This document shows, one piece after another, positions 1 to 64,000 of a stretch of 64,000 nt of DNA. The first letter of the stretch is position 1. Each line of letters opens with the position of its first letter. Below the pieces are notes generated by a model. That model did not search any database and was not told where the DNA came from. It saw nothing but the letters and a program-made list of their open reading frames with translations. The translations under genes and the position numbers were made by a program. The DNA is taken from the NCBI RefSeq assembly GCF_004114535.1, contig NZ_LBJC01000025.1, positions 1 to 64,000 on the forward strand. The letters are read 5' to 3'. Origin of the DNA: Bradyrhizobium nanningense (GTDB lineage Bacteria; Pseudomonadota; Alphaproteobacteria; Rhizobiales; Xanthobacteraceae).

Positions 1-109
1 GGACGTTCATCTGGTCTCTCCTTGGAACACTGAAGCTTCGCAACCTCAGCTTCCTCGGTTCAGACCAGATGGACAACCTCCTGACAGACCACAGCTAGGC
101 CGTTCTTAC

Positions 110-138
110 CCTCCCCTGGAGGGGCCCTCCAGGGGAGG
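110..138. other. strong GC-rich hairpin
   Basis: A near-perfect inverted repeat (arm CCTCCCCTGGAGG and its complement, with a very short loop) lies about 60 bp upstream of the first gene. There is no T-run, so it is not a classical terminator. It may end transcription from a gene left of the window or be an intergenic palindrome. Bases 1-109 show no supportable gene. Confidence 0.4.
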
Positions 139-197
139 ATGGGCACCTTTGATGCGGCATCGGTCCGGTCTACTCTCATAAGGAAACAGGGAGGCAC

Positions 198-1334
198 ATG
201 ACCGCCGTCAAACCATTCCGCATCGCCATCAGCGACGACGTCCTCACTGACCTCAAATCGCGCCTCGCTCGCACGCGCTGGCCGGAGGCCGAGCTGGTCG
301 ACGACTGGAGCCAGGGCGCGCCGCTGAAGTGGATCCGGGAGATCTGCGCCTATTGGGCCAACGACTACGACTGGCGCGCCCACGAGGCGAAGCTCAACCG
401 CTTCGCGCAGTTCACCACCGAGATCGACGGGCTCGACATCCACTTCATCCACGTGCGCTCCAAGGAGCCGTCGGCGCTGCCGCTGATCATCACCCATGGC
501 TGGCCCGGCTCGATCGTCGAATTCCAGAAGGTGATCGCGCCGCTGGTCGACCCCGCCGCGCATGGCGGCAATTCCGCCGATGCGTTCCACGTCGTCTGTC
601 CCTCGCTGCCGGGCTTCGGCTTCTCGGCCAAACCCAAAGAGATCGGCTGGGGCGTCGACCGCATCGCCGCGGCCTGGGCGAAGCTGATGGAGCGGCTCGG
701 CTATACCAGCTACGGCGCGCAAGGCGGCGACTGGGGCTCGGCGGTGACGACATCGCTCGGCGCGCAGGACCCGGCGCATTGCGCCGGCATCCACATCACG
801 CTGTCCTTCAACTCGCCGCCGCGGATCGAGGGCGAGCCGACGGCCGAAGAGAAGCGCGCGCTGGCCGGCCTCAAGCATTATGTCGATCTCGACTCCGGCT
901 ATTCCAAGCAGCAATCGACGCGCCCGCAGACGCTCGGCTATGGCCTTACGGATTCGCCGAGCGGGCAGGCGGCCTGGATCCTGGAAAAATTCTGGGCCTG
1001 GACCGATTGCAACGGCCATCCCGAGAACATCTTCAGCAAGGACGAGCTGCTCGACAACGTCATGCTCTATTGGGCGACGGAGACGGCGACCTCCTCGGGG
1101 CGGCTCTACTGGGAGAGTTTCGGCAAGCGCCGCACCACGCCTGTCGTCAAGGTGCCGACCGGCGTTGCCGCGTTCCCCAAGGAGATCATCACGCCGGTGC
1201 GGCGCTGGATGGAGCCGAACTTCCCCAACATCACCCATTGGAGCGAGATGGAGAAGGGCGGCCACTTTGCCGCGTTCGAGCAGCCGGAGCTGTTCGTGCG
1301 TGACGTCAGGAAGTTCTTTGCGACGGTGCGGTAG
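198..1334 (+). CDS. epoxide hydrolase family protein (alpha/beta fold)
   Basis: This 378-residue protein fits the microsomal-type epoxide hydrolase family, which opens epoxides to diols with an alpha/beta-hydrolase fold. The first ~110 residues match the EHN N-terminal domain (FRIAISDDVLTDLKSRLART, WRAHEAKLN). The oxyanion motif HGWPGS is near residue 100. The nucleophile elbow GGDWGS near residue 177 carries the catalytic Asp, and GGHFAAFEQPE near the C-terminus carries the catalytic His. Length is normal. The start is preceded by a purine-rich AGGAAACAGGGAGG stretch. It stands alone, with a palindromic repeat and an acyl-CoA synthetase downstream. The natural substrate cannot be told from sequence. 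Confidence 0.9.
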   Translation: MTAVKPFRIAISDDVLTDLKSRLARTRWPEAELVDDWSQGAPLKWIREICAYWANDYDWRAHEAKLNRFAQFTTEIDGLDIHFIHVRSKEPSALPLIITHGWPGSIVEFQKVIAPLVDPAAHGGNSADAFHVVCPSLPGFGFSAKPKEIGWGVDRIAAAWAKLMERLGYTSYGAQGGDWGSAVTTSLGAQDPAHCAGIHITLSFNSPPRIEGEPTAEEKRALAGLKHYVDLDSGYSKQQSTRPQTLGYGLTDSPSGQAAWILEKFWAWTDCNGHPENIFSKDELLDNVMLYWATETATSSGRLYWESFGKRRTTPVVKVPTGVAAFPKEIITPVRRWMEPNFPNITHWSEMEKGGHFAAFEQPELFVRDVRKFFATVR

Positions 1335-1341
1335 CCTCCAT

Positions 1342-1436
1342 CGTCATGCCCGGGCTTGTCCCGGGCATCCATGGCCTTAAACTGACTGACCAAGCAAGAA
1401 GAACGTGGATGGCCGGGACGAGCCCGGCCATGACGG
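1342..1436. repeat. palindromic intergenic repeat (REP-like)
   Basis: Two arms, CGTCATGCCCGGGC near 1343 and its imperfect complement ending TGACGG at 1436, face each other across about 35 bp. Each arm is itself a hairpin. It is typical of the repeated intergenic palindromes of Bradyrhizobium-type genomes. It overlaps a possible upstream in-frame extension of the next gene, which is one reason for choosing the internal start at 1459. Confidence 0.7.
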
Positions 1437-1458
1437 AGTTGCTGGGAAACGCCAAGCC

Positions 1459-3069
1459 ATGCTGACCGAAGCCAAGACCTACGACGAACTCGTCCGCAAC
1501 TTCCGCTGGGACATTCCCGCGCGCTTCAACATTGCGGAAGCGTGCTGTGATCGCCATGCTGACGGCACCGGCCGGCTCGCGCTGATCTATGTCGACGACA
1601 ACGGCGCGACCAGCCGCACTTCTTTCGACGAGGTTGCGGACATGTCGCGTCGCTTCGCCAATGTGCTGAAGGCGGATGGCCTTTTGCGTGGCGACCGTGT
1701 CGCGGTGTTCCTGTCGCAATCGCTGGAACTGCCGATTGCGCATATGGCGGCGTTCCGCTCCGGCCTGATCTCGATCCCGCTGTTCGCGCTGTTTGGCGAG
1801 GATGCGCTGGAATTCCGTCTGTCGAATTCGCAAGCGAGAGCCATCATCACCGATGAGGCGGGCTGGGAGAAGCTCACGAAGATCCGCGATCGGTTGCCCT
1901 ATTTGCAGGACATCTATGTCACGAGCAGCGCCGTCCACGCCGGCGCAAAGCCGTTCTGGTCAGCGATCGAAGCCGCATCCGAGGACTTCGCGACCGTCGA
2001 CACCTCCGCGGATGACCCCGCGCTGATCATCTACACCTCGGGCACGACAGGTAACCCGAAGGGTGCGCTGCATGCGCATCGCGTCGTGCTCGGCCATCTG
2101 CCGAACGTCGAGATGTGTCACAACTTCCTGCCGCGGCCCGGCGATCTCATGTGGACGCCGGCGGATTGGGCGTGGATCGGCGGCCTCGTCAACGGCCTGC
2201 TCGCGTTCTGGTATCACGGCATCCCGCTGGTCGGCCATCGTGCGCGAAAGTTCGAGCCGCAGGCAGCGATGCAGATGATGGCCGATCTCGGCGTCCGCAA
2301 CGTCTTCCTGCCGCCGACCGCGCTCAAGCTGATGCGGCAGGCCGGCGTGAAGCACGCGGGCGTCAAGCTGCGCAGCATCTTCACCGGCGGGGAATCGCTC
2401 GGCGGCGAGCTGCTCGGCTGGGTGCGCGAGACCTTCGGCATCGACGCGCATGAAGTGTTCGGCCAGACCGAGTGCAATCTCGTGATCGGCAGCAACTCCA
2501 ATTTGTTTCCGATCCGCCCGGGTTCGATGGGCAAGGCGACGCCGGGCTTCGACGTCCGCATCGTCAACGACAAGGGCGAGGAATTGCCGCGCGGCCAGCG
2601 CGGCATCATCGGCGTGCGCCAGCCATGCCCCGTCACCATGCTCGAATATTGGCGCAATCCGGAGGCGACGGCGAAGAAATATGCCGGCGCGTTTCTGCTG
2701 ACCGGCGATCTCGGCGTGCAGGACGAAGACGGCTATTTCTGGTACGTCAGTCGCGAGGACGACGTCATCACCACCGCCGGCTATCGCGTCGGTCCCTCCG
2801 AGATCGAGCACACGCTGATGAAGCATCCGTCGGTGGCGATGGCGGCGGTGGTCGGCATCCCCGATCCGATCCGCACCGAATCGATCAAGGCCTGGATCGT
2901 GCTGCGGCCCGACTTTACCGGCACCGACGCGCTCGCCCGCGAGATCCAGGAGTTCGTCAAGGTCCAGCTCGCCGCGCACGAATATCCGCGTTTCGTCGAA
3001 TTCGCCGAGACGCTGCCGATGACGGCGACGGGCAAGGTGCTGCGGCGCGAGCTGCGCGCGAGAGGTTAG
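1459..3069 (+). CDS. AMP-forming acyl-CoA synthetase (medium-chain/acetyl type)
   Basis: This 536-residue ANL-superfamily enzyme activates a carboxylic acid with ATP to an acyl-AMP and transfers it to CoA. The P-loop-like A3 motif IIYTSGTTGNPKGA is near residue 190. The A5 motif FGQTECN and A7 motif LLTGDLGVQDEDGYF follow, then the hinge region REDDVITTAGYRVGPSEIE and a C-terminal lysine motif TATGKVLRRELR. An ATG at 1405 is in frame but would translate part of a palindromic repeat, so 1459 is preferred. The MarR regulator begins 11 bp downstream and probably shares the transcript. The acyl specificity is unknown; the overall type is that of the ACSM/benzoate-like synthetases. Confidence 0.9.
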   Translation: MLTEAKTYDELVRNFRWDIPARFNIAEACCDRHADGTGRLALIYVDDNGATSRTSFDEVADMSRRFANVLKADGLLRGDRVAVFLSQSLELPIAHMAAFRSGLISIPLFALFGEDALEFRLSNSQARAIITDEAGWEKLTKIRDRLPYLQDIYVTSSAVHAGAKPFWSAIEAASEDFATVDTSADDPALIIYTSGTTGNPKGALHAHRVVLGHLPNVEMCHNFLPRPGDLMWTPADWAWIGGLVNGLLAFWYHGIPLVGHRARKFEPQAAMQMMADLGVRNVFLPPTALKLMRQAGVKHAGVKLRSIFTGGESLGGELLGWVRETFGIDAHEVFGQTECNLVIGSNSNLFPIRPGSMGKATPGFDVRIVNDKGEELPRGQRGIIGVRQPCPVTMLEYWRNPEATAKKYAGAFLLTGDLGVQDEDGYFWYVSREDDVITTAGYRVGPSEIEHTLMKHPSVAMAAVVGIPDPIRTESIKAWIVLRPDFTGTDALAREIQEFVKVQLAAHEYPRFVEFAETLPMTATGKVLRRELRARG

Positions 3070-3079
3070 CTTCCTGACC

Positions 3080-3547
3080 ATGGCAAAGGCATCTCAAGCC
3101 GCGGGACTTCACCGCGCCGCGCTCGACCAGCTGCACGACCTCGATGCGGCGCTCGAGCTCATGTATTACGGCTGGCGCGGGATGACGCTGGAAGCCGACG
3201 AATACCTTGCGAAACAGGGCCTGTCGCGTCCGCACCACCGCATCCTCTACGTGGTGGCGCGCCGGCCCGATATCGCGATCGGCTCGCTGCTCGAGGTCCT
3301 CGGCATTTCCAAGCAGGCACTGAACCGGCCGCTCAATCTGCTGCTGGAGCGCAAGCTCGTCGTGTCAAAGCGCTCGCCCGAGCAGCATCGCTCGAAGCTG
3401 CTGCGCCTGACGGCTGCCGGGCAGCGCATCGAGCACCGCGCATCCGATTACGAACGCAACGTCATGCGCAAGGCGTTCGATCGCGCCGGGGCGTCGGGTG
3501 CAGCGGCTTGGATGGCCGTCATGGAGGCGATCGCCGACCACAATTGA
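3080..3547 (+). CDS. MarR family transcriptional regulator
   Basis: This 155-residue protein has the winged helix-turn-helix layout of MarR regulators: SRPHHRILYVVARRP (helices 2-3), GSLLEVLGISKQALNRPLNLLLERKLVV (recognition helix and wing entry), and RSPEQHRSKLLRLTAAGQ (wing and following helix). It starts 11 bp after the acyl-CoA synthetase, so it probably controls that gene in response to the acyl ligand or its CoA ester; that link is inference from position. No operator was identified. Confidence 0.88.
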   Translation: MAKASQAAGLHRAALDQLHDLDAALELMYYGWRGMTLEADEYLAKQGLSRPHHRILYVVARRPDIAIGSLLEVLGISKQALNRPLNLLLERKLVVSKRSPEQHRSKLLRLTAAGQRIEHRASDYERNVMRKAFDRAGASGAAAWMAVMEAIADHN

Positions 3548-3627
3548 CGAGTCTCAAGTCAACATAGTTGACATGAAAGCCTGGCTTTGCCATTCTCGTC
3601 GTCGACGAGCGAGGGGAGGACCGCGTC

Positions 3628-3996
3628 ATGGGCGGGCAGACGATGAATCGCGCGGCCGCCGGACCCTTTGTCGCGGCATGGTGCGCGAGCTGGCGCAAGG
3701 TCGATATCGATGCGGTCGTCGCGCATTTTGCCGAGGACGCGCAGATGCGCAGCCCTTTGGCGTTGACGCTGACCGGGTCTCCGGTCGTGACCGGTGCCGA
3801 GAACATCCGCGCCTACTGGCGGAAAGCCTATGGTCACATCGAAAGCGCCGACCTCAAGATATTGAGCTGGAGCTGGGACGATACGATCGCGCGGCTGATC
3901 GTATGGTGGCAGCTCGGCGACACGCGCGCCAGCGAGTTCATGGATTTCGACGATGCCGGCCGCGTCGTGCGCAGCGAAGCCTTTTACGGAAAATGA
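3628..3996 (+). CDS. SnoaL/NTF2-like domain protein
   Basis: This is a 122-residue single-domain protein with the cone-shaped NTF2-like pattern: an N-terminal helix WCASWRKVDIDAVVAHFAEDAQMRSP, a mid helix GAENIRAYWRKAYG, and C-terminal strands ending in MDFDDAGRVVRSEAFYGK. Such proteins are often small ketosteroid-isomerase-like enzymes or ligand-binding proteins, and no catalytic role can be assigned here. A GAGGGGAGGA ribosome site precedes 3628. An internal ATG at 3643 is possible. Its stop overlaps the start of the next gene (ATGA), so the two are translationally coupled. Confidence 0.8.
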   Translation: MGGQTMNRAAAGPFVAAWCASWRKVDIDAVVAHFAEDAQMRSPLALTLTGSPVVTGAENIRAYWRKAYGHIESADLKILSWSWDDTIARLIVWWQLGDTRASEFMDFDDAGRVVRSEAFYGK

Positions 3997-4442
3997 CCAT
4001 GCGTCTTTCGGATATCGTCCTGCTCCTCAACACGCTCTGGTTCGTCGGTGCCTTCGTCCAGTTCAGCATCGCGCAAACCAACACGCTGAAGATCTTGCTG
4101 CCGCGGGAAGAGCGGAGCAATCCGATCGCGCCGACCCTGGCGGCCAGCGTTGCGTTCCTGGGCGGAATGAACCTGCCGATCGGGCTGTTGTCGTTCTACC
4201 TCTTGGCGGCACGTCCGTCCTTCTTCCAGCCGGTCGAGGCGCAGCTCGTGCTGTTCCTGTTTTTTGCCGCCTGCCATCTCAGCCAGTTCGCCTACAACCT
4301 TCCGGTGCTGATGCGCGGCGGCCGGGTCGGGGTGGCGTACTGGCCGGTGCTGAAGGGCCCGATGCTGCGGATCTTCGTCATCGACGCGGGTCTGTTCGCG
4401 GCCAATCTCGCAGTGGCGCTTCTGCTCGCGTCGCGTTTCTAA
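3993..4442 (+). CDS. small integral membrane protein of unknown function
   Basis: This protein of 149 residues has about four hydrophobic segments: LSDIVLLLNTLWFVGAFVQF, APTLAASVAFLGGMN...LLSFYLLAA, QLVLFLFFAACHLSQFAY and a C-terminal LFAANLAVALLLA. I do not recognise a family. The start at 3993 overlaps the stop of the SnoaL-like gene by four bases (ATGA); an in-frame ATG at 3999 is an alternative. It ends one base before the histidine kinase gene on the opposite strand, with no space for a separate terminator. Confidence 0.75.
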   Translation: MTMRLSDIVLLLNTLWFVGAFVQFSIAQTNTLKILLPREERSNPIAPTLAASVAFLGGMNLPIGLLSFYLLAARPSFFQPVEAQLVLFLFFAACHLSQFAYNLPVLMRGGRVGVAYWPVLKGPMLRIFVIDAGLFAANLAVALLLASRF

Positions 4443-6671
4443 TTATCGCGACGGCGCTGCCAGGGCCGACCGCAGCATCGCGGCAAGCTGCTGCCTTCGG
4501 AACGGCTTTGTCAGAATGCGGGCGTTGATCCCGTCCGGCGTCTTGACCGGATCCTGGCTGTAGCCCGAGGTGAAGAGCACCTTGAGATCGGGCTGCAGCG
4601 CCGTTGCCTGTCTTGCGAGTTCCGGCCCGAACATGCCGCCGGGCATCACGACGTCGGTGAGCAGCAACCGGACGTCGCCGCTCTGGTGCAGCAATTCCAG
4701 CGCTGCGGGCCCGTTCGATGACGTGATGACGCGGTAGCCGAGCGTCCTGAGCTCGTTCTCGACATAAGCGCGCACCATGTCGTCGTCTTCGACGAGGAGA
4801 ATGGTCTCGTGTTCCGCTTGTGTGACGATCTGCTCCGCGGGCGGCAGATCTTCGCTTGGCTGGGTTGCGAGACGGGGAAAGAACAGCCTGACGACACTGC
4901 CTTGTCCCGGCTCGGACTGCATTTGCACGAGTCCGCCGGATTGTTGTGCAAACCCGTACACCATGCTGAGGCCAAGGCCGGTCCCTTTGCCGACCTCCTT
5001 GGTCGTGAAGAACGGCTCGAAAGCGCGGCTCGCCACGTCGGGGCTCATGCCGCTGCCGGTATCCCTGACAGCCACCATGACGTAGTCTCCGGGCCGCGGC
5101 TCGCCGTTGACGTCGAGGTCGGATTCACCGAGCGAGCTGTTGCGGACCTCGACCGTCAGCTTGCCGCCTTCCGGCATCGCGTCGCGCGCGTTGAGCACGA
5201 GGTTGAGCACGGCGGTTGCCAATTGGCCGGGATCGACGCTGGCCAGCCACAGATCCGGCGCGAACGTGAAGCTGCACTCGATGTGCTCGCCCAGGGTCCG
5301 GCGCAACAGCTGCTCCATGCCGAGAATCTTTTCGGCGATGTCGATCTCTCTCGGCCGGAGCGGCTGCTTGCGCGCGAAGGCGAGCAGGCTGCGTGTCAGG
5401 TCAGAACCGCGCTCGGCGGCGGTCGCGATGTCGCCGGCGATCCGCTGCAATTCGCTATTGCCCGCCAGCCTGTCGGCAAGATGCTCCGAATTGCCGAGAA
5501 TGACGGTCAACAGATTGTTGAAGTCATGCGCCACGCCACCGGTGAGCTGGCCCATGGCTTCCATCTTCTGGGACTGGCTGAGCTTGTGGCTGAGGTCCGC
5601 GATGGCGGCGCGTTGCTGCTCGAGCGACTCGGCGGTAGCGTTGAGCAGGGTCATCAATCCGCCGAGTTCGCCGCGTGGATGGGGCGTTGGAATTCGTGCG
5701 TTGAGATCGCCGCGCCCGAGCCTTTTCGCCATGACGGCGAGACGCCCGACCTGCCGCCCGATGCTCACGGTCGTGAGGATCCATAAGCCGCCCAGGAGCA
5801 GCAGCGAGGCCACCGCGAGAATCGCCATGTCCTCGTAAAGCCGGCGGTTGGCCGCCGCGACCAGTCCGTCCTTGGATCGGCCGACCAGGATGTAGAGGCC
5901 GGCCTTGCGGATCGACGGCGAGCGGGCAACCCCCCAGATCTGCGTGTGGCCCCGGCGGTCAGTGACCTCCCGAAACGGCTCGCCATCGGGCGCTACCGCG
6001 AAGCGGAACAGGTCGGAGCCCGCAATGGATCCGCCGACGGGCTCGCTCCAGCCGCCGCCCTTGGGGGCGACGACAACCGTGCCCTTGGCGTCGACGAAGA
6101 GGATATCCTTCTCGGCGAGCAGTCGCTTGTCGTGAAATTCTGCGAATTTGTTCAGGTTGAAGGACGCGAGCAGCACGAACTTCAGCGCGCCCGTCTCTGA
6201 TCGCACGGGATAGGCGATCTGGAGCACCGAGAGTCCGGTGAGGCGGCCGAACACCGGTTCGACCGCGACGACGCCTTGAAGGCCCTTGACCTCTTTGAAA
6301 TAGCCGCGGTCGTTCAGGTCGAGCGTGCGGTTGGTCCGCAGCGAGTCGCAGAACAGGTGGCCGTCGGGATCGATCGTCAGGATACCCGTGAACTGCGGAT
6401 ATTCCTCGCGGACATCCGACAGAAACGCCGAGCACGCTGCCTTGTCGCGGGTGTCGAGGTCGCGGGCACGGGCCAGCCCGTAATGAAGCTGGGCGGTGCC
6501 CTGGATCTTCTCGCTTAAGTCGCTCGCGATGTCGTCGGCGGATGCGGCCAGATTGGCCAGCGCCGCGTCGATCTCGCTGGCCCGGTTCTGCATGAACCGC
6601 AGCCCGACCAGGATCGCCGGCACGAGCATGGCCGCGATGACGAGGATCAGTAACCGGGTACGCAGGCTCAT
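4443..6671 (-). CDS. hybrid sensor histidine kinase with C-terminal receiver
   Basis: This 742-residue two-component sensor runs as follows: TM1 (residues ~5-25); a periplasmic Cache-like sensor (~30-275) with LFVDAKGTVVVAP; TM2 (~281-303); HAMP (~300-355); HisKA with GGVAHDFNNLL and phospho-His at ~382; a HATPase domain with NLVLNARDAMP, DTGSGMS and GTGLGLSMVYGF; and a receiver (~630-740) with VEDDD, the phosphoacceptor Asp in LLLTDVVMP and a conserved Lys in LTKPFRR. The HDFNNLL box is typical of hybrid kinases that signal through phosphorelay or a separate response regulator. No cognate regulator is adjacent. The ligand of the Cache domain is unknown. Confidence 0.92.
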   Translation of the reverse strand: MSLRTRLLILVIAAMLVPAILVGLRFMQNRASEIDAALANLAASADDIASDLSEKIQGTAQLHYGLARARDLDTRDKAACSAFLSDVREEYPQFTGILTIDPDGHLFCDSLRTNRTLDLNDRGYFKEVKGLQGVVAVEPVFGRLTGLSVLQIAYPVRSETGALKFVLLASFNLNKFAEFHDKRLLAEKDILFVDAKGTVVVAPKGGGWSEPVGGSIAGSDLFRFAVAPDGEPFREVTDRRGHTQIWGVARSPSIRKAGLYILVGRSKDGLVAAANRRLYEDMAILAVASLLLLGGLWILTTVSIGRQVGRLAVMAKRLGRGDLNARIPTPHPRGELGGLMTLLNATAESLEQQRAAIADLSHKLSQSQKMEAMGQLTGGVAHDFNNLLTVILGNSEHLADRLAGNSELQRIAGDIATAAERGSDLTRSLLAFARKQPLRPREIDIAEKILGMEQLLRRTLGEHIECSFTFAPDLWLASVDPGQLATAVLNLVLNARDAMPEGGKLTVEVRNSSLGESDLDVNGEPRPGDYVMVAVRDTGSGMSPDVASRAFEPFFTTKEVGKGTGLGLSMVYGFAQQSGGLVQMQSEPGQGSVVRLFFPRLATQPSEDLPPAEQIVTQAEHETILLVEDDDMVRAYVENELRTLGYRVITSSNGPAALELLHQSGDVRLLLTDVVMPGGMFGPELARQATALQPDLKVLFTSGYSQDPVKTPDGINARILTKPFRRQQLAAMLRSALAAPSR

Positions 6672-6930
6672 CTGTTGGGCGGTCCGTCCTGATCGTCACG
6701 CGCGCTGGTTCGAAGGTAAAACTTGCGGACGATTGCCTGCTCAGTCCATAGAAATCTGCTCGAAAATCGCACAGAAGACTAAAGAATTCGAGGCGCCGCC
6801 TTGACACCTCCGGGGGCTGGCGCCGCTCTCTTCCGTCATCCGGTATCAAGTTGCGCCTGCGCGCGGCCACGCTAATATCGTGCTCAATCTGCGCGCGACG
6901 AAAGATCGCGCCGATCTGCGGAGGATGCTG

Positions 6931-7704
6931 ATGTCCATCTCGGGCAAGGTCGATCCGGTGGTGCGTCCCGTCGCGGCGACCGACATCGCCGAGGCGCTGG
7001 TCGAGGGGCTGCGCGATTTCCAGGCGCTGCCACTTTACGGTCTCTGCTTCGGCGCGCTCTATGCCGCCGGCGGCATCGCCATCATGCTGTGCTTCACCGC
7101 CTTCGGCATGGTCTATCTCGTCTATCCCCTGGCGGCAGGCTTCGCGCTGATCGGACCGTTCGTGGCGATCGGCCTCTACGAGGTCAGCCGCCGCCGCGAG
7201 CGCGGCGAGCCGGTCTCCTTCGGCGCGATCTGGTCCGCCGTGCGGTCGCGCAGCGAGATCGGCTGGATGGCGTTCGTCACGCTGTTCGTGTTCGTGGTCT
7301 GGATGTACCAGGTGCGGCTGCTGATCGCGCTGCTGCTCGGCCTGCACGCCTCGTTCTCCAGCCTTCAGGAATTCATGACCGTGGTTCTGACCACGAATGA
7401 GGGCCTGCTGTTCCTCGGCATCGGCAACGCGGTCGGTGCCGTGCTGTCGCTGATCCTGTTCTCGCTGACCGTGGTGTCGTTTCCGCTGCTGCTCGACCGC
7501 GAGGTGGATTTTGTCACGGCGATGGTGACGAGCGTGCGCGCGGTGGTGACGAGCCCGCTGCCGATGATCTCGTGGGCCGCCGTGATCGTGATGCTGCTCA
7601 TCGTCTCGGCGCTGCCCTACTTTCTCGGGCTGATCGTGACGCTGCCGGTGCTCGGGCACGCGACCTGGCATCTCTACAGGCGGCTGGTGGCGCCGGTGCC
7701 GTAA
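6931..7704 (+). CDS. DUF2189 family integral membrane protein
   Basis: This 257-residue polytopic protein has about six hydrophobic helices (LPLYGLCFGALYAAGGIAIM, FGMVYLVYPLAAGFALIGPFV, GWMAFVTLFVFVVWMYQV, LLFLGIGNAVGAVLSLILFSL, VVSFPLLLDREVD and a C-terminal pair). The pattern VGLYEVSRRRE-like plus SFPLLLDR is characteristic of the DUF2189 family, whose function is unknown. A GTG at 6880 is in frame, but ATG 6931 is preceded by CGGAGG at ideal spacing and is preferred. The 259-bp upstream gap shows a TTGACA at 6802 but no clear -10. Confidence 0.8.
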   Translation: MSISGKVDPVVRPVAATDIAEALVEGLRDFQALPLYGLCFGALYAAGGIAIMLCFTAFGMVYLVYPLAAGFALIGPFVAIGLYEVSRRRERGEPVSFGAIWSAVRSRSEIGWMAFVTLFVFVVWMYQVRLLIALLLGLHASFSSLQEFMTVVLTTNEGLLFLGIGNAVGAVLSLILFSLTVVSFPLLLDREVDFVTAMVTSVRAVVTSPLPMISWAAVIVMLLIVSALPYFLGLIVTLPVLGHATWHLYRRLVAPVP

Positions 7705-7710
7705 CCTCGA

Positions 7711-7860
7711 TGTCGTCCCGGCGAACGCCGGGACCCATACCGCGTGATCTATCCATTGGAGTTGGCAGAAGTACCGAACGACGAATCTTCGCCAAACCTC
7801 TCCCTGTGGTTATGGGTCCCGGATCGGCGCTTCGCTTCGCTGCGCTTGTCCGGGACGACA
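7711..7860. repeat. palindromic intergenic repeat
   Basis: Outer arms read TGTCGTCCCGGCGAACGCC with GGGACCCATA at the left and TATGGGTCCC ... TGTCCGGGACGACA at the right, forming a long imperfect inverted repeat of about 150 bp. It separates the DUF2189 gene from the oppositely oriented SRPBCC operon, so it may also act as a transcription end for both. Confidence 0.7.
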
Positions 7861-7876
7861 GCTGGCTTTGTAGCGT

Positions 7877-8389
7877 CTACGGCGTCTTGATCCCCATCGC
7901 CTTCAATGCTTCCAGCATCTTCACCGGCGGAGACATCTTGATTTGGGGCGCCTTGCCTGTCTCCAGCAGGCTCTTCAATCCAGAGAGGATCGCGGGCCAG
8001 CCGGTGCGGCCGCCGGAAAGGATGTCGTCGCTGAGCTCGCGGTCGTGGCGTTCGCTCATGGTGAGGCGGACGGCTTCGCCGGCTGGCTCGATCTCGTAGG
8101 TGACGAGCGTGGTACCGAGCTTTGCGACGAGGCCCGGCCAATTGACGTTCCAGCTCACTGTGAGCTTCCTCGGCGGATCGTATTCGAACACTTCGCCGGA
8201 GATATGCTCGGAGCCGTCGGGTGCGCGCACGATGAAAGTGCCGCCGAGCCTCGGCTCCATCTCCACCGCAAAGCCGGAGAAATACTTTCGGCTGAACTCG
8301 GCCGAGGTCAGCGCCTCCCATACTTTCTCCGGCGTGGAGGCGATGTAGATGGTGTAGAGGGTCAGCGGCTTGAATTGATCGAACTTCAT
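7877..8389 (-). CDS. SRPBCC (AHSA1-like) domain protein, distal gene
   Basis: This 170-residue protein of the START/Bet v1-like AHSA1 group has the signature TLYTIYIASTPEKVWEALTSAEFSRKYF at the N-terminus (strand, then helix), central strands with GEVFEYDPPRKLTVSWNV, and the long C-terminal helix GGRTGWPAILSGLKSLLETGK. The fold binds hydrophobic ligands in a deep pocket; its ligand is unknown. The ATG overlaps the stop of the upstream paralogue (ATGA), and both follow an ArsR regulator. This ArsR-SRPBCC-SRPBCC order is a common alphaproteobacterial module. Confidence 0.88.
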   Translation of the reverse strand: MKFDQFKPLTLYTIYIASTPEKVWEALTSAEFSRKYFSGFAVEMEPRLGGTFIVRAPDGSEHISGEVFEYDPPRKLTVSWNVNWPGLVAKLGTTLVTYEIEPAGEAVRLTMSERHDRELSDDILSGGRTGWPAILSGLKSLLETGKAPQIKMSPPVKMLEALKAMGIKTP

Positions 8390-8856
8390 CACGCAAATCC
8401 TTCGATGCCGAGCGCGGCGGGCGGGATCGTCGGCGCCTTGCCGGTTTCCAGCAGGCTCTTGAGCCCGGAGAGAATGGCGGGCCAGCCCTTGGAGATGCCG
8501 TCGAGCAGCTTGCTGCCCGTGGTGAAGCCTTCGTGCGTCACCGTCAGCTTCACGAGATTGCCGTAGGGCGCCAAAGTGAAGACGACTTTGGTCGCAGCCT
8601 CGTTCCGCATCTCCTCCATCAATTCGTGCTTGAACGTGTAGGAAAGCCGCCGCGGCCGATCGGCCTCGAGGATCTCGCCGGTGTCCGTGACCTTGCCGCC
8701 CATCACGAGGGCAAAGGGCGAGCCGACCTTCCAGTCGGATCTGACTTCGGTGTCGAACCAGTATTGGCGCGTGAACGCGCTTGACGTCAGCGCCTCCCAC
8801 AGCTTTTCCGGCGTGGTCTCGATATAGGTCACGTAGACGAATTCCGGCTTACTCAT
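8389..8856 (-). CDS. SRPBCC (AHSA1-like) domain protein, proximal gene
   Basis: This 155-residue paralogue of the next gene shares YIETTPEKLWEALTSSAFTRQYWF and the C-terminal helix KGWPAILSGLKSLLETGKAP almost unchanged, so the pair arose by tandem duplication. It overlaps the 3' end of the ArsR gene by eight bases and is overlapped in turn by the downstream SRPBCC gene, so all three are probably co-translated. The ligand is unknown. Confidence 0.88.
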   Translation of the reverse strand: MSKPEFVYVTYIETTPEKLWEALTSSAFTRQYWFDTEVRSDWKVGSPFALVMGGKVTDTGEILEADRPRRLSYTFKHELMEEMRNEAATKVVFTLAPYGNLVKLTVTHEGFTTGSKLLDGISKGWPAILSGLKSLLETGKAPTIPPAALGIEGFA

Positions 8857-9163
8857 CGCGCTTCTCCAACTGGCGTTTCAGCTCGCCGAGCGCGGCGAGC
8901 TTGCCGCGCTCGAATTTCTTGATCCAGCGTTCGCCGATCTGATGGATCGGCACCGGGTTGAGGTAGTGCAGCTTTTCCCGGCCATGCCTGATGGTCGTGA
9001 CGAGGTTGGCCTCCTCCAGAACAGCAAGGTGCTTGGTCACGGCCTGGCGCGTCATCGCAAGGCCCTCGCAGAGTTCGTTGAGCGTCTGCCCGTTCCTGGC
9101 GTGAAGCCGGTCCAAGAGCGAGCGTCGTGATGCATCGGCGAGCGCTTTGAAGACCTCATCCAT
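8849..9163 (-). CDS. ArsR family transcriptional regulator
   Basis: This 104-residue winged-helix repressor has MDEVFKALADASRRSLLDRL at the start, then the recognition segment GLAMTRQAVTKHLAVLEEANLV and the wing TTIRHGREKLHYLNP. No metal-binding CxC motif is seen, so it belongs to the SRPBCC-linked branch that does not sense metals in the usual way. An ATG six codons upstream (9181) lies inside the probable operator, so 9163 is chosen. It is first in the operon with two SRPBCC genes and probably represses its own operon through the palindrome at 9178-9193. Confidence 0.9.
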   Translation of the reverse strand: MDEVFKALADASRRSLLDRLHARNGQTLNELCEGLAMTRQAVTKHLAVLEEANLVTTIRHGREKLHYLNPVPIHQIGERWIKKFERGKLAALGELKRQLEKRDE

Positions 9164-9177
9164 GGCAACGATAATAG

Positions 9178-9193
9178 GCAACCAAATGGTTGC
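9178..9193. promoter_or_regulatory. probable ArsR operator (perfect 7-2-7 palindrome)
   Basis: GCAACCA-AA-TGGTTGC is a perfect inverted repeat 15 bp upstream of the ArsR start codon. I recall ArsR-SRPBCC modules being preceded by GCAACCA/TGGTTGC-type palindromes; binding here is inferred. Confidence 0.7.
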
Positions 9194-9279
9194 ATGTCAA
9201 GATGGTGTCTTTGGCGCGCGCGAGCGGCCGTGCTAGCCTTTCATCTCAGCCAACGCAGATTGGTTCCGGGAGAACTTTC

Positions 9280-10725
9280 ATGTTCCGTCGCGTTTCACTT
9301 GCTGCCGCCCTTGTCCTTTTCGCTTGCAGCACCGCGGCCGAGGCTCAGAAGCAAACCGTCGGCGCGCCGCCTGAAGCGTCCAACATGAAGCTCGTCGGCA
9401 CCAGCGACCTCCAGGCCCGCAGCGCCTATCAGCCGACCATCCATCACCAGGGCGATCGCTGGATCGCCTATATCGGCCATCACGGCGGCACCGACGACGT
9501 GCCCGCTCCCGTCAACCCGATGACGGGTAAGGCCGAGTCGAACGGAACCTCGATCGTCGACGTCACCGATCCCGCGCGCCCGAAATATCTGCGGCATCTG
9601 CCGGGGCAGGAGGGCAAGTATGAATCCGGCGGCGCGCAGATGGTGCGGATCTGCGACGGCAAGGGGCTATCGAAGGGCGATCCCAACGCGGTCTACATGC
9701 TCAGGACCTTCGGCAGCGAGGCGCATGAGATCTGGAACGTCACCGACCCCGCCAGTCCGGTGCTCATCGCGCGCATTGGCGGGTTGAAGGACACGCACAA
9801 GAGCTGGTGGGAATGCGACACCGGCATTGCCTATCTCGTTTCGGGCGCGCCGGATTGGCGCACGCGACGCATGACGCAGATCTATGATCTCTCCGATCCC
9901 GCGCATCCGCAGAAGATCCGCGACTTTGGTCTGCCGGGCCAGGAGCCCGGTTCGACCGGCGCGGTGCCGACCGAGTTGCACGGGCCGATCTCGACCGGGC
10001 CCGATGGCAACCGCGTCTATTTCGGTTACGGCACCAACAAGGGCGGCATTTTGCAGATCGTCGACCGCGACAAGCTCCTGAACGGGGCGAAGGAGCCGAC
10101 GCCGGACAATCTGCGCTATCCCGAGATTTCGCGTCTGCCAATGTCCGCCTTCAATGGCGCGCACACCACGTTCCCGATGCTCGACATGCCCATCGCCGAA
10201 TTCGCCGAGGACAAGGACGGCAAGACCCGCGACATCGTCATGATCGTGGACGAGGCGATCCTCAACGAATGCGGCGAGGCGCGGCAGATGGTGTGGTTCG
10301 CCGACGTCACCACCGAGACGCGGCCGACGATGATCTCGAGCTACACCGTGCCGGAGGCGAGCGGGCAGTTCTGCCAGCGCGGCGGCCGGTTCGGCTCGCA
10401 TTCCTCCAACGAGAGCATGGCGCCGGTCTATTACAAGAAGATGGCCTTCATCGCCTTCTTCAATGCCGGCGTGCGCGCGCTCGACATCCGCGATCCCTAT
10501 CATCCGAAGGAAGTCGGCTACTTCATTCCGTCGATCACCAGTGCGACCGACAAGCGCTGCATTCCCATCGAAGGCGGCGAACGCTGCAAGGTGGCGATCC
10601 AGACCAACAATGTCGAGACCGACGACCGTGGCTACATCTATATCGTCGACCGCGCCAATACCGGCCTGCACATCCTCGAGCTGACGGGACCCGCGCGCGC
10701 AGTTGCCGGCCTGCCGAAGGGCTGA
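9280..10725 (+). CDS. secreted LVIVD-repeat (beta-propeller-like) protein
   Basis: This 481-residue exported protein has a signal peptide over residues 1-23 (MFRRVSLAAALVLFACSTAAEA). The mature part repeats units such as GTSIVDVTDPARPKYL, AHEIWNVTDPASPVLIARI, TQIYDLSDPAHPQKI and RALDIRDPYHPKEVGYF, which are the LVIVD-type blades predicted to form a propeller. Two C-x-n-C pairs are present. Function is unknown; the family is periplasmic or surface exposed. ATG 9280 follows CCGGGAG; an in-frame ATG at 9190 would disrupt the signal peptide. The next gene starts three bases after the stop, so they are probably co-transcribed. Confidence 0.85.
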   Translation: MFRRVSLAAALVLFACSTAAEAQKQTVGAPPEASNMKLVGTSDLQARSAYQPTIHHQGDRWIAYIGHHGGTDDVPAPVNPMTGKAESNGTSIVDVTDPARPKYLRHLPGQEGKYESGGAQMVRICDGKGLSKGDPNAVYMLRTFGSEAHEIWNVTDPASPVLIARIGGLKDTHKSWWECDTGIAYLVSGAPDWRTRRMTQIYDLSDPAHPQKIRDFGLPGQEPGSTGAVPTELHGPISTGPDGNRVYFGYGTNKGGILQIVDRDKLLNGAKEPTPDNLRYPEISRLPMSAFNGAHTTFPMLDMPIAEFAEDKDGKTRDIVMIVDEAILNECGEARQMVWFADVTTETRPTMISSYTVPEASGQFCQRGGRFGSHSSNESMAPVYYKKMAFIAFFNAGVRALDIRDPYHPKEVGYFIPSITSATDKRCIPIEGGERCKVAIQTNNVETDDRGYIYIVDRANTGLHILELTGPARAVAGLPKG

Positions 10726-10727
10726 CG

Positions 10728-11267
10728 ATGCGGCGCGTGGCGATGATCGCAGGCCTGGCCATTGCGTTCGGTGCGTCCGCCGTCGGCGCCTATCAACTTG
10801 CACCGCCAGCGCAGGAATCGGCGCATTGGCGCGAGATCGCGTGGCCGTTTCCCCGAGACGGATGGCCCGGGGGCCGGGCATTCCGCTGCGACGGCGTCTG
10901 CGTGGGTGCCGAGCTCTACGTCCGCGCCAAGCGCGGCTTCTGCAATTGCGACACGGGCGTCGCCGATGACGACGAGGTCGATCGTGTCGCCGACATCGAC
11001 CTCATCAGCCCGCGCTTTGCGGCGGTGGCAGCCGGCGCGATTGTGAGGGTGAGCGCCATGCAGGGCCGCATCAGGCATTATGGCCTCGTCATGCCTGATG
11101 GCACCCGCCACGCCGCCGCCGGGATCGCGCTGTCGCGTCGCTGCGACCTGCTCGTCGCGGTAGCCCAAGGCGCGGGCGATGCGAACACCGTGCAACGCGA
11201 GGCGCTGCTGTTTCTGGAAACGCCGGAGATGAGGACATGGGCGACGGCGGCATTGGATGGAAGGTGA
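10728..11267 (+). CDS. exported conserved hypothetical protein
   Basis: This 179-residue protein begins MRRVAMIAGLAIAFGASAVGAYQL, which reads as an uncleaved anchor or a signal peptide. The body has a cysteine pair region (FRCDGVCVG, GFCNCDTGV) and a helical C-terminus ending LFLETPEMRTWATAALDGR. I do not recognise a family. It lies two bases behind the LVIVD-repeat gene, so a joint exported function is plausible. The DDEVDRVADID stretch is strongly acidic. Confidence 0.75.
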   Translation: MRRVAMIAGLAIAFGASAVGAYQLAPPAQESAHWREIAWPFPRDGWPGGRAFRCDGVCVGAELYVRAKRGFCNCDTGVADDDEVDRVADIDLISPRFAAVAAGAIVRVSAMQGRIRHYGLVMPDGTRHAAAGIALSRRCDLLVAVAQGAGDANTVQREALLFLETPEMRTWATAALDGR

Positions 11268-11296
11268 GGGGACGCACGATCTCCCTACGTCTCCGC

Positions 11297-11396
11297 TGTC
11301 ATCGCCCGCGAAAGCGGGTGATCCAGTCCTCCGCGGCGGACTCGGGAATACGGAAAGGCCGCGGCGTACTGGATACCCGCCTTCGCGGGTATGACA
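11297..11396. repeat. palindromic intergenic repeat
   Basis: Left arm TGTCATCGCCCGCGAAAGC with GGGTGATCCAGT, right arm GTACTGGATACCC with GCCTTCGCGGGTATGACA; the same family recurs at 28176-28316. It lies in a 223-bp gap before a LysE-type gene; the rest of the gap shows nothing else. Confidence 0.75.
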
Positions 11397-11490
11397 CCGG
11401 TGGTGAGACAGAGAGATTGCGCTCATCCGGCTTCCGTTCCCGCCTCCGCCATGCATTAATATCCCAAACCGCTCTCAGCCGAGTCCTCCC

Positions 11491-12111
11491 ATGATGTCCA
11501 TGCAAGCCTATTTCGCCTTCGTCGCCGCCTGCATTGCGCTGGCGCTGCTGCCGGGGCCGATCGTCACCCTCGTCATCGCCAACGGCCTGCGCCACGGCAC
11601 GCGTGCCGCGCTGACCAACGTTGCCGGTGCGCAAGCCGGCCTTGCCATCGTCATCGGCATCGTCGCGGTCGGCCTGACCTCGCTGATGGCGACCATGGGC
11701 TACTGGTTCGACTGGGTGCGCTTTGCCGGCGCCGCCTATCTGGTCTGGCTCGGCATCAGGCTGATCTGGGCGCCGGTCGAAGGCGTCAATGTCGACGAGC
11801 CGCCGGTGCCGCCGCGCGGCGGCTTCTTCCTGCAAGGTTTTCTGGTGCTGCTGTCGAACCCGAAGGTGCTGGTGTTCTTCGGCGCCTTCATCCCGCAGTT
11901 CATGGACATGAACCAACCGCACGTTCCGCAAGTCGCGCTGCTGGGCGCCACCTTCATGGTCACCGCCGTGATGACGGATGCGCTCTACGCCATCGCCGCC
12001 GGCCGCGCGCGAAAGTTCTTCTCGGCGCGCCGCACGCGGATGATGTCGCGGATCTCCGGCGGCTTCATGATCGGCGGCGGCATCTGGCTGGCGCTGACGC
12101 GGGCGAAATAA
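11491..12111 (+). CDS. LysE/RhtB family amino-acid exporter
   Basis: This 206-residue inner-membrane exporter has six helices. The family signature is present: ALLPGPIVTLVIANGLRHGTRAAL in TM1-2, AAYLVWLGIRL in TM3, and GFFLQGFLVLLSNPKVLVFFGAFIPQF in TM4. The C-terminal helix ISGGFMIGGGIWLAL closes the fold. Homologues export amino acids or derivatives such as homoserine lactone; the substrate here is unknown. ATG 11491 and the adjacent ATG 11494 are both possible. It is monocistronic. Confidence 0.9.
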   Translation: MMSMQAYFAFVAACIALALLPGPIVTLVIANGLRHGTRAALTNVAGAQAGLAIVIGIVAVGLTSLMATMGYWFDWVRFAGAAYLVWLGIRLIWAPVEGVNVDEPPVPPRGGFFLQGFLVLLSNPKVLVFFGAFIPQFMDMNQPHVPQVALLGATFMVTAVMTDALYAIAAGRARKFFSARRTRMMSRISGGFMIGGGIWLALTRAK

Positions 12112-12194
12112 CCGCTTCCGGGCCGGTTTGGGTTGAACCCCTCGCCGCGGCGATGCGTCCAATCGGGCATTGCCGCTGACGAAGGATTTTTGCC

Positions 12195-13178
12195 GTGCCC
12201 GATTTGCCCTGGTCCGTCTATGCGATGCTGCTCGCGCCACTTGGACTTCTCCTGGTCGCAGCCATCGTCAAGACCTGGCAGGCCCGCGAGGCGCGAAGCT
12301 GGCCGCAGGCGCCGGGCAAGGTCGTCACCTCGGTTGCGGAGGTGCGCGAGGTCAGGGTCTCCGACGACGACCGCGAGGAAGGCTATCGCCTCGAGAAACG
12401 CAATTTTGCAAATGTGACGTATGAGTATGCGGTCGGCGGCCGCAAGCTGCGCTGCAACCGCATTTCGATCGGCGAGGACCTCGGTAATTTCCAAGTCGCC
12501 GAGAAGCTGGCGAAATATCCCGCCGGCAGCATCGTCACCGTCTACTACAATCCCCGCCATCCCGATCAGGCCGTGCTCGAGCGCGATCTGCCCAAGGGCC
12601 TGTGGGGCTGCCTCGGTACCGGCACGGCGATCGTGCTGGTCATCGTGTTCGGCTCTGCGTTCGGTTTCAAGCAGAGCTACGACTTCCTCGCTCACCATAT
12701 CGGGCGGCCGGATCTTGCAGGCCTCGTCGTCGGCTTCGGAGCGTTTGGGCTCGCTATCGCGCTGATGGGACTTGCCGTGCGGCGGCAGGCCTCGCTGGCC
12801 AAGCGCTGGCCGGTAGTGCCGGGCACGATTAAAGTGTCCGCGATGGAGCAATATTACGAGGCGAGCGAACCCGGCGAAAGTCGCGGCCACGAGATGTTCG
12901 GCAAGCGGGTGACTTACAGTTACAGCTATCAGAACGTCAGCTACACCAACGAATGCGCGCGTGTTGCGACCGCATTGACGTCGGATCGCGACAAGATGCT
13001 GGACAAGCTCCTGTCGCGCTACAAGGACGGCGCGAACGTCCGCGTCAGCGTCAATCCCGACAACCCGGCCGAAGCAACGCTCGACGCGCGCGGCGATGGC
13101 CGTGTCGCCTGGGTGCTGTGGGGCATCGCCGCCGTCTTTGCCGCGCTCGCGCTATTCGTAGCGACGCGAGGCGCCTAA
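12195..13178 (+). CDS. DUF3592 membrane protein
   Basis: This 327-residue protein is built from two repeats of the DUF3592 type. Each has a hydrophobic helix followed by a soluble beta-rich stretch: WPQAPGKVVTSVAEV ... VTYEYAVGGRKLRCNRI ... YYNPRHPDQAVLERD, and then WPVVPGTIKVSAMEQYYE ... VTYSYSYQNVSYTNECARV ... VNPDNPAEATLDARG. Transmembrane segments lie near residues 8-28, 143-163, 175-195 and at the C-terminus. Function is unknown. It ends in a four-base overlap with the convergent amidohydrolase gene. Confidence 0.85.
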   Translation: MPDLPWSVYAMLLAPLGLLLVAAIVKTWQAREARSWPQAPGKVVTSVAEVREVRVSDDDREEGYRLEKRNFANVTYEYAVGGRKLRCNRISIGEDLGNFQVAEKLAKYPAGSIVTVYYNPRHPDQAVLERDLPKGLWGCLGTGTAIVLVIVFGSAFGFKQSYDFLAHHIGRPDLAGLVVGFGAFGLAIALMGLAVRRQASLAKRWPVVPGTIKVSAMEQYYEASEPGESRGHEMFGKRVTYSYSYQNVSYTNECARVATALTSDRDKMLDKLLSRYKDGANVRVSVNPDNPAEATLDARGDGRVAWVLWGIAAVFAALALFVATRGA

Positions 13179-13981
13179 TCGACCAGCGACGCTGCTCTCA
13201 ATTCGACCTCGATCTCGGCAAAAATCCGCGCCAGCCGCTCGGCCCATTGCTGTTGGCCGGATTGATCGGCAATCAGATCCTGGCGGATCTCGATGCCCGT
13301 GTTGACGAGGCCACGGCCTTCGCCGTGGACGGGAATGGTGTAGTCGGTGTGATCGTTCACCGCATAGGGCTCGTTGTCGCCGACGACGAGATCGCTTTCG
13401 GCACGTAAGTGTTTGAGCAGCAGCTGCGGCAGCACGGTGTCGCGGTTATACAGGGCGCCGATGTGCCAGGGCCGCGCGACGCCGGCATAAACAGGGGTAA
13501 AACTGTGCAGCGACACCAGCACGGTCGGCCGCTCGTCGTGCAGGCGGCGGTTGATCGCGGCTTCGATGCGGTGATGATAGGGCTCGAAAATCTCGCGCCG
13601 CCGCGCCGCGCGCTCCTCGTCCGAGATGCCCTCGTTGCGCGGGATCGCGGTGGCCTCTGAGATCACGGGGATCGAGCTCACGGCGCCGGCGGGGCGGTTG
13701 CAGTCGATCACGAGCCGCGAATAGCGCTGCGCGATCAGATGCGCGTCCAGCATCTCGGCGAGCCGCTCGGCGACGCCGGCAATGCCGATGTCCCAGGCGA
13801 TGTGCCGCGTCAGCTCGGCCTCGGCGACGCCGAGGTCGCCGAGCGCGCGCGGCAGCACCCGCCCGTAATGATCCGAGGTGAGCAGAAACGGCGATGTTCC
13901 CACCGCATTCACCTCATGCACGGGCGGAATGTCGTCCTCGCCGAGCAGTTGATCGGTCGCCTCGGCCGTATGCAGGTCCAT
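13175..13981 (-). CDS. N-formylglutamate amidohydrolase family protein
   Basis: This 268-residue enzyme of the FGase family hydrolyses N-formyl-L-glutamate (last step of one histidine-degradation route) or related N-acyl amino acids. Seen motifs are LLTSDHYGRVLP, HIAWDIGIAGVAERLAE, YSRLVIDCNRPAG, EIFEPYHHRIEAAI and PTVLVSLHSFTPVY, all of which carry the conserved metal and substrate residues of the family. No hut genes are adjacent, so the true substrate is open. It converges on the DUF3592 gene with a four-base overlap. Confidence 0.88.
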   Translation of the reverse strand: MDLHTAEATDQLLGEDDIPPVHEVNAVGTSPFLLTSDHYGRVLPRALGDLGVAEAELTRHIAWDIGIAGVAERLAEMLDAHLIAQRYSRLVIDCNRPAGAVSSIPVISEATAIPRNEGISDEERAARRREIFEPYHHRIEAAINRRLHDERPTVLVSLHSFTPVYAGVARPWHIGALYNRDTVLPQLLLKHLRAESDLVVGDNEPYAVNDHTDYTIPVHGEGRGLVNTGIEIRQDLIADQSGQQQWAERLARIFAEIEVELRAASLVD

Positions 13982-14056
13982 CCTGATTGCCTATGAAACG
14001 ATTACGTGTCTAAACGGAGTATCGATATTGCAACGACGTCGCAACGTTAGAACAGC

Positions 14057-14455
14057 ATGACCTCCGATCGCCTCTTCGTCTACGGCACCCTGATGCGCGG
14101 CTTCGACCATCCGATGGCGCGGCTGCTGGCGGGACACGCGGATTTTCTGGGTGAAGCGACCTGCCGCGGCCGGCTCGTTCTGGTGAAGCATTATCCGGGA
14201 TTGCTGCTGTCGGAGGCGGCCTCCGATCTCGTCCATGGCGAACTCTTTCGGATGCGCGTGCCTGACGAGCTGCTGCGCGAGCTCGACATGTACGAAGCCT
14301 GCGGCGAAGGCTTTCCCGAGCCGACCGAATATCTGCGCCGGCTGGTCGAGGTGACATTGCCCGACGGCACCACGGAGAAGGCCTGGACTTACGTCTATAA
14401 CTGGCCCGTCACCGATCTGCCGCGCATCGAGTCCGGCCGCTTTCTCGAGCATTAA
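14057..14455 (+). CDS. gamma-glutamylcyclotransferase-like (AIG2/GGCT) protein
   Basis: This 132-residue protein has the defining N-terminal YGTLM motif (RLFVYGTLMRGF), the helix with the catalytic-type acidic residue in LRELDMYEACGEGFPEPTEYLRR, and the C-terminal AWTYVYNWPV strand. Members convert gamma-glutamyl amino acids to 5-oxoproline or act on related amines. It ends in a four-base overlap with the convergent chlorite-dismutase-like gene. Confidence 0.88.
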   Translation: MTSDRLFVYGTLMRGFDHPMARLLAGHADFLGEATCRGRLVLVKHYPGLLLSEAASDLVHGELFRMRVPDELLRELDMYEACGEGFPEPTEYLRRLVEVTLPDGTTEKAWTYVYNWPVTDLPRIESGRFLEH

Positions 14456-15015
14456 GCCGACAGCACTTCCTTCACCGCGCGCATGTCGACCTCGCGCTCG
14501 ACGTAGCTCCACTCCTCGGTCCGCCTGAGCATCGCAACCAGCTCCTCGAACAGCGAGGCATGCGCGGGGGCGAATTCGAACCAGGTGAGGAAATCGAAGG
14601 GCTCGCCGAGGTCGCGGCAATGATAGAGCTGGCGCGCGATCGCGGGCAGGAAGCGAAGACTGCTCGCGATATGGTGCGATCTGTCCTCGAAAATCTTGCG
14701 CCGCTCTTCCTGCGTCAGCTCCCACCAGGCCTGCGACTTGCGGATCGGGATCAGCGCCGCGGAGGTCGCCTCGGGACGGCCGAGCCCGGCCTGCACGGCG
14801 ACAAGCTGTTGCTTCTCGGCCCGCTCGGTGTAGCGCAAGCTGCTGGCAACGCCGACCAGCCGCCAGGCATTGCGCGAGGGCACCAGCGGCAACGACACGG
14901 CCTCGCTGTCGGTCACCGACAACGCAGGGACGAAGGGCAGGGGCTCGCCCGTCACTGCTACAATCGAGTTCACCCGCCAGCCCCCGCTCTGGCCGCCTCG
15001 AAACGTCCTGAACAT
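14452..15015 (-). CDS. chlorite dismutase family heme protein
   Basis: This 187-residue protein is of the size of the short dimeric Cld lineage. The segment WWELTQEERRKIFEDRS and, near residue 140, RQLYHCRDLGEPFDFLTWFE match the Cld pattern in which the His of the LYH motif is the proximal heme ligand. The family also holds coproheme decarboxylases and heme peroxidases. Chlorite activity cannot be claimed from sequence. An upstream ATG at 15075 lies inside a palindromic repeat, so MFRTFRGG at 15015 is preferred. No chlorate or perchlorate genes are adjacent. Confidence 0.8.
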   Translation of the reverse strand: MFRTFRGGQSGGWRVNSIVAVTGEPLPFVPALSVTDSEAVSLPLVPSRNAWRLVGVASSLRYTERAEKQQLVAVQAGLGRPEATSAALIPIRKSQAWWELTQEERRKIFEDRSHHIASSLRFLPAIARQLYHCRDLGEPFDFLTWFEFAPAHASLFEELVAMLRRTEEWSYVEREVDMRAVKEVLSA

Positions 15016-15069
15016 GGGGATATGGAAGCGTGGAACCGGGCGCGGTTCAAGCTTTTCCGCTTCCCAACC

Positions 15070-15200
15070 CGTCATCCTGAGGTGCGAGTGGCGCGATGCC
15101 CGGCATCGCGCCGGGAGCCTCGAAGGATGAATCGGCCCGGATGCCGCCGGGCCGCCGCCCTTCGAGGCTCGCCGAAGAGGCGAGCACCTCAGGGTGACGG
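15070..15200. repeat. palindromic intergenic repeat
   Basis: Left arm CGTCATCCTGAGGTGCGAG, right arm GCGAGCACCTCAGGGTGACG, with inner CCTCGAAGGATG and CGCCCTTCGAGGCTCG. The same family recurs at 24331-24493. Confidence 0.75.
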
Positions 15201-15311
15201 ATCGAGGGCCTGTGAACAGCGCGCATAATCCTCACAAACCTGACTTTTAGGCCCGTCGTCCCTATATCCCTGATCCTTCGCCCGACTCAAACGCTCGGCT
15301 AGACTCACCCC

Positions 15312-17339
15312 ATGCGCTTCACGCCCCAGTTCCTCGACGAGCTTCGTGCCCGGCTTTCGGTCTCCGAAGTCGTGGGTAAGCGCGTCAAGCTGAAGAAGGC
15401 GGGGCGGGAGTGGAAGGGGCTGTCGCCGTTCCAGCAGGAGAAGACGCCGTCCTTCTACGTCAACGACCAGAAGGGTTTTTACCACGACTTCTCCTCCGGC
15501 AAGCACGGCGACATCATCAGCTTCGTGATGGAGACCGACGGCCTGCCGTTCGCGGAGGCCGTGGAGCGGCTCGCGGGCATGGCGGGCCTGGCGCTGCCCG
15601 CGGTGACGCCGGATGCGGCCCGGCACGAGCAGCGGCGCCGCACGCTGCATGACGTCATGGATCTCGCCGCGACCTATTTCGCGGAGACGCTGGCCTCGCG
15701 CGTCGGTGCCAAGGCTCGCGGCTATCTCGCCGACCGCGCGATCTCGCCGGCGACGCAATTGCAGTTCCGCCTCGGCTATGCCTCGCCCGATCGCTTCGCG
15801 CTGAAGGAGCACCTCGGCAAGCTCGGCATCTCCGTCGACGACATGGTCGAGACCGGCCTGTTGATCGGCGGTGACGACATTCCCGTGCCTTACGACCGCT
15901 TCCGCGATCGGGTGATGTTTCCGATCACGGATCTGCGCGGCCGCGTCATCGCCTTCGGCGGGCGCGCGCTGGAGAAGGACGTTCCGGCCAAATACCTGAA
16001 CTCGCCGGAGACGCCGCTCTTCCACAAGGGCGACAACCTCTACAACCACCAGACCGCGCGCAAGGCGACGCATGATGGCGCATCGCTGATCGTGGTCGAA
16101 GGCTATGTCGACGTCATCGCCATGGTCACTGCGGGTTTTGCAGGCAGCGTCGCGCCGCTCGGCACGGCGCTGACCGAGAGCCAGCTCGCGCTGCTCTGGA
16201 AGATGGCGGACGAGCCGATCCTCTGCTTCGACGGCGACCGCGCCGGCCAGAAGGCGGCCTATCGTGCCGCGGACCTCGCGCTGCCTTTCCTCGCGCCTGG
16301 CAAGAGCCTTCGCTTCGCGCTGCTGCCGGAGGGGCAGGACCCCGACGATCTCGCCCGCTCCGGTGGTCGCGCCGCGATTGAGGAAGTGATTGGAGCGGCC
16401 CGTCCGCTCGCCGACATGATCTGGTCGCGCGAGCTCGAAGGCGGCAACTTTGCTACGCCCGAGCGCCGCGCCGCGCTGGAGGCGCGCATCAAGGAGCTCA
16501 CCAACGGCATCCGCGACGAGGTGGTGCGGCGCTATTATCGCGACGAGTTCGTCGAGCGGCTGCAGCGCACCTTTGCTCCCGAAGGCGGGCGCGGCGGCTT
16601 CGGCGGCCGGGGCAATTTCCGCCAAGGCCAAGGCGGTGGCGGCCGTCCCTTCCAGCAGAGGGGCGGGGGGGCGAATCGATTCGGCGGCCAAGGATATGGT
16701 GGAGGCTTCGGTGGCGGGCGCCGCGGGCCGCCTGGCCCCACTCCGCTACCGTCAGGCCCCTACCAGGCAGCCAGCCCCCAGCTGGCGGCCAGTCCGATCA
16801 TGAAGGGTCAGCGCAGCGCCATCTCCCGCCGGGAGGCCCTGATCCTGCAATGCCTGATCAACCACCCCTGGCTGCTGCACGACCACCTCGAGGAGGTCGC
16901 CGCCCTGGAGCTGGCCCATCCCGAGGCCCACAAGCTCAGGGCGGGCGTCATCGCCGCCTTCGCCAACGACCATCACCACTCGCCTGACCCCGAGGAGCAG
17001 GCCGAGAAGATGCGAGGCGATCTCGCGAAGGGGGGATTTTCGCAAGTTCTTCAAAGGGTTGAAAACGGAATCACCACCGCCGCGGTATGGGGCGCGCGCG
17101 AGGGCGCGGCGCGGGACGATGTTCTTGCGACCTGGCATCAGCTGGTTGCCTTGCATCGGCAATGGCATTCACTACTTAGAGAGCTGAAGGACGCCGAGCT
17201 GGCCTTGGGGGAGGACCCCAGCGAGGCCAATCTGGCATGGCTGCGTGACGTCAAGGCTCGGATAGGCGAAGTCGACGGCACCGAAGCCCTGATCGAGGGT
17301 TTTGGCGAGCTGTCTGGTCGGTTCCAGAAGAGTATGTGA
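15312..17339 (+). CDS. dnaG: DNA primase
   Basis: This 675-residue protein synthesises RNA primers at the replication fork. The N-terminal zinc-binding module is recognisable (PFQQEKTPSFYVNDQKGFYHDF, residues ~38-60), but the usual CHC2 ligands are replaced: Cys by Ser, His by Gln, and both later Cys by Asp and Ser. The catalytic TOPRIM core follows, with LIVVEGYVDVIAM and ILCFDGDRAGQKAA. Residues ~425-500 form a Gly/Arg-rich linker before the C-terminal helicase-binding helical domain. It is followed after 376 bp by rpoD, the classical dnaG-rpoD neighbourhood. An ATG at 15312 with weak Shine-Dalgarno is the only good start. Confidence 0.95.
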   Translation: MRFTPQFLDELRARLSVSEVVGKRVKLKKAGREWKGLSPFQQEKTPSFYVNDQKGFYHDFSSGKHGDIISFVMETDGLPFAEAVERLAGMAGLALPAVTPDAARHEQRRRTLHDVMDLAATYFAETLASRVGAKARGYLADRAISPATQLQFRLGYASPDRFALKEHLGKLGISVDDMVETGLLIGGDDIPVPYDRFRDRVMFPITDLRGRVIAFGGRALEKDVPAKYLNSPETPLFHKGDNLYNHQTARKATHDGASLIVVEGYVDVIAMVTAGFAGSVAPLGTALTESQLALLWKMADEPILCFDGDRAGQKAAYRAADLALPFLAPGKSLRFALLPEGQDPDDLARSGGRAAIEEVIGAARPLADMIWSRELEGGNFATPERRAALEARIKELTNGIRDEVVRRYYRDEFVERLQRTFAPEGGRGGFGGRGNFRQGQGGGGRPFQQRGGGANRFGGQGYGGGFGGGRRGPPGPTPLPSGPYQAASPQLAASPIMKGQRSAISRREALILQCLINHPWLLHDHLEEVAALELAHPEAHKLRAGVIAAFANDHHHSPDPEEQAEKMRGDLAKGGFSQVLQRVENGITTAAVWGAREGAARDDVLATWHQLVALHRQWHSLLRELKDAELALGEDPSEANLAWLRDVKARIGEVDGTEALIEGFGELSGRFQKSM

Positions 17340-17715
17340 TGAAAGAATCATGCGGACGGCCGGGGCCGGAACCGCTAAAAGACTCGCCAAATCCTGGGTT
17401 TGGCGGCAAAAACAGGGTTAATCGAGGCTTAACGGTCTTGTAGCACTTTGGCCACCAGGCGGCCGCAGGCAGAACAGACGCGTCAGGACAGAATCCGCGC
17501 AATCGCTGTTGGCACTACACCTGCATCCGCTGCGACAAAGAGGCTGACGAAGCGTTAGGCAATTCCGGCGAGAGAAAGTTGGGGGTGGCGAGAGACATGT
17601 GCGCCGCCCTTTCCGTGTCGAGAGCTGCCGAAGCGAGAGCGTCGAGCAACAGGTTCATGTGAATTCAGGCAGGCGCTGCGAAGCGCCTCGCATGAAGCGC
17701 GTTTAGGAGCAATGG
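17340..17715 (+). promoter_or_regulatory. dnaG-rpoD intergenic region, probable rpoD leader
   Basis: This 376-bp stretch has no supportable gene. The only coding-like hint is short open frames without family resemblance. A GGGTTAATCGAGGCTTAACGG patch near 17415 is the most AT-rich part and could contain a promoter, but I cannot assign -35/-10 boxes with confidence. The GTTTAGGAGC just before 17716 is the rpoD ribosome site. Confidence 0.4.
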
Positions 17716-19851
<2,136 letters not shown>

Positions 19852-19872
19852 GCGCGGACATCGATTCCAAGC

Positions 19873-19901
19873 AAAACGGCGGGCCAAGGCCCGCCGTTTT
19901 T
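19873..19901 (+). terminator. Rho-independent terminator of rpoD
   Basis: A perfect stem AACGGCGGGCC / GGCCCGCCGTT with a two-base AA gap, directly followed by a T-run, begins 21 bp after the rpoD stop. Confidence 0.93.
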
Positions 19902-19923
19902 GCTTTAACCCTCATTCTCGCTC

Positions 19924-20003
19924 CGTCATTGCGAGCGAAGCGAAGCAATCCAGAATCTTTCAACGGACTCAGTCTGGATTTGCTTCGCTACGCTCTCAAT
20001 GAC
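19924..20003. repeat. palindromic intergenic repeat
   Basis: Left arm CGTCATTGCGAGCGAAGCG with AAGCAATCCAGA, right arm TCTGGATTTGCTTCGC ... CTCAATGACG. This is a long imperfect inverted repeat between rpoD and a small opposite gene. Confidence 0.75.
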
Positions 20004-20021
20004 GTGGATAGGGCTGCCGCC

Positions 20022-20258
20022 CTACTTCTTCTTCACCCCGACCCGCTCGATCCGCTTGATCTCCAGCGCCGGGCGGCCGCTCTTTTCGGCGATCTCGCGG
20101 TCCTGCTCCATGATGAAGGCGCGGGCGGGTTCGTCGCCGTCGAGGCCGCCGAGGAGTTCAGCGGGCACGCGGCGGTTGGAGCGCTGGGAATCGTCTTCAT
20201 AGACGACGTTGAAGAAGGCGAATTCGCCTTTGGGATTGGTTCCGGGTTTCTTGGCCAT
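20022..20258 (-). CDS. small conserved hypothetical protein
   Basis: This 78-residue basic protein starts MAKKPGTNPKGEFAFFNVVY and ends in IKRIERVGVKKK. It has no signal peptide or membrane segment and I do not recognise a family. Codon use is like its neighbours, and the acidic/basic alternation (GLDGDEPARAFIMEQDREIAE) looks like a real soluble protein. It lies alone on the minus strand. Confidence 0.65.
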   Translation of the reverse strand: MAKKPGTNPKGEFAFFNVVYEDDSQRSNRRVPAELLGGLDGDEPARAFIMEQDREIAEKSGRPALEIKRIERVGVKKK

Positions 20259-20739
20259 GGCGGCTTGTCGTCGATAGATGCGCCATAGTCAAATGACTTT
20301 GCGTGGCCCCGGGGGCCGGGGCGGAGCCGTGGCCGCGGACCGCTGCATCAGAGACCCTTGTCTCAACAACCGCTCGCTTCAATAAACGGCGGGCCGAAGC
20401 CCGCCGTTTATTTTTGGTCTTTAGCGTCGCCCGGGGCTGGTGGGGCGACAACCTAAAATAGAAGACTATAGAAGGCGCCCTGCGATGGCAAGGCAAATCG
20501 TGGCGGCGTTGATGTCGCAGCGAGCGCATCAGATATGCGTCGGCTGCGATGTGTGATGTGAAAGCACATCGAAGCAATTGTTTGGATTGTCAAACCACTT
20601 GGTTCATCTTCGCGCCCTCGCGCCGCGCGCGTGTGGGGCGCGCTGTCGTCGGAACGTGCGCTGGCCTGCGACGTGCTCCCGCTTGCATGCAGATGATGTG
20701 ATCCAACGCGCGAAAGCGAGTTCCATTGCGGTGCGTATC
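20259..20739. other. 481-bp gap, no supportable protein gene
   Basis: The stretch contains a GC-rich part at ~20300-20340, an orphan terminator hairpin (20381-20416), and a hairpin-prone patch GATGTGTGATGTGAAAGCACATC near 20550. Open frames on both strands lack family resemblance. A small RNA ending at the terminator is possible but unproven. Confidence 0.4.
20381..20416 (+). terminator. orphan Rho-independent terminator
   Basis: Stem TAAACGGCGGGC / GCCCGCCGTTTA with loop CGAA, followed by a T-run on the plus strand. No plus-strand gene ends nearby; the rpoD terminator with an almost identical stem is 480 bp upstream. It may end a short untranslated transcript. Confidence 0.7.
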
Positions 20740-21087
20740 TCATTGCGAGCGCGTGCGCCGCGCCATCTCCTGCACGGCGAGCCGCGATCCGTGGCCGCCG
20801 CCTCTGCCGCTATCCTCCTTGCGCCCCTGCGCCATGATCGCGCTGCCCATCGCGACCGAGCCGAAGGTGACGAGGAAGGAGGCCAGCAGCAGCGCGAGCG
20901 CGATGCCGGGCGAGGTATCGGCGAAGATCAGCTCGCGCAGATGTCCGGGATTGAGCCAGAGCAGGCCGCCGACGAGAATCGTCGCGGCGCAGGCGCCGAT
21001 CGCAAGGTTGATAGCGAGCAGGCGGAACAGGGGGATGCGGAGGAGGGAGCGGGTTGGTTGACGGTTGGACATGGCTGATTGCTTCAT
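20740..21087 (-). CDS. small membrane protein of unknown function
   Basis: This 115-residue protein has two hydrophobic helices, LFRLLAINLAIGACAATILVGGLLWL and GIALALLLASFLVTFGSVAMGSAIM, separated by a short loop (NPGHLRELIFADTS), and a Gly/Arg-rich cytoplasmic tail. The NPGHLRELI loop pattern recurs in short alphaproteobacterial membrane proteins of unknown role. An internal ATG at 21072 is a possible alternative start. Confidence 0.7.
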   Translation of the reverse strand: MKQSAMSNRQPTRSLLRIPLFRLLAINLAIGACAATILVGGLLWLNPGHLRELIFADTSPGIALALLLASFLVTFGSVAMGSAIMAQGRKEDSGRGGGHGSRLAVQEMARRTRSQ

Positions 21088-21161
21088 GCGGGCTCAACAC
21101 AGTGACCGATCGCGCGGCGGCGCGGCGCAAGCAACGATATCATAGCCGCAATTCTCTCATC

Positions 21162-21279
21162 CGTCATTCCGGGGCGCGACGAAGTCGCGAGCTAGGATGC
21201 GCAATTGCGCATCATAGTTCGCGCTTCCGCCTTCGCTCTGCGAGCTACGGCGGACGAGCCGCGCGCCCCGGAATGACGA
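21162..21279. repeat. palindromic intergenic repeat
   Basis: Outer arms CGTCATTCCGGGGCGCG and CGCGCCCCGGAATGACG, with an inner GATGCGCAATTGCGCATC palindrome near 21197. It occupies much of the gap between two minus-strand genes. Confidence 0.8.
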
Positions 21280-21307
21280 GAGGAAAGTGCGGCGATACCA
21301 TCCGCCC

Positions 21308-21835
21308 TCACGCCGCCGGCGCCGTCCGGCCGGCAGCCTCGCGCTCCTGCGCCGCCTGCTGGCGCTCCATCATGGTCTGCCAGAGCGTTGCGATGCTCAC
21401 TTGCGTCTGCGGCGCGATCAGGCAGTGGCCTTCATTGTCGAAGCCGCAGAACCGCACCGATGGGTCCTTTTTCACCTCCGTCAGCGCCTGGTTGATCATC
21501 TCGAGACATGTGATGACCCCATTGATGTCGGGCAGGCGGGTGTGATGCAGGATGTCCATCAGGCGGAACGTCATCACCGCGGGCTGGCCGAAGCTGATTC
21601 CGGGACGGCCGAGCTCGAGCAGCACGTTGACCGCCGGAAGCACGCCCCTGATGTGCTCGAGCACGCCGGCGACGTCCTCCACGCTGCAGGCGACGAGATG
21701 GGAAGCCTGGGGCGGGATCGTCACGGGCGCGCGCGGCGCAAGACCGAGCGAACTGATCACCTCCTGCTCGATCCATTGCCGCACCGCTGCGGGCGCATTG
21801 CGGATCTGCTCGGCGGTCAAGGTAATTCCGGTCAT
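21308..21835 (-). CDS. conserved hypothetical protein
   Basis: This 175-residue soluble protein begins MTGITLTAEQIRNAPAAVRQWIEQE and has a C-terminal part with two cysteines (VRFCGFDNEGHCLIAP) and a coiled helix TLWQTMMERQQAAQEREA. No signal peptide or transmembrane segment is seen and I do not recognise a family. It faces the transglycosylase gene divergently. Confidence 0.7.
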   Translation of the reverse strand: MTGITLTAEQIRNAPAAVRQWIEQEVISSLGLAPRAPVTIPPQASHLVACSVEDVAGVLEHIRGVLPAVNVLLELGRPGISFGQPAVMTFRLMDILHHTRLPDINGVITCLEMINQALTEVKKDPSVRFCGFDNEGHCLIAPQTQVSIATLWQTMMERQQAAQEREAAGRTAPAA

Positions 21836-21909
21836 GGGACACTTCTCCTGGCGGCGGCTCTCCTGTCCGGTGCAATCTAGGAAGGGTAGCGTGAGACAGT
21901 TTGATGCGG

Positions 21910-21978
21910 ATCAAGCCTCGCCCTTCAAGCCTTGTCCTTCAAGCCTTGCCCTCCAAGCTTTGCGCTTCAAGCTTTGCG
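21910..21978. repeat. 14-bp tandem repeat, about five copies
   Basis: Units at 21923, 21937, 21951 and 21965 read CTTCAAGCCTTGTC, CTTCAAGCCTTGCC, CTCCAAGCTTTGCG and CTTCAAGCTTTGCG, with a partial unit on each side. The array lies 75-140 bp upstream of the transglycosylase start. Confidence 0.85.
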
Positions 21979-22052
21979 CTTTGACCCTCGCTGCTTTCCC
22001 GGGCATGATCCGCGCGCGGCTTCGCGCCGGTTTTTTCAGGGGATTGCTCCAT

Positions 22053-22859
22053 ATGCTGAGACTGCTTCTCGCCGCCGCGTCCGTCCTTTGTCTGGCCGGC
22101 GGCTCGGCGCAGGCCGCGCGCTGCGGCGGTGACTTCAACAGCTTCGTCGCCACCATGGCCCAGGAAGCGCAAAGCGCCGGCGTCTCGGCGAACGTGACCA
22201 ACGCCGCGCTCAGCGGTGTCACCCCCGACGGTGCGGTGCTCGCCTTCGACCGCCGCCAGCGCCACACCTTCAACAAGACTTTCGAGCAGTACGTCTCGAC
22301 CCGTGTCGGGTCCAGCCGCATCAATGGCGGCCGCGCGCTTCTGCAGCGCCACGCCGCGCTGCTTTCGCGCATCGAGCAGCAGTTCGGCGTGCCCCGGTAT
22401 ATCCTGGTTGCGATCTGGGGCCTGGAGAGCGATTTCGGCAAAGGTGACATGGGCAAGATGCCGGTGATCCGTACGCTGGCGACGCTAGCGCATGATTGCC
22501 GCCGCACCGATCTGTTCCAGGGCGAGCTGCTCGCCGCCCTCAAGATCGTGCAGCGTGGCGACCTGCCGCTGCGCGACCTCATCGGCGCCTTCGCCGGCGA
22601 GATCGGCCAGACCCAGTTCCTGCCGTCGTCCTACATCAAATACGGCGTAGATTTCGACGGCGACGGCCATGTCGACCTCCGCCACAGCGTCCCCGACGTG
22701 CTCGCCTCGACCGCGAACCTGCTCCACACCAGCGGCTTCAAGATGGGCCAGCCCTACGGCGAAGGCACCGCCAATTTCGAGGCAATGCGCGAGTGGAACA
22801 GGGCGGTGATCTACCGCAAGACAATCGGCTATTTCGCCGATCGGCTGGCGGGGCAGTGA
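22053..22859 (+). CDS. lytic murein transglycosylase, MltB type
   Basis: This 268-residue exported enzyme cleaves the MurNAc-GlcNAc bond of peptidoglycan with formation of 1,6-anhydroMurNAc. Residues 1-21 are a signal peptide (MLRLLLAAASVLCLAGGSAQA). The catalytic Glu lies in LVAIWGLESDFGK (SLT_2 fold), followed by GEIGQTQFLPSSYIKYGVDFDGDGHVDL and DVLASTANLLHTSGFK, all conserved in the MltB family. The lack of a lipobox suggests a soluble periplasmic form. ATG 22053 follows a GGGGAT site. No C-terminal peptidoglycan-binding domain is present. Confidence 0.92.
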   Translation: MLRLLLAAASVLCLAGGSAQAARCGGDFNSFVATMAQEAQSAGVSANVTNAALSGVTPDGAVLAFDRRQRHTFNKTFEQYVSTRVGSSRINGGRALLQRHAALLSRIEQQFGVPRYILVAIWGLESDFGKGDMGKMPVIRTLATLAHDCRRTDLFQGELLAALKIVQRGDLPLRDLIGAFAGEIGQTQFLPSSYIKYGVDFDGDGHVDLRHSVPDVLASTANLLHTSGFKMGQPYGEGTANFEAMREWNRAVIYRKTIGYFADRLAGQ

Positions 22860-22875
22860 GGCGGGCGCTGAACTC

Positions 22876-22955
22876 GTAGGGTGGGCAAAGGCGCACTTGC
22901 GCCGTGCCCACCGTTCCGGAAGTGGTGGGCACGCTTTCGCTTTGCCCACCCTACG
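22876..22955. repeat. palindromic intergenic repeat
   Basis: Left arm GTAGGGTGGGCAAAGGCG, right arm CGCTTTGCCCACCCTAC, with inner GTGCCCACC / GGTGGGCAC. A third repeat family, between convergent genes. Confidence 0.8.
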
Positions 22956-22992
22956 ACAGCACCGAACGCGGCGACGCCGTCGCGTCCCTCAC

Positions 22993-23823
22993 TCACGTTC
23001 CCTTCGCCATCTTCTCCAGCCGCCGCTGCAACGGCGCCCAATACGTCCCCGGGCGGAAGCGCTGCAAGAGGTCCATGAAGCGGGCGTCGTTGCCGATCAG
23101 GATGCGCGGCTCGTTGTTTTCGATGCCCTTGATGATGCGCAGCGCGGCGTCTTTCGGCGTGGTCTTCGCTGCGTTCTCGAACCGCTCGATCGACTGCGCG
23201 CGGCGCGCATTGTCGGTGACGCCGACGCCGGTACGGGAGTTGCGCGCGATCGCGGTGGCGACACCGCCGGGATGCACCACCGACAGCCTGACCGGGCTTC
23301 CCGCGACGCTGAGCTCATGCCGCACGCTCTCGGAAAAGCCCCGCACCGCGAACTTCGCCGCCGCATAGGCCGACTGTCCCGGCGGCGCGATGATGCCGAA
23401 GAGCGAGGAGAGGTTGACGATGTGCGCCTCAGGCCTCGTCTTCAGATGCGGCAGGAAGGCGCGCGTGCCGTGCACCACGCCCCAGAAATTGATGTCGAAC
23501 AGCCAGTCCATCTGCGCCTGGTCGATCTCCTCGAACGAGCCCATCAGCGCCACGCCGGCATTGTTCACGACGATGCCGAGCTCCGGATGCGCGGAAGTCG
23601 CCTCGGCCGCGAACCGCGCGATGTCGGCGGGCTCGGCGACATCGACGCGATGGACGCTGACCTTGCGGTCTGGTCCGATCTCCGCAGCCAGCGTCTTCAG
23701 CCCGGCCTCGTCGCGATCGGCGAGCGCAAGATCGCAGCCGCGCCGCGCAAGCTCGATGGCGAGCGCCCGGCCGATGCCGCTGGCGGCTCCCGTGATGGCG
23801 GCGGCCCCGCGAATCGCTGTCAT
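22993..23823 (-). CDS. short-chain dehydrogenase/reductase
   Basis: This 276-residue classical SDR binds NAD(P)H with a Rossmann fold. Seen motifs are TGAASGIGRAL (cofactor), NNAGVALMG, the active-site Ser in NLSSLFG, and YAAAK with catalytic Tyr and Lys. The arginine/aspartate pattern after strand 2 (LADRDE) suggests NAD over NADP. The C-terminal RFRPGTYWAPLQRRLEKMAK tail is common in the uncharacterised SDRs annotated as acetoin- or fatty-alcohol-type; substrate unknown. ATG 23823 is chosen over an upstream in-frame TTG at 23838. Confidence 0.9.
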   Translation of the reverse strand: MTAIRGAAAITGAASGIGRALAIELARRGCDLALADRDEAGLKTLAAEIGPDRKVSVHRVDVAEPADIARFAAEATSAHPELGIVVNNAGVALMGSFEEIDQAQMDWLFDINFWGVVHGTRAFLPHLKTRPEAHIVNLSSLFGIIAPPGQSAYAAAKFAVRGFSESVRHELSVAGSPVRLSVVHPGGVATAIARNSRTGVGVTDNARRAQSIERFENAAKTTPKDAALRIIKGIENNEPRILIGNDARFMDLLQRFRPGTYWAPLQRRLEKMAKGT

Positions 23824-23943
23824 GATGTGCCCCGTCAAGTTTCCACAGATGGAACTATGCTTTACATTTTTTCAGAATGGAACCGAACCACACGCGAATT
23901 TGCTCCTTAACTTACGTTAGGCAAGCGAGCATTGGAGACGCCG

Positions 23944-24318
23944 ATGGGACAAGCGCAACCATTCCGTGCCACCGCGCTGATCGTGGAAGACGACGTCATG
24001 CAGCGCGAGATGCTATGTCTCCTGCTGGAAGAGAGCGGCTACCGGGTGATCCAGTGCGAGAGCGCCGAGGCCGCGGAGCGCGTGCTCGAGAAGAGCGCCG
24101 GCGCACTCTGCCTGATGCTGACCGACGTGCAACTCGCCGGCCGCATGAACGGGGTCGAGCTCGCCCATGTCGCCAAGGACCGCAATCCCAGGCTCGACGT
24201 CGTCGTCACCTCCGGCCGCCCGCTGATGCAGCCGCTGCCCCAGGGCGCCAAGTTCTGGGCAAAGCCCTGGGCGCCGCTCGACGTGCTGCGCGAAGCCGAA
24301 CTCGCGCAACTGTCCTGA
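23944..24318 (+). CDS. stand-alone response regulator receiver
   Basis: This 124-residue single receiver domain has ALIVEDDVMQREML with the acidic pair, the phosphoacceptor Asp in LMLTDVQLAGRMNG, the conserved Ser/Thr region VVTSGRP, and Lys in FWAKPWAPLD. It has no output domain, so it may act as a phosphate carrier in a relay or by protein contact. ATG 23944 follows GGAGACGCC. No kinase is adjacent; the hybrid kinase at 4443-6671 is one candidate partner but without direct support. Confidence 0.88.
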   Translation: MGQAQPFRATALIVEDDVMQREMLCLLLEESGYRVIQCESAEAAERVLEKSAGALCLMLTDVQLAGRMNGVELAHVAKDRNPRLDVVVTSGRPLMQPLPQGAKFWAKPWAPLDVLREAELAQLS

Positions 24319-24330
24319 CTATTCTCAATC

Positions 24331-24493
24331 CGTCATCCTGAGGTGCGCGCGCTGCGGCGCGATAGGGTCGTAGCGCAAGCCTCGAAGGATGCACGGCCGA
24401 GCGGCAGCTACAGCCGGGCCGTCGCCCTTGCAGCTACACCCGGGCCGTCGCCCTTCGAGACTCGCCGAAGAGGCGAGCACCTCAGAGTGACGG
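24331..24493. repeat. palindromic repeat with an internal 26-bp tandem duplication
   Basis: Same family as 15070-15200 (arms CGTCATCCTGAGGTGCG and GCGAGCACCTCAGAGTGACG). Inside it, 24404-24429 is duplicated in tandem at 24430-24455 with one mismatch. Confidence 0.8.
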
Positions 24494-24555
24494 TCTGAGA
24501 CTGAAGGCTTGAGGCCTGGCTTTCTCAGCGCGGGGCGGGCTGCTAAGGTCCGCCC

Positions 24556-25166
24556 ATGTCCTGGTCCTTCCTGCTCACCTCGCTCATCGTCGTCGCCTCG
24601 CCCGGCACCGGCGTGCTCTACACGCTGGCTGCGGCGCTGACGCGCGGCTCGCGCGCCAGCCTGGCCGCCGCCTTGGGCTGCACGCTCGGGATCGTGCCGC
24701 ATATGTGTGCTGCGATGCTGGGGCTCGCCGCCGTGCTGCACACCAGCGCGCTCGCCTTCTCCGCGCTGAAATGGGGCGGTGTCGCTTATCTGCTCTACAT
24801 GTCCTGGCAGGCGCTGCGCGAGAGCGGGGCGCTGGCGGTCGAGGGCGGCATCAGCGAGCGTTCCAGCGGCCGCGTCATCGTCACAGGCTTTCTGATCAAC
24901 ATCCTCAATCCAAAGCTGTCGATCTTCTTCCTCGCCTTCCTGCCGCAATTCATCGCCGCGGACGAGGCCCATGTGCTGGCGCGCATGCTGGAATTGAGCG
25001 GTGCCTTCATGGCGATGACGTTCGCGGTGTTCGTCGTCTACGGTCTCTGTGCGGCCTCGGTACGCGAGCACGTCATCTCCCGCCCCCGCGTCATGGCCTG
25101 GCTGCGCGCAGTTTTGCGGCAGGTTTTGCCGCGCTCGGCGCCAAGCTGGCGTTTGCGGAGCGGTAG
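24556..25166 (+). CDS. LysE family exporter with a C-terminal frameshift
   Basis: The first ~183 codons encode a normal LysE-type exporter: SLIVVASPGTGVLYTLAAAL, GGVAYLLYMSWQALRES and GFLINILNPKLSIFFLAFLPQF. Near 25103-25110 the frame is lost. In the read frame the ORF runs on to 25635 with low-complexity, non-family sequence. In the next frame the expected end of TM6 (RSFAAGFAALGAKLAFAER) continues to a TAG at 25164-25166. Adding one C in CTGCG-CGCAG restores a 203-residue protein (611+1 = 612 bases). Either a real deletion or a sequencing error; activity is uncertain. Confidence 0.8.
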
Positions 25167-25178
25167 TCTCCGGCCAAT

Positions 25179-25203
25179 AAAAAAGCGGGCCTCATGCCCG
25201 CCA
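25179..25203 (-). terminator. Rho-independent terminator of the lysine-rich gene
   Basis: Read on the minus strand the stem GCGGGC / GCCCGC with loop ATGAG is followed by TTTTTT. It lies 60 bp after the stop of the lysine-rich gene; a second GC hairpin at about 25220-25250 lies between them. Confidence 0.85.
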
Positions 25204-25263
25204 CAACCCTCTTCCCGACGCCCGGGCGGAGCGAGGCTCCACCCGGGCAAAGAACAAGCCTCG

Positions 25264-25332
25264 TTACTTCTTCTTCGCCTTCTTGGCCTTTTTCGCCTTC
25301 TTCTTCGTCGCCTTCTTCGCTTTCTTAGCCAT
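25264..25332 (-). CDS. 22-residue lysine/alanine-rich peptide
   Basis: This gene is 69 nucleotides long. The peptide starts MAKKAKKATKK, is about 64% lysine, and contains only Met, Ala, Lys and one Thr; it resembles the C-terminal tails of histone H1-like proteins. An AAGAGG ribosome site lies seven bases before the ATG, a TAA ends it, and a strong terminator follows, which together support a real transcription unit. A nucleic-acid-binding or polyanion-binding role is inference from composition only. The opposite strand carries the frameshifted tail of the LysE gene, which is not coding. Confidence 0.7.
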   Translation of the reverse strand: MAKKAKKATKKKAKKAKKAKKK

Positions 25333-25733
25333 AGGATCCTCTTAAGGGTTAATGGTGAAACGCGACACGAGGGATGCTCGGCGGAGGGCCAGCCTCGCAA
25401 CATCCTCGACGACAAACTCAGCAGATTCGCAGCTTCCTGCCCCGCACTGTCACATCGGCGTCATCGCGTTATCCACAGCTCAGATGCATTTTCGGGTGAT
25501 TTTGACGCGCGAATCCGCTTTCGCCGCGGATCCGCTGGCAGAAGTGTTTGCTTAACGATGCCGGAATCCGTTCGCGGGATTCATCAATCCAAAACCAACG
25601 CCCGAGTTTGCGCGATTGCGGTGAGACTCCATTAAGCGCGTCGCGCGCATGGTCCTCCGCAAGACACGGGGGCGGGTATGTACGGACGTTTGCCAAACGA
25701 AGAGGGCGGGACCAGGCGCGTCCCGCAGTCGCC
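25333..25733. other. 401-bp intergenic region
   Basis: This gap lies between the divergent lysine-rich gene and the GGDEF gene and should hold both promoters. A single consensus DnaA box TTATCCACA is at 25469-25477. No box cluster or AT-rich unwinding element accompanies it, so it is not an origin. Nothing else can be supported. Confidence 0.4.
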
Positions 25734-26951
25734 ATGCTGAGCGTGCCGACACTCTGGACCGTCATCGTCATCAATTTCCTGGCGCTCGGCCTGGTCTGGG
25801 CCTATGTGGCGCGCGCCTATCCCAAATTCGAGGCGGCGCGGTACTGGACGGCGGCCGCGGTGCTGGCCGCAGCGGGCGCGGCGATCTCGATGCTGCGCGA
25901 CGTGATGGACCCGCGCTTTCCGCTGATCGGCGGCGGCGGCGTGATGATCTTTTCGTCGTGGCTCGCCTGCATGGGTGTGGCGCGGTTCTATCACCGGCCG
26001 GTATCCTGGGCGGCGGCGATCACCAATTCGCTGTTCTGCACCGCCGGTCTTGCGTTCTTTCTGGTCGTCGCCGACAACATGCCGATGCGGGTCGTGATCT
26101 ACTCGCTGGCTCAATCGACGCCGATCGTGCTGACGCTGCCGCTGCTGCTCGGCCAGCAGAACGGGCGGGAAAATCCCGGCGCCCGGCTCGCCGCGATCGT
26201 GGGATTTCTGCTTCTGTCCATTCACGCCGTCCGCTCCGGCGCGGCACTGTTCGGCTATGGCGGCGCCATCACGGCGATCAACTTCAACGGCTTGCAGTCG
26301 CTGATGATCCTGCTCCTGGTGTTTCTGGCCATGGGCTGGAATTTCGCCTGCCTGCTGATGGCGATCGAGCGGCTGCGCAACGAGGTCGCCGATCTCGCGC
26401 TGCTCGACGATCTCACCGGCGTCGCCAATCGGCGGCATCTGTTGCAGCGCCTGACCGAGGAATGCGCCCGCTCCGAGCGCAGCGGCGCGCCGTTCTCGCT
26501 GCTGGTGATCGATCTCGACGGCTTCAAGGCCATCAACGACACCCACGGCCATGCCGCCGGCGATGCCTGCCTGAAGCACTTCACCCTGATGGCGCAGACC
26601 CGCCTGCGGCCCGGCGACATGCTCGCCCGCACCGGCGGCGACGAGTTCTGCGTCGTGCTGCCGTCCTCGTCCTTGCGCGAGGCCGCCGCGATCGCCCGCC
26701 GCGTGCTCGAGGTCTGCCGCCAGGATGCCGAGGCCTGCACCGGCAGCGAGATCCCGATCGCGATCTCGATCGGCGTCGCGCAGTGGGATCGCGGCATCGG
26801 CGCATTCCCGGACCGCCTGATGGCCAATGCCGACCACGCCCTCTATGCCGCCAAGAAGAACGGCAAGAACGACTTTGCCGTCTACGATCCGGTGCCGCCG
26901 CTGTCGCCTGAGCCGATCGGCCGGGACCAGAGCCAGCGCACGTTCGCGTAA
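25734..26951 (+). CDS. membrane diguanylate cyclase (GGDEF)
   Basis: This 405-residue protein has six predicted transmembrane helices in the first ~215 residues (TVIVINFLALGLVWAYV to ILLLVFLAMGWNFACLLMA), then a GGDEF domain. The signature DLTGVANRRHLLQRL opens it, DLDGFKAINDTHGHAAGD is the metal/substrate segment, and RTGGDEFCVVLP carries an intact active site. RPGD five residues before GGDEF is a canonical RxxD inhibitory site, so product inhibition by c-di-GMP is likely. No EAL domain. ATG 25734 is chosen because the upstream in-frame sequence is intergenic in character. Confidence 0.92.
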   Translation: MLSVPTLWTVIVINFLALGLVWAYVARAYPKFEAARYWTAAAVLAAAGAAISMLRDVMDPRFPLIGGGGVMIFSSWLACMGVARFYHRPVSWAAAITNSLFCTAGLAFFLVVADNMPMRVVIYSLAQSTPIVLTLPLLLGQQNGRENPGARLAAIVGFLLLSIHAVRSGAALFGYGGAITAINFNGLQSLMILLLVFLAMGWNFACLLMAIERLRNEVADLALLDDLTGVANRRHLLQRLTEECARSERSGAPFSLLVIDLDGFKAINDTHGHAAGDACLKHFTLMAQTRLRPGDMLARTGGDEFCVVLPSSSLREAAAIARRVLEVCRQDAEACTGSEIPIAISIGVAQWDRGIGAFPDRLMANADHALYAAKKNGKNDFAVYDPVPPLSPEPIGRDQSQRTFA

Positions 26952-26987
26952 GGCCGTGCTACATCAGCGGCGGTGATGGGATATCGC

Positions 26988-27614
26988 ATGATGATTGCTC
27001 GCCTGCCCGCGGTCGCCCTGGCCGCCCTCCTTTTGATCGCCCCTGCCACTGCCGAGGACGCCGAGCTCGCAAAGCTGGCGCGTGCCTCCGGTTCGCCCGA
27101 GATAGCCGGCCTGAAGATGGTCTGGCTGGCGCCATGGGGTGACGTCAGCAATGCAAGACCCTGGCGCAACATCATCGTGCACCAGACCGAAGGACCGGCG
27201 GGCTCGGCGCGCGGCGGCGCGGCGGAGCAGGCGAAGAACCCGACCCGCCGCGGCGTCACGGTGTGGGTCGAGACCGACGGCACGGTCTATTGGGCGGTCG
27301 CGGAAAACCTGGTGCCGACCCATGGCGACGGCGCCAACCGCAACGACAACAAGTACATCGACAACGGCGCGACCTATCGGCAGGTGGTGCGCGACAATTC
27401 GATCGGCGTCGAGTTCGCCGGCAATTATCCCGACGTCGCCGCAGGTCCAACCGAGGCGCAGGTCGCAGCCTGGAAGATCCTCGTGAAGGTGCTGCGCACG
27501 CGCTACGACATCCCCCTCGACCGCGTCTACGCCCACAACTGGATCGATTACAAGGACGCGCGCTATTGCGAAGGCTGCTGGCTCGCGACCCTGGCGCGGA
27601 TGTGGGGGGAGTAG
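26988..27614 (+). CDS. exported N-acetylmuramoyl-L-alanine amidase-like protein
   Basis: This 208-residue protein has a signal peptide at 1-23 (MMIARLPAVALAALLLIAPATA) and an Amidase_2/PGRP-like domain. Zinc-site candidates are the His in NIIVHQTEGP, the His in VYAHNWIDYKDA and the Cys in RYCEG. SIGVEFAGNYPD is the family strand near the active site. The predicted action is hydrolysis of the MurNAc-L-Ala amide in the periplasm. ATG 26976 is an alternative start. It follows the GGDEF gene by 36 bp, so both may be co-transcribed. Confidence 0.82.
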   Translation: MMIARLPAVALAALLLIAPATAEDAELAKLARASGSPEIAGLKMVWLAPWGDVSNARPWRNIIVHQTEGPAGSARGGAAEQAKNPTRRGVTVWVETDGTVYWAVAENLVPTHGDGANRNDNKYIDNGATYRQVVRDNSIGVEFAGNYPDVAAGPTEAQVAAWKILVKVLRTRYDIPLDRVYAHNWIDYKDARYCEGCWLATLARMWGE

Positions 27615-27698
27615 ACGGCATTCGGGCAACCGGTGGCCGAAGCCGCCGGCGCCGAATGACCGACGTGAACGAGACACCCTCCGTTCAGGATCGCAAGT

Positions 27699-28040
27699 TC
27701 ACACCGGCTGCGACATCCAGCCGAACAGTCGCCGCATCAGGCCCGGCCGCCCCGGCAATTCCGGCGGCTCGTCCGCGGCCAGCACGCGTTTGAAGAAGTA
27801 GTCCAGGAACACCATGTCGTTCGGCTCGGTGACGGTGAAGGACTCCTCGCCGAAGAACACGCTGTAGCTATAGAAGAACGGCCCCATCAGCGGGATCGTC
27901 GCTGTACCTGCATAGTCCTTGGAGATCACGAACTCCGACGGCTCGAGCCCGTGCTCGCGCATCGCCTGCTCGACCAGCGGCAGCTTGCGCATGAACTGGG
28001 CTGAGAAGCCGCCGACGGTGGATTGCAGGATGATCGACAC
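27699..28040 (-). CDS. conserved hypothetical protein
   Basis: This 113-residue soluble protein has a ligand-binding look: SIILQSTVGGFSAQFMRKLPLVEQAMREHGL, then AGTATIPLMGPFFYSYSVFFGEESFTVTEP and a C-terminal helix DMVFLDYFFKRVL. No family is recognised. A GTG at 28040 with AGGA upstream is preferred over an ATG at 28106, whose extra 22 residues are Asp/Arg-rich and look non-coding. Confidence 0.6.
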   Translation of the reverse strand: MSIILQSTVGGFSAQFMRKLPLVEQAMREHGLEPSEFVISKDYAGTATIPLMGPFFYSYSVFFGEESFTVTEPNDMVFLDYFFKRVLAADEPPELPGRPGLMRRLFGWMSQPV

Positions 28041-28175
28041 GGTGTCCGTCCTATCGATGCTGTCGGTCCCATCATTTACGTCGGTCGACCGGCAGCGTGG
28101 GTTCATGGTGGGCTGGTTCTACGTCGGACGAGGGACGGGGATTGTGATGTCGCGCATGACAGCCACGACCAAAGC

Positions 28176-28316
28176 TGTCATCGCCCGGCAACCGGGCGAT
28201 CCAGTATTCCAGAGGCGGGCAGGCGGGCGTTGAAGATCTCGCTCTTGCCATGAGCGCCGCGGCGTACTGGATGCCCCGCGCCCGTGCGCAATTGCGCACC
28301 AGGCGGGGCATGACAC
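28176..28316. repeat. palindromic intergenic repeat
   Basis: Same family as 11297-11396: left arm TGTCATCGCCCGGCAACCG with GGCGATCCAGTA, right arm GCGTACTGGATGCCCC ... GGCGGGGCATGACA. It occupies the gap before the rpoH terminator. Confidence 0.8.
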
Positions 28317-28367
28317 CGAGAGGGGGCCGCGCCGTGCCTTATTCGAACAGAACATCGCCTAGCCAAC

Positions 28368-28394
28368 AAAAAAGCCGGCGTTGCCGCCGGCTTT
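28368..28394 (-). terminator. Rho-independent terminator of rpoH
   Basis: Stem AAAGCCGGCG / CGCCGGCTTT with loop of four, followed on the minus strand by a T-run, 42 bp after the rpoH stop. Confidence 0.9.
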
Positions 28395-28436
28395 CTGTCT
28401 TTCGATCCGCCAATCTCTCTTCGCGGCGAAGCCCGC

Positions 28437-29336
28437 TTAGTGCGCGGCTTCTAGCGCGGCCTGTTCGGCCCTTGCGATCGTGCCCTTGACCGCGGACTGC
28501 ACCTTCTCGAAGGCGCGGACCTCGATCTGGCGGACGCGCTCGCGCGACACGCCGAACTCGGCGGCGAGGTCTTCCAGCGTCATCGGCTCATCGGCGAGGC
28601 GGCGGGCCTCGAAGATGCGGCGTTCGCGCGGGTTGAGCACGCCCATCGCGCCATTCAGCGCGTCACGGCGTTCGTCATATTCCTCGTGCTCGGCCAGCAT
28701 GGCTTCCTGGTTCGGCGTGTTGTCGACCAGCCAGTCCTGCCATTCGCCGGCTTCGCCGTCGTCGCGGATCGGTGCGTTGAGCGACGCGTCGCCACCGAGG
28801 CGGCGGTTCATGTCGATCACGTCCTGATCGGTGACGCCGAGGCGCTTGGCAATGATCTTGACCTGGTCGGGGCGCAGATCGCCTTCGTCCAGCGCGTTGA
28901 TCTTGCTCTTCGCCTTGCGCAGGTTGAAGAACAGCTTCTTCTGGTTCGCGGTGGTGCCCATCTTCACGAGCGACCAGGAACGCAGGATGTACTCTTGAAT
29001 CGACGCCTTGATCCACCACATGGCGTAGGTGGCGAGACGAAAGCCCTTCTCGGGTTCGAAACGCTTCACCGCCTGCATCAGGCCGACATTGCCTTCCGAG
29101 ACGACCTCGGAGATCGGCAGGCCGTAGCCGCGATAGCCCATGGCGATCTTGGCCACGAGGCGGAGATGGCTGGTGACGAGTTGGTGCGCCGCGTCGCGAT
29201 CGTCATGCTCGCGCCAACGCTTGGCGAGCATGTATTCCTGCTGGGGTTCCAGCATCGGGAACTTGCGGATCTCGGCGAGGTAGCGAGATAGGCCGGATTC
29301 TCCATTGAGGACCGGCAAAGCAACGGTACGGGCCAT
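28437..29336 (-). CDS. rpoH: RNA polymerase heat-shock sigma factor (sigma-32)
   Basis: This 299-residue alternative sigma factor transcribes heat-shock and proteostasis genes. The RpoH-specific box is QKKLFFNLRK near residue 132. Region 2 holds LRLVAKIAMGYRGYGLPISEVVSEGNVGLMQAVKRFEP and FRLATYAMWWIKASIQEYIL; region 4.2 is LEDLAAEFGVSRERVRQIEVRAFEKVQ. The start is preceded by GGAGGGCGC. Alphaproteobacteria often carry two or three rpoH copies; which this one is cannot be told. The 217-bp upstream gap to rluD carries an AT-rich TATAATC element near 29514. Confidence 0.95.
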   Translation of the reverse strand: MARTVALPVLNGESGLSRYLAEIRKFPMLEPQQEYMLAKRWREHDDRDAAHQLVTSHLRLVAKIAMGYRGYGLPISEVVSEGNVGLMQAVKRFEPEKGFRLATYAMWWIKASIQEYILRSWSLVKMGTTANQKKLFFNLRKAKSKINALDEGDLRPDQVKIIAKRLGVTDQDVIDMNRRLGGDASLNAPIRDDGEAGEWQDWLVDNTPNQEAMLAEHEEYDERRDALNGAMGVLNPRERRIFEARRLADEPMTLEDLAAEFGVSRERVRQIEVRAFEKVQSAVKGTIARAEQAALEAAH

Positions 29337-29553
29337 AGTGCGCCCTCCAAAGGTTCAGGCCCCCGATAGCGGCGGGCCAGGCAGACGACCGCTGTGTCAA
29401 AGCCGGTCGGGCTGCGATGTTCCGCGTTGGTCATTTCCAACGCAGGCGCAATATACCCTATCGGGGGGCAAAAAGGGAAGGATTGCTGACGTCACGTCCC
29501 CGTGTGGCAGCTATAATCTTTTGTAATGTAACGCTTTTCTTAAAGGGCCTGCG

Positions 29554-30561
29554 TCATAGCGCCGCCTTCAGGGCGCTTTGAAGGAGAAGCAAATCCTCCG
29601 GCAGAGGCGCCTCCCAGTGCAGTAATTCTCCTGTCCGCGGATGCTCCAATACCAGCAGGTAAGCATGTAAAGCCTGCCGTCCGAGCGCGGCGAGGGCGGC
29701 TTGCGACTTGGGGCCGAGCTGGTTGGCCTTGGTCTTGAAATGCGGGCCATAGACGGCATCGCCCATCAGGGGATGGCCGATATGGGCGAGGTGGACCCGG
29801 ATCTGGTGGGTGCGCCCGGTCTCGAGCTCGCAGGCGAGCAGCGTCGCGATCGGCTTGCCGTCGCGGCCGTTAAAACTTTCCAGAATCTCCCAATGCGTCA
29901 CGGCCTCGCGGCCGCCCTGACGTACCGCCATCTTCTCGCGCGCATACGGATGGCGGTCGATCGGCGCATCGACGGTGCCGCGATGCCGGCCCGGCACACC
30001 CCAGGCAAAGGCCATGTAGCCGCGCCGCATCTCGCCGGTGCGGCCGTGATCGGCGAATTGCGCGGATAGCGAGGCGTGGGCCATGTCGTTCTTGGCGACC
30101 ACCATCAGCCCTGTCGTGTCCTTGTCGAGCCGGTGCACGATGCCGGGCCGGCGCACCCCGCCGATGCCCGACAGCGAAGAACCGCAATGGGCGATCAACG
30201 CATTCACCAGCGTGCCGGTCTCGTGGCCGGCGGCAGGATGCACCACCAGCCCCTTCGGCTTGTTGAGAACGACGATGTCGTCGTCCTCGAACACGATGTC
30301 GAGGGCGATCTCCTCCCCCTTCGGCTCCGGCGCAGCCGCCTCCGGCACGTCGATTATGATCGTATCGCCGGGACTTACATGATAAGCGGGATCGCGGACC
30401 GCGGAGGCCTTCAGGTGTACTGCGCCCGCCAGGATCAGGGCTTTCAGCCTCGATCGCGAAAGGTCGGTGAGGCGCGCCGCCAGCACGCGGTCGAGCCGGG
30501 CCGAGCCCTCGTCACCGGCGACGACAACCTCCAACCTTTGCGCAGAGCCAAGACTTTCCAT
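29554..30561 (-). CDS. 23S rRNA pseudouridine synthase, RluA/RluD family
   Basis: This 335-residue enzyme isomerises uridines in 23S rRNA. An S4 domain is at ~residues 15-75 (ARLDRVLAARLTDLSRSRLKALILAG). The catalytic motif is IVHRLDKDTTGLMVVAK with the conserved Asp, followed by ELETGRTHQIRVHLAHIGHPLMGD. The overall layout is closest to RluD. The ATG at 30561 overlaps by two bases the ATG of the divergent membrane gene (shared CATG). An in-frame extension to 30657 exists but would cross that gene completely. Confidence 0.93.
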   Translation of the reverse strand: MESLGSAQRLEVVVAGDEGSARLDRVLAARLTDLSRSRLKALILAGAVHLKASAVRDPAYHVSPGDTIIIDVPEAAAPEPKGEEIALDIVFEDDDIVVLNKPKGLVVHPAAGHETGTLVNALIAHCGSSLSGIGGVRRPGIVHRLDKDTTGLMVVAKNDMAHASLSAQFADHGRTGEMRRGYMAFAWGVPGRHRGTVDAPIDRHPYAREKMAVRQGGREAVTHWEILESFNGRDGKPIATLLACELETGRTHQIRVHLAHIGHPLMGDAVYGPHFKTKANQLGPKSQAALAALGRQALHAYLLVLEHPRTGELLHWEAPLPEDLLLLQSALKAAL

Positions 30562-30904
30562 GACGACGTCTGATACCGCTGTTCCCGAACCGACCCCCGA
30601 GCAGGCCGCGCTGTTCGCGCGGGTGCGGCGGATGATGCTGATCGCGGGGTTGACCACGGCGCTGGCGATCTGCGCCGTTTTGATCGCGGTGGGCTACCGC
30701 CTTTTCAAGTCGGAGGGAAGGGCGGCTGAACCCGGCGGCGACGTCACCGCCACCTTGCCCAAGGGCGCCAGGATCGTCTCGACCGGGGTCGCCGGCGACC
30801 GCCTCGTGGTCACGCTGGATCTCGGCGGGGTCATCGAGATCCGGACCTTCGACGCCCATACCCTGAAGCCGGCCGGACGGCTGAAATTCGCCAATGAGCC
30901 GTAA
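30560..30904 (+). CDS. small single-pass membrane protein
   Basis: This 114-residue protein has one transmembrane segment (MMLIAGLTTALAICAVLIAVGYRLF) after a short acidic N-terminus, and a C-terminal domain with GGDVTATLPKGARIVSTGVAGDRLVVTLDLGGVIEIRTFD, a beta-rich periplasmic-looking part. It probably belongs to a small unnamed family that sits divergently to rluD in this lineage. Its start overlaps the rluD start, so its promoter must lie inside rluD or be shared; alternative internal starts are possible. tRNA-Glu follows after 57 bp. Confidence 0.75.
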   Translation: MTTSDTAVPEPTPEQAALFARVRRMMLIAGLTTALAICAVLIAVGYRLFKSEGRAAEPGGDVTATLPKGARIVSTGVAGDRLVVTLDLGGVIEIRTFDAHTLKPAGRLKFANEP

Positions 30905-30961
30905 AAGGCCCGTCGGGGTCCTTGCGGCGGACAAATTTCGAGGCTATTGGCTAGCCCTCAC

Positions 30962-31036
30962 GCTCCCTTCGTCTAGCGGTTAGGACGCGGCCCTCTCAAG
31001 GCTGAAACAGGGGTTCGATTCCCCTAGGGAGCGCCA
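30962..31036 (+). tRNA. tRNA-Glu (CTC)
   Basis: The sequence folds as a standard cloverleaf: acceptor arms GCTCCCT and AGGGAGC, D-arm TCTAGCGGTTAGGA, anticodon stem CGGCC/GGCTG with a loop CTCTCAA that gives anticodon CTC, and a T-arm AGGGGTTCGATTCCCCT. The 3' CCA is encoded. The architecture matches bacterial tRNA-Glu. It sits at the left edge of the region that looks accessory. Confidence 0.95.
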
Positions 31037-31303
31037 GATCCGCGATATTCCACGACTTTTTTCTGCGACCCCATCCGACGGCCTCCCCGTCGGGCCGCGC
31101 GATCTCGCTCGGTCATAGGTTGCGCCGCCGCAGCGTCGACGCTGATGCTGCGATCGAGTGCACCCACCCTATCGTTCACTCCGGCGCAAAGTAAGCCACA
31201 TCGCGCCGTCGCCGCCGCGCGATGGTTGCATGACAAGCGCGTGGCTCGGGCTCCCCCCACGCCTGTTTGAGCGGCGATCCCGAGAGGAGCCCTGGCCGCA
31301 AGT

Positions 31304-31723
31304 TCAGTGATGCGCCGAAACGCTCCTCACCGTCTCGGTGAGCATATCACCGGACGCGGAACGGCTGACGTCACCCAGGCTGATGATGCCGACCATCCGC
31401 TTGCTCTTGTTGATTACCGGCAGCCTGCGGACCTGCAGCTTCTCCATGTGATGCATCGCCTTGGCGAGGTCATCGTCCTCGCGGCAGCAATGGATGCCCT
31501 CGGTCATCACGTCGCGCGCCGTCGTGCGGCCGGCATCGAAGCTGTGGCTCGCGAGCCCTTTGCAGACGATATCGCGGTCGGTCACCATTCCGACCAGCTT
31601 GTCATCCTCGCCGATCGGAATGCAGCCGATGTCATGCGCCCGCATCAGTTTGGCAAGCTCGGTGATTGGGGTGTTGGGGCTGACCCAGTCGACACCCTTG
31701 TGCATCACGTCTTTGACTTTCAT
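31304..31723 (-). CDS. tandem CBS domain protein
   Basis: This 139-residue protein has two CBS domains in a Bateman module: MKVKDVMHKGVDWVSPNTPITELAKLM ... VGMVTDRDIV and ARDVMTEGIHCCREDDDLAKAMHHM ... VVGIISLGDVS-like end. Such stand-alone modules bind adenine nucleotides and act as energy-responsive regulators or bind DNA/RNA. A GGAGG site precedes ATG 31723; longer in-frame extension to 31870 has no family resemblance. It stands alone behind the tRNA gene, followed upstream on the same strand by the YbaK-like gene. Confidence 0.88.
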   Translation of the reverse strand: MKVKDVMHKGVDWVSPNTPITELAKLMRAHDIGCIPIGEDDKLVGMVTDRDIVCKGLASHSFDAGRTTARDVMTEGIHCCREDDDLAKAMHHMEKLQVRRLPVINKSKRMVGIISLGDVSRSASGDMLTETVRSVSAHH

Positions 31724-31902
31724 GGCGAGCCTCCGTTCTTGGGTTTCAAGTGCGTTGATGCAATGCAGCGGCACCCCCAATCGAACTCCGACTAGACAAG
31801 CGCAAACACTCTCGCCGCCACCCTGTGGAACAAGTATGACGGAGACCTCGCGGTCAGAGTTCCCGCCCAAGGTCGCAACGGCAATGGGCGGCCTACAGAT
31901 CC

Positions 31903-32373
31903 TCAGTCATGCGCGCTGAAGCGTCCGTGCGGTGCGTTGGCCGTCAGGCGCGCAAACTGCGCGTGACCCATATGGAGCAGCGTTTCATGATCGCCGGCTT
32001 CCATATAGATGTCTGGCTGTGCCTCGATGCTGTCGTCGACGATCATTTCCAATCCGTAGCATTTGCCGACGGCGGGAACCGCACCGTGTGCACAGTCGCT
32101 GAACAGCCGATTGACCTCGGTCTCATTGGCCATGTGGACATTGTCGCCGAGGCTCGTCCTCAGGTCCGACAGGCGGAGGTGATGCGATGCGGGCAAGATG
32201 GCCAGCATATATCCGCCGTCGCGCCGCAACACGATGCCCTTGGCGAGGCGGTCGCCCGAGATATGGCAGGCCTCGGCCGTTCGAGCGGATGTCATGCTGA
32301 GTTCGTGCGGGATCACCTCGTACTGGATGTTCTCAGCGGCGAAGTATTTCTGGAGCGTGGGAGCAATGGCCAT
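31903..32373 (-). CDS. YbaK/EbsC-type aminoacyl-tRNA deacylase
   Basis: This 156-residue single-domain protein of the YbaK/prolyl-tRNA editing fold hydrolyses mischarged tRNA in characterised members. Motifs seen are the N-terminal LQKYFAAENIQYEVIPHE, then HISGDRLAKGIVLRRDGGYMLAILPASHHLRL (the catalytic Lys region) and GAVPAVGKCYGLEMIVDDSI. It lacks the INS insert of ProRS. An ideal GGAGGT site precedes ATG 32373. Which tRNA it edits is not evident. Confidence 0.85.
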   Translation of the reverse strand: MAIAPTLQKYFAAENIQYEVIPHELSMTSARTAEACHISGDRLAKGIVLRRDGGYMLAILPASHHLRLSDLRTSLGDNVHMANETEVNRLFSDCAHGAVPAVGKCYGLEMIVDDSIEAQPDIYMEAGDHETLLHMGHAQFARLTANAPHGRFSAHD

Positions 32374-32910
32374 GGCATCACCTCCGATGCGGAATGCGAA
32401 CCATCCACCGTGAGGTCGACCACTCTCGCCATACGATGGGCGGCTGCCTGATTATAGGCCCAACATAAGTCTTCCATCAGCAAGCTGCAATTCGTCGTCG
32501 TTGACCAACTCCATGGCGAGATAGTCGGTATGCGCGTGCTGTCGGTGGTAGAGAGTACGCGCCGCAATGCGCTTCTTCTTCCGAATGGGTTCTGGCTGCT
32601 CTTCGTCCGAGCATATGCGAGGATCGCATGAGGTGGAGAGGTGCCGTTGAAGTTATATAGCGATTTCAATTACATAAAAGCTCTCAATCTATTCTGAGTG
32701 GCCCGCCAAGTCTGACCATGTCGTTCGATCGCTGATTTAGCGCCGGCTGCATCAGCCGAGCTTGCCGCCTTGAGCTGTTTCGAATTGCCCCTTTGCGCCG
32801 TCCTGCGATCTTTTTGACCGAGTTTCGAGCGTCCGCGTCCCCCACTTTGAGGCGGAGTCGCGACCGCGAATCAAGCGGCGGGCGCCCCTCATTTCCACTA
32901 TAATCAAGCC
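32374..32910. other. 537-bp intergenic region
   Basis: No well supported gene. A minus-strand frame at 32452-32643 encodes a basic stretch (IRKKKRIAARTLYHRQ) and an end MELVNDDELQLADGRLM but has no start before its last 20 codons; it looks like a remnant. A 49-bp sequence at 32660-32708 recurs imperfectly at 35781-35830 on the far side of the next gene. Confidence 0.4.
32660..32708 (+). repeat. imperfect direct repeat, left copy
   Basis: Begins GCGATTTCAATTACATAA and shares CTATTCTGAGTG and CGCCA with 35781-35830; about 39 of 50 aligned positions agree. The two copies flank the UPF0182 gene. Confidence 0.6.
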
Positions 32911-35694
32911 ATGACGATCGGGATTACCGGACCCGAACGGAAGGTACCAAGGCAAAGTGCCGTGGTCGGGCTCATTGTTGCGGCCGTCCTCATCGGGATT
33001 TGCCTGTTCCTGCTCGGGCTCGCGAGCGACTTCCTGGTCGACTGGCTGTGGTTTTCCTCGATCGGTTATCTGCAGGTTTTTTGGACGACGATCGGCGCCA
33101 AAGCTGTCGTCTTTCTTGTGGTCTGGACCGGAACCACCGTCGTACTTTGGTTGAACGGATGGTTTGCCCTGCGCTTTGCCCGACGGCAGTCGACACAGCT
33201 TGTCGCCGCGTCGGTGTGGGACTTCGCGGGCAGCGCGCCGCCAGATCTGCGTGCGCTTGTACGCGATCGACTGCCGTGGCCCCGGTCGATCGCAGGCGGG
33301 GCAGCTTTGCTCGCTCTGCTTGTCGCCGCCGCAAAAGTCGGCAATTGGGGCGTCCTCTTGCGGTTTGTCTATCAGGTGCCCTATGGCGCAGACGATCCGC
33401 TCTACAACAAGGACATCGGCTTCTATCTCTTCTCGCTGCCCGCCTACATCCTCATCAAGAACTGGATGATGCTCGCGCTCGTTCTAAGCGCGCTTTTCGC
33501 CGCGGCGATCTACTGGGTGCACGGCGATATCGAATACGGCAGTCATCGCCGATCAATGTCTTCGACGGTGATTGCCCACGGCTCGGCGCTGCTCGGTCTT
33601 CTCTTTGCGGTAAAGGCCTGGTCCTACGGTCTTGATCGCTATCTACTGCTCTACGGCGATAACGGCGTGGTCGTCGGCGCAAGCTACACCGATGTCCACG
33701 TGGGGCTGCCGGCCTTGTGGTTGATGATCGGACTTTCGGTCATCGCGGCGTTCGCCGCGGGGGCAAACCTGCGGGTGCGCACCTACCGGCTTCCTGCCGT
33801 CGCGTTCCTGCTTGTCGTGATCGGGTCTTTCGCGCTGTCAGGTGTAATCCCCTTGCTGTTCGAGCAGTTCTTCGTCAAGCCCAGCGAATTGGAGCTGGAA
33901 AGGCCCTATATCCAACGCAACATCGCGCTTACCCGGCAGGCATACAATCTCGATCAGATCGCAGCCAAGCCGTTTGCCGCCGAACAGAAGCTTAGCTTCA
34001 AGACGCTCGACGCCAACAAGGCGACGATCGACAATATCAGGTTGTGGGACTGGCTGCCCTTGTCGGACACCTACGCGCAGTTGCAGGAGATCCGCACTTA
34101 CTACAAATTCCACGATCTTGACGTCGATCGCTACTGGCTCGATGGCTCCTACCAAAGCGTAATGCTCTCGGCTCGCGAACTGCGGCCCTCCTTGCTGCCG
34201 CCGAATGCCCAGACGTGGGTCAATCGACACGTGCTGTTTACGCACGGCACCGGCGCGGTGATGAGTCCGGTCACGCGCAAGAACTCCGAAGGGCTGCCCT
34301 TCTTCTATTTGCGCGACATACCTCCTGTGGCGGACGGAGGCCCCCAGATCCATGAACCGCGCATCTACTACGGCGAGGAGCCCGACAGCTACGTCATCGT
34401 CAAGGGGAGCGCACCTGAGTTCGATTATCCGAAGGGGAAAGACAATTCCTACGCGGCTTATGAGGGTACCGGTGGCGTTCCGATAGGAGCGATGGTGTGG
34501 AGAGGCCTATTTGCTTACTACTTCAACGATCCTAACCTGCTGCTCTCAAGCTACATCACCACCGACAGCCGGATCATGATCCGCCGCAATATCCAGGAAA
34601 GGGTACGAACGATCGCTCCGTTCCTGAGGCTCGATCACGATCCTTATCTGGTCATCAGCAATGGGCGGATGTTCTGGATGCAGGACGCCTACACGGTGAG
34701 TTCCTACTTCCCCTCCGCGCAGCCGGCGCAAGCCCAAGATATCAACTACATTCGCAATTCAGTGAAGGTCATCATCGATGCCTATAACGGGACCGTCGAC
34801 TTCTATCTGATGGACACTGGCGATCCGGTTGCCGCGACCTACCGGCGTATCTTTCCGAATTTGTTAAAGCCATTCTCGGCCATGCCGACGGATCTGCGGA
34901 GGCACATTCGCTATCCGGAGGACCTGTTCCTGATTCAGGCGCAGCTCTATCAGAGCTATCACATGGAGGCGGCCGACGTTTTCTATAACCGGGAAGATCT
35001 CTGGCAGTTCCCGCGCCAGCCGGGCGGCGGCGGCGTTGCGACGATGGCCCCATATTACATCATCATGCGGCTGCCCGGCGAGCCGCAGGCCGAGTTCTTC
35101 CTCATGCTTCCCATGGTGCCTAGCCGCCGCGACAATATGATCGCGTGGCTCGCCGCGCGTTGCGACGCGCCCGACTATGGCAAGCTGATCGTCTACGAGT
35201 TTCCCAAGGAGAAGCTCGTCTATGGACCGTTCCAGATCGAAGCGCGGATCAACCAGAGCACCGAGATATCCCAACAAATCACGCTGTGGAACCAGATGGG
35301 TTCGCGGGTGATACGCGGTGCGAACTTGCTTGTGATCCCGATCGAGAACTCGATCCTTTATGTAACGCCGCTCTATCTGCGAGCGGAGCAAGGGCACCTG
35401 CCGGAGCTGAAACGTGTTATCGCGGCCTACGGTGAACATGTGGTGATGAAGGAGACGCTCGGCGAGGCCTTGTCGGCACTCTTCATCGAGCCTAGCGCGG
35501 TGGGGCCGGTCTCGAGCCCGAAGGAGGAAATGCCTGTCACTCGCCCGTCGGCAAGTCAGGCCCGGGAGACGCTCGACCGCTATAATCAGGCCGTTGAACG
35601 ATTGAGGTCCGGCGACTGGAAAGGCTTTGGCACGCAGTTCGACGCAATGCGCGAGCTCCTGGAGGAAATGAACCGACACTCCGTCGACCGCTAG
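32911..35694 (+). CDS. UPF0182 family large membrane protein
   Basis: This 927-residue protein (COG1615) has seven predicted transmembrane helices in the first ~320 residues (VVGLIVAAVLIGICLFLLG to AFLLVVIGSFALSGVIPLLF) and a large extracytoplasmic domain after that. Family signatures include PSELELERPYIQRNI, FAYYFNDPNLLLSSYI, RDNMIAWLAARCD and GPFQIEARINQ. The function is unknown. In most genomes it is a single-copy accessory gene. It is bracketed by imperfect direct repeats. Confidence 0.92.
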   Translation: MTIGITGPERKVPRQSAVVGLIVAAVLIGICLFLLGLASDFLVDWLWFSSIGYLQVFWTTIGAKAVVFLVVWTGTTVVLWLNGWFALRFARRQSTQLVAASVWDFAGSAPPDLRALVRDRLPWPRSIAGGAALLALLVAAAKVGNWGVLLRFVYQVPYGADDPLYNKDIGFYLFSLPAYILIKNWMMLALVLSALFAAAIYWVHGDIEYGSHRRSMSSTVIAHGSALLGLLFAVKAWSYGLDRYLLLYGDNGVVVGASYTDVHVGLPALWLMIGLSVIAAFAAGANLRVRTYRLPAVAFLLVVIGSFALSGVIPLLFEQFFVKPSELELERPYIQRNIALTRQAYNLDQIAAKPFAAEQKLSFKTLDANKATIDNIRLWDWLPLSDTYAQLQEIRTYYKFHDLDVDRYWLDGSYQSVMLSARELRPSLLPPNAQTWVNRHVLFTHGTGAVMSPVTRKNSEGLPFFYLRDIPPVADGGPQIHEPRIYYGEEPDSYVIVKGSAPEFDYPKGKDNSYAAYEGTGGVPIGAMVWRGLFAYYFNDPNLLLSSYITTDSRIMIRRNIQERVRTIAPFLRLDHDPYLVISNGRMFWMQDAYTVSSYFPSAQPAQAQDINYIRNSVKVIIDAYNGTVDFYLMDTGDPVAATYRRIFPNLLKPFSAMPTDLRRHIRYPEDLFLIQAQLYQSYHMEAADVFYNREDLWQFPRQPGGGGVATMAPYYIIMRLPGEPQAEFFLMLPMVPSRRDNMIAWLAARCDAPDYGKLIVYEFPKEKLVYGPFQIEARINQSTEISQQITLWNQMGSRVIRGANLLVIPIENSILYVTPLYLRAEQGHLPELKRVIAAYGEHVVMKETLGEALSALFIEPSAVGPVSSPKEEMPVTRPSASQARETLDRYNQAVERLRSGDWKGFGTQFDAMRELLEEMNRHSVDR

Positions 35695-35780
35695 GGCCTC
35701 AACGACTTGAGTTTAGCCCGGTCTCCAACCCGGAAATTGCGTACGCGGCACGGCGCGTGAGCTCCGCTCAAAATCAGATC

Positions 35781-35830
35781 GCGACTTCAACAACATAAGA
35801 GTTCGCAGTTCTATTCTGAGTGCTGCGCCA
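35781..35830 (+). repeat. imperfect direct repeat, right copy
   Basis: Second copy of the 32660-32708 element, beginning GCGACTTCAACAACATAA and ending CTATTCTGAGTGCTGCGCCA, 86 bp after the UPF0182 stop. Confidence 0.6.
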
Positions 35831-35963
35831 TTTGCGTACAAAACCACGAACCCTCTTTTCCGGCTGACAGCTGGCGATAACGGCTTGCTCAAGCGCCGTT
35901 TTTGAGCCGTGAATGCGGATGACGCGGTCATCAACCTCGACGGCATCAATTAGCGAGGGTCAT

Positions 35964-36179
35964 ATGGCAGAACTCGTGCCATTGTTTCCAAGGCAGGCCG
36001 TTCCACCTCTTCACGTTGACCTCGCCGGCGACGGCGCCTTTGAGGGTTATCTCGTCCCAGGCAACGTCATGCTTGCTCAAAAAATTGCCATGGAGACGGA
36101 TGAGCTTGGCGCACTGGCGGTCGCGCATCGAGTTGTGCCGGTGGTGAGGCGCGTTGGTCCGGCGCAGTCGTGGACCTGA
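35964..36179 (+). CDS. small ORF, possible truncated redoxin N-terminus
   Basis: This 71-codon ORF starts MAELVPLFPRQAVPPLHVDL behind a GAGGG site. That start is reminiscent of the N-terminus of AhpC/TSA-like redoxins (LFPRQPVPALxV), but the peroxidatic Cys region is missing and the rest is unrecognisable. It may be a remnant or chance coding. It overlaps an upstream alternative start of the next gene. Confidence 0.35.
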   Translation: MAELVPLFPRQAVPPLHVDLAGDGAFEGYLVPGNVMLAQKIAMETDELGALAVAHRVVPVVRRVGPAQSWT

Positions 36180-36196
36180 TCGCGGTAAGGGCAGGA

Positions 36197-37201
36197 ATGG
36201 CTATGTGCCGAATGTTACCAGCCATTTTGTCAGCGGTACTCGCCGGCATTGCTGTCGCGAATGGGTCGATCGCTTCAGGCGCCGAAGCCCCGCCGCTGCA
36301 GCTTGAAGACAAGATCCCGCTTGGCGATGTGCGCGGCCGGATCGATCACATGGCAGTCGATCTAGCCCGACATCGCCTGTTCATCGCAGCGCTCGGCAAC
36401 GACAGCTTGGCCGTGGTTGATCTGGCCTCCAAACGGCTGGATCGCCTCATCGGCGGACTTCCGGAGCCCCAAGGCGTCGCTTACGACAGGGCAACTGACA
36501 CGCTCTACGTTGCAAATGCGGGCGACGGATCGGTGAGGTTCTTCAACAATGGTGATCTCTCAGCTGTCGGACAGATCGAGCTTGGCAGCGATGCAGACAA
36601 TATACGTATCGACTCGAGGGCAGGGCTGGTATTCGTCGGCCACGGCGACGGGGCACTGGCTGTCATCGATGCTCCCACGCGCAGCAGGACCGCAGATGTG
36701 CCATTGAAGGCTCATCCGGAGAGCTTCCAGCTCGACGCCGCGCGAATCTTCGTCAATGTGCCCAGGGCTGGCACCATCGACGTCATTGACCGTATCTCGC
36801 GTCAGAAGATCGCATCTTGGCCCACGGAAGGCCGGAGTGCGAATTTCGCGATGGTGCTCGATGAAGCCCGTCAGCATCTTCTTGTTGCGTTTCGGCGGCC
36901 TGCAGAGCTTGGAGTGTTCTCTTTGAACGATGGAGCTCTTGTCGGGACAGTGTCCACCTGCGGCGACGTTGATGATCTATTCCTCGATTCCAAGCGCAAT
37001 CGGATCTACATCAGTTGCGGTGATGGCTTTGTCGACGTGCTCGCCGTGGATGGCGACACCTATCGGCAAATTGATCGCATACCGACCGCGGCTGGTGCAA
37101 GAACGTCACTTTTTGTGCCTGAACTTGATCGTCTGCTGGTGGCCGCTCCGGCCAAAGCGGATAGCGGAGCTGCAATCTTTGTCTTTCGCCCGTCGCCATG
37201 A
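36197..37201 (+). CDS. exported YVTN-type beta-propeller protein
   Basis: This 334-residue protein has a signal peptide in its first ~30 residues (MLPAILSAVLAGIAVANG). The mature part has seven-bladed-propeller repeats: HRLFIAALGNDSLAVVDLAS, DTLYVANAGDGSVRFFNNG, AGLVFVGHGDGALAVIDA, RIFVNVPRAGTIDVIDR and NRIYISCGDGFVDVLAVDG. Such proteins are periplasmic scaffolds or binding proteins of mostly unknown role. ATG 36197 follows AAGGGCAGGA; a GTG at 36170 is in frame. Its stop overlaps the next start (ATGA). Confidence 0.85.
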   Translation: MAMCRMLPAILSAVLAGIAVANGSIASGAEAPPLQLEDKIPLGDVRGRIDHMAVDLARHRLFIAALGNDSLAVVDLASKRLDRLIGGLPEPQGVAYDRATDTLYVANAGDGSVRFFNNGDLSAVGQIELGSDADNIRIDSRAGLVFVGHGDGALAVIDAPTRSRTADVPLKAHPESFQLDAARIFVNVPRAGTIDVIDRISRQKIASWPTEGRSANFAMVLDEARQHLLVAFRRPAELGVFSLNDGALVGTVSTCGDVDDLFLDSKRNRIYISCGDGFVDVLAVDGDTYRQIDRIPTAAGARTSLFVPELDRLLVAAPAKADSGAAIFVFRPSP

Positions 37202-37989
37202 GGAGGGCACTGACCATGCTTGCCGGAGATTCGGCGTTGGTGCGATACGTCGCGGTATCCTTAATCGCTCTTGCCGGCAGTGTGTACTCTGGACCAGCTC
37301 TCGCATATCGGCCTTTTGACGGCACCGATGCGGCTGTCGCCGCACCGGGCGAGCTTGAGGTCGAATTGCAGCCAGCGGGCGTTCAACGTGAGCAAGGTAC
37401 GCACACGCTCATTGCGCCATGGACCGTCCTGAACATCGGATTGAGCGAAGGATGGGAGGCGGTCTTCGAAGGACGAGGTGAAACGCCTCTCTCACCGTCC
37501 GGTCCGACCGAACTCATCGATGCCGGCGCGTTCCTCAAGCATGTCGTGGTACCCGGGAGCCTTCAGGAAAAGACCGGGCCGAGCGTGGCGACGGAATTCG
37601 GCGTGCTTCTGCCGGACAGCACGGGCAATAGCGGGGCTGGCCTGAGTTGGGCGGGGATCGTCTCGCAGCGCTGGGATTGGGGCACGGTTCACTTCAACGT
37701 GGAAACCTTGCTGACGCGGGAGCACCGCGCCGATGTGTTCGTTGGGACCATCATCGAAGGGCCGACGAAATGGAAGGTGCGACCGGTCGCAGAAGTCTTT
37801 TACGAGAAGGAGTTCGGCTTGGAGGAGACCGTCTCGGGATTGGTCGGCTTAATCTGGCAGGTTAGCGACAAGCTATCCTTCGATGTGGCGTACCGCCACG
37901 CAGTCATCAACGCTCATCCGCTCAACGAAATTCGTGCCGGGCTGACCTTCGCTGTTCCTCTTCGGTTCGAAGGAGCCCACAACCGGTGA
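37198..37989 (+). CDS. probable outer-membrane protein
   Basis: This 263-residue protein has an N-terminal signal (VAVSLIALAGSVYSGPALA, cleavage near residue 36) and then alternating beta-strands typical of outer-membrane barrels (GELEVELQPAGVQRE, VEVEQ-like repeats, DKLSFDVAYRHAVINA) ending in FAVPLRFEGAHNR. No named family is recognised. It is translationally coupled to the YVTN protein, so the pair may work together in the envelope. Confidence 0.72.
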   Translation: MRRALTMLAGDSALVRYVAVSLIALAGSVYSGPALAYRPFDGTDAAVAAPGELEVELQPAGVQREQGTHTLIAPWTVLNIGLSEGWEAVFEGRGETPLSPSGPTELIDAGAFLKHVVVPGSLQEKTGPSVATEFGVLLPDSTGNSGAGLSWAGIVSQRWDWGTVHFNVETLLTREHRADVFVGTIIEGPTKWKVRPVAEVFYEKEFGLEETVSGLVGLIWQVSDKLSFDVAYRHAVINAHPLNEIRAGLTFAVPLRFEGAHNR

Positions 37990-38226
37990 TCGATCGAGGC
38001 CACGCACTCGAGTGGCTACGAATCCACGGCGTCCTGCTTCAGGACGACGTGATGCCTTGTGCATGCTGGTGCTGATCGGTGCGGCGCCGGAAGGCAGGAG
38101 CTACACCGCGGCTGACGATTGCAACCAGACTGCAGGCCGTCGAAGTTGCCGCGGCTCTCGATGCAACAAATGAGCGGAGGCGCGTCATTCGGCGCGGTTC
38201 GGGGCAATGGCGATGAAACGCCCCCG

Positions 38227-38676
38227 CTATGCAAACATCGCCTTGGCCAGCACAACGATGCCAATGATGCATGCGAAGACGATGAGGTGAATAGCCTTGA
38301 AGATAGCCGGCTTCATCTTATTCAGAAAATGCAGCGTCATCGCGGTGATGAAGCAAACGAGAACAATGGCGGCGAGCACAATCTTGACCAGCAACAGGCG
38401 CCCGAAGCTGCTTTCTGGCATCGTCGAAAGGTTCGGGAAATGGGCCCGCAACATGAGGACGCCAGTTGCATAGAGCAAGACGATCACGACCGGCATGAAT
38501 GTCCGGGCGCGCTCAATGATGCCGGCTTCAATTTCCATCATCACCTTGCTTGACAGGCGCTTGTGCAGGGATTCGAGGATCAGCACCTCGAAGATCACGA
38601 CCCCGCCAAAGGTCACGGCACTCAGAAGGTGGATGGTCTGGATGACGAGATAATACTCGTTCGAGAAGGCGCTCAT
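38227..38676 (-). CDS. CopD-like four-helix membrane protein
   Basis: This 149-residue protein has four transmembrane helices: YYLVIQTIHLLSAVTFGGVVIFEVLIL, TFMPVVIVLLYATGVLML, LLLVKIVLAAIVLVCFITAMTLHFLN and AIHLIVFACIIGIVVLAKAMF. Conserved His residues in helices 1, 3 and 4 (QTIHLLS, TLHFLN, AIHLI) suggest heme b or copper, as in CopD-type proteins. ATG 38676 is chosen; an in-frame extension to 38754 would enter the 3' part of the RIC gene. It lies downstream of RIC and is probably in the same NO-stress transcript. Confidence 0.7.
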   Translation of the reverse strand: MSAFSNEYYLVIQTIHLLSAVTFGGVVIFEVLILESLHKRLSSKVMMEIEAGIIERARTFMPVVIVLLYATGVLMLRAHFPNLSTMPESSFGRLLLVKIVLAAIVLVCFITAMTLHFLNKMKPAIFKAIHLIVFACIIGIVVLAKAMFA

Positions 38677-38795
38677 CCTTGTCCCTACTCTGGGTTTCAA
38701 GCTGCCGTCGCATCTCGAACCGGGCAGCCCCAAGGCGTCCCTATCGGGAGTCACGCGCGCTTGTGGTCCCGCGTGACCCAGACGGCGGCACTCGA

Positions 38796-39469
38796 TCAGG
38801 CCGCTCCGTGGCGCTCGAACCTCGGGAACAGCACGTTGTTCTCAAGATGGATATGCTCCATGACATCATCAACCAACTTGGCCGTCCCGCCATAGAGCGC
38901 CGTCCACGAGCGACATGCGCCCTTGGGCAGCGCGAAGCCCTTCGCAAGCTCTCCAGGCGGCGCAGGAGTTCGCCATGCCGATCGTGATCATCCCGCATTT
39001 GCGAGATCGGGAGCTGATTGCCGGCAGCATCCTGTTGCTGCATCAACGGGAAGAGTTCTGCCTCTTCCTTCTGCATGTGCTCCTCCAGCTCGGCCTGGAT
39101 GGCCTCCAGCGTGTCGGCAAGTCCCTGCGGCACCTCGGGATGACCGGCGTGGACAGCCTCGACTTTCCGGGCCAGGCGCGCAAGCTCCGGCAGTTCGCGC
39201 CGATGCGTCTCGTGATAGCGGGTCAGGATGTGATCGATCAGCGCGCTGGTTGCTTCGGGCGCCGAACCGGATTTCCGTGGATCGAGCGCGTCGAGCGCCT
39301 CCTCTACGGCTGCAATGTCCAGAGCGCGCTTGCGGACGGCTTCGGCCAAGAGCACGTCGCCGCCGCAACAGAAGTCGAGCTTGAACCGCCGGAACACCGC
39401 GGTCGCACCGGGCAATGTCGCGGCGATTTCTCCGACGGTACGATTTCGAAGCGAGGCTTCAGTCGTCAT
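38796..39469 (-). pseudogene. Fe-S cluster repair di-iron protein RIC (YtfE/ScdA), frameshifted
   Basis: The first ~173 codons encode a RIC protein: ScdA_N (LKLDFCCGG-like FKLDFCCGGDVLLAEAV), then the hemerythrin-like part with ILTRYHETHRRELPELARL, LEEHMQKEEAELFPLM and [20 protein letters not shown]. Near 38949 the frame is lost. In the next frame the expected C-terminus continues: [19 protein letters not shown], and then [19 protein letters not shown] to a TGA at 38796-38798. That part carries the last His/Glu iron ligands. Adding one C restores 224 residues (674+1 = 675). Characterised homologues repair nitrosylated or oxidised Fe-S clusters. An NsrR-like site lies upstream. Confidence 0.85.
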
Positions 39470-39601
39470 TGTTCAGGTCCTTTCCGATCCCGATACGGCG
39501 CTTCCGGACGGAGGCGTTCTCGCTTCCCGAACGCGAAGTCCCGCTTGCTGCGGTTGTATTGACGAGATCCGTCATACAGCTCGTCCGTCACGTCCGCCGA
39601 T

Positions 39602-39624
39602 AAGATGTATTTTATATCGATGTT
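39602..39624. promoter_or_regulatory. probable NsrR operator upstream of RIC
   Basis: AAGATGTATTT-T-ATATCGATGTT has the 11-1-11 layout. The left half matches the E. coli NsrR half-site AAGATGCATTT at ten of eleven positions; the right half is weaker. It lies 133 bp before the RIC start codon. Confidence 0.55.
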
Positions 39625-39736
39625 AATCGAGGGCAACAGAAACATAATGCCTCGGTCCGGACGTCATGAGTTGTGTCGGCGTGCAAAGACTTGCGAGGCG
39701 CAAGTAGTTGTGCACGCCATTTCACGAGACTTTCGG

Positions 39737-40909
39737 CTACGGGGACCTGACCGCGGCAAGGCCGCGCTCCAGATCGGCGATCAGATCGGCCTCCGCTTCA
39801 AGACCGACCGAGAGGCGGATCAGGCTGTCGCTGATGCCGGCAGCCCGCCGCGCCTCCGGGCCCATACCGGCATGCGTCATCGTTGCCGGGTGCGCAACCA
39901 GGCTCTCGACGCCGCCGAGCGACTCGGCCAGCGTGAAGACATCAACTGCCTCGACGAAGCGGCGCACGGCGTACGTGCCGCCCGCCAGTTCAAAGCTCAA
40001 CATGGCGCCGAAACCGCTTTGCTGGACCGACGCGATGGCGTGCGCTGGATCGGAGTCGAGGCCCGGATAGTGGACCGCTGCAACAAGCGGATGTCGGGCC
40101 AAGAACTGTGCCACGGCCATGGCGTTGGCTTGCTGGCGCTCGATCCGTGGAAAGAGCGTCCGCAGGCCGCGTAGCGTCAGGTGCGCATCGAATGGCGATC
40201 CCGTCGTGCCAGCGATGTTGGCCCAGGCGGACAGCGCCTCCACATCGGACGAGGCAGCGGCAATGACCGCGCCTCCGACCACGTCGGAATGTCCATTGAG
40301 ATATTTTGTCGTCGAATGAATGACGAAATCCGCACCAAGCGCGATGGGTTGCTGCAGGGCGGGAGACAGGAATGTGTTGTCGACCGCGATCTTAGCGCCT
40401 GTTTCCCTGGCGCGTGCGGCGATCGCGCGAATATCGACCACCCGCATTAGCGGATTGCTCGGGGTCTCGATCAGCACGAGCTTCGGCTTCCGGCGGAGCG
40501 CGGTTGTAAGCGCCGGCTCGTTACCCTGGTCGACAAATGCGAGATCGAACTGCTTGCGGTCGCGCCGCGCGGAAAGCAGCCGATAGGTTCCACCGTAGCA
40601 GTCGTGCGGCGCGACCACAAGATCACCCGGCCGCAGTAGCGACAGCACGAGATCGACCGCTGCCATCCCGGAGGATGTCACGACCGCGCCGGCGCCGCCC
40701 TCGAGCTTGGCAATCGTTTCAGCCAACAGATCGCGGGTCGGATTGGCGGTTCGCGTGTACTCGTAGCCAAGGTTCCGCTCGAATCCCTCAAACGCAAAGG
40801 TGCTCGTCAGATAGAGCGGGGGCGCGACGGCCCTGAACGCGCGATCTGCGGCGACGCCGTTCGCCGCCGCCACGGTGCGCGGATCCTTTGTCTTTCCCAC
40901 CGTCGACAT
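39737..40909 (-). CDS. cystathionine gamma-synthase/lyase family PLP enzyme
   Basis: This 390-residue PLP enzyme of the Cys/Met metabolism family has YEYTRTANPTRDLLAETIAKLEGG, SSGMAAVDLVLSLLRPGD, IETPSNPLMRVVDI and the PLP lysine in HSTTKYLNGHSDVVGG. Size and motifs suit MetB, which joins O-acyl-homoserine and cysteine; gamma-lyase activity cannot be excluded. It follows cysK on the same strand by 162 bp. The pair could make cysteine and move its sulfur, inside a region with NsrR-like sites. Confidence 0.88.
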   Translation of the reverse strand: MSTVGKTKDPRTVAAANGVAADRAFRAVAPPLYLTSTFAFEGFERNLGYEYTRTANPTRDLLAETIAKLEGGAGAVVTSSGMAAVDLVLSLLRPGDLVVAPHDCYGGTYRLLSARRDRKQFDLAFVDQGNEPALTTALRRKPKLVLIETPSNPLMRVVDIRAIAARARETGAKIAVDNTFLSPALQQPIALGADFVIHSTTKYLNGHSDVVGGAVIAAASSDVEALSAWANIAGTTGSPFDAHLTLRGLRTLFPRIERQQANAMAVAQFLARHPLVAAVHYPGLDSDPAHAIASVQQSGFGAMLSFELAGGTYAVRRFVEAVDVFTLAESLGGVESLVAHPATMTHAGMGPEARRAAGISDSLIRLSVGLEAEADLIADLERGLAAVRSP

Positions 40910-41071
40910 CTCCAGAAGCCTCGTTGGCTATCACTACTGCAGTTGGCCGCGCGAAGGTAGGGCACCATCACTTGTTCCGCGCCGCTCGCGGCCTGTCACC
41001 TTCTCGCCGAGGCATCGCTCACAAGCGTTCGCCCCTTGCTCGAGCCGTCCATGCGTGTCTGTGCGGATCCG

Positions 41072-42049
41072 TCAGGCCGCCAGGCCCTGGGCGTCGAACA
41101 CTCCCTCGAATAGAACCGTCGACAGACAGCGTTCGCCGGAATCGGGCAGCACCACGACGATGGTCTTACCGGCATTCTCCGCACGCTGCGCCAGACGCGC
41201 TGCGACGGCGGTTGCGGCGCCGCTGGAAATCCCCGACAGAAGACCCTCTTCACGCGCCAGGCGCAGTGCGAACTCGATGGCCTCCTCGTTCGAGACCTGC
41301 TCGATCGCATCCACGAGCGACAGGTCGAGTACGTCGGGAACGAAGCCGGCGCCGAGCCCTTGGATCTTGTGAGGCCCAGGCTTGAGCGGCTGGTTGGCCA
41401 GCGTCTGGCTCAGCACCGGGCTGCCGGACGGCTCCACGGCCACCGACAGGATGCTCTTGCCACGGGTGCGCTTGATGTAGCGCGACACTCCGGTGATGGT
41501 GCCGCCGGTCCCGACACCGGAAACAAAAATGTCGATCGATCCTTCGGTGTCGTTCCAGATTTCAGGACCCGTCGTCTCCTCGTGGATTGAAGGATTGGCA
41601 GGATTATTGAACTGCTGCAGCAGCACATAGCGATCGGGATCCAACGCCACTAGCTCTTCGGCCCTAGCGATGGCGCCCGGCATGCCGCGCCCTCCGTCGG
41701 TGAGTATGAGTTTCGCACCGAAGGTCCTCAGCAATTTGCGACGTTCGATGCTCATGGTCTCGGGCATGGTCAATGTCAGCGGAATTCCGTGCGACGCTGC
41801 AACGAAGGCCAGCGCGATCCCGGTGTTGCCGCTGGTCGGCTCGATCAGCTCTTTGCCGGGACCGAGCAGGTTACGCCTTTCGGCATCCAGAACCATCGCC
41901 GCACCGATCCGGCACTTCACGGAATAGGCCGGGTTGCGCCCCTCGATTTTGGCGAGGACCGTGGCCTTGGCGTTGCCCACGACGTGATTGAGTCGAACCA
42001 GCGGGGTCCGGCCGATCGACCGCGCGTTATCCTCGAACCATCCAGCCAT
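41072..42049 (-). CDS. cysK: cysteine synthase A
   Basis: This 325-residue O-acetylserine sulfhydrylase has [13 protein letters not shown], the PLP lysine in [27 protein letters not shown] (substrate loop), [14 protein letters not shown] (phosphate cup) and [14 protein letters not shown]. It adds sulfide to O-acetylserine. It precedes metB. The 337-bp upstream region to the divergent DGC-domain gene should hold its promoter, but I see no clear boxes. Confidence 0.93.
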
Positions 42050-42386
42050 ATGTCACTCCTTGTCTCACGGCGCCGATCCGTCCTCGTCAGCGGCCTTGCG
42101 CGGAATTACCCATGAATGGAGAAGCGGTGACATGACCGCGGCATCAGGCTCATTGCTCTCGAACAACCAGTGAGGTCACTTGGAATGGAGGCACTGTCGA
42201 AAGCCGTTGCGGGAGAATTCTGCATCCGCAGCGGGTGCTCTCGCTAGAATGGAATTCGATGACGAAGCGGCCGGAGCATCAAAGCCTGCGCGATCGCGAT
42301 TCATGTCTTTGCGCTGAGACAACGATTTGAAGCCCTGACTTCATCTAGAGCATTGGCGCGCTCGCTTGTGGTCTGGCGGAGAAATC
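42050..42386. other. 337-bp divergent intergenic region
   Basis: This gap lies between cysK (minus) and the DGC-domain gene (plus). No gene is supported. The only visible signal is the GGCGGAG ribosome site before 42387. No NsrR-like half-site was seen. Confidence 0.35.
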
Positions 42387-42872
42387 ATGATGAAGAGTAA
42401 GGCTGAGCTGCCCCTTGTTTATTCATGCTCAGGCTGTTCGAGCGTTGCCCAAATGGCAAATGACGTCGCGGTACGTCTGGACCGAGCGGAAGAGGCGGAG
42501 ATGTCCTGCATTGCCGGTGTTGGCGGCGACGTCGGCCCACTCGTAAGGATCGCAAAATCAGGCAGGCCGATTCTGGCGCTTGACGGCTGTTCTCTCCGTT
42601 GCGCCGCGCAATGCCTTGAGCGGCAAGGGGTGAGCCCGACCGCCCATCTCGTGCTGACGGACATCGGCATCAAAAAACGCTTTCACGCAGGATTTGATGA
42701 GGCCGAAGCGAGCGCGATCTATCACAGGGCAGTCGCCGAGCTGAGGTCAATCGGGACGAGTTCGCTTTCAGATGCGGAAGCATCAGCGAAAAGGGGCGGC
42801 CCGGGACAGGATATCCCAGTCCGTGACGGTCCCCCGACATCGAAAGGCGTTCGGCACGTCATGGCGAAATAA
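42387..42872 (+). CDS. DGC-domain putative zinc-binding protein
   Basis: This 161-residue protein has the pattern of the DGC domain: LPLVYSCSGCSSVAQMANDVA with a CxxC, the central MSCIAGVGGDV, and RPILALDGCSLRCAAQCLERQG with the DGC motif and two more cysteines. The domain is believed to bind zinc. Homologues occur in respiratory or sulfur contexts; the role is unknown. ATG 42387 follows GGCGGAGAAATC; a second ATG (42390) follows at once. The Ser/Gly/Pro-rich C-terminus is not conserved-looking. Confidence 0.8.
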   Translation: MMKSKAELPLVYSCSGCSSVAQMANDVAVRLDRAEEAEMSCIAGVGGDVGPLVRIAKSGRPILALDGCSLRCAAQCLERQGVSPTAHLVLTDIGIKKRFHAGFDEAEASAIYHRAVAELRSIGTSSLSDAEASAKRGGPGQDIPVRDGPPTSKGVRHVMAK

Positions 42873-42986
42873 TCGCCTGCGCACCCGCAATAGTCGAAGG
42901 CGGCCTTCCGCCAGCCACCAGTGCGACTAGACTAGCCCCCGCGTATTTGGCGATCTCCTCGTATCCTGCCTCGGGTCGTCATGCCG

Positions 42987-43319
42987 TCAGCCGCCCGGAC
43001 GGCGCAGCGCACTGGGGATCGGGCGATCACCGAAATCGATAGCGGACCTGCGAAGGACGCGCCCCGTCACATCCGTGCTCAGCCGCGCGCGGCGGCTGCG
43101 GTGGAAAAATGTGAGCCTAAATTCGCCGTCATGATCATCGATCCCGCGTTCGCAGACGCTCGTAATCGCGCCTTCGTGCATCAGGACCGGTACGGCGGCG
43201 GCCGAAACATTCAGGAGTTCGCCGATCAACTCAGCATCGACGTAGAACGTGGTATCGCTCCGCTGGACCATGCTGCGGGAGGGCGCAGGCGGATTCGCTT
43301 GATGGGGCCTATCCATCAT
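42987..43319 (-). CDS. DUF6522-like conserved protein in the NsrR module
   Basis: This 110-residue soluble protein has FYVDAELIGELLNVSAAAVPVLMHEGAITSVCERGIDD, then FRLTFFHRSRRARLSTDVTGRVLRRSAIDFGDRPIP, a pattern I associate with the small DUF6522 family. Function is unknown. The start is 28 bp from the palindromic NsrR-like operator shared with the divergent DUF2249 gene, so co-regulation by nitric oxide is likely. Confidence 0.7.
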   Translation of the reverse strand: MMDRPHQANPPAPSRSMVQRSDTTFYVDAELIGELLNVSAAAVPVLMHEGAITSVCERGIDDHDGEFRLTFFHRSRRARLSTDVTGRVLRRSAIDFGDRPIPSALRRPGG

Positions 43320-43346
43320 CAGTATCTCCTTGCCGAGGTGCCCAAT

Positions 43347-43369
43347 AAGATATATTACTAATATATCTT
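43347..43369. promoter_or_regulatory. NsrR-type operator, perfect 11-1-11 palindrome
   Basis: AAGATATATTA-C-TAATATATCTT. The perfect symmetry extends to 43344-43372 (14-1-14). It lies between divergent genes, 28 bp and 20 bp from their start codons, where bound repressor would block both. Confidence 0.85.
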
Positions 43370-43388
43370 ATTGTAGCGAGGTCAACCC

Positions 43389-44150
43389 ATGACCATTCTG
43401 GCCCAACTGGAAAGCGGAGCGGAAGTGTGGCCCGTGCCGGCCGGACTTCCCAGCGCAAGGCTTCCTCCGAAGACCATGGCCAAACGCGCGGCCAAGACGC
43501 GGATAGCGCTCTCCACCGCCGAGCTCTCGTTCCGGATCTTCGCTATTTTTCGCGCGCATCCGCATATCAATAACGTACTGACGCACATTTCACGTGCGGA
43601 TTGGGCGCAAGTCGAGCGAGCGCTCAATTCCATTCTCGATCCGGCGGCCGCAACCGGGCAGCTTTCACCGCTGGCGCAGAACATCATCGATCTGATGTGC
43701 GCCGAGCGCGGCATCACCGGGAAGATTCTCAAGCCCTGTTTCCACGCCGCCCTGGGCAAACTGCTCGAGCCGAAACGTGCAGAGCGGCTGATCGAACATA
43801 TCGAGGCGCTGTATCGCGATCTCGAACGGAGAGCAGAACAGCCAGCGCCCGCGTCGCACGAGCTACCTAAGGAGCCGTCCATGACCGAACCAAACGCCGA
43901 CGAACGCGTGATCAACGTTGCCGACATCGATCCAAAGTACCGTCACGCGATCCTCTTTCGCTTGTTCGAGCATCTTGCTTCGGATCAATCGCTTCAGATC
44001 GTCGTGGATCATGATCCCAGACGGCTCCGCCTGCAGCTTGAGGCGCAGCATGGCTCACGTTGCAACTGGTCGTATCTGGAGCGGGGACCGGACTTCTGGC
44101 GCGTGCGCCTGCGGCTGCTCCCACCCGAGGGAAAGGAGGCTTCGCGTTGA
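43389..44150 (+). CDS. DUF2249-domain protein with a novel N-terminal helical part
   Basis: This 253-residue frame has two parts. Residues ~30-150 are mostly helical (SFRIFAIFRAHPHINNVLTHI, LIEHIEALYRDLERRAEQP) with no family I know. Residues 165-253 are a DUF2249 domain (VINVADIDPKYRHAILFRLFEHL, IVVDHDPRRLRLQLEAQHG, WSYLERGPDFWRVRLRLL). At 43881 an ATG preceded by AAGGAG would express the DUF2249 domain alone. DUF2249 genes recur next to NO-detoxification and denitrification genes. The operator is 20 bp upstream. The next gene overlaps its stop (TTGA). Confidence 0.78.
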   Translation: MTILAQLESGAEVWPVPAGLPSARLPPKTMAKRAAKTRIALSTAELSFRIFAIFRAHPHINNVLTHISRADWAQVERALNSILDPAAATGQLSPLAQNIIDLMCAERGITGKILKPCFHAALGKLLEPKRAERLIEHIEALYRDLERRAEQPAPASHELPKEPSMTEPNADERVINVADIDPKYRHAILFRLFEHLASDQSLQIVVDHDPRRLRLQLEAQHGSRCNWSYLERGPDFWRVRLRLLPPEGKEASR

Positions 44151-44383
44151 GCGATTCACATCACTATGTGCAGCCCGTCAATGAGGCGGAGCAGGTCTAT
44201 CTTGAGTCGCTGATCCGCGAGGATTTCGCGCGGTGTCATCCGGGCGAGACGCTGGAAGACGTCAAGCGCCGCGCTGTCTTCTCGAAGGAGGACAAGGGGC
44301 TGCTTCGGGATTGGATGGCGGTCGCTGCCGGCCGTGCCGCAGCCGATCGAGCCCACCCGCCGTTTCTGCAAGCTGCCGAATAG
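44147..44383 (+). CDS. small protein of the NsrR module
   Basis: This 78-residue protein starts with TTG at 44147, overlapping the stop of the DUF2249 gene, behind AAAGGAGG. Its body is helical: EAEQVYLESLIREDFARCHPGETLEDVKRRAVFSKEDKGLLRDWMAVAAG. It is soluble and unrecognised. Translational coupling to the DUF2249 gene and the shared operator place it in the NO response. It converges on nsrR. Confidence 0.72.
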   Translation: MSDSHHYVQPVNEAEQVYLESLIREDFARCHPGETLEDVKRRAVFSKEDKGLLRDWMAVAAGRAAADRAHPPFLQAAE

Positions 44384-44395
44384 CGGATCGACCCA

Positions 44396-44824
44396 TCAGG
44401 CCGCGGGCCGCACCCCAAAATCCCTCGGCCTGAGCATCAAGTCGGCGAGCGTGTACTTGTCGAGCACGGCATTGAACGCGTCCAGGCCCTCATGCAGAAC
44501 GCCGCGCAAGCGGCAGCAGCGGGTGATAACACACGCGTTGTCGGCGCCGAAGCATTCGACCAGAGCAAAATCGGGCTCGGTGGCGCGAATCACCTCGCCC
44601 AGCTTGATCTTGTGCGGTGGTTTCGCCAGCGCGAGGCCGCCCGAGCGGCCTCGCACCGCGTTCAGATACCCGGCCCTGGTGAGCGTATTGGCGACCTTCA
44701 TCAGATGAGCGCGGGAGATATTGTAAACGCCGGATACCTCTTCGATCGTGATCAAACGATCCTGCCTTGCCGCAGCGTACATCAGCAGCCGGAGGCAATA
44801 ATCGGAAAAATTGGTCAAGCGCAT
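44396..44824 (-). CDS. nsrR: NsrR-type Rrf2 nitric-oxide-sensing repressor
   Basis: This 142-residue Rrf2 protein aligns well with E. coli NsrR as I recall it: MRLTNFSDYCLRLLMYAAA at the start, winged helix YNISRAHLMKVANTLTRAGYLNAVRGRSGGLAL, then LGEVIRATEPDFALVECF. Cysteines at 91, 98 and 103/104 fit the three-Cys Fe-S cluster. The end NAVLDKYTLADLM matches too. NO attacks the cluster and releases the repressor. It is last on the minus strand after the ferredoxin operon, with a possible site of its own at 44888. Other Rrf2 members (IscR, RirA) are less likely given the operators. Confidence 0.9.
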   Translation of the reverse strand: MRLTNFSDYCLRLLMYAAARQDRLITIEEVSGVYNISRAHLMKVANTLTRAGYLNAVRGRSGGLALAKPPHKIKLGEVIRATEPDFALVECFGADNACVITRCCRLRGVLHEGLDAFNAVLDKYTLADLMLRPRDFGVRPAA

Positions 44825-44887
44825 GATTTGCTCCGGAGCATTGGCACAGGCGCACGTACAGAGATCGCAGCCCGACAGTCACGCACA

Positions 44888-44910
44888 AAGATATATTGAA
44901 TGTCCATGTT
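44888..44910. promoter_or_regulatory. possible NsrR half-site before nsrR
   Basis: AAGATATATTG matches the left half in ten of eleven positions; the right half ATGTCCATGTT matches poorly. It lies 64 bp before the nsrR start, so autoregulation is possible. Confidence 0.4.
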
Positions 44911-44938
44911 TCTCAAGTCGAGCCAACCGGCCATGCGA

Positions 44939-45175
44939 TCACCCGAGGCTGCGCGTCAGGCGATGGAGCAACGCATTGAACCGTCGCTCGCCGCCTGGCG
45001 CGCTTCGTCGCAAGACGACGCAGGCTTTGCCTGCTATGCGGCAGGCCGCGTCGACTTCGCCCGCATCGGCAAGCTTTTGCAGAGCGTCGAGCAGCAGCAG
45101 GGCGACCTCCTGCTGCTCCTTGACGCTCTTGGCTTGGGCCGCGGTGGCGCCGGAAACGGGCAATTCTCGTATCAT
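44939..45175 (-). CDS. small conserved protein of the ferredoxin operon
   Basis: This 78-residue soluble protein has MIRELPVSGATAAQ, then a helical body SVKEQQEVALLLLDALQKLADAGEVDAACRIAGKACVVL and an end FNALLHRLTRSLG. I do not recognise a named family. Its start overlaps the stop of the DUF59 remnant (ATGA), and nsrR follows after 114 bp. It is part of the operon led by the ferredoxin gene. Confidence 0.68.
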   Translation of the reverse strand: MIRELPVSGATAAQAKSVKEQQEVALLLLDALQKLADAGEVDAACRIAGKACVVLRRSAPGGERRFNALLHRLTRSLG

Positions 45176-45399
45176 TGGAAGCCCAGATATTCCTTGGCGG
45201 TCGAACTCATCATGTCCGGCGTCCAAGGCGGATCATAGGTCAAGCTCACGTCAGCCCAATGGACGCCATCGACCGCCTCCTCGATAGGGTAGCTCGGAAA
45301 CCCAAAGCCCACGGTCATAAGCACCTCTGCCGCGATCAGTGCCGTTAGCGCAGTGGCGAAATAGCTCAGGGTCCATCGGGACAGGGATGCGCCGATCAT
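45172..45399 (-). CDS. chimeric remnant: membrane-protein start fused to a DUF59 tail
   Basis: This 75-residue ORF joins two unlike parts. Residues 1-~40 (LSRWTLSYFATALTALIAAEVLM) read as the first transmembrane helix of a larger membrane protein. Residues ~41-75 (YPIEEAVDGVHWADVSL, then TYDPPWTPDMMSSTAKEYLG) match the C-terminal end of DUF59/MIP18-type Fe-S assembly proteins. The DUF59 core with its catalytic Cys is missing. An in-frame deletion fusing two neighbouring genes is the simplest explanation. It overlaps the next start by four bases. Confidence 0.65.
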   Translation of the reverse strand: MIGASLSRWTLSYFATALTALIAAEVLMTVGFGFPSYPIEEAVDGVHWADVSLTYDPPWTPDMMSSTAKEYLGFQ

Positions 45400-45475
45400 G
45401 GCTGTGTGCCCACGCCTCCCGGATCGGAGGGAGCGACTGGCCGCTCCCTCCGAGGGGATCTTCAGGAAGGGATAT

Positions 45476-45730
45476 TCAGGCTGCCTTGGCGAGCTTTCCG
45501 ATCTCGACGCGCCATACCGTCGGACCGCTCTCAAGATATTTCCAGGAGAACTGCTTCGGATATTCGGCCTCCAACTGGTAGTACAGCGGCTTGGGGTCGT
45601 GATCGTTCACCAGAATGAACGCGCGGCCGACTACCAGCTCATTGACGAGCTGGAAAATCTTCTGGTGCCGTTGAGCCGGCGGTAGTGTGCGTACATCGAC
45701 GATCGATGCGTCTCCGTTCGAGCTGGACAT
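45476..45730 (-). CDS. DUF2249-domain protein
   Basis: This 84-residue stand-alone DUF2249 domain has ASIVDVRTLPPAQRHQKIFQLVNEL, FILVNDHDPKPLYYQLEAEYP and WKYLESGPTVWRVEIGK, the same three blocks as the domain in the 43389 gene. The HDP motif is the most conserved part of the family. Function unknown; the family recurs in NO and denitrification gene sets. It follows the ferredoxin gene after 105 bp, with an AAGGAG ribosome site. A longer in-frame start at 45829 has no resemblance to the family. Confidence 0.82.
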   Translation of the reverse strand: MSSSNGDASIVDVRTLPPAQRHQKIFQLVNELVVGRAFILVNDHDPKPLYYQLEAEYPKQFSWKYLESGPTVWRVEIGKLAKAA

Positions 45731-45835
45731 TCGTAAATTTCTCCTTCTGTCGCTCGCGAGCTTGATCGATCCATCGCCCGCGACCCGGCGGAAGATCGAA
45801 GGGCGGACGAACCACCCGTAAGAGAGCAAGTCGCC

Positions 45836-46174
45836 TTAGCCGTCACCAGGCTTAGAACTGAAGTGCTTGGCAAACTTGTTAGGCGCGCCATTCCACGCGT
45901 CAGCGTCGCCGGGTGGCTCACCCTTCTTGGTGATGTTCGGCCAGAGACCCGCGAATTTGCGATTGAGCTCGAACCAGTGGGATTCGGATGGAATGTCAGA
46001 GTCCGGGAAGATCGCCACGGCGGGACATTCGGGCACGCATACGCCGCAGTCGATGCACTCGTCGGGGTGGATGACCAGCATGTTCTCGCCGACGTAGAAG
46101 CAGTCAACGGGACAGACCTCAACACAGTCCTTGTACTTGCATTTGATGCAATTGTCGGTGACGACGTGAGTCAT
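45836..46174 (-). CDS. fdxA: 7Fe ferredoxin
   Basis: This 112-residue electron-transfer protein carries [3Fe-4S] and [4Fe-4S] cluster motifs: [18 protein letters not shown] and [12 protein letters not shown]. The C-terminal extension [20 protein letters not shown] is typical of FdxA ferredoxins of alphaproteobacteria. It is the first gene of a minus-strand operon with DUF2249, DUF59 remnant and small-protein genes, behind two NsrR-like sites. It could supply electrons for Fe-S repair under nitric-oxide stress. Confidence 0.93.
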
Positions 46175-46217
46175 CGCCCAGTCCTTCGCTCGCACCCGAA
46201 CCTCGTGCCCGGCTGAT

Positions 46218-46240
46218 TAGATGTATGATGGATATATCTT
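46218..46240. promoter_or_regulatory. probable NsrR operator 1 before the ferredoxin operon
   Basis: TAGATGTATGA-T-GGATATATCTT has the 11-1-11 layout. The right half matches the palindrome at 43347 in nine of eleven positions, the left in eight. It lies 43 bp before the ferredoxin start. Confidence 0.6.
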
Positions 46241-46259
46241 TAAGGGCGTGCCGCTGCCA

Positions 46260-46282
46260 AAGCAATATATAAAATATATCTT
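46260..46282. promoter_or_regulatory. probable NsrR operator 2 before the ferredoxin operon
   Basis: AAGCAATATAT-A-AAATATATCTT; the right half matches in ten of eleven positions, the left in seven. The centre is 42 bp from operator 1, four helical turns, so the two dimers would bind on the same face. Confidence 0.5.
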
Positions 46283-46391
46283 TTCGCAGCGGTGTTCGAT
46301 CCGAGCTGGTTCGGAGCACCGTGGTCCCGCAGATCCAAGGACCAAACACCGCAAGCGGACCAAAGTGCGTCAAATCGGGCTGCGCGCTTTC

Positions 46392-46847
46392 TCAAGCGAT
46401 CTTCAAGGCCGTCGTTTCCTTGATCTGCTTCACCGGTATGATCGTGCGAGTGTTGGCAACTCCGACGATGCGAGTCAGGATCTGGGTGAGAAAGCGATGA
46501 AATTCATCGAGGTCGGCGACCGCCACCTTGAGCAGATAGTCGAAATCGCCGGTGACGAAACAGCAGTCGATCACCTCGGGACGTCCCCGCATCGCCGTCT
46601 CGAAACGCCTTGAATAGGCTTCGGCCTGCTTTTCCAGCCGCACCTCGATGAAGGCGACGAAACCCGCGCCCACTGTCTTGCCATCGACCAGCGCCACGTA
46701 ACGACGAATGATCCCGGCGGCCTCCAGCGCCTTCACCCGACGTAGACAGGGCGAGGGCGAGAGTCCCACGCGGGCCGCCAAGTCCTGGTTCGGGAGGGTG
46801 GCGTCCTCCTGAAGAAGCCGCAGAATCTTGCGATCGATATCGTCCAT
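46392..46847 (-). CDS. Lrp/AsnC family regulator
   Basis: This 151-residue feast/famine regulator has the N-terminal HTH (MDDIDRKILRLLQEDATLPNQDLAARVGLSPSPCLRRVKALEAAGII) and the C-terminal RAM ligand-binding domain (VAFIEVRLEKQAEAYSRRFE, DCCFVTGDFDYLLKVAVADLDEFHRFL). It binds amino acids or related acids and forms octamers in known members. It is divergent from the ThDP enzyme at 46986, which is its probable target. An upstream in-frame start at 46859 is possible. Confidence 0.9.
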   Translation of the reverse strand: MDDIDRKILRLLQEDATLPNQDLAARVGLSPSPCLRRVKALEAAGIIRRYVALVDGKTVGAGFVAFIEVRLEKQAEAYSRRFETAMRGRPEVIDCCFVTGDFDYLLKVAVADLDEFHRFLTQILTRIVGVANTRTIIPVKQIKETTALKIA

Positions 46848-46985
46848 ACGCAATCTCATACCATGCTTTTGTATTTTGAAGATATCAGATGCCAAAATGG
46901 GACGCGAGGCGTCGCCAAATCGCCTCCCGCTGCCGTCATCGCGCCGCTAGGCTCGTTGCGAGACCAAGGGGGCGAGGAGATTGTG

Positions 46986-48623
46986 ATGACGCGACGGGCC
47001 AGCGACGTTCTGCTCGAGATCCTGCGCGACGAAGGGATTTCTCATGTCTTCGGCAACCCCGGATCGACCGAGATGCCGTTGATGGACGCGCTCGTCGATG
47101 CGTCCGATATCACCTATGTGCTCGGACTTCAGGAAGCGACGGCCGTCGGCATGGCGGATGGTTGGGCGCTGACGTCCGGCAGGACCGGATTCGTCAACCT
47201 TCATGCCATGGGCGGGCTCGGCAACGCCATGGGAGTGCTGGTCGCCTCCAAGGCGAGCGAGACCCCGCTCGTCGTCACGGCCGGCCAGCAGGATACCCGT
47301 CATCTGATGACCGAGCCGTGGCTCTCCGGCGATCTTGTCGCGCTCGCCGAACCTGTCACCAAATGGGCCAAGGAAGTCCGACGTGGCGAGGACCTCGGTG
47401 CCGCATTGCGTCGCGCCTTCGAAATCGCCCGCACGCCGCCGTGCGGCCCGGTCTTCCTTTCACTGCCGATGGACGTGCTCGACCAGCCGATCAGCGGATC
47501 AACGCCGGCGGCCTCGGCGGCGCCGCGTCTCGGCGCATCCCCCGATTCCGATGCCCTCGCCGATACGCTGGCCGGGTTCGATCCCGAAAAGGTCATCATT
47601 CTGCTTGGCGACGATCTGCCGGCCTCCGCAGCTCCCGGCATTGTCGCGATTGCAGAGGCCGGTGGCTACGCGGTCTGGGGCACGCAACTTACCTCGCGCT
47701 CCGCCTTTCCCTCGGCTCATCCATGCTGGGCCGGAGTCTTCAAGCCCGACTTCGCGGTGATGCGCGAACATCTGGAAACGGCGCAGGCTCTGGTGCTAGT
47801 GGGCGGTCGCGCCTTCGTCGCCTATCCCTATCGCGATGTGAGGCCGATACCTGAGGGGTTCAAGGTCCTTCATGTGGCGGATAATGCCGAGGCGTTGGGC
47901 CGCGAGCACCCTGCCGACGCAGCGCTGCTGGGCAACATCGGCGCAACGCTCCAGGCCGCCGCGATCCGTCTCAGCGGCCTCGTCAAGGGCCCGGAGGTCG
48001 CCGCGCGATTGGCACGCAGAGCCGCGACCAAGCGCGATTACGAGGCGGCGATACGTGCGCAAATCATGAGCGACATGACGGAATTGCCGCTGAGCCCCGA
48101 TGCGGCCGTGCTGACCGTGTCGGACGCATTGCCAGCCAACACCTTGCTCGCGAATGACTCAGCCGCCACGTTCGGCAAGGTCCAGGACATCTTGACGACT
48201 CGGCCCGGTCGCTACTTCTTCGCTCGTGGTGGCGTCCTCGGGTGCAACATGCCCGCGGCCGTCGGCGCAGCGCTGCTCCATGACGGTCCGGTTGCGTCCT
48301 TCGTTGGAGACGGCGGCGCGATGTATTCACCGCAAGCGCTGTGGAGCGCCGCGCGCTATCGGGCCAACGTCCTGTTCTTCATCTTCAACAATCGACGCTA
48401 CGGGGTGCTGCAAAATATCGCGCGCCAGCTGGGCTGCACGAATGCCGTCGCCGGGCGATTCGTCGGCATGGACGTCAACGATCCCCCGATCGATTTCCAG
48501 GCTTTGGCCGCATCGATGGGCGTCCCGGCGGTACGGGCCGACGCTCCCGATGCCATTCGAGCCGCGATCGTTGACGCGCTTGGGCGCAGTGGCCCTACAC
48601 TGATCGAAATCGCGGTGAAGTAA
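46986..48623 (+). CDS. benzoylformate decarboxylase-like ThDP enzyme
   Basis: This 545-residue ThDP enzyme has the N-terminal pyrimidine domain with the catalytic Glu in GLQEATAVGMADG, NPGSTEMPL (active-site Ser of benzoylformate decarboxylases) and VNLHAMGGLGNAMG (the first active-site His). The C-terminal ThDP motif GDGGAMYSPQ ... FNNRRYG is intact. The second active-site His of the Pseudomonas enzyme is not found at the expected place (RAFVAYPYRDV reads Pro there), so the substrate may be another 2-oxo acid. The start ATG 46986 follows GGCGAGGAG. The divergent Lrp regulator suggests control by an amino-acid-like inducer. Confidence 0.8.
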   Translation: MTRRASDVLLEILRDEGISHVFGNPGSTEMPLMDALVDASDITYVLGLQEATAVGMADGWALTSGRTGFVNLHAMGGLGNAMGVLVASKASETPLVVTAGQQDTRHLMTEPWLSGDLVALAEPVTKWAKEVRRGEDLGAALRRAFEIARTPPCGPVFLSLPMDVLDQPISGSTPAASAAPRLGASPDSDALADTLAGFDPEKVIILLGDDLPASAAPGIVAIAEAGGYAVWGTQLTSRSAFPSAHPCWAGVFKPDFAVMREHLETAQALVLVGGRAFVAYPYRDVRPIPEGFKVLHVADNAEALGREHPADAALLGNIGATLQAAAIRLSGLVKGPEVAARLARRAATKRDYEAAIRAQIMSDMTELPLSPDAAVLTVSDALPANTLLANDSAATFGKVQDILTTRPGRYFFARGGVLGCNMPAAVGAALLHDGPVASFVGDGGAMYSPQALWSAARYRANVLFFIFNNRRYGVLQNIARQLGCTNAVAGRFVGMDVNDPPIDFQALAASMGVPAVRADAPDAIRAAIVDALGRSGPTLIEIAVK

Positions 48624-48855
48624 CCCGGATGCTGCCAGCGCACCGCTCGAATCTGTCCGCAGCAGGGGTGGCTCAGCGAATCTCCGTGATGGCTTGACCA
48701 TTTGGCATAGCTGGATATCGCGGCGGTCCAACCACAGTCACCGCTCCAAGAGGTGCGACTGAGAACTATTGCGGCTTCTTAGGGCGCCAGTTCATCGATC
48801 AGCCGATCATGTTGTACTCGAGCGCGAAACAAGATACGCGTCGACAGACGGCCCC

Positions 48856-50280
48856 ATGACGCTTGCGAACTCACACCTCTCCAACTCGTCGCGGACTTAC
48901 GACGTCGTGGTCGTGGGGGGCGGAAACGCGGGACTTTGCGCGGCGATTTCTGCGCGTCAGGCAGGAGCGTCGGTGCTTCTGCTCGAGCAGGCGCCAAGAG
49001 CTCTAAGGGGCGGAAGCACCCGCCATGCTCGCAATTTGCGAGTCAAGTGCGACCCACCAAGTGTCCTTCCAGATCAAGCTTATTGCGGGGACGAATACTG
49101 GGCCGACTTGGCGCAAGCGACTGCTGGGCATACCGATGAAAACCTCGCGCGCCTCATGATCGAGGGGTCAGCCCACATAGTCCGCTGGATGGAGCAATGT
49201 GGCATCCAATTCGAGAAGTCGCGCATCGGAAATCGCCCATCGCGGAAAACAGCCTTTCTTCTCGGAGGAGGCAAGGCCTTGCTGAACGCATATTACCGGA
49301 AGGCAGAGCGGATCGGCGTTGATATCGCCTACGACACTGAAGTCCTTTCCGTGCCACTCGATCACGGCGTGGCTTGCGAGATACATGCCATTAGCAATTG
49401 TGCCCTGACGAGAGTCCGAACCAGAGCGGTTGTTGTTTCGTGCGGCGGATCACAGGCGAACACGGATTGGCTCCAGCATTACTGGGGAGACGCGGCAAAT
49501 CGCTTTGTCATTCGGGGCGCGCGCCAGGCGAAGGGGCGCGTTCTCGCGAGTTTGCTCGATCAGAACGTGGTGCCGATCGGTGAGCCCGGGCAGTGCCACA
49601 TGGTTGCGGTCGATGCGCGGGCGCCGAAGTTCGACGGTGGCATCGTCACGCGGTTGGACTGCGTGCCTTACAGTGTTGTCGTCGATCGTAACGGTCAAAG
49701 GTTCCATGATGAAGGTGAGGAGGTCGGACCAAGAAGATTTGCAGTCTGGGGCAAGCTCGTTGCGCGATGTCCGGACCAGATTGCATACGCGATTCTCGAC
49801 TCAAAGGCCGAAGGTCTCTTCCGACCATCCTTCTATCCGCCGATCCGGACGCAAACGATCTCCGAATTGGCAGTGGAGCTTAAGCTGAATCCAGCGGATC
49901 TGGCGACAACGATCCACGCTTTCAATGCCGCGATCACAGACGCATCCGATCGAAAAGCAGGTCGTTTGGCGCGAGCCGAGGACATTGTACCGCCGAAGTC
50001 AAAGTGGGCGATGTCGATCGACACGCCTCCGTTCAGTGGCTATCCGCTTCGACCCGGCGTGACCTTCAGTTATCTCGGCGTGAAGGTGGACGATCATGCG
50101 CGCGTGATCATGGCAAGCGGTCGACCCGCGGCGAACGTGTTTGCCGCGGGCCAGATCATGTTGGCGAATATCTTGGCGAGCGGATATCTTGCCGGGGTCG
50201 GAATGACCCTTGGGACGGTCTTTGGGCAAATCGCGGGACGCTGTGCCGTGCGTGCTGCACGCTCCTGGTCCCCCAGATGA
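48856..50280 (+). CDS. FAD-dependent tricarballylate dehydrogenase-like protein
   Basis: This 474-residue flavoprotein of the fumarate-reductase/succinate-dehydrogenase family has DVVVVGGGNAGLCAAISAR (FAD-binding) and LEQAP, then GCHMVAVDAR-like substrate parts, PVLPDQAYCGDEYWADL and a C-terminal FAAGQIMLANILASGYLAGVGMTLG FAD loop. The layout is that of TcuA, which oxidises tricarballylate to cis-aconitate. TcuB, the usual electron acceptor, is not adjacent. ATG 48856 is chosen over longer in-frame starts. It converges on the dihydroorotate-dehydrogenase-like gene. Confidence 0.78.
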   Translation: MTLANSHLSNSSRTYDVVVVGGGNAGLCAAISARQAGASVLLLEQAPRALRGGSTRHARNLRVKCDPPSVLPDQAYCGDEYWADLAQATAGHTDENLARLMIEGSAHIVRWMEQCGIQFEKSRIGNRPSRKTAFLLGGGKALLNAYYRKAERIGVDIAYDTEVLSVPLDHGVACEIHAISNCALTRVRTRAVVVSCGGSQANTDWLQHYWGDAANRFVIRGARQAKGRVLASLLDQNVVPIGEPGQCHMVAVDARAPKFDGGIVTRLDCVPYSVVVDRNGQRFHDEGEEVGPRRFAVWGKLVARCPDQIAYAILDSKAEGLFRPSFYPPIRTQTISELAVELKLNPADLATTIHAFNAAITDASDRKAGRLARAEDIVPPKSKWAMSIDTPPFSGYPLRPGVTFSYLGVKVDDHARVIMASGRPAANVFAAGQIMLANILASGYLAGVGMTLGTVFGQIAGRCAVRAARSWSPR

Positions 50281-50473
50281 GCGTGCAGCGTTGATCGCAC
50301 GGGGCAGGGTGCTGCGGGTCGCGATCAGTGCGCGCCATTGATCGGCCTGCGGAATGCCTAGAGGCACCATGCCGTTGTACTCTCAACGCAAACGAGCGGG
50401 CCGCCGCAGACCTATGGCGCAGGAATTCGCTTGAGATATTTGCCGTCTGCCAATCTCGGACTTCCATGTGGTG

Positions 50474-51223
50474 CTATTGCCGACATAGAGAAATTGCGCC
50501 AAGTGGGCCACTCCACATGAGCGCACGGCAGCATTGAACAAGGCTGGCGCCGGCATCCAAGCGATTGCGCATGTCGCGACGGCGATGAATCCCCCCAACC
50601 GCCACAACCGGCATCAGGAAATGAAGATGCGCGATAAGGGTGGCATCGGCGCCCTCGACAACGATTCCGTCGTAACCTTCTGTCCTGGCAGCTTCGGCCA
50701 GATCACCGAGATGCGGTTCGGTCGGGACCTTGAGCAGCAATGGCACTGAACGGACACCTTGAGCGGTCCGGCGCATGAGAGCCAGGCTTTCGCGCAGCGG
50801 CCAGCGCAATGAACCGCCCTTACCGCACAAGCTAAGACTGACGTAATCCGCCAGCGGAGCCAAGGCTTCAAGGCACTCGGCCACATCGTTCATTGCTTGG
50901 ACGGAAGGGCTTCCGTCGTCCGGGCCGATCACGATGCCAAGCCTGGCCGGGCCGGGACGGCCGGCCGCGACCAAGGCCTGGGACAACGATGGACGCCCAA
51001 CCGCGCCTCTCAGGCAGACGGTTCCGATCTCGGCGAACCCGAAGCCGAGACGACCAAATCGGCGACCGATGTGTCCGAAGGAATCGAATCCCGCCGCGAC
51101 CCCGATGGGCGAGGCGAACCGCAGGCCGAAGGCGCTGGTCGCCATGAAGCCGCGCTGCGCAAGTGGCAGGCGACAGGCCAGATCGCTGGCGACGAGCGCA
51201 AGGCGATGGACGCGCGCCTTCAA
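50474..51223 (-). CDS. dihydroorotate dehydrogenase-like flavoprotein of the pqq locus
   Basis: This 249-residue FMN-type TIM barrel resembles class 2 dihydroorotate dehydrogenase. AFGLRFASPIGVAAGFD, PLLLKVPTEP and VVAVGGIHRRRDMRNRLDAGASLVQ (FMN phosphate site) are kept. The catalytic segment, normally VNISSPNTPG, reads YVSLSLCGKGGSL, so the Asn and catalytic-loop residues are lost, and the substrate is probably not dihydroorotate. The TTG start overlaps the stop of the upstream membrane gene (TTGA). It is the last gene of a minus-strand run with pqqD, pqqE and pqqA. Confidence 0.75.
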   Translation of the reverse strand: MKARVHRLALVASDLACRLPLAQRGFMATSAFGLRFASPIGVAAGFDSFGHIGRRFGRLGFGFAEIGTVCLRGAVGRPSLSQALVAAGRPGPARLGIVIGPDDGSPSVQAMNDVAECLEALAPLADYVSLSLCGKGGSLRWPLRESLALMRRTAQGVRSVPLLLKVPTEPHLGDLAEAARTEGYDGIVVEGADATLIAHLHFLMPVVAVGGIHRRRDMRNRLDAGASLVQCCRALMWSGPLGAISLCRQ

Positions 51224-51726
51224 TCGAGCAGCAAGCCGTGCGCTCCCGCTACCATCAGGAACAGGAGCGGAATCGATAGCAGGGTGTTGACCCTCGCCGA
51301 CAGGAACGTCACCCGCGAGCATTGCACCCTCTCTTTGTAGGAAGCAGGGACAAAGCCCAGAACCTTCTTCTGGTGCGGCCAAAGGACGAGCCAAAGGTTG
51401 AGCACCATCATGGTGCCAATCCAAAATCCCATGCCGATGGGAGCAGCAGTCCCCGACAGCGTCACGGCATCCATCAGCATTCCATTTCGGTGCAGCATGG
51501 CGAGGCCTGTCGACCAGACCACCACCGAGGCCCAGCGGAAGGCGCCATGTTCGCGTCGAAGCCGAGACTGAAAGTCATTCCCGGTCGCGGCCGCCGGTTC
51601 AGTATCGTCTGCAAACGGAATGAAGTCAGGCCGGGAAATGAAATTGGCGTAGTTGTGGCCGATCCAGATCAGCGCACCGCCGACGTGCAGCCAGCGCAAG
51701 ACGAGATCGATCAACCCGGCATGCAT
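51220..51726 (-). CDS. urate-oxidase N-terminal-like membrane protein
   Basis: This 168-residue protein has four hydrophobic helices. LVLRWLHVGGALIWIGHNYANF, then FRWASVVVWSTGLAML, GFWIGTMMVLNLWLVLWPHQKKVLG and ARVNTLLSIPLLFLMVAGAHG match the pattern of the Urate_ox_N (PuuD-type) membrane domain, including WPxQKKVLG and ARxNTxLSxPxLFxM. Conserved His residues in helix 1 may bind heme. Its start overlaps the stop of the 41-residue gene (ATGA), and the flavoprotein start overlaps its stop, so the three are coupled. A redox partner role in the membrane is inference. Confidence 0.75.
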   Translation of the reverse strand: MHAGLIDLVLRWLHVGGALIWIGHNYANFISRPDFIPFADDTEPAAATGNDFQSRLRREHGAFRWASVVVWSTGLAMLHRNGMLMDAVTLSGTAAPIGMGFWIGTMMVLNLWLVLWPHQKKVLGFVPASYKERVQCSRVTFLSARVNTLLSIPLLFLMVAGAHGLLLD

Positions 51727-51851
51727 CACGGATGTCCAAGGACAAGAAGGCGGATTGCGAGCGCAAGAGCAATAGTCAGCGCCAAACCGCAACCGACAGT
51801 GCCCCCGAACGAGTCGAGGATCGTCTTGCGAAAGGGAGGCGGCGGCGCCAT
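51726..51851 (-). CDS. 41-residue single-pass membrane peptide
   Basis: MAPPPPFRKTILDSFGGTVG is followed by a hydrophobic helix GLALTIALALAIRLLVL and a short tail. An upstream in-frame ATG is at 51857. Its stop overlaps the next start (ATGA). It lies 56 bp after pqqA in the same direction. I know no family; the coupling to neighbours supports that it is real. Confidence 0.65.
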   Translation of the reverse strand: MAPPPPFRKTILDSFGGTVGCGLALTIALALAIRLLVLGHP

Positions 51852-51907
51852 GAGCATCCAAATAAATAGGCGGAAAAGGGACCCGAAGGTCCCTCTCCCG
51901 TCCCGAC

Positions 51908-51982
51908 TTAGCGGACGAAGACGTAAGCGGTGACTTCGAAGCCCATACGCAGGTCGCAATAGGCAGGCTTTTCCCACTTCAT
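51908..51982 (-). CDS. pqqA: PqqA precursor peptide
   Basis: This 24-residue peptide is the ribosomal precursor type for pyrroloquinoline quinone. It reads MKWEKPAYCDLRMG at the start; Glu16 and Tyr20 stand in the canonical FEVTAY context that PqqE cross-links. An AAGGGAGA ribosome site precedes the ATG. It lies 84 bp behind pqqE, although pqqA normally comes first, and no pqqB or pqqC is found in the window. A GCCGATACTTTCGGC hairpin lies between pqqE and pqqA. A Cys at position 9 is unusual. Confidence 0.9.
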   Translation of the reverse strand: MKWEKPAYCDLRMGFEVTAYVFVR

Positions 51983-52066
51983 GGCGCACTTCTCCCTTTG
52001 AGTGAACGTACACGCTTGAAACGTTAGGGGCCACCGACTGCCGAAAGTATCGGCAATAAGTAGTAT

Positions 52067-53200
52067 CTACTGTGTCGAGGAAGCTACGCCGACCTCGCGC
52101 ATCACCAGCGGGCGCGAATTGCGCTGCGGCCGATGTGCTTCGACGATTGCCTCCTCGACCAGATGATGGAATGGCGACTTCGAGCAGGCCGGATCGGGGT
52201 TGGCGCCATCACCGGTCAGCAAATAGGCCTGGCAGCGGCAGCCTCCGAAATCCTTCTCCCGTTCACTGCAACTCCGGCATGGCTCCTTCATCCAGGCGTC
52301 GCCGCGATAGGTGCGGAATGCCGGCGACTCTTTCCATATCCATTCCACCGAATGCTCCCGCACCGAGGGGAAGTTGAGACCCTTGAGCAGGCGCGCCTCC
52401 TGGCAGGGTAGGGCGACGCCGTCGGGGGCGATGGTCATGATGATGCTACCCCACCCGTTCATGCACGCCTTGGGGCGTCCGTTGAAATAGTCTGGAATGA
52501 CGAAGTAGATGACCATCTTCTTGCCGATCCTCTGACGAAAGGAGTTGATGGCCTCTTCGGATGCCTTCAGCTCCTCGAGCGACGGCATCAGTTCGTCACG
52601 GTTGACCAGCGCCCAGTTGTAATATTGGACGTTGGCGAATTCGACATAATCAACACCGAGGTCCAGCGCCATCTCGAGATAGGCGCCGGTGTGGGCAATA
52701 TTTTGCCGGACGACAGGGATGTTCAGAACGACCGGGAAGCCCTGCGCCTTGATCTCGCGGATCATAGCGATCTTGTGGTCGTGGACCGACGCGCCCACCA
52801 AAGCGTTGGTGGTCGCAGCATCGTGGGATTGCAGACTGACCTGGATCTGCTTCAGGCCGGCGGCTTTGAGACGGGACAGCCGCTTGGCACTCATGCCGAC
52901 CGTCGAGGTGATCAGGTTAGTGTAGTAGCCGAGGCGATCTGCCTCGGCCACCAAATCCTCGAGGTCGCGGCGCATCAATGGCTCACCGCCAGTGAAACCC
53001 AATTGCAGGCTGCCAAGCGTCCGGCTCTCGCGCATGACCCGCTTCCACTCCTCGGTGGACAGCTCATTTTGATAGGCGTCAAGATCGAGCGGGTTGCTGC
53101 ACCACGGGCATTTAAGCGGGCAACCATAGGTCAGCTCGCACACCAGCCACAATGGCCGGCCCTGCCCATCAAGTCTTAACGCGGGTCCAGCCTTTGTCAT
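52067..53200 (-). CDS. pqqE: PqqA peptide cyclase (radical SAM)
   Basis: This 377-residue radical SAM enzyme forms the carbon-carbon link between the Glu and Tyr of PqqA, the first step of PQQ synthesis. The CxxxCxxC motif is TYGCPLKCPWCSNP (Cys27, 31, 34). LGFTGGEPLMRRDLEDLV is the GGE motif. The SPASM region has CMNGWGSIIMTIAPDG, LPCQEARLL and EPCRSCSEREKDFGGCRCQAYLL. ATG 53200 overlaps the 3' end of pqqD by about 30 bases. Upstream in-frame extension is not family-like. Confidence 0.95.
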   Translation of the reverse strand: MTKAGPALRLDGQGRPLWLVCELTYGCPLKCPWCSNPLDLDAYQNELSTEEWKRVMRESRTLGSLQLGFTGGEPLMRRDLEDLVAEADRLGYYTNLITSTVGMSAKRLSRLKAAGLKQIQVSLQSHDAATTNALVGASVHDHKIAMIREIKAQGFPVVLNIPVVRQNIAHTGAYLEMALDLGVDYVEFANVQYYNWALVNRDELMPSLEELKASEEAINSFRQRIGKKMVIYFVIPDYFNGRPKACMNGWGSIIMTIAPDGVALPCQEARLLKGLNFPSVREHSVEWIWKESPAFRTYRGDAWMKEPCRSCSEREKDFGGCRCQAYLLTGDGANPDPACSKSPFHHLVEEAIVEAHRPQRNSRPLVMREVGVASSTQ

Positions 53201-53456
53201 TGGCAATCTCCAGAAATGCGAGGATGTCGGCAGAAATATCCTGCCCGTCACACAGGGCCGTCAATTCTGCGACCACATCATCGATGCGGCGACCGCCGAC
53301 GACCCGCTTCAGAATCTCTGCGGCGGATGAGTTGAGCTTCACGATTCCCTCGGGATAGAGAAGGACGTGAGCTTGCTCGGCCTCCTCCCACCGCAACAGA
53401 TACATCGGATGGAGTTCGACGATGTCATTTGGGTCAAGCCGGGCGGCTTCAGTCAT
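53169..53456 (-). CDS. pqqD: PqqD peptide chaperone
   Basis: This 95-residue RiPP recognition-element protein binds PqqA and presents it to PqqE. The pattern LHPMYLLRWEEAEQAHVLLYPEGIVKLNSSAAEILKRV, followed by IDDVVAELTALCDG and ILAFLEIANDKGWTRVK, is standard PqqD. It is first in the minus-strand run and overlaps pqqE. ATG 53456 is chosen. A divergent M48 metalloprotease gene starts 147 bp away. Confidence 0.93.
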   Translation of the reverse strand: MTEAARLDPNDIVELHPMYLLRWEEAEQAHVLLYPEGIVKLNSSAAEILKRVVGGRRIDDVVAELTALCDGQDISADILAFLEIANDKGWTRVKT

Positions 53457-53602
53457 GCATCCTCCCAATTGCCGATTTGTCTTTGTTGCTTTTTCTGTTG
53501 TTGATGCCCGAGGCGGTCATCCGTTGGACTGCCGCGCGGTTATTGTGTTGGCCGCGATCGCGAAGCAGCAATAGTCCTTAGGTACTAGTCTGGAAGCCGA
53601 AC

Positions 53603-54709
53603 ATGATCGGATTGCTGTCCACCACGATCGCGGGATTGGCGCTCGGTGTGGCGGCGATCGAGATCTGGATTGCTCGCCGTGGATTGGCTTGGCTCGGACG
53701 ACGGACAGAAGGCGCGGTGCTTGTCCGTGAATCCGAGCGAATCCGGCGGCTGGCGTTGCGAGGAGGCGCGCGATCGCTCCTTGCGCTGACTGCGGCATTG
53801 GGAGGGGTGAGTGCTCTGTCTCAGCTTAGCGGTCCGCTGCTGTTGTTGCCGATCGCGGTAGCGGTGCCGACATTGCTTGATGTTTCAGTGGCGGCGTGGA
53901 TCCAGCGCAGGGGGCGAACTCGGGAGTGGCGCGCTTTTTTTCGGGAGCGCTTACGGCTCTTCTACGCGGAGGGGCGGCAAAGCGTTCCAGTCGCTGCCGT
54001 GGTGGGATGGGCGATGCCGGAGACCGGGTGGTGGCTGGTGGCTTGGGTGGGATTCGCGATCACACTTGTCTTGCGGGAGGCAGTTCCGCCGTCCGGCCGC
54101 GTCCTGTCCGCGATCGAGTCAGGGTCGTTGGCGACAGAGATCGAGGCGGTGATGCGACGGTCCGGACTGGAAGGAACGACGGTCCGAATTGCAAACGACC
54201 TACAACGGCCGAGCCAGATGAACGCGCGCGCCCAAGGGATCGTCGCGCGACGGTGTATTCTTCTTGATGCCACGCTGGTTGCCGGAATGCCAACCGAGCA
54301 GGTACTTGCTGTGGTGGCCCATGAGGCTGGTCACCTCGCGGGCTATCATCGCGAGTGGTTCACCGTCTGGCGCCTGACGATCGGATTGGCAACGGTGCTT
54401 GGGATCGCACAGCTGGGTGGCGGATGTGCACCACGGGAGAGCGTGGCGATCTTGCTATTGGCGTTGCCTGCGCTGGGATTGCTGGTGCGGCCGGTGGAGA
54501 CTTGTTTGATCCGCAGGTGGGAGGCTGCCGCAGACCGCCACGCGGCTAATCTCGCCGGAGCGACGCTCTTTGCAGAAGCGCTGGCACGGCTATTCGGCGC
54601 CAACTTGGCGGCCCCGGAACCGGAGCCGGTATGGGCGAGCTTCCATCATCCGCACCCGCCGCCGGTAAGGCGTCTCGATCGCCTCGCAGGGCCGCCAGGC
54701 GGTCCTTGA
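53603..54709 (+). CDS. membrane M48 (Ste24-like) metalloprotease
   Basis: This 368-residue protein has an N-terminal transmembrane segment (GLLSTTIAGLALGVAAIEIWI), two more at ~60-100 and a pair at ~130-150, the zinc motif LAVVAHEAGHLAG (HExxH, residues ~233-245), a further membrane segment, and the third ligand region RRWEAAADRHAANLAG. A C-terminal FHHPHPPPVRRLDRL is typical of M48. It should be a zinc endopeptidase in the membrane. It is divergent from pqqD, so a role in cleaving modified PqqA is a reasonable but unproven idea; the usual PqqF/PqqG are M16 enzymes. Confidence 0.88.
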   Translation: MIGLLSTTIAGLALGVAAIEIWIARRGLAWLGRRTEGAVLVRESERIRRLALRGGARSLLALTAALGGVSALSQLSGPLLLLPIAVAVPTLLDVSVAAWIQRRGRTREWRAFFRERLRLFYAEGRQSVPVAAVVGWAMPETGWWLVAWVGFAITLVLREAVPPSGRVLSAIESGSLATEIEAVMRRSGLEGTTVRIANDLQRPSQMNARAQGIVARRCILLDATLVAGMPTEQVLAVVAHEAGHLAGYHREWFTVWRLTIGLATVLGIAQLGGGCAPRESVAILLLALPALGLLVRPVETCLIRRWEAAADRHAANLAGATLFAEALARLFGANLAAPEPEPVWASFHHPHPPPVRRLDRLAGPPGGP

Positions 54710-54786
54710 ACCATGCCGCGGTGAAATAGGCGATGTGCCGCTCGGTCTCCTCCAGGCTGTGTCGGCGAGCGATGCCAGCCGCCCTC

Positions 54787-55809
54787 TCACGCCGCCGTGC
54801 CGTCGATCGAGCGGCGGATCACCTGCTGCACTTCCGCATTCGACAGGAACAGGTCGTGGTTGATGATGCCCCAACCTTCCTGGGACGCATCGACCACGCG
54901 CACTCCGAGCCGCGCGATCGCGGCTTTCTCGGCGGCGCCGACCCTGGTCATGCCGCCTGCGAGCTGTCCCGACAGCGCCAGTGCACGGTCGTTGGTCGAG
55001 GCGATCACGGTGATCTTGCCGGCCAGCGGACCGATGCGCTGGATCGCCGACGAGAACACGTCCATGTCGATGTCGGGCGCGGCAAACACCACCGCGCCGA
55101 TCTTGCCGGTGACCGTGTCGCCGTATCGCGCATAGAGCTGGCGCAGGCTTTCGAGCGTCAGCATGGTTCCCATGCTGTGCGCAACGATGTGGACGCGGCC
55201 AGCGCTTGGCGCGGACACGAGCGCAGAGAGCACGCGCTCGAAATCGTCGCGCGACCACATCGCACTGTCGCGGTCATAGGCATAGTCGAACAGTCCTGCC
55301 TTGGAGGGCCAGGCGAACACCATGGTCCGGCCGCGGAACTTGATCGCATCGGAGAGATAGGCGCCATCCAGCACCGCCGTCTCGAACGTCTGCTTGAAGC
55401 CGTGCACATAGATCAGCACGTCTCCGCCGCCGGCCTGCGTCGCGAGATCGGCGGCGTCGGCGGTGGCGTCGATCCGATCAAGACGCCAACTGCCAAGTCC
55501 AACCGAGGCGAGAGACAGGCGGCTCTCGTCGGGCGCCACCAGCTTGGCCCGCGCGACCGTCATGCTCGTTGCGCGCTCCGGCCCGAACCAGGGTTTGGCG
55601 CGAGCACCATTCACGGGCTTGCGCGTGGTGGCGACAAGCAATGTGGAATCGACAGAGAGTGACGAGGCATCGTAGCGCGCGCCGGTCGCACCCAGGCCGG
55701 CGCATCCGCCGAGCGCGAGCGCACTTCCTGCCGACACGAGTCCGCCGAGCAGGGCGCGACGCGAAACGGAATGATGGGAGGCTTGTTGCAGATGACGTTG
55801 GACGATCAA
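54787..55809 (-). CDS. DUF900-type alpha/beta hydrolase, lipoprotein
   Basis: This ~340-residue protein has a twin-arginine-like start (VSRRALLGGLVSAGSALALGGC) with a lipobox LGGC, so a Tat-exported lipoprotein is likely. The hydrolase domain has LIYVHGFKQTFE, FAWPSKAGLFDYAYDRDSA, the nucleophile elbow IVAHSMGTMLTLE and the His region near EGWGIINHDLFLS. Members are esterase-like with unknown substrates. A TTG at 55809 follows GAGGGT; a GTG at 55851 is an alternative. The 130-bp gap upstream shows nothing. Confidence 0.82.
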   Translation of the reverse strand: MIVQRHLQQASHHSVSRRALLGGLVSAGSALALGGCAGLGATGARYDASSLSVDSTLLVATTRKPVNGARAKPWFGPERATSMTVARAKLVAPDESRLSLASVGLGSWRLDRIDATADAADLATQAGGGDVLIYVHGFKQTFETAVLDGAYLSDAIKFRGRTMVFAWPSKAGLFDYAYDRDSAMWSRDDFERVLSALVSAPSAGRVHIVAHSMGTMLTLESLRQLYARYGDTVTGKIGAVVFAAPDIDMDVFSSAIQRIGPLAGKITVIASTNDRALALSGQLAGGMTRVGAAEKAAIARLGVRVVDASQEGWGIINHDLFLSNAEVQQVIRRSIDGTAA

Positions 55810-55979
55810 ACGGAACCCTCGGGAACTTTGCCCCCGGTAACGCCGCCCCACCTAGCTCCCTGAATGACAATGGGGGCGAGAAGACGGCGGAGCTGCTTTG
55901 CGGCCGGTTCAAGTCGCGGCGTTCGCACGAGCGCCGGATCAGTCCGTGATTTCGATCGAATGGAGCGTGGCCACGCCGG

Positions 55980-56453
55980 TCAGGCCGACTGACGCCAAGC
56001 ATCCGCCGTCAATAGTTCCAGCTGGGCCAAATAAGCCTTATTCGGGTTCTGATCGGGCTTCGCATCGACATTCTCGTCGCCCGATTTGGTCTCGCGCATC
56101 AGGTCGTTCATGTGTTCGGCTAGCACCGAGCCGATCGCATGGATGGCTTCGTGACGATCGAGTCCTTCGGACATCAGCCGCCCCGCGACGCGTCGCACCG
56201 GCAGCGTGGGATCGGCAATTTGGCTCTCCACGATCACATGAAAAACAGCGTGCACTTTCTCCCGCGGAAGGCGGATTCTGGCGCGCCTATGGTACGCCAT
56301 CACGAGATCGATCCGTTCCTCCTCGTCCAGCGCGGCCCACACATCCGGCTCTGGCTCTATGAATGGATCATACGCCAGGGGCGTTACTTCGCCTTGCCGC
56401 GCCGACCGAACAACCTTCGGCGTCTGCGTGATCTGGAGCGAACAATATACCAA
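55980..56453 (-). CDS. conserved hypothetical protein, HAIGSVLAEH type
   Basis: The conserved core begins at about AYDPFIEPEPDVWAALDEEERIDLV and continues YHRRARIRLPREKVHAVFHVIVE and GLDRHEAIHAIGSVLAEHMNDLM. It resembles DUF1841-type helical proteins of unknown role. The start is uncertain: no ATG or GTG lies close upstream of the core, and a TTG at 56453 is the best guess. The frame reads through from the acetyltransferase gene upstream only because that gene is frameshifted. Confidence 0.65.
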   Translation of the reverse strand: MVYCSLQITQTPKVVRSARQGEVTPLAYDPFIEPEPDVWAALDEEERIDLVMAYHRRARIRLPREKVHAVFHVIVESQIADPTLPVRRVAGRLMSEGLDRHEAIHAIGSVLAEHMNDLMRETKSGDENVDAKPDQNPNKAYLAQLELLTADAWRQSA

Positions 56454-56464
56454 AGCAGCCTGAT

Positions 56465-56951
56465 CTAACGAAGCGACGCCGCAAGGTCGGCGATCGATCT
56501 GTGGAGAACGAGCGCATCGTCCTTCGAGGCAATGAACCCGCGCCGTTTCCAGAACGCAGCAGCATCGGCGTCGACTGCATTGACGACCAGCGCGTCCTCC
56601 GATCAGGCCTGCGGCCGTGACGCAGCGCCGGAGTGCATGCTTGAGCAGGCCGGTGCCGATCCCCTTGCCGATCCAATTCTCGTCGGTCGCGAGCTGTCCC
56701 AGCAAGAGGCAGGGAACGGGGTCAGGCGGCTGACCGGTTCGTATCGACCGCGGCAGGGACGAGGGAACGATGGCCGTCGGTGCAAGGCCATAATGACCGA
56801 CCACCCGGTTCATCTCGTGCACCACCATGACGGCGGTAAGACCCTTTTCCTGGTTGGACAGCGCTCGCGTTTTCAGCCAGCGGTCGAGCGATGGCTTGCC
56901 GCAGGAGAACTCGTCGAGTTGGTGCGCTGGCGTCAACGGTGAGCGAAACAC
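56465..56951 (-). pseudogene. GNAT acetyltransferase (TacT-like), frameshifted
   Basis: The first ~120 codons encode a GNAT protein of the toxin-like subfamily: LTPAHQLDEFSCGKPSLDRWLKTRA, LLLGQLATDENWIGKGIGTGLLKHALRRCVTAAGLIGGRA. At about 56591 a CG appears to be missing from a CGCG run. In the next frame the expected end continues, LVVNAVDADAAAFWKRRGF, then IASKDDALVLHRSIADLAA, to a TAG at 56465-56467. Two bases restore 162 residues (487+2 = 489). It starts with GTG at 56951. Toxins of this type acetylate aminoacyl-tRNA and pair with a ribbon-helix-helix antitoxin, which I do not see upstream. Confidence 0.78.
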
Positions 56952-57029
56952 CCCAATCCGCTGTCAACCCGGCTCAACAAAAATATTCCACTTTACCGAA
57001 ATTCGGATTTGTCGTATGTGTCGGCCATC

Positions 57030-57540
57030 CCAGCCCACCAAAGGGGCGGTCGTACGTCGTTTCGAGCGCGGGCTGGGAGTTGCGGTGGACGCGGGCGGCG
57101 TTAAAGGCGGAGCTTGCGCGTGCAGGGCGAGATCATCTCGTGAGCACGCGTGACCCGCGAAGACGAACGGCGTCCTCGCGTACGGCGAAACCGTGTGGTC
57201 CTGGCCGTCGTTGCTACGGTCAAGCCTTTCGCGGAGATGCGAGCGAGCCCAACCGGGCAGACTGCATCATCCAATTCGCGGGGCGAGGGAGGCCAGAAGG
57301 AAAGTTCGGCTCCCAGGAGAGCGCGGCATAGGCCGTCAAACCATCGCGCAGGGAAGGCCTGGTTTCGGCTGCCCTGTGTCTCCCCTGTGCATTGCGTGTG
57401 CATCTGTTCAGCACGGGGGTCTTTACGGGTGCCAGCCGGCGCCCGGCCTTCCCTGCGCCCTTTCCTTCGAGAGGGTGTGAAGAGAAGCACAGCTCGGGCA
57501 AGTCATGCCGCGAGGATGCAAACGCATGTCTGCGATTTGC
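57030..57540. repeat. noncoding repeat element, Bradyrhizobium-type
   Basis: Part of a 694-bp gap without a gene. It starts at CAGCCCACCAAAGGGGCGG and includes a perfect 14-bp inverted repeat, GCGCAGGGAAGGCC at 57346-57359 and its complement at 57445-57458, with an 85-base loop. The pattern recalls a repeat of several hundred bases found in many copies in Bradyrhizobium and Rhodopseudomonas genomes (from memory, not searched). Open frames on both strands here are GC-driven and not believed. Confidence 0.6.
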
Positions 57541-57645
57541 CTGCCAAATGACCTTCCTTGTGAGCATGCTGCGTCGGCTTCAGTGGAGGTGGTCGTCGCT
57601 CGCGGAATCTGCCTTGATGCGATATCGAGGTGGAGGAGTGACGAT

Positions 57646-59136
57646 ATGAGCGGCTTGGTGATCTCTGGCGGCCGGGTGGTGGATCCCGCGAGTGGGATGG
57701 ATGCCGTCGGCGATGTGGCGGTGGTGGATGGCAAGATCGCTGCCGTCGGCACGGGTCTCGGCGGCGCTGAACGGGTGATCGACGCGACCGGGCTCGTAGT
57801 CGCCCCCGGCTTCATCGACTTGCACGCGCACGGCCAGTCGATCCCGGCCGACCGCATGCAGGCGTTCGACGGCGTCACGACCACGCTCGATCTCGAGGCT
57901 GGCGTGCTGCCGGTCGGGTCCTGGTATGAGCGCCAGGCCAGGAAGGGGCGCGTGCTGAACTACGGCGCCGCCACCAACTGGGCCTTTGCGCGGATCGGCG
58001 CGATGACGGGCTCCAACGCCGAGAGCTCGCTGGAGGCGTTCGGCAACGCTATGCGCGACCGCCGCTGGATGGACAACGTCGCGACCGACGCCGAGGTCGC
58101 GGGCATTCTCGAACGTCTTTCGCGCGGCCTCAACGAAGGCGGCATCGGCATCGGCATCCTCAATGCCTACGCGCCGGGCGCCGGCGTGCAGGAGCTGACC
58201 GCGGTCTGCCAGCTGGCTGCGGCCAAGAACGTGCCGACCTTCACCCATGTCGCCTTCATGTCGCGGATCGACCCCGAAAGCGCGGTGGAAGCCTATATCC
58301 GCCTGATCGGCTATGCCGGCGCCACCGGCGCGCACATGCACATTTGCCATTTCAACTCGTCGAGCAAGACCGACGTCGAGCGTTGCCGCGTGCTGATCGC
58401 AAAAGCACAGGCCCAGGGCCTGCCGATCACGGTGGAAGCCTATCCCTACGGCACCGGCTCGACCGTGCTGGCCGCCGCCTTCTTCAGCGACCCCGAATTC
58501 GTCGAGCGCAACGGCACCGGCTACGATTCCGTGCAGCGCGTCACCGACGGCTATCGCTTCCACGACCGCGAGGAGCTGTTGAAGGCGCAGGCGGAAGAGC
58601 CGTCCTCGCTGGTGCTCTGGCACATCCTCGACACCGAACACAATGCGCATCACCGCGACCTGCTCGACATGTCGGTGCTGTATCCCGGCGGCGCGATCGC
58701 CTCCGACGCGATGCCGTGGACGACGTCGGACGGCAAGACCTACACCGGTGATGCCTGGCCGCTGCCCGACGATGCCACCTCGCATCCGCGCTCGGCCGGC
58801 TGCTTCACGAAGTTCATCCGCGAATGGGTGCGCGAGCGCAAGACGGTGTCGCTGCTGGAAGGCGTGCGCAAATGCGCACTGATTCCGGCGGAAATTCTGT
58901 CGCAGAGCACGCCCGCGATGCGCGCCAAGGGCAGGCTCGCGAAAGACGCCGATGCCGACATCGTCGTGTTCGATTACGAAAGACTCTCGGACCGCGCCAC
59001 CTTCACGGCGATGAACCGTCCGTCCGAGGGCGTACGGCACCTCGTCGTCAGCGGCCAGGTGCTGATCGGCGACGGCATTCTCGATGTCACGGCGCGGCCG
59101 GGCAAACCCGTGCGCCGTCCGGTCGTCGAGGGCTGA
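57646..59136 (+). CDS. N-acyl-D-amino-acid deacylase / D-glutamate deacylase (amidohydrolase)
   Basis: This 496-residue amidohydrolase has SGGRVVDPASGMDAVGDVAVVDGKIAAVG at the start and the metal motif GFIDLHAHGQS (HxH), HICHFNSSSKTD with further His ligands, and the C-terminal GRLAKDADADIVVFDYERL. It would remove acyl groups from D-amino acids. ATG 57646 follows GGTGGAGGAG. The COG0523 GTPase gene begins three bases after the stop, a likely operon. The exact substrate is unknown. Confidence 0.88.
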   Translation: MSGLVISGGRVVDPASGMDAVGDVAVVDGKIAAVGTGLGGAERVIDATGLVVAPGFIDLHAHGQSIPADRMQAFDGVTTTLDLEAGVLPVGSWYERQARKGRVLNYGAATNWAFARIGAMTGSNAESSLEAFGNAMRDRRWMDNVATDAEVAGILERLSRGLNEGGIGIGILNAYAPGAGVQELTAVCQLAAAKNVPTFTHVAFMSRIDPESAVEAYIRLIGYAGATGAHMHICHFNSSSKTDVERCRVLIAKAQAQGLPITVEAYPYGTGSTVLAAAFFSDPEFVERNGTGYDSVQRVTDGYRFHDREELLKAQAEEPSSLVLWHILDTEHNAHHRDLLDMSVLYPGGAIASDAMPWTTSDGKTYTGDAWPLPDDATSHPRSAGCFTKFIREWVRERKTVSLLEGVRKCALIPAEILSQSTPAMRAKGRLAKDADADIVVFDYERLSDRATFTAMNRPSEGVRHLVVSGQVLIGDGILDVTARPGKPVRRPVVEG

Positions 59137-59139
59137 CCC

Positions 59140-60069
59140 ATGCCGGTCCCCATTCTCCTGGTCACGGGCTTTCTGGGGGCGGGCAAGACCACGGTTGTGA
59201 ACCATCTGCTGGTGCACGCGGAGGGACGGCGCATTGCCGCAATCGTCAACGATTTCGGCGCCATCAACATCGATGCGGAGCTGATCGCGGGCGCCAGCGA
59301 CGGCGTGGTGAGCCTTGCCAATGGCTGCATCTGCTGCTCGCTCGAAGGCGACCTGCTCCGCACGCTCTCGACGCTGCTGCGGCGCGATCCGAGGCCCGAC
59401 TACATCGTCATCGAGACCAGCGGCGTCGCCGATCCCGCCGACATCGTCCGCAATCTGATGGATCCCGTGATCCTGCGCGAGGCGCCGCTGGAGACGGTGC
59501 TCTGCGTGATGGACGCTGGCACGTCGCCGGCCGCCCTCGACGATGCGCTCCAGCGCTCGCAATTGCGCGTCGCCGACATCGTGGCGCTCAGCAAGCTCGA
59601 TCTGGCGGGCGAGGGCGCGGGGATGCGGATGCGCGCGGCCATTCGCGCCCAGCGCGTTCCTGCAATGGTCGTCGATGCGCCGCACGGCGAGATTCCATCC
59701 GCGCTGCTATTTCCAGCGCATGTCGATCGCGCGCCAGCGCCGCGCGAGCCAGGCCCGAAGCGGCCGGCAGAGGACCGCTTCGAAACGCTGAGCTGGACCT
59801 CGGAGCGCCCGCTCTCGCTGCCGCGCCTGCAACAGGCGATCGGCCGGCTTGCTCCGAAACTTGCGCGCGCAAAAGGCTTGTTCGAGACGGTCGAGCAGCC
59901 CGGCCGCCAGATGGTGTTTCAATTCGCCGCCGGCCGCGCCACGCTGGCCCCGGGCGATGCGCCCGCGCCGGGCCTGCCGCGCGCGCGGATCGTCTTCATC
60001 GCCGAGCTCGGGGTGCTCTCGCAGGCGGAGCTCAACGGCATCATGGAAGCCTGCGTTGCTCGTGCATGA
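59140..60069 (+). CDS. COG0523 (CobW-type) G3E GTPase
   Basis: This 309-residue P-loop GTPase has VTGFLGAGKTTVVNHLL (Walker A), the metal-binding GCICCSL (CxCC), IETSGVADPADIV (Walker B region) and SKLDL as the base-recognition motif. A CobW C-terminal domain follows. COG0523 proteins insert or deliver metals, often zinc, to client enzymes. Position directly behind a metal-dependent amidohydrolase suggests that enzyme as client. No zinc-uptake regulator site was noted. Confidence 0.88.
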   Translation: MPVPILLVTGFLGAGKTTVVNHLLVHAEGRRIAAIVNDFGAINIDAELIAGASDGVVSLANGCICCSLEGDLLRTLSTLLRRDPRPDYIVIETSGVADPADIVRNLMDPVILREAPLETVLCVMDAGTSPAALDDALQRSQLRVADIVALSKLDLAGEGAGMRMRAAIRAQRVPAMVVDAPHGEIPSALLFPAHVDRAPAPREPGPKRPAEDRFETLSWTSERPLSLPRLQQAIGRLAPKLARAKGLFETVEQPGRQMVFQFAAGRATLAPGDAPAPGLPRARIVFIAELGVLSQAELNGIMEACVARA

Positions 60070-60084
60070 GGCAAGCGCGATGCT

Positions 60085-60480
60085 TCAATCCTCGACCGGC
60101 AACCCATCCCCGTGCACATACCAGTCCGCGCGCGATGCCCAATGCACGTGGCGGTCGGGCGCCGCATCCAGTTTCTCGTCGAACGCGCCGGCATGGATGA
60201 TCGCCTCGCGCCCGCTGCGTGTGAGGTGCGGCATCGGGCTACCGCAAAGCTTGCAGAACGCGGTCGCAAAGCTGCGCGCGTTGGGCAGGTCGAAGCGCGC
60301 GACGGATGCCTCACCGCGCAGCCAGCGCAGCGCCTCGGCCCTCACGATCACCTCGCAGGAATGCGCCGTCCCGGTCGCCTTGCGACAGCGCGAGCAATGG
60401 CAATTGAGGAAGCGGTCGAGCGGACCCTCGACCTCGAACGCGATCTCGCCGCACAGGCAGCTCCCCCGGAATGCGGCCAT
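60085..60480 (-). CDS. GFA (glutathione-dependent formaldehyde-activating) family protein
   Basis: This 131-residue zinc protein of the Gfa/CENP-V family has GSCLCGEIAFEVEG, LNCHCSRCRKATG and FCKLCGSPMPHLTR, the three Cys pairs that bind two zinc ions. True formaldehyde activation has been questioned for the family, so only fold-level assignment is safe. It lies one base after the next gene, both on the minus strand. Confidence 0.88.
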   Translation of the reverse strand: MAAFRGSCLCGEIAFEVEGPLDRFLNCHCSRCRKATGTAHSCEVIVRAEALRWLRGEASVARFDLPNARSFATAFCKLCGSPMPHLTRSGREAIIHAGAFDEKLDAAPDRHVHWASRADWYVHGDGLPVED

Positions 60481-60481
60481 C

Positions 60482-60847
60482 TCACTCGCCCTCCGGCTCG
60501 ATCGGCTTCTCAGTCGTCTCTTCGCCGTGAACGGGCGGAGCGCCGTGCGCGCCGCGGAGCCGGATCATGGTGTCGATCACGTCGACGTCGATCTTCAGCA
60601 TATCGAGGTCGCGCGTCATCTCGCGCACCTCCTGGCCCTTGCGCGCCAGCTCCTCGGAGACGTCGACCGCCATCTTGCGTTCGGTCACGTTGCCTTGCGT
60701 GTTGACGAACAGCTTTGCGCGCATCCATTCGAGCCTCGCCCGCTGGGTGTCGCGCTCGAACTTCTTCTCCGCGTAGCGGCGTCGCGCCTCCGCATAGGCG
60801 CCGACCAGCGCGGTTTCCGGCAGGCTCCACAATTGCTCGGCCGACAT
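60482..60847 (-). CDS. coiled-coil conserved hypothetical protein
   Basis: This ~121-residue soluble, strongly helical protein has SLPETALVGAYAEARRRYAEKKFERDTQRARLEWMRAKL and SEELARKGQEVREMTRDLDMLKIDVDVIDTMIRL, i.e. two long coiled-coil helices, with a disordered acidic C-terminus (EETTEKPIEPEGE). Function is unknown. Starts ATG 60853 and 60847 are in frame. It probably shares a transcript with the GFA gene. Confidence 0.7.
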   Translation of the reverse strand: MSAEQLWSLPETALVGAYAEARRRYAEKKFERDTQRARLEWMRAKLFVNTQGNVTERKMAVDVSEELARKGQEVREMTRDLDMLKIDVDVIDTMIRLRGAHGAPPVHGEETTEKPIEPEGE

Positions 60848-60963
60848 GGTCATGCCGTTCAGGTTCCGAGTTCAGCTCGGCGGAGGCTTGCTCCGCAGCC
60901 TATCAGACCCTTCCGGCCGGAAATTCTCAAGAGGGGGAAATGCGCCCGGTACCCGTCAAAGCC

Positions 60964-61437
60964 TCAGCACAGTGCAAGCGCGTTGACCGCCCGTGTCGCC
61001 GCGTCCTCCTTGCCGGAGCCGACCAGCTGGCCGACGATGGATTCGAGTTCGCCCGGCTGCTTGCGGCGCGCGACCGCCAGCAATTGCATCAATCCGGCCT
61101 CGTCCTTCGACAGGCGCCGGCAGGATGGTGGCATGAAGCACAGCTCGCATGGGCGGCCGCTGCGCAGGATTCTGACCAGCGCGGCAGCGCGTGCCACCAG
61201 CAGCGGGCTGTCGGAGATGCCCGGCGCCTCGTCGGCAAAGCGATAGGCCGCTTCCCAGCAATCGGACGCGCCGGTCGTATAGGCCGCCCCGATGAACCGG
61301 AACAAGGACAGCGCGACGCGGCAGAAATCATCGTAGCTTTCGACGCAGGGACGCGCCGCAAGCGCGGCCTGGAGCGGACAGAGCCGCGGCTGGCCGGCGT
61401 CCGGGATCGTCACAGAACCGCAAATATCGGGGGGCAT
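60964..61437 (-). CDS. conserved hypothetical protein, second of a pair
   Basis: This 157-residue soluble protein starts MPPDICGSVTIPDAGQPRLCPLQAALAARPCVESYDDFCRVAL and has a helical body (CWEAAYRFADEAPGISDSPLLVARAAALVRILRSG). Five or more cysteines (PRLCPLQ, PCVESYDDFC, PCELCFMPP) suggest a metal site. Function unknown. It starts 12 bp after the previous gene stops, so the two form an operon. Confidence 0.7.
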   Translation of the reverse strand: MPPDICGSVTIPDAGQPRLCPLQAALAARPCVESYDDFCRVALSLFRFIGAAYTTGASDCWEAAYRFADEAPGISDSPLLVARAAALVRILRSGRPCELCFMPPSCRRLSKDEAGLMQLLAVARRKQPGELESIVGQLVGSGKEDAATRAVNALALC

Positions 61438-61448
61438 GAACGATCTCG

Positions 61449-61949
61449 TCAGTGCAAGGTCGGGCTTCCGACCAGCCAGCTCTTCATCGCCATGGTCCGT
61501 CCATGGTCGAAGGACCGCACCTGCCGGTCGGGCAGGATGAGACCTGCCATGCGGAAGATCGTCGCCAGGCCCCGCACGGGCGCGAGCGCCCAATCGGCGC
61601 CGACCGGCGGCAGCCAGCTCTCGAACCGTTCGCGTACGATGTCGATGCGATCCTGCTGTGCCGCGGCGATGGCGTGCAGAATTTCCTGCTCGCTGTCAGA
61701 CACGCGCGGACAAGTCGGGCAGTGCACCTCGATGGCCGTATGGGCCGTGCAGGCGAAGATCTCGATGATGGATTCCAGCGAGGCCACGGCATCGCCCACG
61801 CGAAAATGGTCGTACACCTCCTGGATATCGGCTGCGGTCGGAACAGCACCTCCGCTGCGTGCCTTGGCCCGGAATCCCCAGATGAAGAGCCGTTCCGCCG
61901 CGCTGAGCGCCGGAAGGTCGAGAGACCCTCGTGATGTCGATGGATGCAT
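61449..61949 (-). CDS. conserved hypothetical protein, first of a pair
   Basis: This 166-residue soluble, helical protein has LSAAERLFIWGFRAKARSGG, DIQEVYDHFRVGDAVASLESIIEIFACTAHTAIEVHCPTCPRVSDSE with a CxxCxxC-like CPTCPR motif, and FESWLPPVGADWALAPVRGLATIFRMAGLIL. The pattern is found in small uncharacterised alphaproteobacterial proteins. It lies 12 bp upstream of a second Cys-containing gene. No DNA-binding or enzyme motif is recognised. Confidence 0.7.
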   Translation of the reverse strand: MHPSTSRGSLDLPALSAAERLFIWGFRAKARSGGAVPTAADIQEVYDHFRVGDAVASLESIIEIFACTAHTAIEVHCPTCPRVSDSEQEILHAIAAAQQDRIDIVRERFESWLPPVGADWALAPVRGLATIFRMAGLILPDRQVRSFDHGRTMAMKSWLVGSPTLH

Positions 61950-62227
61950 GGAGCCTCTGGCCCTTGGCCGATTTCACGCCACAGCGGGCGCTGATTGTCT
62001 GCATCGATCGTTCGGCCAGAGCCCCGTCCAAGTCAACGCGCGGAAGGGCGATATCGAGGTGTTCTAGATTTGAAGAGGTTTACATTCGGATGCGGGGTCA
62101 TGTCGTTGGAATACGAAAACGGTGCGCCGCCTTCGGCGGCCGCCTGGCGGAACCGGAATGATTAAAGCTTTGCTAAGGGGAGCCGGGATAACTTGGCATA
62201 TCTGAACTGCCAATTTTGCGAGCTCCG
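61950..62227. other. 278-bp intergenic region before the chemoreceptor
   Basis: No gene or repeat is supported. It is slightly AT-richer around 62060-62200 (TTCTAGATTTGAAGAGG and GATTAAAGCTTTGCTAAGG) and probably holds promoters for the divergent genes. No sigma-54-like GG-N10-GC was confirmed. Confidence 0.35.
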
Positions 62228-63910
62228 ATGATTTTCTCCCGCATCAGTTTCAAGCTGGTCCTCATTGTCGGCATCAGCCTGCTTGGCATGATCGCGCTGG
62301 CACCGATTGCGCTGTCGACCCTGCGCACCCAGATGGTCGCCGATCGCCAGGCCAAGACGCAACAGATGGTCGACGTCGGCTACGGCATCCTCGCCCATTA
62401 TCAGAAGCTCGAGAGCGAGGGAAAACTCCCGCGCGAACAGGCTCAGGCGGCTGCCATGGCCGAGATCAAGAGCCTGCGCTACGACAAGGTGGAGTATTTC
62501 TGGATCAACGACATGACCCCCAAGATGGTCATGCATCCGATCAAGCCCGAGCTCGACGGCAAGGATTTGTCCGGCATGAAGGACCCCGCCGGCAACGCGC
62601 TGTTCATGGGCTTCGTTGACGTCGTCAAGAAGCAGGGTGCGGGCTTCTATGGCTACCTCTGGCCGAAGCCCGGCTTCGACCAGCCGGTCGGGAAAATCTC
62701 CTATGTGAAGGGCTTTGCGCCCTGGGGCTGGATCATCGGCACCGGCATCTATCTCGACGACGTCGACGCCGTCTTCCGCCAGGCCGCGATGACGTTCGGC
62801 TACGTCTGTCTGGCCGTGCTGGTCCTCGTGCTCGGCGCCTCCTTCCTGATCGGCCGCAGCGTCACCCGCCCGCTGGCCCGGATCACCGCGCTGACCGATC
62901 GCCTCGCCGCCGGCGACAGCGCCTTCGAGGTGCCCTACACCGATCGCAGAGACGAGGTCGGCGGGCTGGCCAAGGCACTCGCCGTGTTCAAGGACAATGC
63001 GTCGGCCGTTCGCCAGATGCATACCGAACAGGAAGAGATGAAGCGCAAAGCCGATGACGAGAAGCGCAAGGCGATGACCGACCTCGCCGGCAAGTTCGAG
63101 GCGAGCGTCCAGGCAGTCGTCCGCGATGTTTTCAACGAAGCGCGTGCGATGCAGCAGGCCGCGCAGGGCATGTCGGAGACCGCGAACAAGGCGAGCGACC
63201 GCGCGAGCTTCGTCGCATCCGCCTGCCAGCAGGCTTCGACCAACGTCCAGACGGTGGCTTCCGCGGCCAGCCAATTGTCGTCGTCGATCTCGGAGATCAG
63301 CCAGCGCGTCGCACAGGCCGCAACGGTAGCCGACAAGGCGGCCGCCGACGGTCAGCGCACCAACGACACCGTGCAGGGGCTGGCTGCGGCCGCGCACAAG
63401 ATCGGCGAGGTCATCGACCTCATCAACCAGATCGCCTCGCAGACCAATCTGCTCGCGCTCAACGCCACCATCGAGGCGGCGCGGGCCGGCGAAGCCGGCA
63501 AGGGTTTTGCGGTGGTCGCGAGCGAAGTGAAGTCGCTGGCGAGCCAGACCGCGAAGGCGACCGACGAGATCGGCGCGCAGATCACCGCGATCCAGGCCGA
63601 GACCAATCAGGTCGTCGGCAACATCGAGAGCATCCGCGCCACCATCATGGAGGTCAACGAGATCTCCTCGTCGATCGCCGCCGCCGTCGAGGAGCAGGGC
63701 GCGGCCACGCAGGCGATCGCCCACAGCGTGCAGGAGGCGGCCTCCGGCACCGACCAGGTCTCGCAAAATATCTCCGGCGTGACCGATGCCACCGCGGCGA
63801 CCGGCCAGGCCGCCGGGCTCGTGCTGCAATCGAGCGGCCGGCTGACGCAGAAGCTGCAATCCCTCGAAAACGAGGTCAGCACCTTCGTCGCGGGCGTGCG
63901 CGCCGCGTAA
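62228..63910 (+). CDS. methyl-accepting chemotaxis protein with a Cache-type sensor
   Basis: This 560-residue chemoreceptor has TM1 ([22 protein letters not shown]), a periplasmic single-Cache domain with [15 protein letters not shown] and [20 protein letters not shown]2 ([18 protein letters not shown]), HAMP (~residues 210-265) and the signalling hairpin whose tip is [45 protein letters not shown]. Such sCache_2 receptors often sense carboxylates. It lacks a C-terminal CheR tether. ATG 62228 is chosen over an in-frame TTG at 62216. The last 90 bp of the window show no further gene start. Confidence 0.93.
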
Positions 63911-64000
63911 CGAAGAAGCGCCGCGTGACGTCTGATTTTTCCGCGTCGCGGCATCGGCCGTGATGCGGAAAACTGTTTTCCTTGACATGACCTCTGCCGT

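Follow-up and report, generated by a model that had tools for sequence, protein, structure and literature searches.

The window analysed here, a stretch of 64,000 nucleotides from Bradyrhizobium nanningense (contig NZ_LBJC01000025.1), carries a small pqq locus. It is a diverged version, probably gained by horizontal transfer, of a conserved cluster, pqqA-pqqD-pqqE-PUU-AT-DHOD, in which PUU is a helical membrane protein, AT a SerC-like aminotransferase and DHOD a dihydroorotate dehydrogenase-like flavoprotein. From the sequences we consider it rather probable that the locus represents a second PQQ module, one for anaerobic conditions, in which PUU, AT and DHOD would act in place of PqqB and PqqC. 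Besides the window, 80 related loci were confirmed in other genomes (the best 80 of 199), and all counts over 81 loci or 80 carrier genomes given below refer to this set. The complete gene order is found in 66 of the 81 loci, window counted. With this order and so many related loci elsewhere, the association of these genes goes beyond chance.

Genes of the window locus and the genome that carries it

Pfam and NCBIfam models identified PqqD, PqqE, PqqA, Urate_ox_N, DHO_dh and Peptidase_M48 proteins. The coordinates bear out the earlier note on this DNA, in which pqqD, pqqE, a 24-residue pqqA, a 41-residue membrane peptide and the Urate_ox_N-like and DHOD-like genes share a strand and an M48 gene is divergent. 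The overlapping starts and stops that it reported are present for pqqD/pqqE, membrane peptide/PUU and PUU/DHOD, but short gaps separate pqqE from pqqA (84 nt) and pqqA from the membrane peptide (about 56 nt). The location of pqqA after pqqE is as described; of the 81 loci (window and best 80 of 199), that of Paramagnetospirillum caucaseum is the sole other one arranged pqqD-pqqE-pqqA.

The peptide chaperone PqqD (53169..53456, minus strand; an alternative TTG start at 53468 is possible) matches Pfam PqqD and is recognized as a chaperone by TIGR03859 (76.1 bits, cut-off 46), its score with a second model, NF002535, being below the cut-off (87.2 against 101). Its identity with the P. caucaseum protein is 71%. 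PqqE, the radical SAM/SPASM cross-linking enzyme (52067..53251, minus strand, with GTG 53251 or an ATG at about 53200 as start candidates), scores 478.5 bits with TIGR02109 (cut-off 381.35). Its residues 28-369 align with the solved PqqE 6c8v and the Cys motifs are kept, the SPASM assignment being based on the window protein only. With TIGR03962 (MftC) the same protein scores 86.7 bits, far short of the cut-off of 265, so a mycofactocin enzyme was set aside. The 24-residue precursor PqqA, MKWEKPAYCDLRMGFEVTAYVFVR (51908..51982, minus strand), matches Pfam PqqA and TIGR02107 (36.2 bits, cut-off 20) and contains EVTAY, i.e. the E-x3-Y arrangement. It is followed by the membrane peptide (51726..51851, minus strand), whose translation has a single hydrophobic stretch and which resembles, in a comparison by eye, a peptide at the equivalent position in P. 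caucaseum (locus L149, 5563-5820). The M48 membrane metalloprotease (53603..54709, plus strand; Peptidase_M48, 63.6 bits) has its HExxH motif; such a gene is present in 14 of the 81 loci, window counted. AT was not found at the window locus.

PuuD urate oxidase consists of a full membrane domain and a cytochrome c domain. The window PUU (51220..51726, minus strand), with 168 residues and a partial domain, is not such a full protein: it matches 75 of the 295 Urate_ox_N profile positions (42.3 bits) and has no further Pfam domain at E 0.001. Its AlphaFold model has a pLDDT of 88.0; a PDB search by sequence gave no match, and one by fold none down to E 0.001. When 38 of the 80 PUU proteins are aligned, four histidines (His14, His24, His60 and His163) prove invariant, and our guess from these residues is that PUU binds heme or quinone. 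The DHOD-like flavoprotein (50474..51244, minus strand; start uncertain, 51148 to 51244) gave a model with a pLDDT of 90.8, which scores best against quinone-type DHODs in the PDB (E 1.7e-14). Despite this similar fold, a true quinone-dependent dihydroorotate dehydrogenase can be rejected, as the best score (100.3 bits versus a cut-off of 267) is below all listed DHOD equivalog cut-offs.

The absence of pqqB and pqqC noted earlier is true of the locus, which is thus not a canonical operon, but not of the genome. Contig C73 holds a complete pqqABCDE, with PqqB (70883-71800), PqqC (71866-72573), canonical PqqD (72688-72879), canonical PqqE (72972-74045) and, directly before pqqB, a canonical PqqA with the C-terminal end KAPKIVEVPCGMEINMYVSATRK. 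The proposed whole-genome search for pqqB, pqqC and a second pqqA-E set therefore found all of them on C73. This rules out, within the window genome, a split pathway in which a sole pqqB/pqqC pair needs the pqqADE set, a situation that does exist in P. caucaseum. The window genome, that of a denitrifying Bradyrhizobium-like bacterium, also has nosZ and five PQQ-type dehydrogenase genes over the cut-off.

Conservation of the cluster and its genomic company

PUU-AT-DHOD lies behind pqqE in 73 of the 81 loci (window and best 80 of 199). AT is present in 78 of them, the three others being the window, P. caucaseum and L044, a locus that ends with its contig. PqqA of the window type was found in 76 loci, with a search pattern that itself demanded W, R, GFE and T-A-Y, so that the invariance of these residues is built in. 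CxxxCxxC is present in PqqE at all 81 loci. In the PqqE tree, all 87 PUU-neighboured proteins form one clade (support 0.959) that contains none of the 41 others; 28 of 155 matches had been left out (same-locus copies and canonical Bradyrhizobium proteins beyond six) and the window protein added. Gene order, whose conservation the earlier note wished to see checked, is strongly conserved in other genera, but within the genus of the window just one of 98 genomes was found to have a PqqE of the cluster type. Within the same stretch as the cluster, 14 of the 81 loci have pqqB and pqqC, 14 have UbiU/UbiV genes (O2-independent ubiquinone synthesis) and five encode a creatininase-family protein. An Rfam scan of seven whole loci gave one tRNA as its sole match, thus no known RNA leader.

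The AT proteins of the relatives have in common with the phosphoserine aminotransferase SerC the class V fold, the PLP lysine and the substrate-carboxylate arginine. They differ in the phosphate-binding residues, which in E. coli SerC are His41, Arg42 and Arg329. The His-Arg pair is replaced in all 78 AT proteins (position 41 is always Phe and position 42 never Arg), and Arg is found at 329 in three, with one gap, while His328 is retained in 77. On this ground, a role of AT as phosphoserine aminotransferase was set aside.

PqqC is encoded in 74 of the 80 carrier genomes (best 80 of 199), whereas 14 control genomes gave none. A genome-wide search at a threshold of E 1e-80, which might overlook a small piece of another copy, found no PqqE besides that of the cluster in 12 genomes with pqqB-pqqC, and no other pqqE adjoins pqqBC in them. 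This count leaves out G105, in which both pqqC genes are located at contig ends where a pqqE would be cut off. G109, with its pqqC also at a contig end, was retained because pqqB-pqqC run into the cluster in G110, likewise a Sedimenticola strain, and the cluster contig of G109 begins just before pqqA; without G109 the count is 11. Being the sole PqqE found in these genomes, the cluster's enzyme should make the ordinary PQQ-pathway precursor. A quinoprotein alcohol dehydrogenase was detected in 50 of 51 genomes (48 over the cut-off). PqqC was not found in six of the 80 carrier genomes, all of them MAGs by title, which a missing contig could explain; an assembly gap is likely in G945, one of the six, since it has a partial second PqqE. 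In none of the six does PqqB reach its cut-off; four of them encode a quinoprotein dehydrogenase that does, and G935 and G939 gave no TIGR03075 match at E 1e-50.

NosZ is present in 47 of the 51 genomes, 41 over the curated cut-off, and was not found in the other four. As a sample of 396 genomes from the phylum was too thin for a contingency test, with at least three carriers (G000, G523 and G170) among the best 30 matches with neighbours, the Pseudomonadaceae were chosen. Among 398 genomes of this family, NosZ was found in 32 of 33 carriers versus 75 of 365 non-carriers (Fisher p 3e-19, a value that overstates independence, 30 of the 33 carriers belonging to one genus). An FNR-type box stands ahead of pqqA in 29 of the 76 regions examined (window and best 80 of 199), compared with a mean of 0.095 in shuffles, 8 of 508 other ORFs and none of seven canonical pqqA genes. 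The box is absent from 47 of the 76 regions, including those of the window and P. caucaseum. That this cluster type is held by many denitrifiers, often behind an oxygen-sensor-type switch, points to PQQ supply when the O2-dependent steps cannot run.

Readings of the cluster and of the window copy

In the anaerobic module that we favour, PqqD would pass the special PqqA to PqqE, which would cross-link the Glu and the Tyr within E-V-T-A-Y, the reaction of ordinary PQQ synthesis; homology and the genomes where no other PqqE was found both argue for this step. The cross-linked unit may be freed by a protease, M48 and/or others. In the full cluster, PUU, AT and DHOD would then finish the cofactor without O2, replacing the O2-dependent PqqB and PqqC, and electrons from these steps would go to the respiratory quinone pool. 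Several observations count against this scheme. An aminotransferase is expected to strip nitrogen that PQQ retains, no cluster gene is an obvious O2-independent hydroxylase for the two ring oxygenations, and AT is gone from the window locus, as are AT and DHOD from that of P. caucaseum. The 47 regions lacking an FNR-type box, the four genomes in which NosZ was not found and the possible contig gaps in the MAGs where PqqC was not found weigh on the same side. The window copy, with PUU and DHOD kept, would serve as a second PQQ supply beside pqqABCDE and, given the absence of AT at the locus, may be an incomplete module.

The earlier note had left the choice between a variant PQQ supply locus and a pathway to a different PqqA-derived cofactor. 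The first gains from the PqqC found in 74 of 80 genomes, the nearby pqqB/pqqC in 14 of 81 loci and the sole PqqE in 12 genomes (best 80 of 199). The second appears unlikely. It would have PqqADE make the cross-linked peptide and PUU, AT and DHOD turn it into a new deaminated relative of PQQ, under an FNR-type switch, for loading into quinoproteins in anoxia when PqqB and PqqC are unable to act. A comparable conversion toward a deaminated product is known for MftE and MftD in mycofactocin, and the remodelled pocket of a PLP enzyme, the flavoenzyme, the occasional creatininase-family protein (the family of MftE) and the retention of PqqC, as though the cluster made something else, all fit this reading. 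However, in the 12 genomes where no PqqE other than the cluster's was found, that enzyme must supply PqqB/PqqC as well, so that its product belongs to the PQQ pathway, and PqqC and quinoprotein dehydrogenases accompany the cluster in almost all cases.

For the window alone, and whichever reading of the full cluster holds, the copy could be a decaying remnant of a transferred cluster without function of its own. The missing AT, the lack of an upstream FNR-type box, the rarity of the cluster's PqqE in the genus and a G+C content below that of the flanks would agree with decay, but the remaining reading frames are open, PqqA is identical and PqqE 84% identical to those of P. caucaseum, and the rearranged order is common to both; we regard a remnant as improbable. 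Also improbable is that the cluster merely adds precursor for the canonical PqqB/PqqC of the same cell, with PUU, AT and DHOD as accessories (transport, processing, electron balance): the complete pqqABCDE of the window genome and P. caucaseum, where pqqDEA without AT or DHOD holds the only PqqE found and pqqB-pqqC lie about 12 kb off on the same contig, would suit it, but such a supply would always need the O2-dependent PqqB/PqqC, so that PUU-AT-DHOD behind pqqE, mostly in denitrifiers and often with FNR-type boxes, is hard to explain.

Significance and comparison with known systems

PQQ synthesis is held to require O2. Given this need, PQQ-dependent methanol dehydrogenases were argued in a 2024 paper (PMC11102522) to be of limited use in strict anoxia. 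The gene set, which travels between branches of phyla, often has an FNR-type box and shares the radical SAM step with PqqB/PqqC, is a concrete candidate for an anaerobic PQQ route, and one that can be tested. If true, it would explain how denitrifiers can run quinoproteins without O2. The idea of O2-independent PQQ synthesis is already published as speculation in a 2025 paper that describes the cluster (PMC12423496). To this, the present analysis adds the PqqE clade, the PqqC and sole-PqqE genomes, the NosZ counts, the FNR-type boxes and the change in the AT pocket; of the boxes, the clade and the sole-PqqE genomes we found no earlier account in the accessible parts of the open-access literature.

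With the canonical pqqABCDE(F), the window locus shares a PqqA with E-x3-Y, PqqD and PqqE, all over NCBIfam equivalog cut-offs. It differs in having no PqqB/PqqC there, a PqqE of a separate clade and a PqqA ending in TAYVFVR instead of the TMYFANR of six canonical peptides, and the cluster adds PUU, AT and DHOD. The mycofactocin system (MftA-F) also combines a peptide precursor, a PqqD-like chaperone, a radical SAM/SPASM enzyme and a flavoenzyme, and its creatininase-family protein has a parallel in five of the 81 cluster loci. In contrast to the cluster, its radical SAM enzyme is of the MftC and not the PqqE type and its precursor is MftA and not PqqA, the flavoenzyme of the cluster being DHOD-like. 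The closest system is the pqqAED-puuD-serC-pyrD cluster described for Hyphomicrobium denitrificans and further denitrifiers (PMC12423496). The window locus has its gene families pqqA, D, E, PUU and DHOD together, but is missing serC, places pqqA behind pqqE and carries in addition a membrane peptide and a divergent M48 gene; it resides in a Bradyrhizobium-like genome. The association with denitrifiers is likewise common to both, and in H. denitrificans the cluster's Hden_0551-0553 transcripts drop in sHdrR and SoxR mutants, as do the denitrification transcripts (PMC12423496).

The pqq genes of the window and their genome

The genes that the earlier note had placed in the pqqD-pqqE-pqqA locus (window 50474-54709) are real, their reading frames and family profile matches being in agreement. 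PqqA (MKWEKPAYCDLRMGFEVTAYVFVR), PqqD and PqqE all score above their NCBIfam equivalog cut-offs. The match of the Urate_ox_N-like membrane protein (PUU) covers just part of that profile, and the dihydroorotate dehydrogenase-like flavoprotein (DHOD) has a DHO_dh match but falls below every DHOD equivalog cut-off listed. The divergent gene encodes an M48 protease that has the HExxH motif. The reported absence of pqqB and pqqC holds for the locus itself; genome-wide, pqqB, pqqC, pqqD and pqqE lie consecutively on another contig (C73) of this 8.29-Mb genome (G000, apparently Bradyrhizobium-like in size and content; the window is on contig C67), with canonical pqqA immediately upstream of pqqB. The window locus is thus a second set. 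A third PqqD-like domain of the genome (C56:59700-59891, 31.1 bits, above cut-off) lies within a 410-residue open frame.

Among 98 genomes of the genus, cluster-type PqqE is restricted to G000; in 94 others all PqqE copies found are at 43-48% identity, and the remaining three gave no match at the threshold. Within the best 80 of 199 confirmed loci, the nearest PqqE relatives are those of Paramagnetospirillum caucaseum (84% identical) and then Hyphomicrobium (65%). The G+C content drops from 0.64-0.66 to 0.585-0.63 across about 32-54 kb of the window. Together, this rarity, these distant relatives and the G+C dip suggest horizontal acquisition. The window copy is probably a horizontally gained, incomplete-looking form whose own activity is uncertain.

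Other genes were seen in its surroundings. The same low-G+C stretch holds a group resembling a nitrosative-stress response (38741-44824), with a Ric/YtfE-like Fe-S repair protein and an NsrR-like Rrf2 regulator, each below its own cut-off, DUF2249 and DGC-domain proteins, cysteine synthase and cystathionine gamma-synthase. Directly adjoining the locus on the other strand (46863-50280) are a TPP enzyme that resembles benzoylformate decarboxylase without reaching the cut-off and a TcuA-type tricarballylate dehydrogenase that scores above its cut-off; we know of no connection of either to PQQ. A YVTN-type beta-propeller at 36170-37201 weakly matches a PQQ-catabolism-associated propeller (47.9 bits versus a cut-off of 287.3).

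Gene order, PqqE clade and upstream boxes

The window and 80 related loci (the best 80 of 199 confirmed) were annotated by tblastn. Gene order, which the earlier note had proposed to check in related genomes, is conserved: pqqA-pqqD-pqqE-PUU-AT-DHOD, where AT is a SerC-like aminotransferase, occurs in this order in 66 of the 81 loci. Among the other 15 loci, seven are truncated by a contig end where the missing genes would lie (L037, L044, L046, L049, L055, L068, L092). In four, pqqA and pqqD adjoin pqqB-pqqC and are separate from pqqE-PUU-AT-DHOD (L079, L088, L090, L080); two gave no DHOD match (L067, L097); and the last two, those of the window and of P. caucaseum (L034), show the order pqqD-pqqE-pqqA and no AT. 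M48 is present in 14 loci and a creatininase-family protein, the family to which the mycofactocin peptidase MftE belongs, in five of the 81; the latter was seen downstream of M48 (L070, L072, L087, L089, L096). A CxxCH-motif protein, c-type cytochrome-like by eye, adjoins the cluster's M48 gene in P. caucaseum (L149 2095-2907).

PqqE proteins with a PUU neighbour, a grouping criterion independent of PqqE sequence, form one clade of 87 (support 0.959; FastTree, midpoint root) with none of 41 other PqqE inside; 28 of 155 hits had been left out beforehand (same-locus copies and canonical Bradyrhizobium proteins beyond six). EVTAY-type PqqA was found in 76 of the 81 loci, with C-terminal EVTAYVYVR in 64 of these. 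The final R, the P of W-x-x-P and the V after E are kept in all 76, the search pattern having demanded neither the final R nor this P. With the same pattern, all six canonical PqqA peptides terminate in EVTMYFANR.

In 29 of 76 loci the palindrome TTGAY-N4-RTCAA, which matches the FNR/ANR/DNR consensus, lies within 300 bp upstream of the pqqA gene of the cluster; the 76 take in loci whose pqqA is not the first gene. In 200 shuffled sets the mean was 0.095 and the maximum 1; the box precedes 8 of the 508 other ORFs in these loci that have 150 or more residues, and none of seven canonical pqqA genes. The strict form TTGAT-N4-ATCAA is exact in 15 of 76 versus 0.02 expected. Of the 29 boxes, 22 start 174-185 nt upstream of pqqA and six (L074, L078, L084, L085, L086, L095) 205-219 nt upstream; that of L067 starts 84 nt upstream. 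There is none ahead of pqqD in the window or P. caucaseum, and the window box at 53069 lies within pqqE. In Pseudomonas, another conserved element, approximately CGACCAA-N16-CCAAAGTC-TATTAA, was seen between the FNR-type box and pqqA (L098, L099, L100, L101, L103, L104, L107 and others); Halomonas and Marinobacter types have a similar sequence there (20-locus alignment, by eye). The element resembles an additional promoter or regulator site.

Association with PQQ synthesis and denitrification

PqqC was found in 49 of 51 genomes (G000 and those of 50 loci) and in 25 of 29 genomes of the other 30 loci, two of which share a genome, i.e. 74 of 80, and in none of 14 control genomes. Quinoprotein alcohol dehydrogenase was found in 50 of the 51, above cut-off in 48. 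Canonical pqqB and pqqC lie inside 14 of the 81 loci, six of which (L099, L107-L109, L111, L112) have the complete canonical set adjoining the cluster. A single PqqE match was obtained in 18 of the 51 genomes, five of them without PqqC. The pqqB-pqqC surroundings of the remaining 13 were inspected, and G105 was excluded, both its pqqC copies being at contig ends. In the other 12 (P. caucaseum, two Sedimenticola, Noviherbaspirillum, Herbaspirillum, Motiliproteus, Terasakiella, Billgrantia campisalis and four MAGs), pqqB-pqqC is present and the cluster's PqqE is the sole PqqE found; G109 is included although its pqqC sits at a contig end, as a sister strain reveals the following genes. Sedimenticola G110 (L072) has pqqB-pqqC-pqqA-pqqD-pqqE-PUU-AT-DHOD-M48-creatininase, and Noviherbaspirillum G114 has pqqB-pqqC-pqqA-pqqD, with an EVTAYVYVR peptide, divergent from pqqE-PUU-AT-DHOD. 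P. caucaseum has pqqB-pqqC and a quinoprotein gene about 12 kb away from the cluster, whose peptide is the only PqqA-like one found on the 49-kb contig. From these sole-PqqE genomes, the simplest conclusion is that the cluster's PqqADE would yield the very cross-linked precursor used by PqqB.

PqqC was not found in six of the 80 genomes (G138, G147, G929, G935, G939, G945), and none of these has PqqB above cut-off (G929 has a hit of 101.8 bits versus 245). Four of the six have quinoprotein alcohol dehydrogenase above cut-off; no match at E 1e-50 was obtained in G935 or G939. Judged by their titles, all six genomes are MAGs, in which a single lost contig would take away both pqqB and pqqC, and the partial second PqqE of G945 makes an assembly gap likely there. 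They therefore lend weak support to O2-independent PQQ synthesis.

NosZ scores above cut-off in 41 of the 51 genomes. Five more (G098, G110, G119, G138, G147) have 375-386-bit matches across nearly the whole model, which we take to be the second NosZ clade; with these and G144, where NosZ is split in two pieces, the total is 47. Among the 51, G145 and G146 gave no NosZ match and G099 and G105 solely short weak ones. G000 has one full NosZ (C76:537016-538920) and also a NosZ-like frame of lower score whose match is split in two (C70:256857-258683). Of 398 Pseudomonadaceae genomes, 33 have the PqqE of the cluster, scoring 580 bits or more, the next-best match reaching 448.5; each of the 33 gave a further PqqE match. 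NosZ is present in 32 of these 33 versus 75 of 365 others (Fisher p 3e-19, a value that ignores kinship, 30 carriers being of one genus). A NarX-like sensor kinase family occurs in 12 loci; the one member scanned scored 474.4 versus the NarX cut-off of 578.

Predicted chemistry and comparison with the reported cluster

AT is similar to phosphoserine aminotransferase. In alignment with the 4xk1 chain, with residue numbers and roles as in E. coli SerC, the PLP lysine and tryptophan are kept in 78 of 78 and the substrate-carboxylate arginine in 77 (one gap), while His41 is Phe in all 78 and Arg is found at 42 in none and at 329 in three. With its phosphate-site residues replaced and the PLP lysine kept, AT should be a PLP enzyme acting on a substrate without phosphate. 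The DHOD-like proteins are diverse (24-36% identity to that of the window, 27 compared) and keep the flavin-site glycines, a lysine and GG and GA-VQ motifs; the predicted structure of the window protein (pLDDT 90.8) matches those of quinone-type DHODs. PUU, by its predicted structure (pLDDT 88) a helical membrane protein, has no PDB match; across 38 sequences four histidines and several arginines are invariant and a fifth histidine nearly so.

We conclude that the locus is genuine, that its type is conserved and that it belongs to PQQ biosynthesis. PqqADE chemistry, and the presence of the cluster in PQQ-using, mostly denitrifying cells, are supported by homology and co-occurrence. We consider it fairly probable that the locus is a form of an anaerobic PQQ supply module, with PUU, AT and DHOD in place of PqqB and PqqC. 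DHOD would then dehydrogenate a ring beside a carboxylate, similar in kind to the conversion of dihydroorotate to orotate, and PUU or DHOD could pass electrons to ubiquinone, whereby nitrate or N2O respiration would replace O2. Neighbouring UbiU and/or UbiV genes, though limited to 14 of the 81 loci, suggest that an O2-independent hydroxylase may be a partner; in L035, the single locus tested, the proteins named UbiU, UbiV and UbiT score above NCBIfam cut-offs.

In PMC12423496, the cluster is reported in H. denitrificans and further denitrifiers having it are named, its pqq transcripts and those of denitrification genes are lower in H. denitrificans regulator mutants, and O2-independent PQQ synthesis is called tempting to speculate. 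The system is therefore not new. Added here are the separate PqqE clade, the genomes in which the cluster's PqqE is the sole one found, the boxes of FNR type, the altered pocket of AT, and the rearranged form without AT that the window shares with P. caucaseum.
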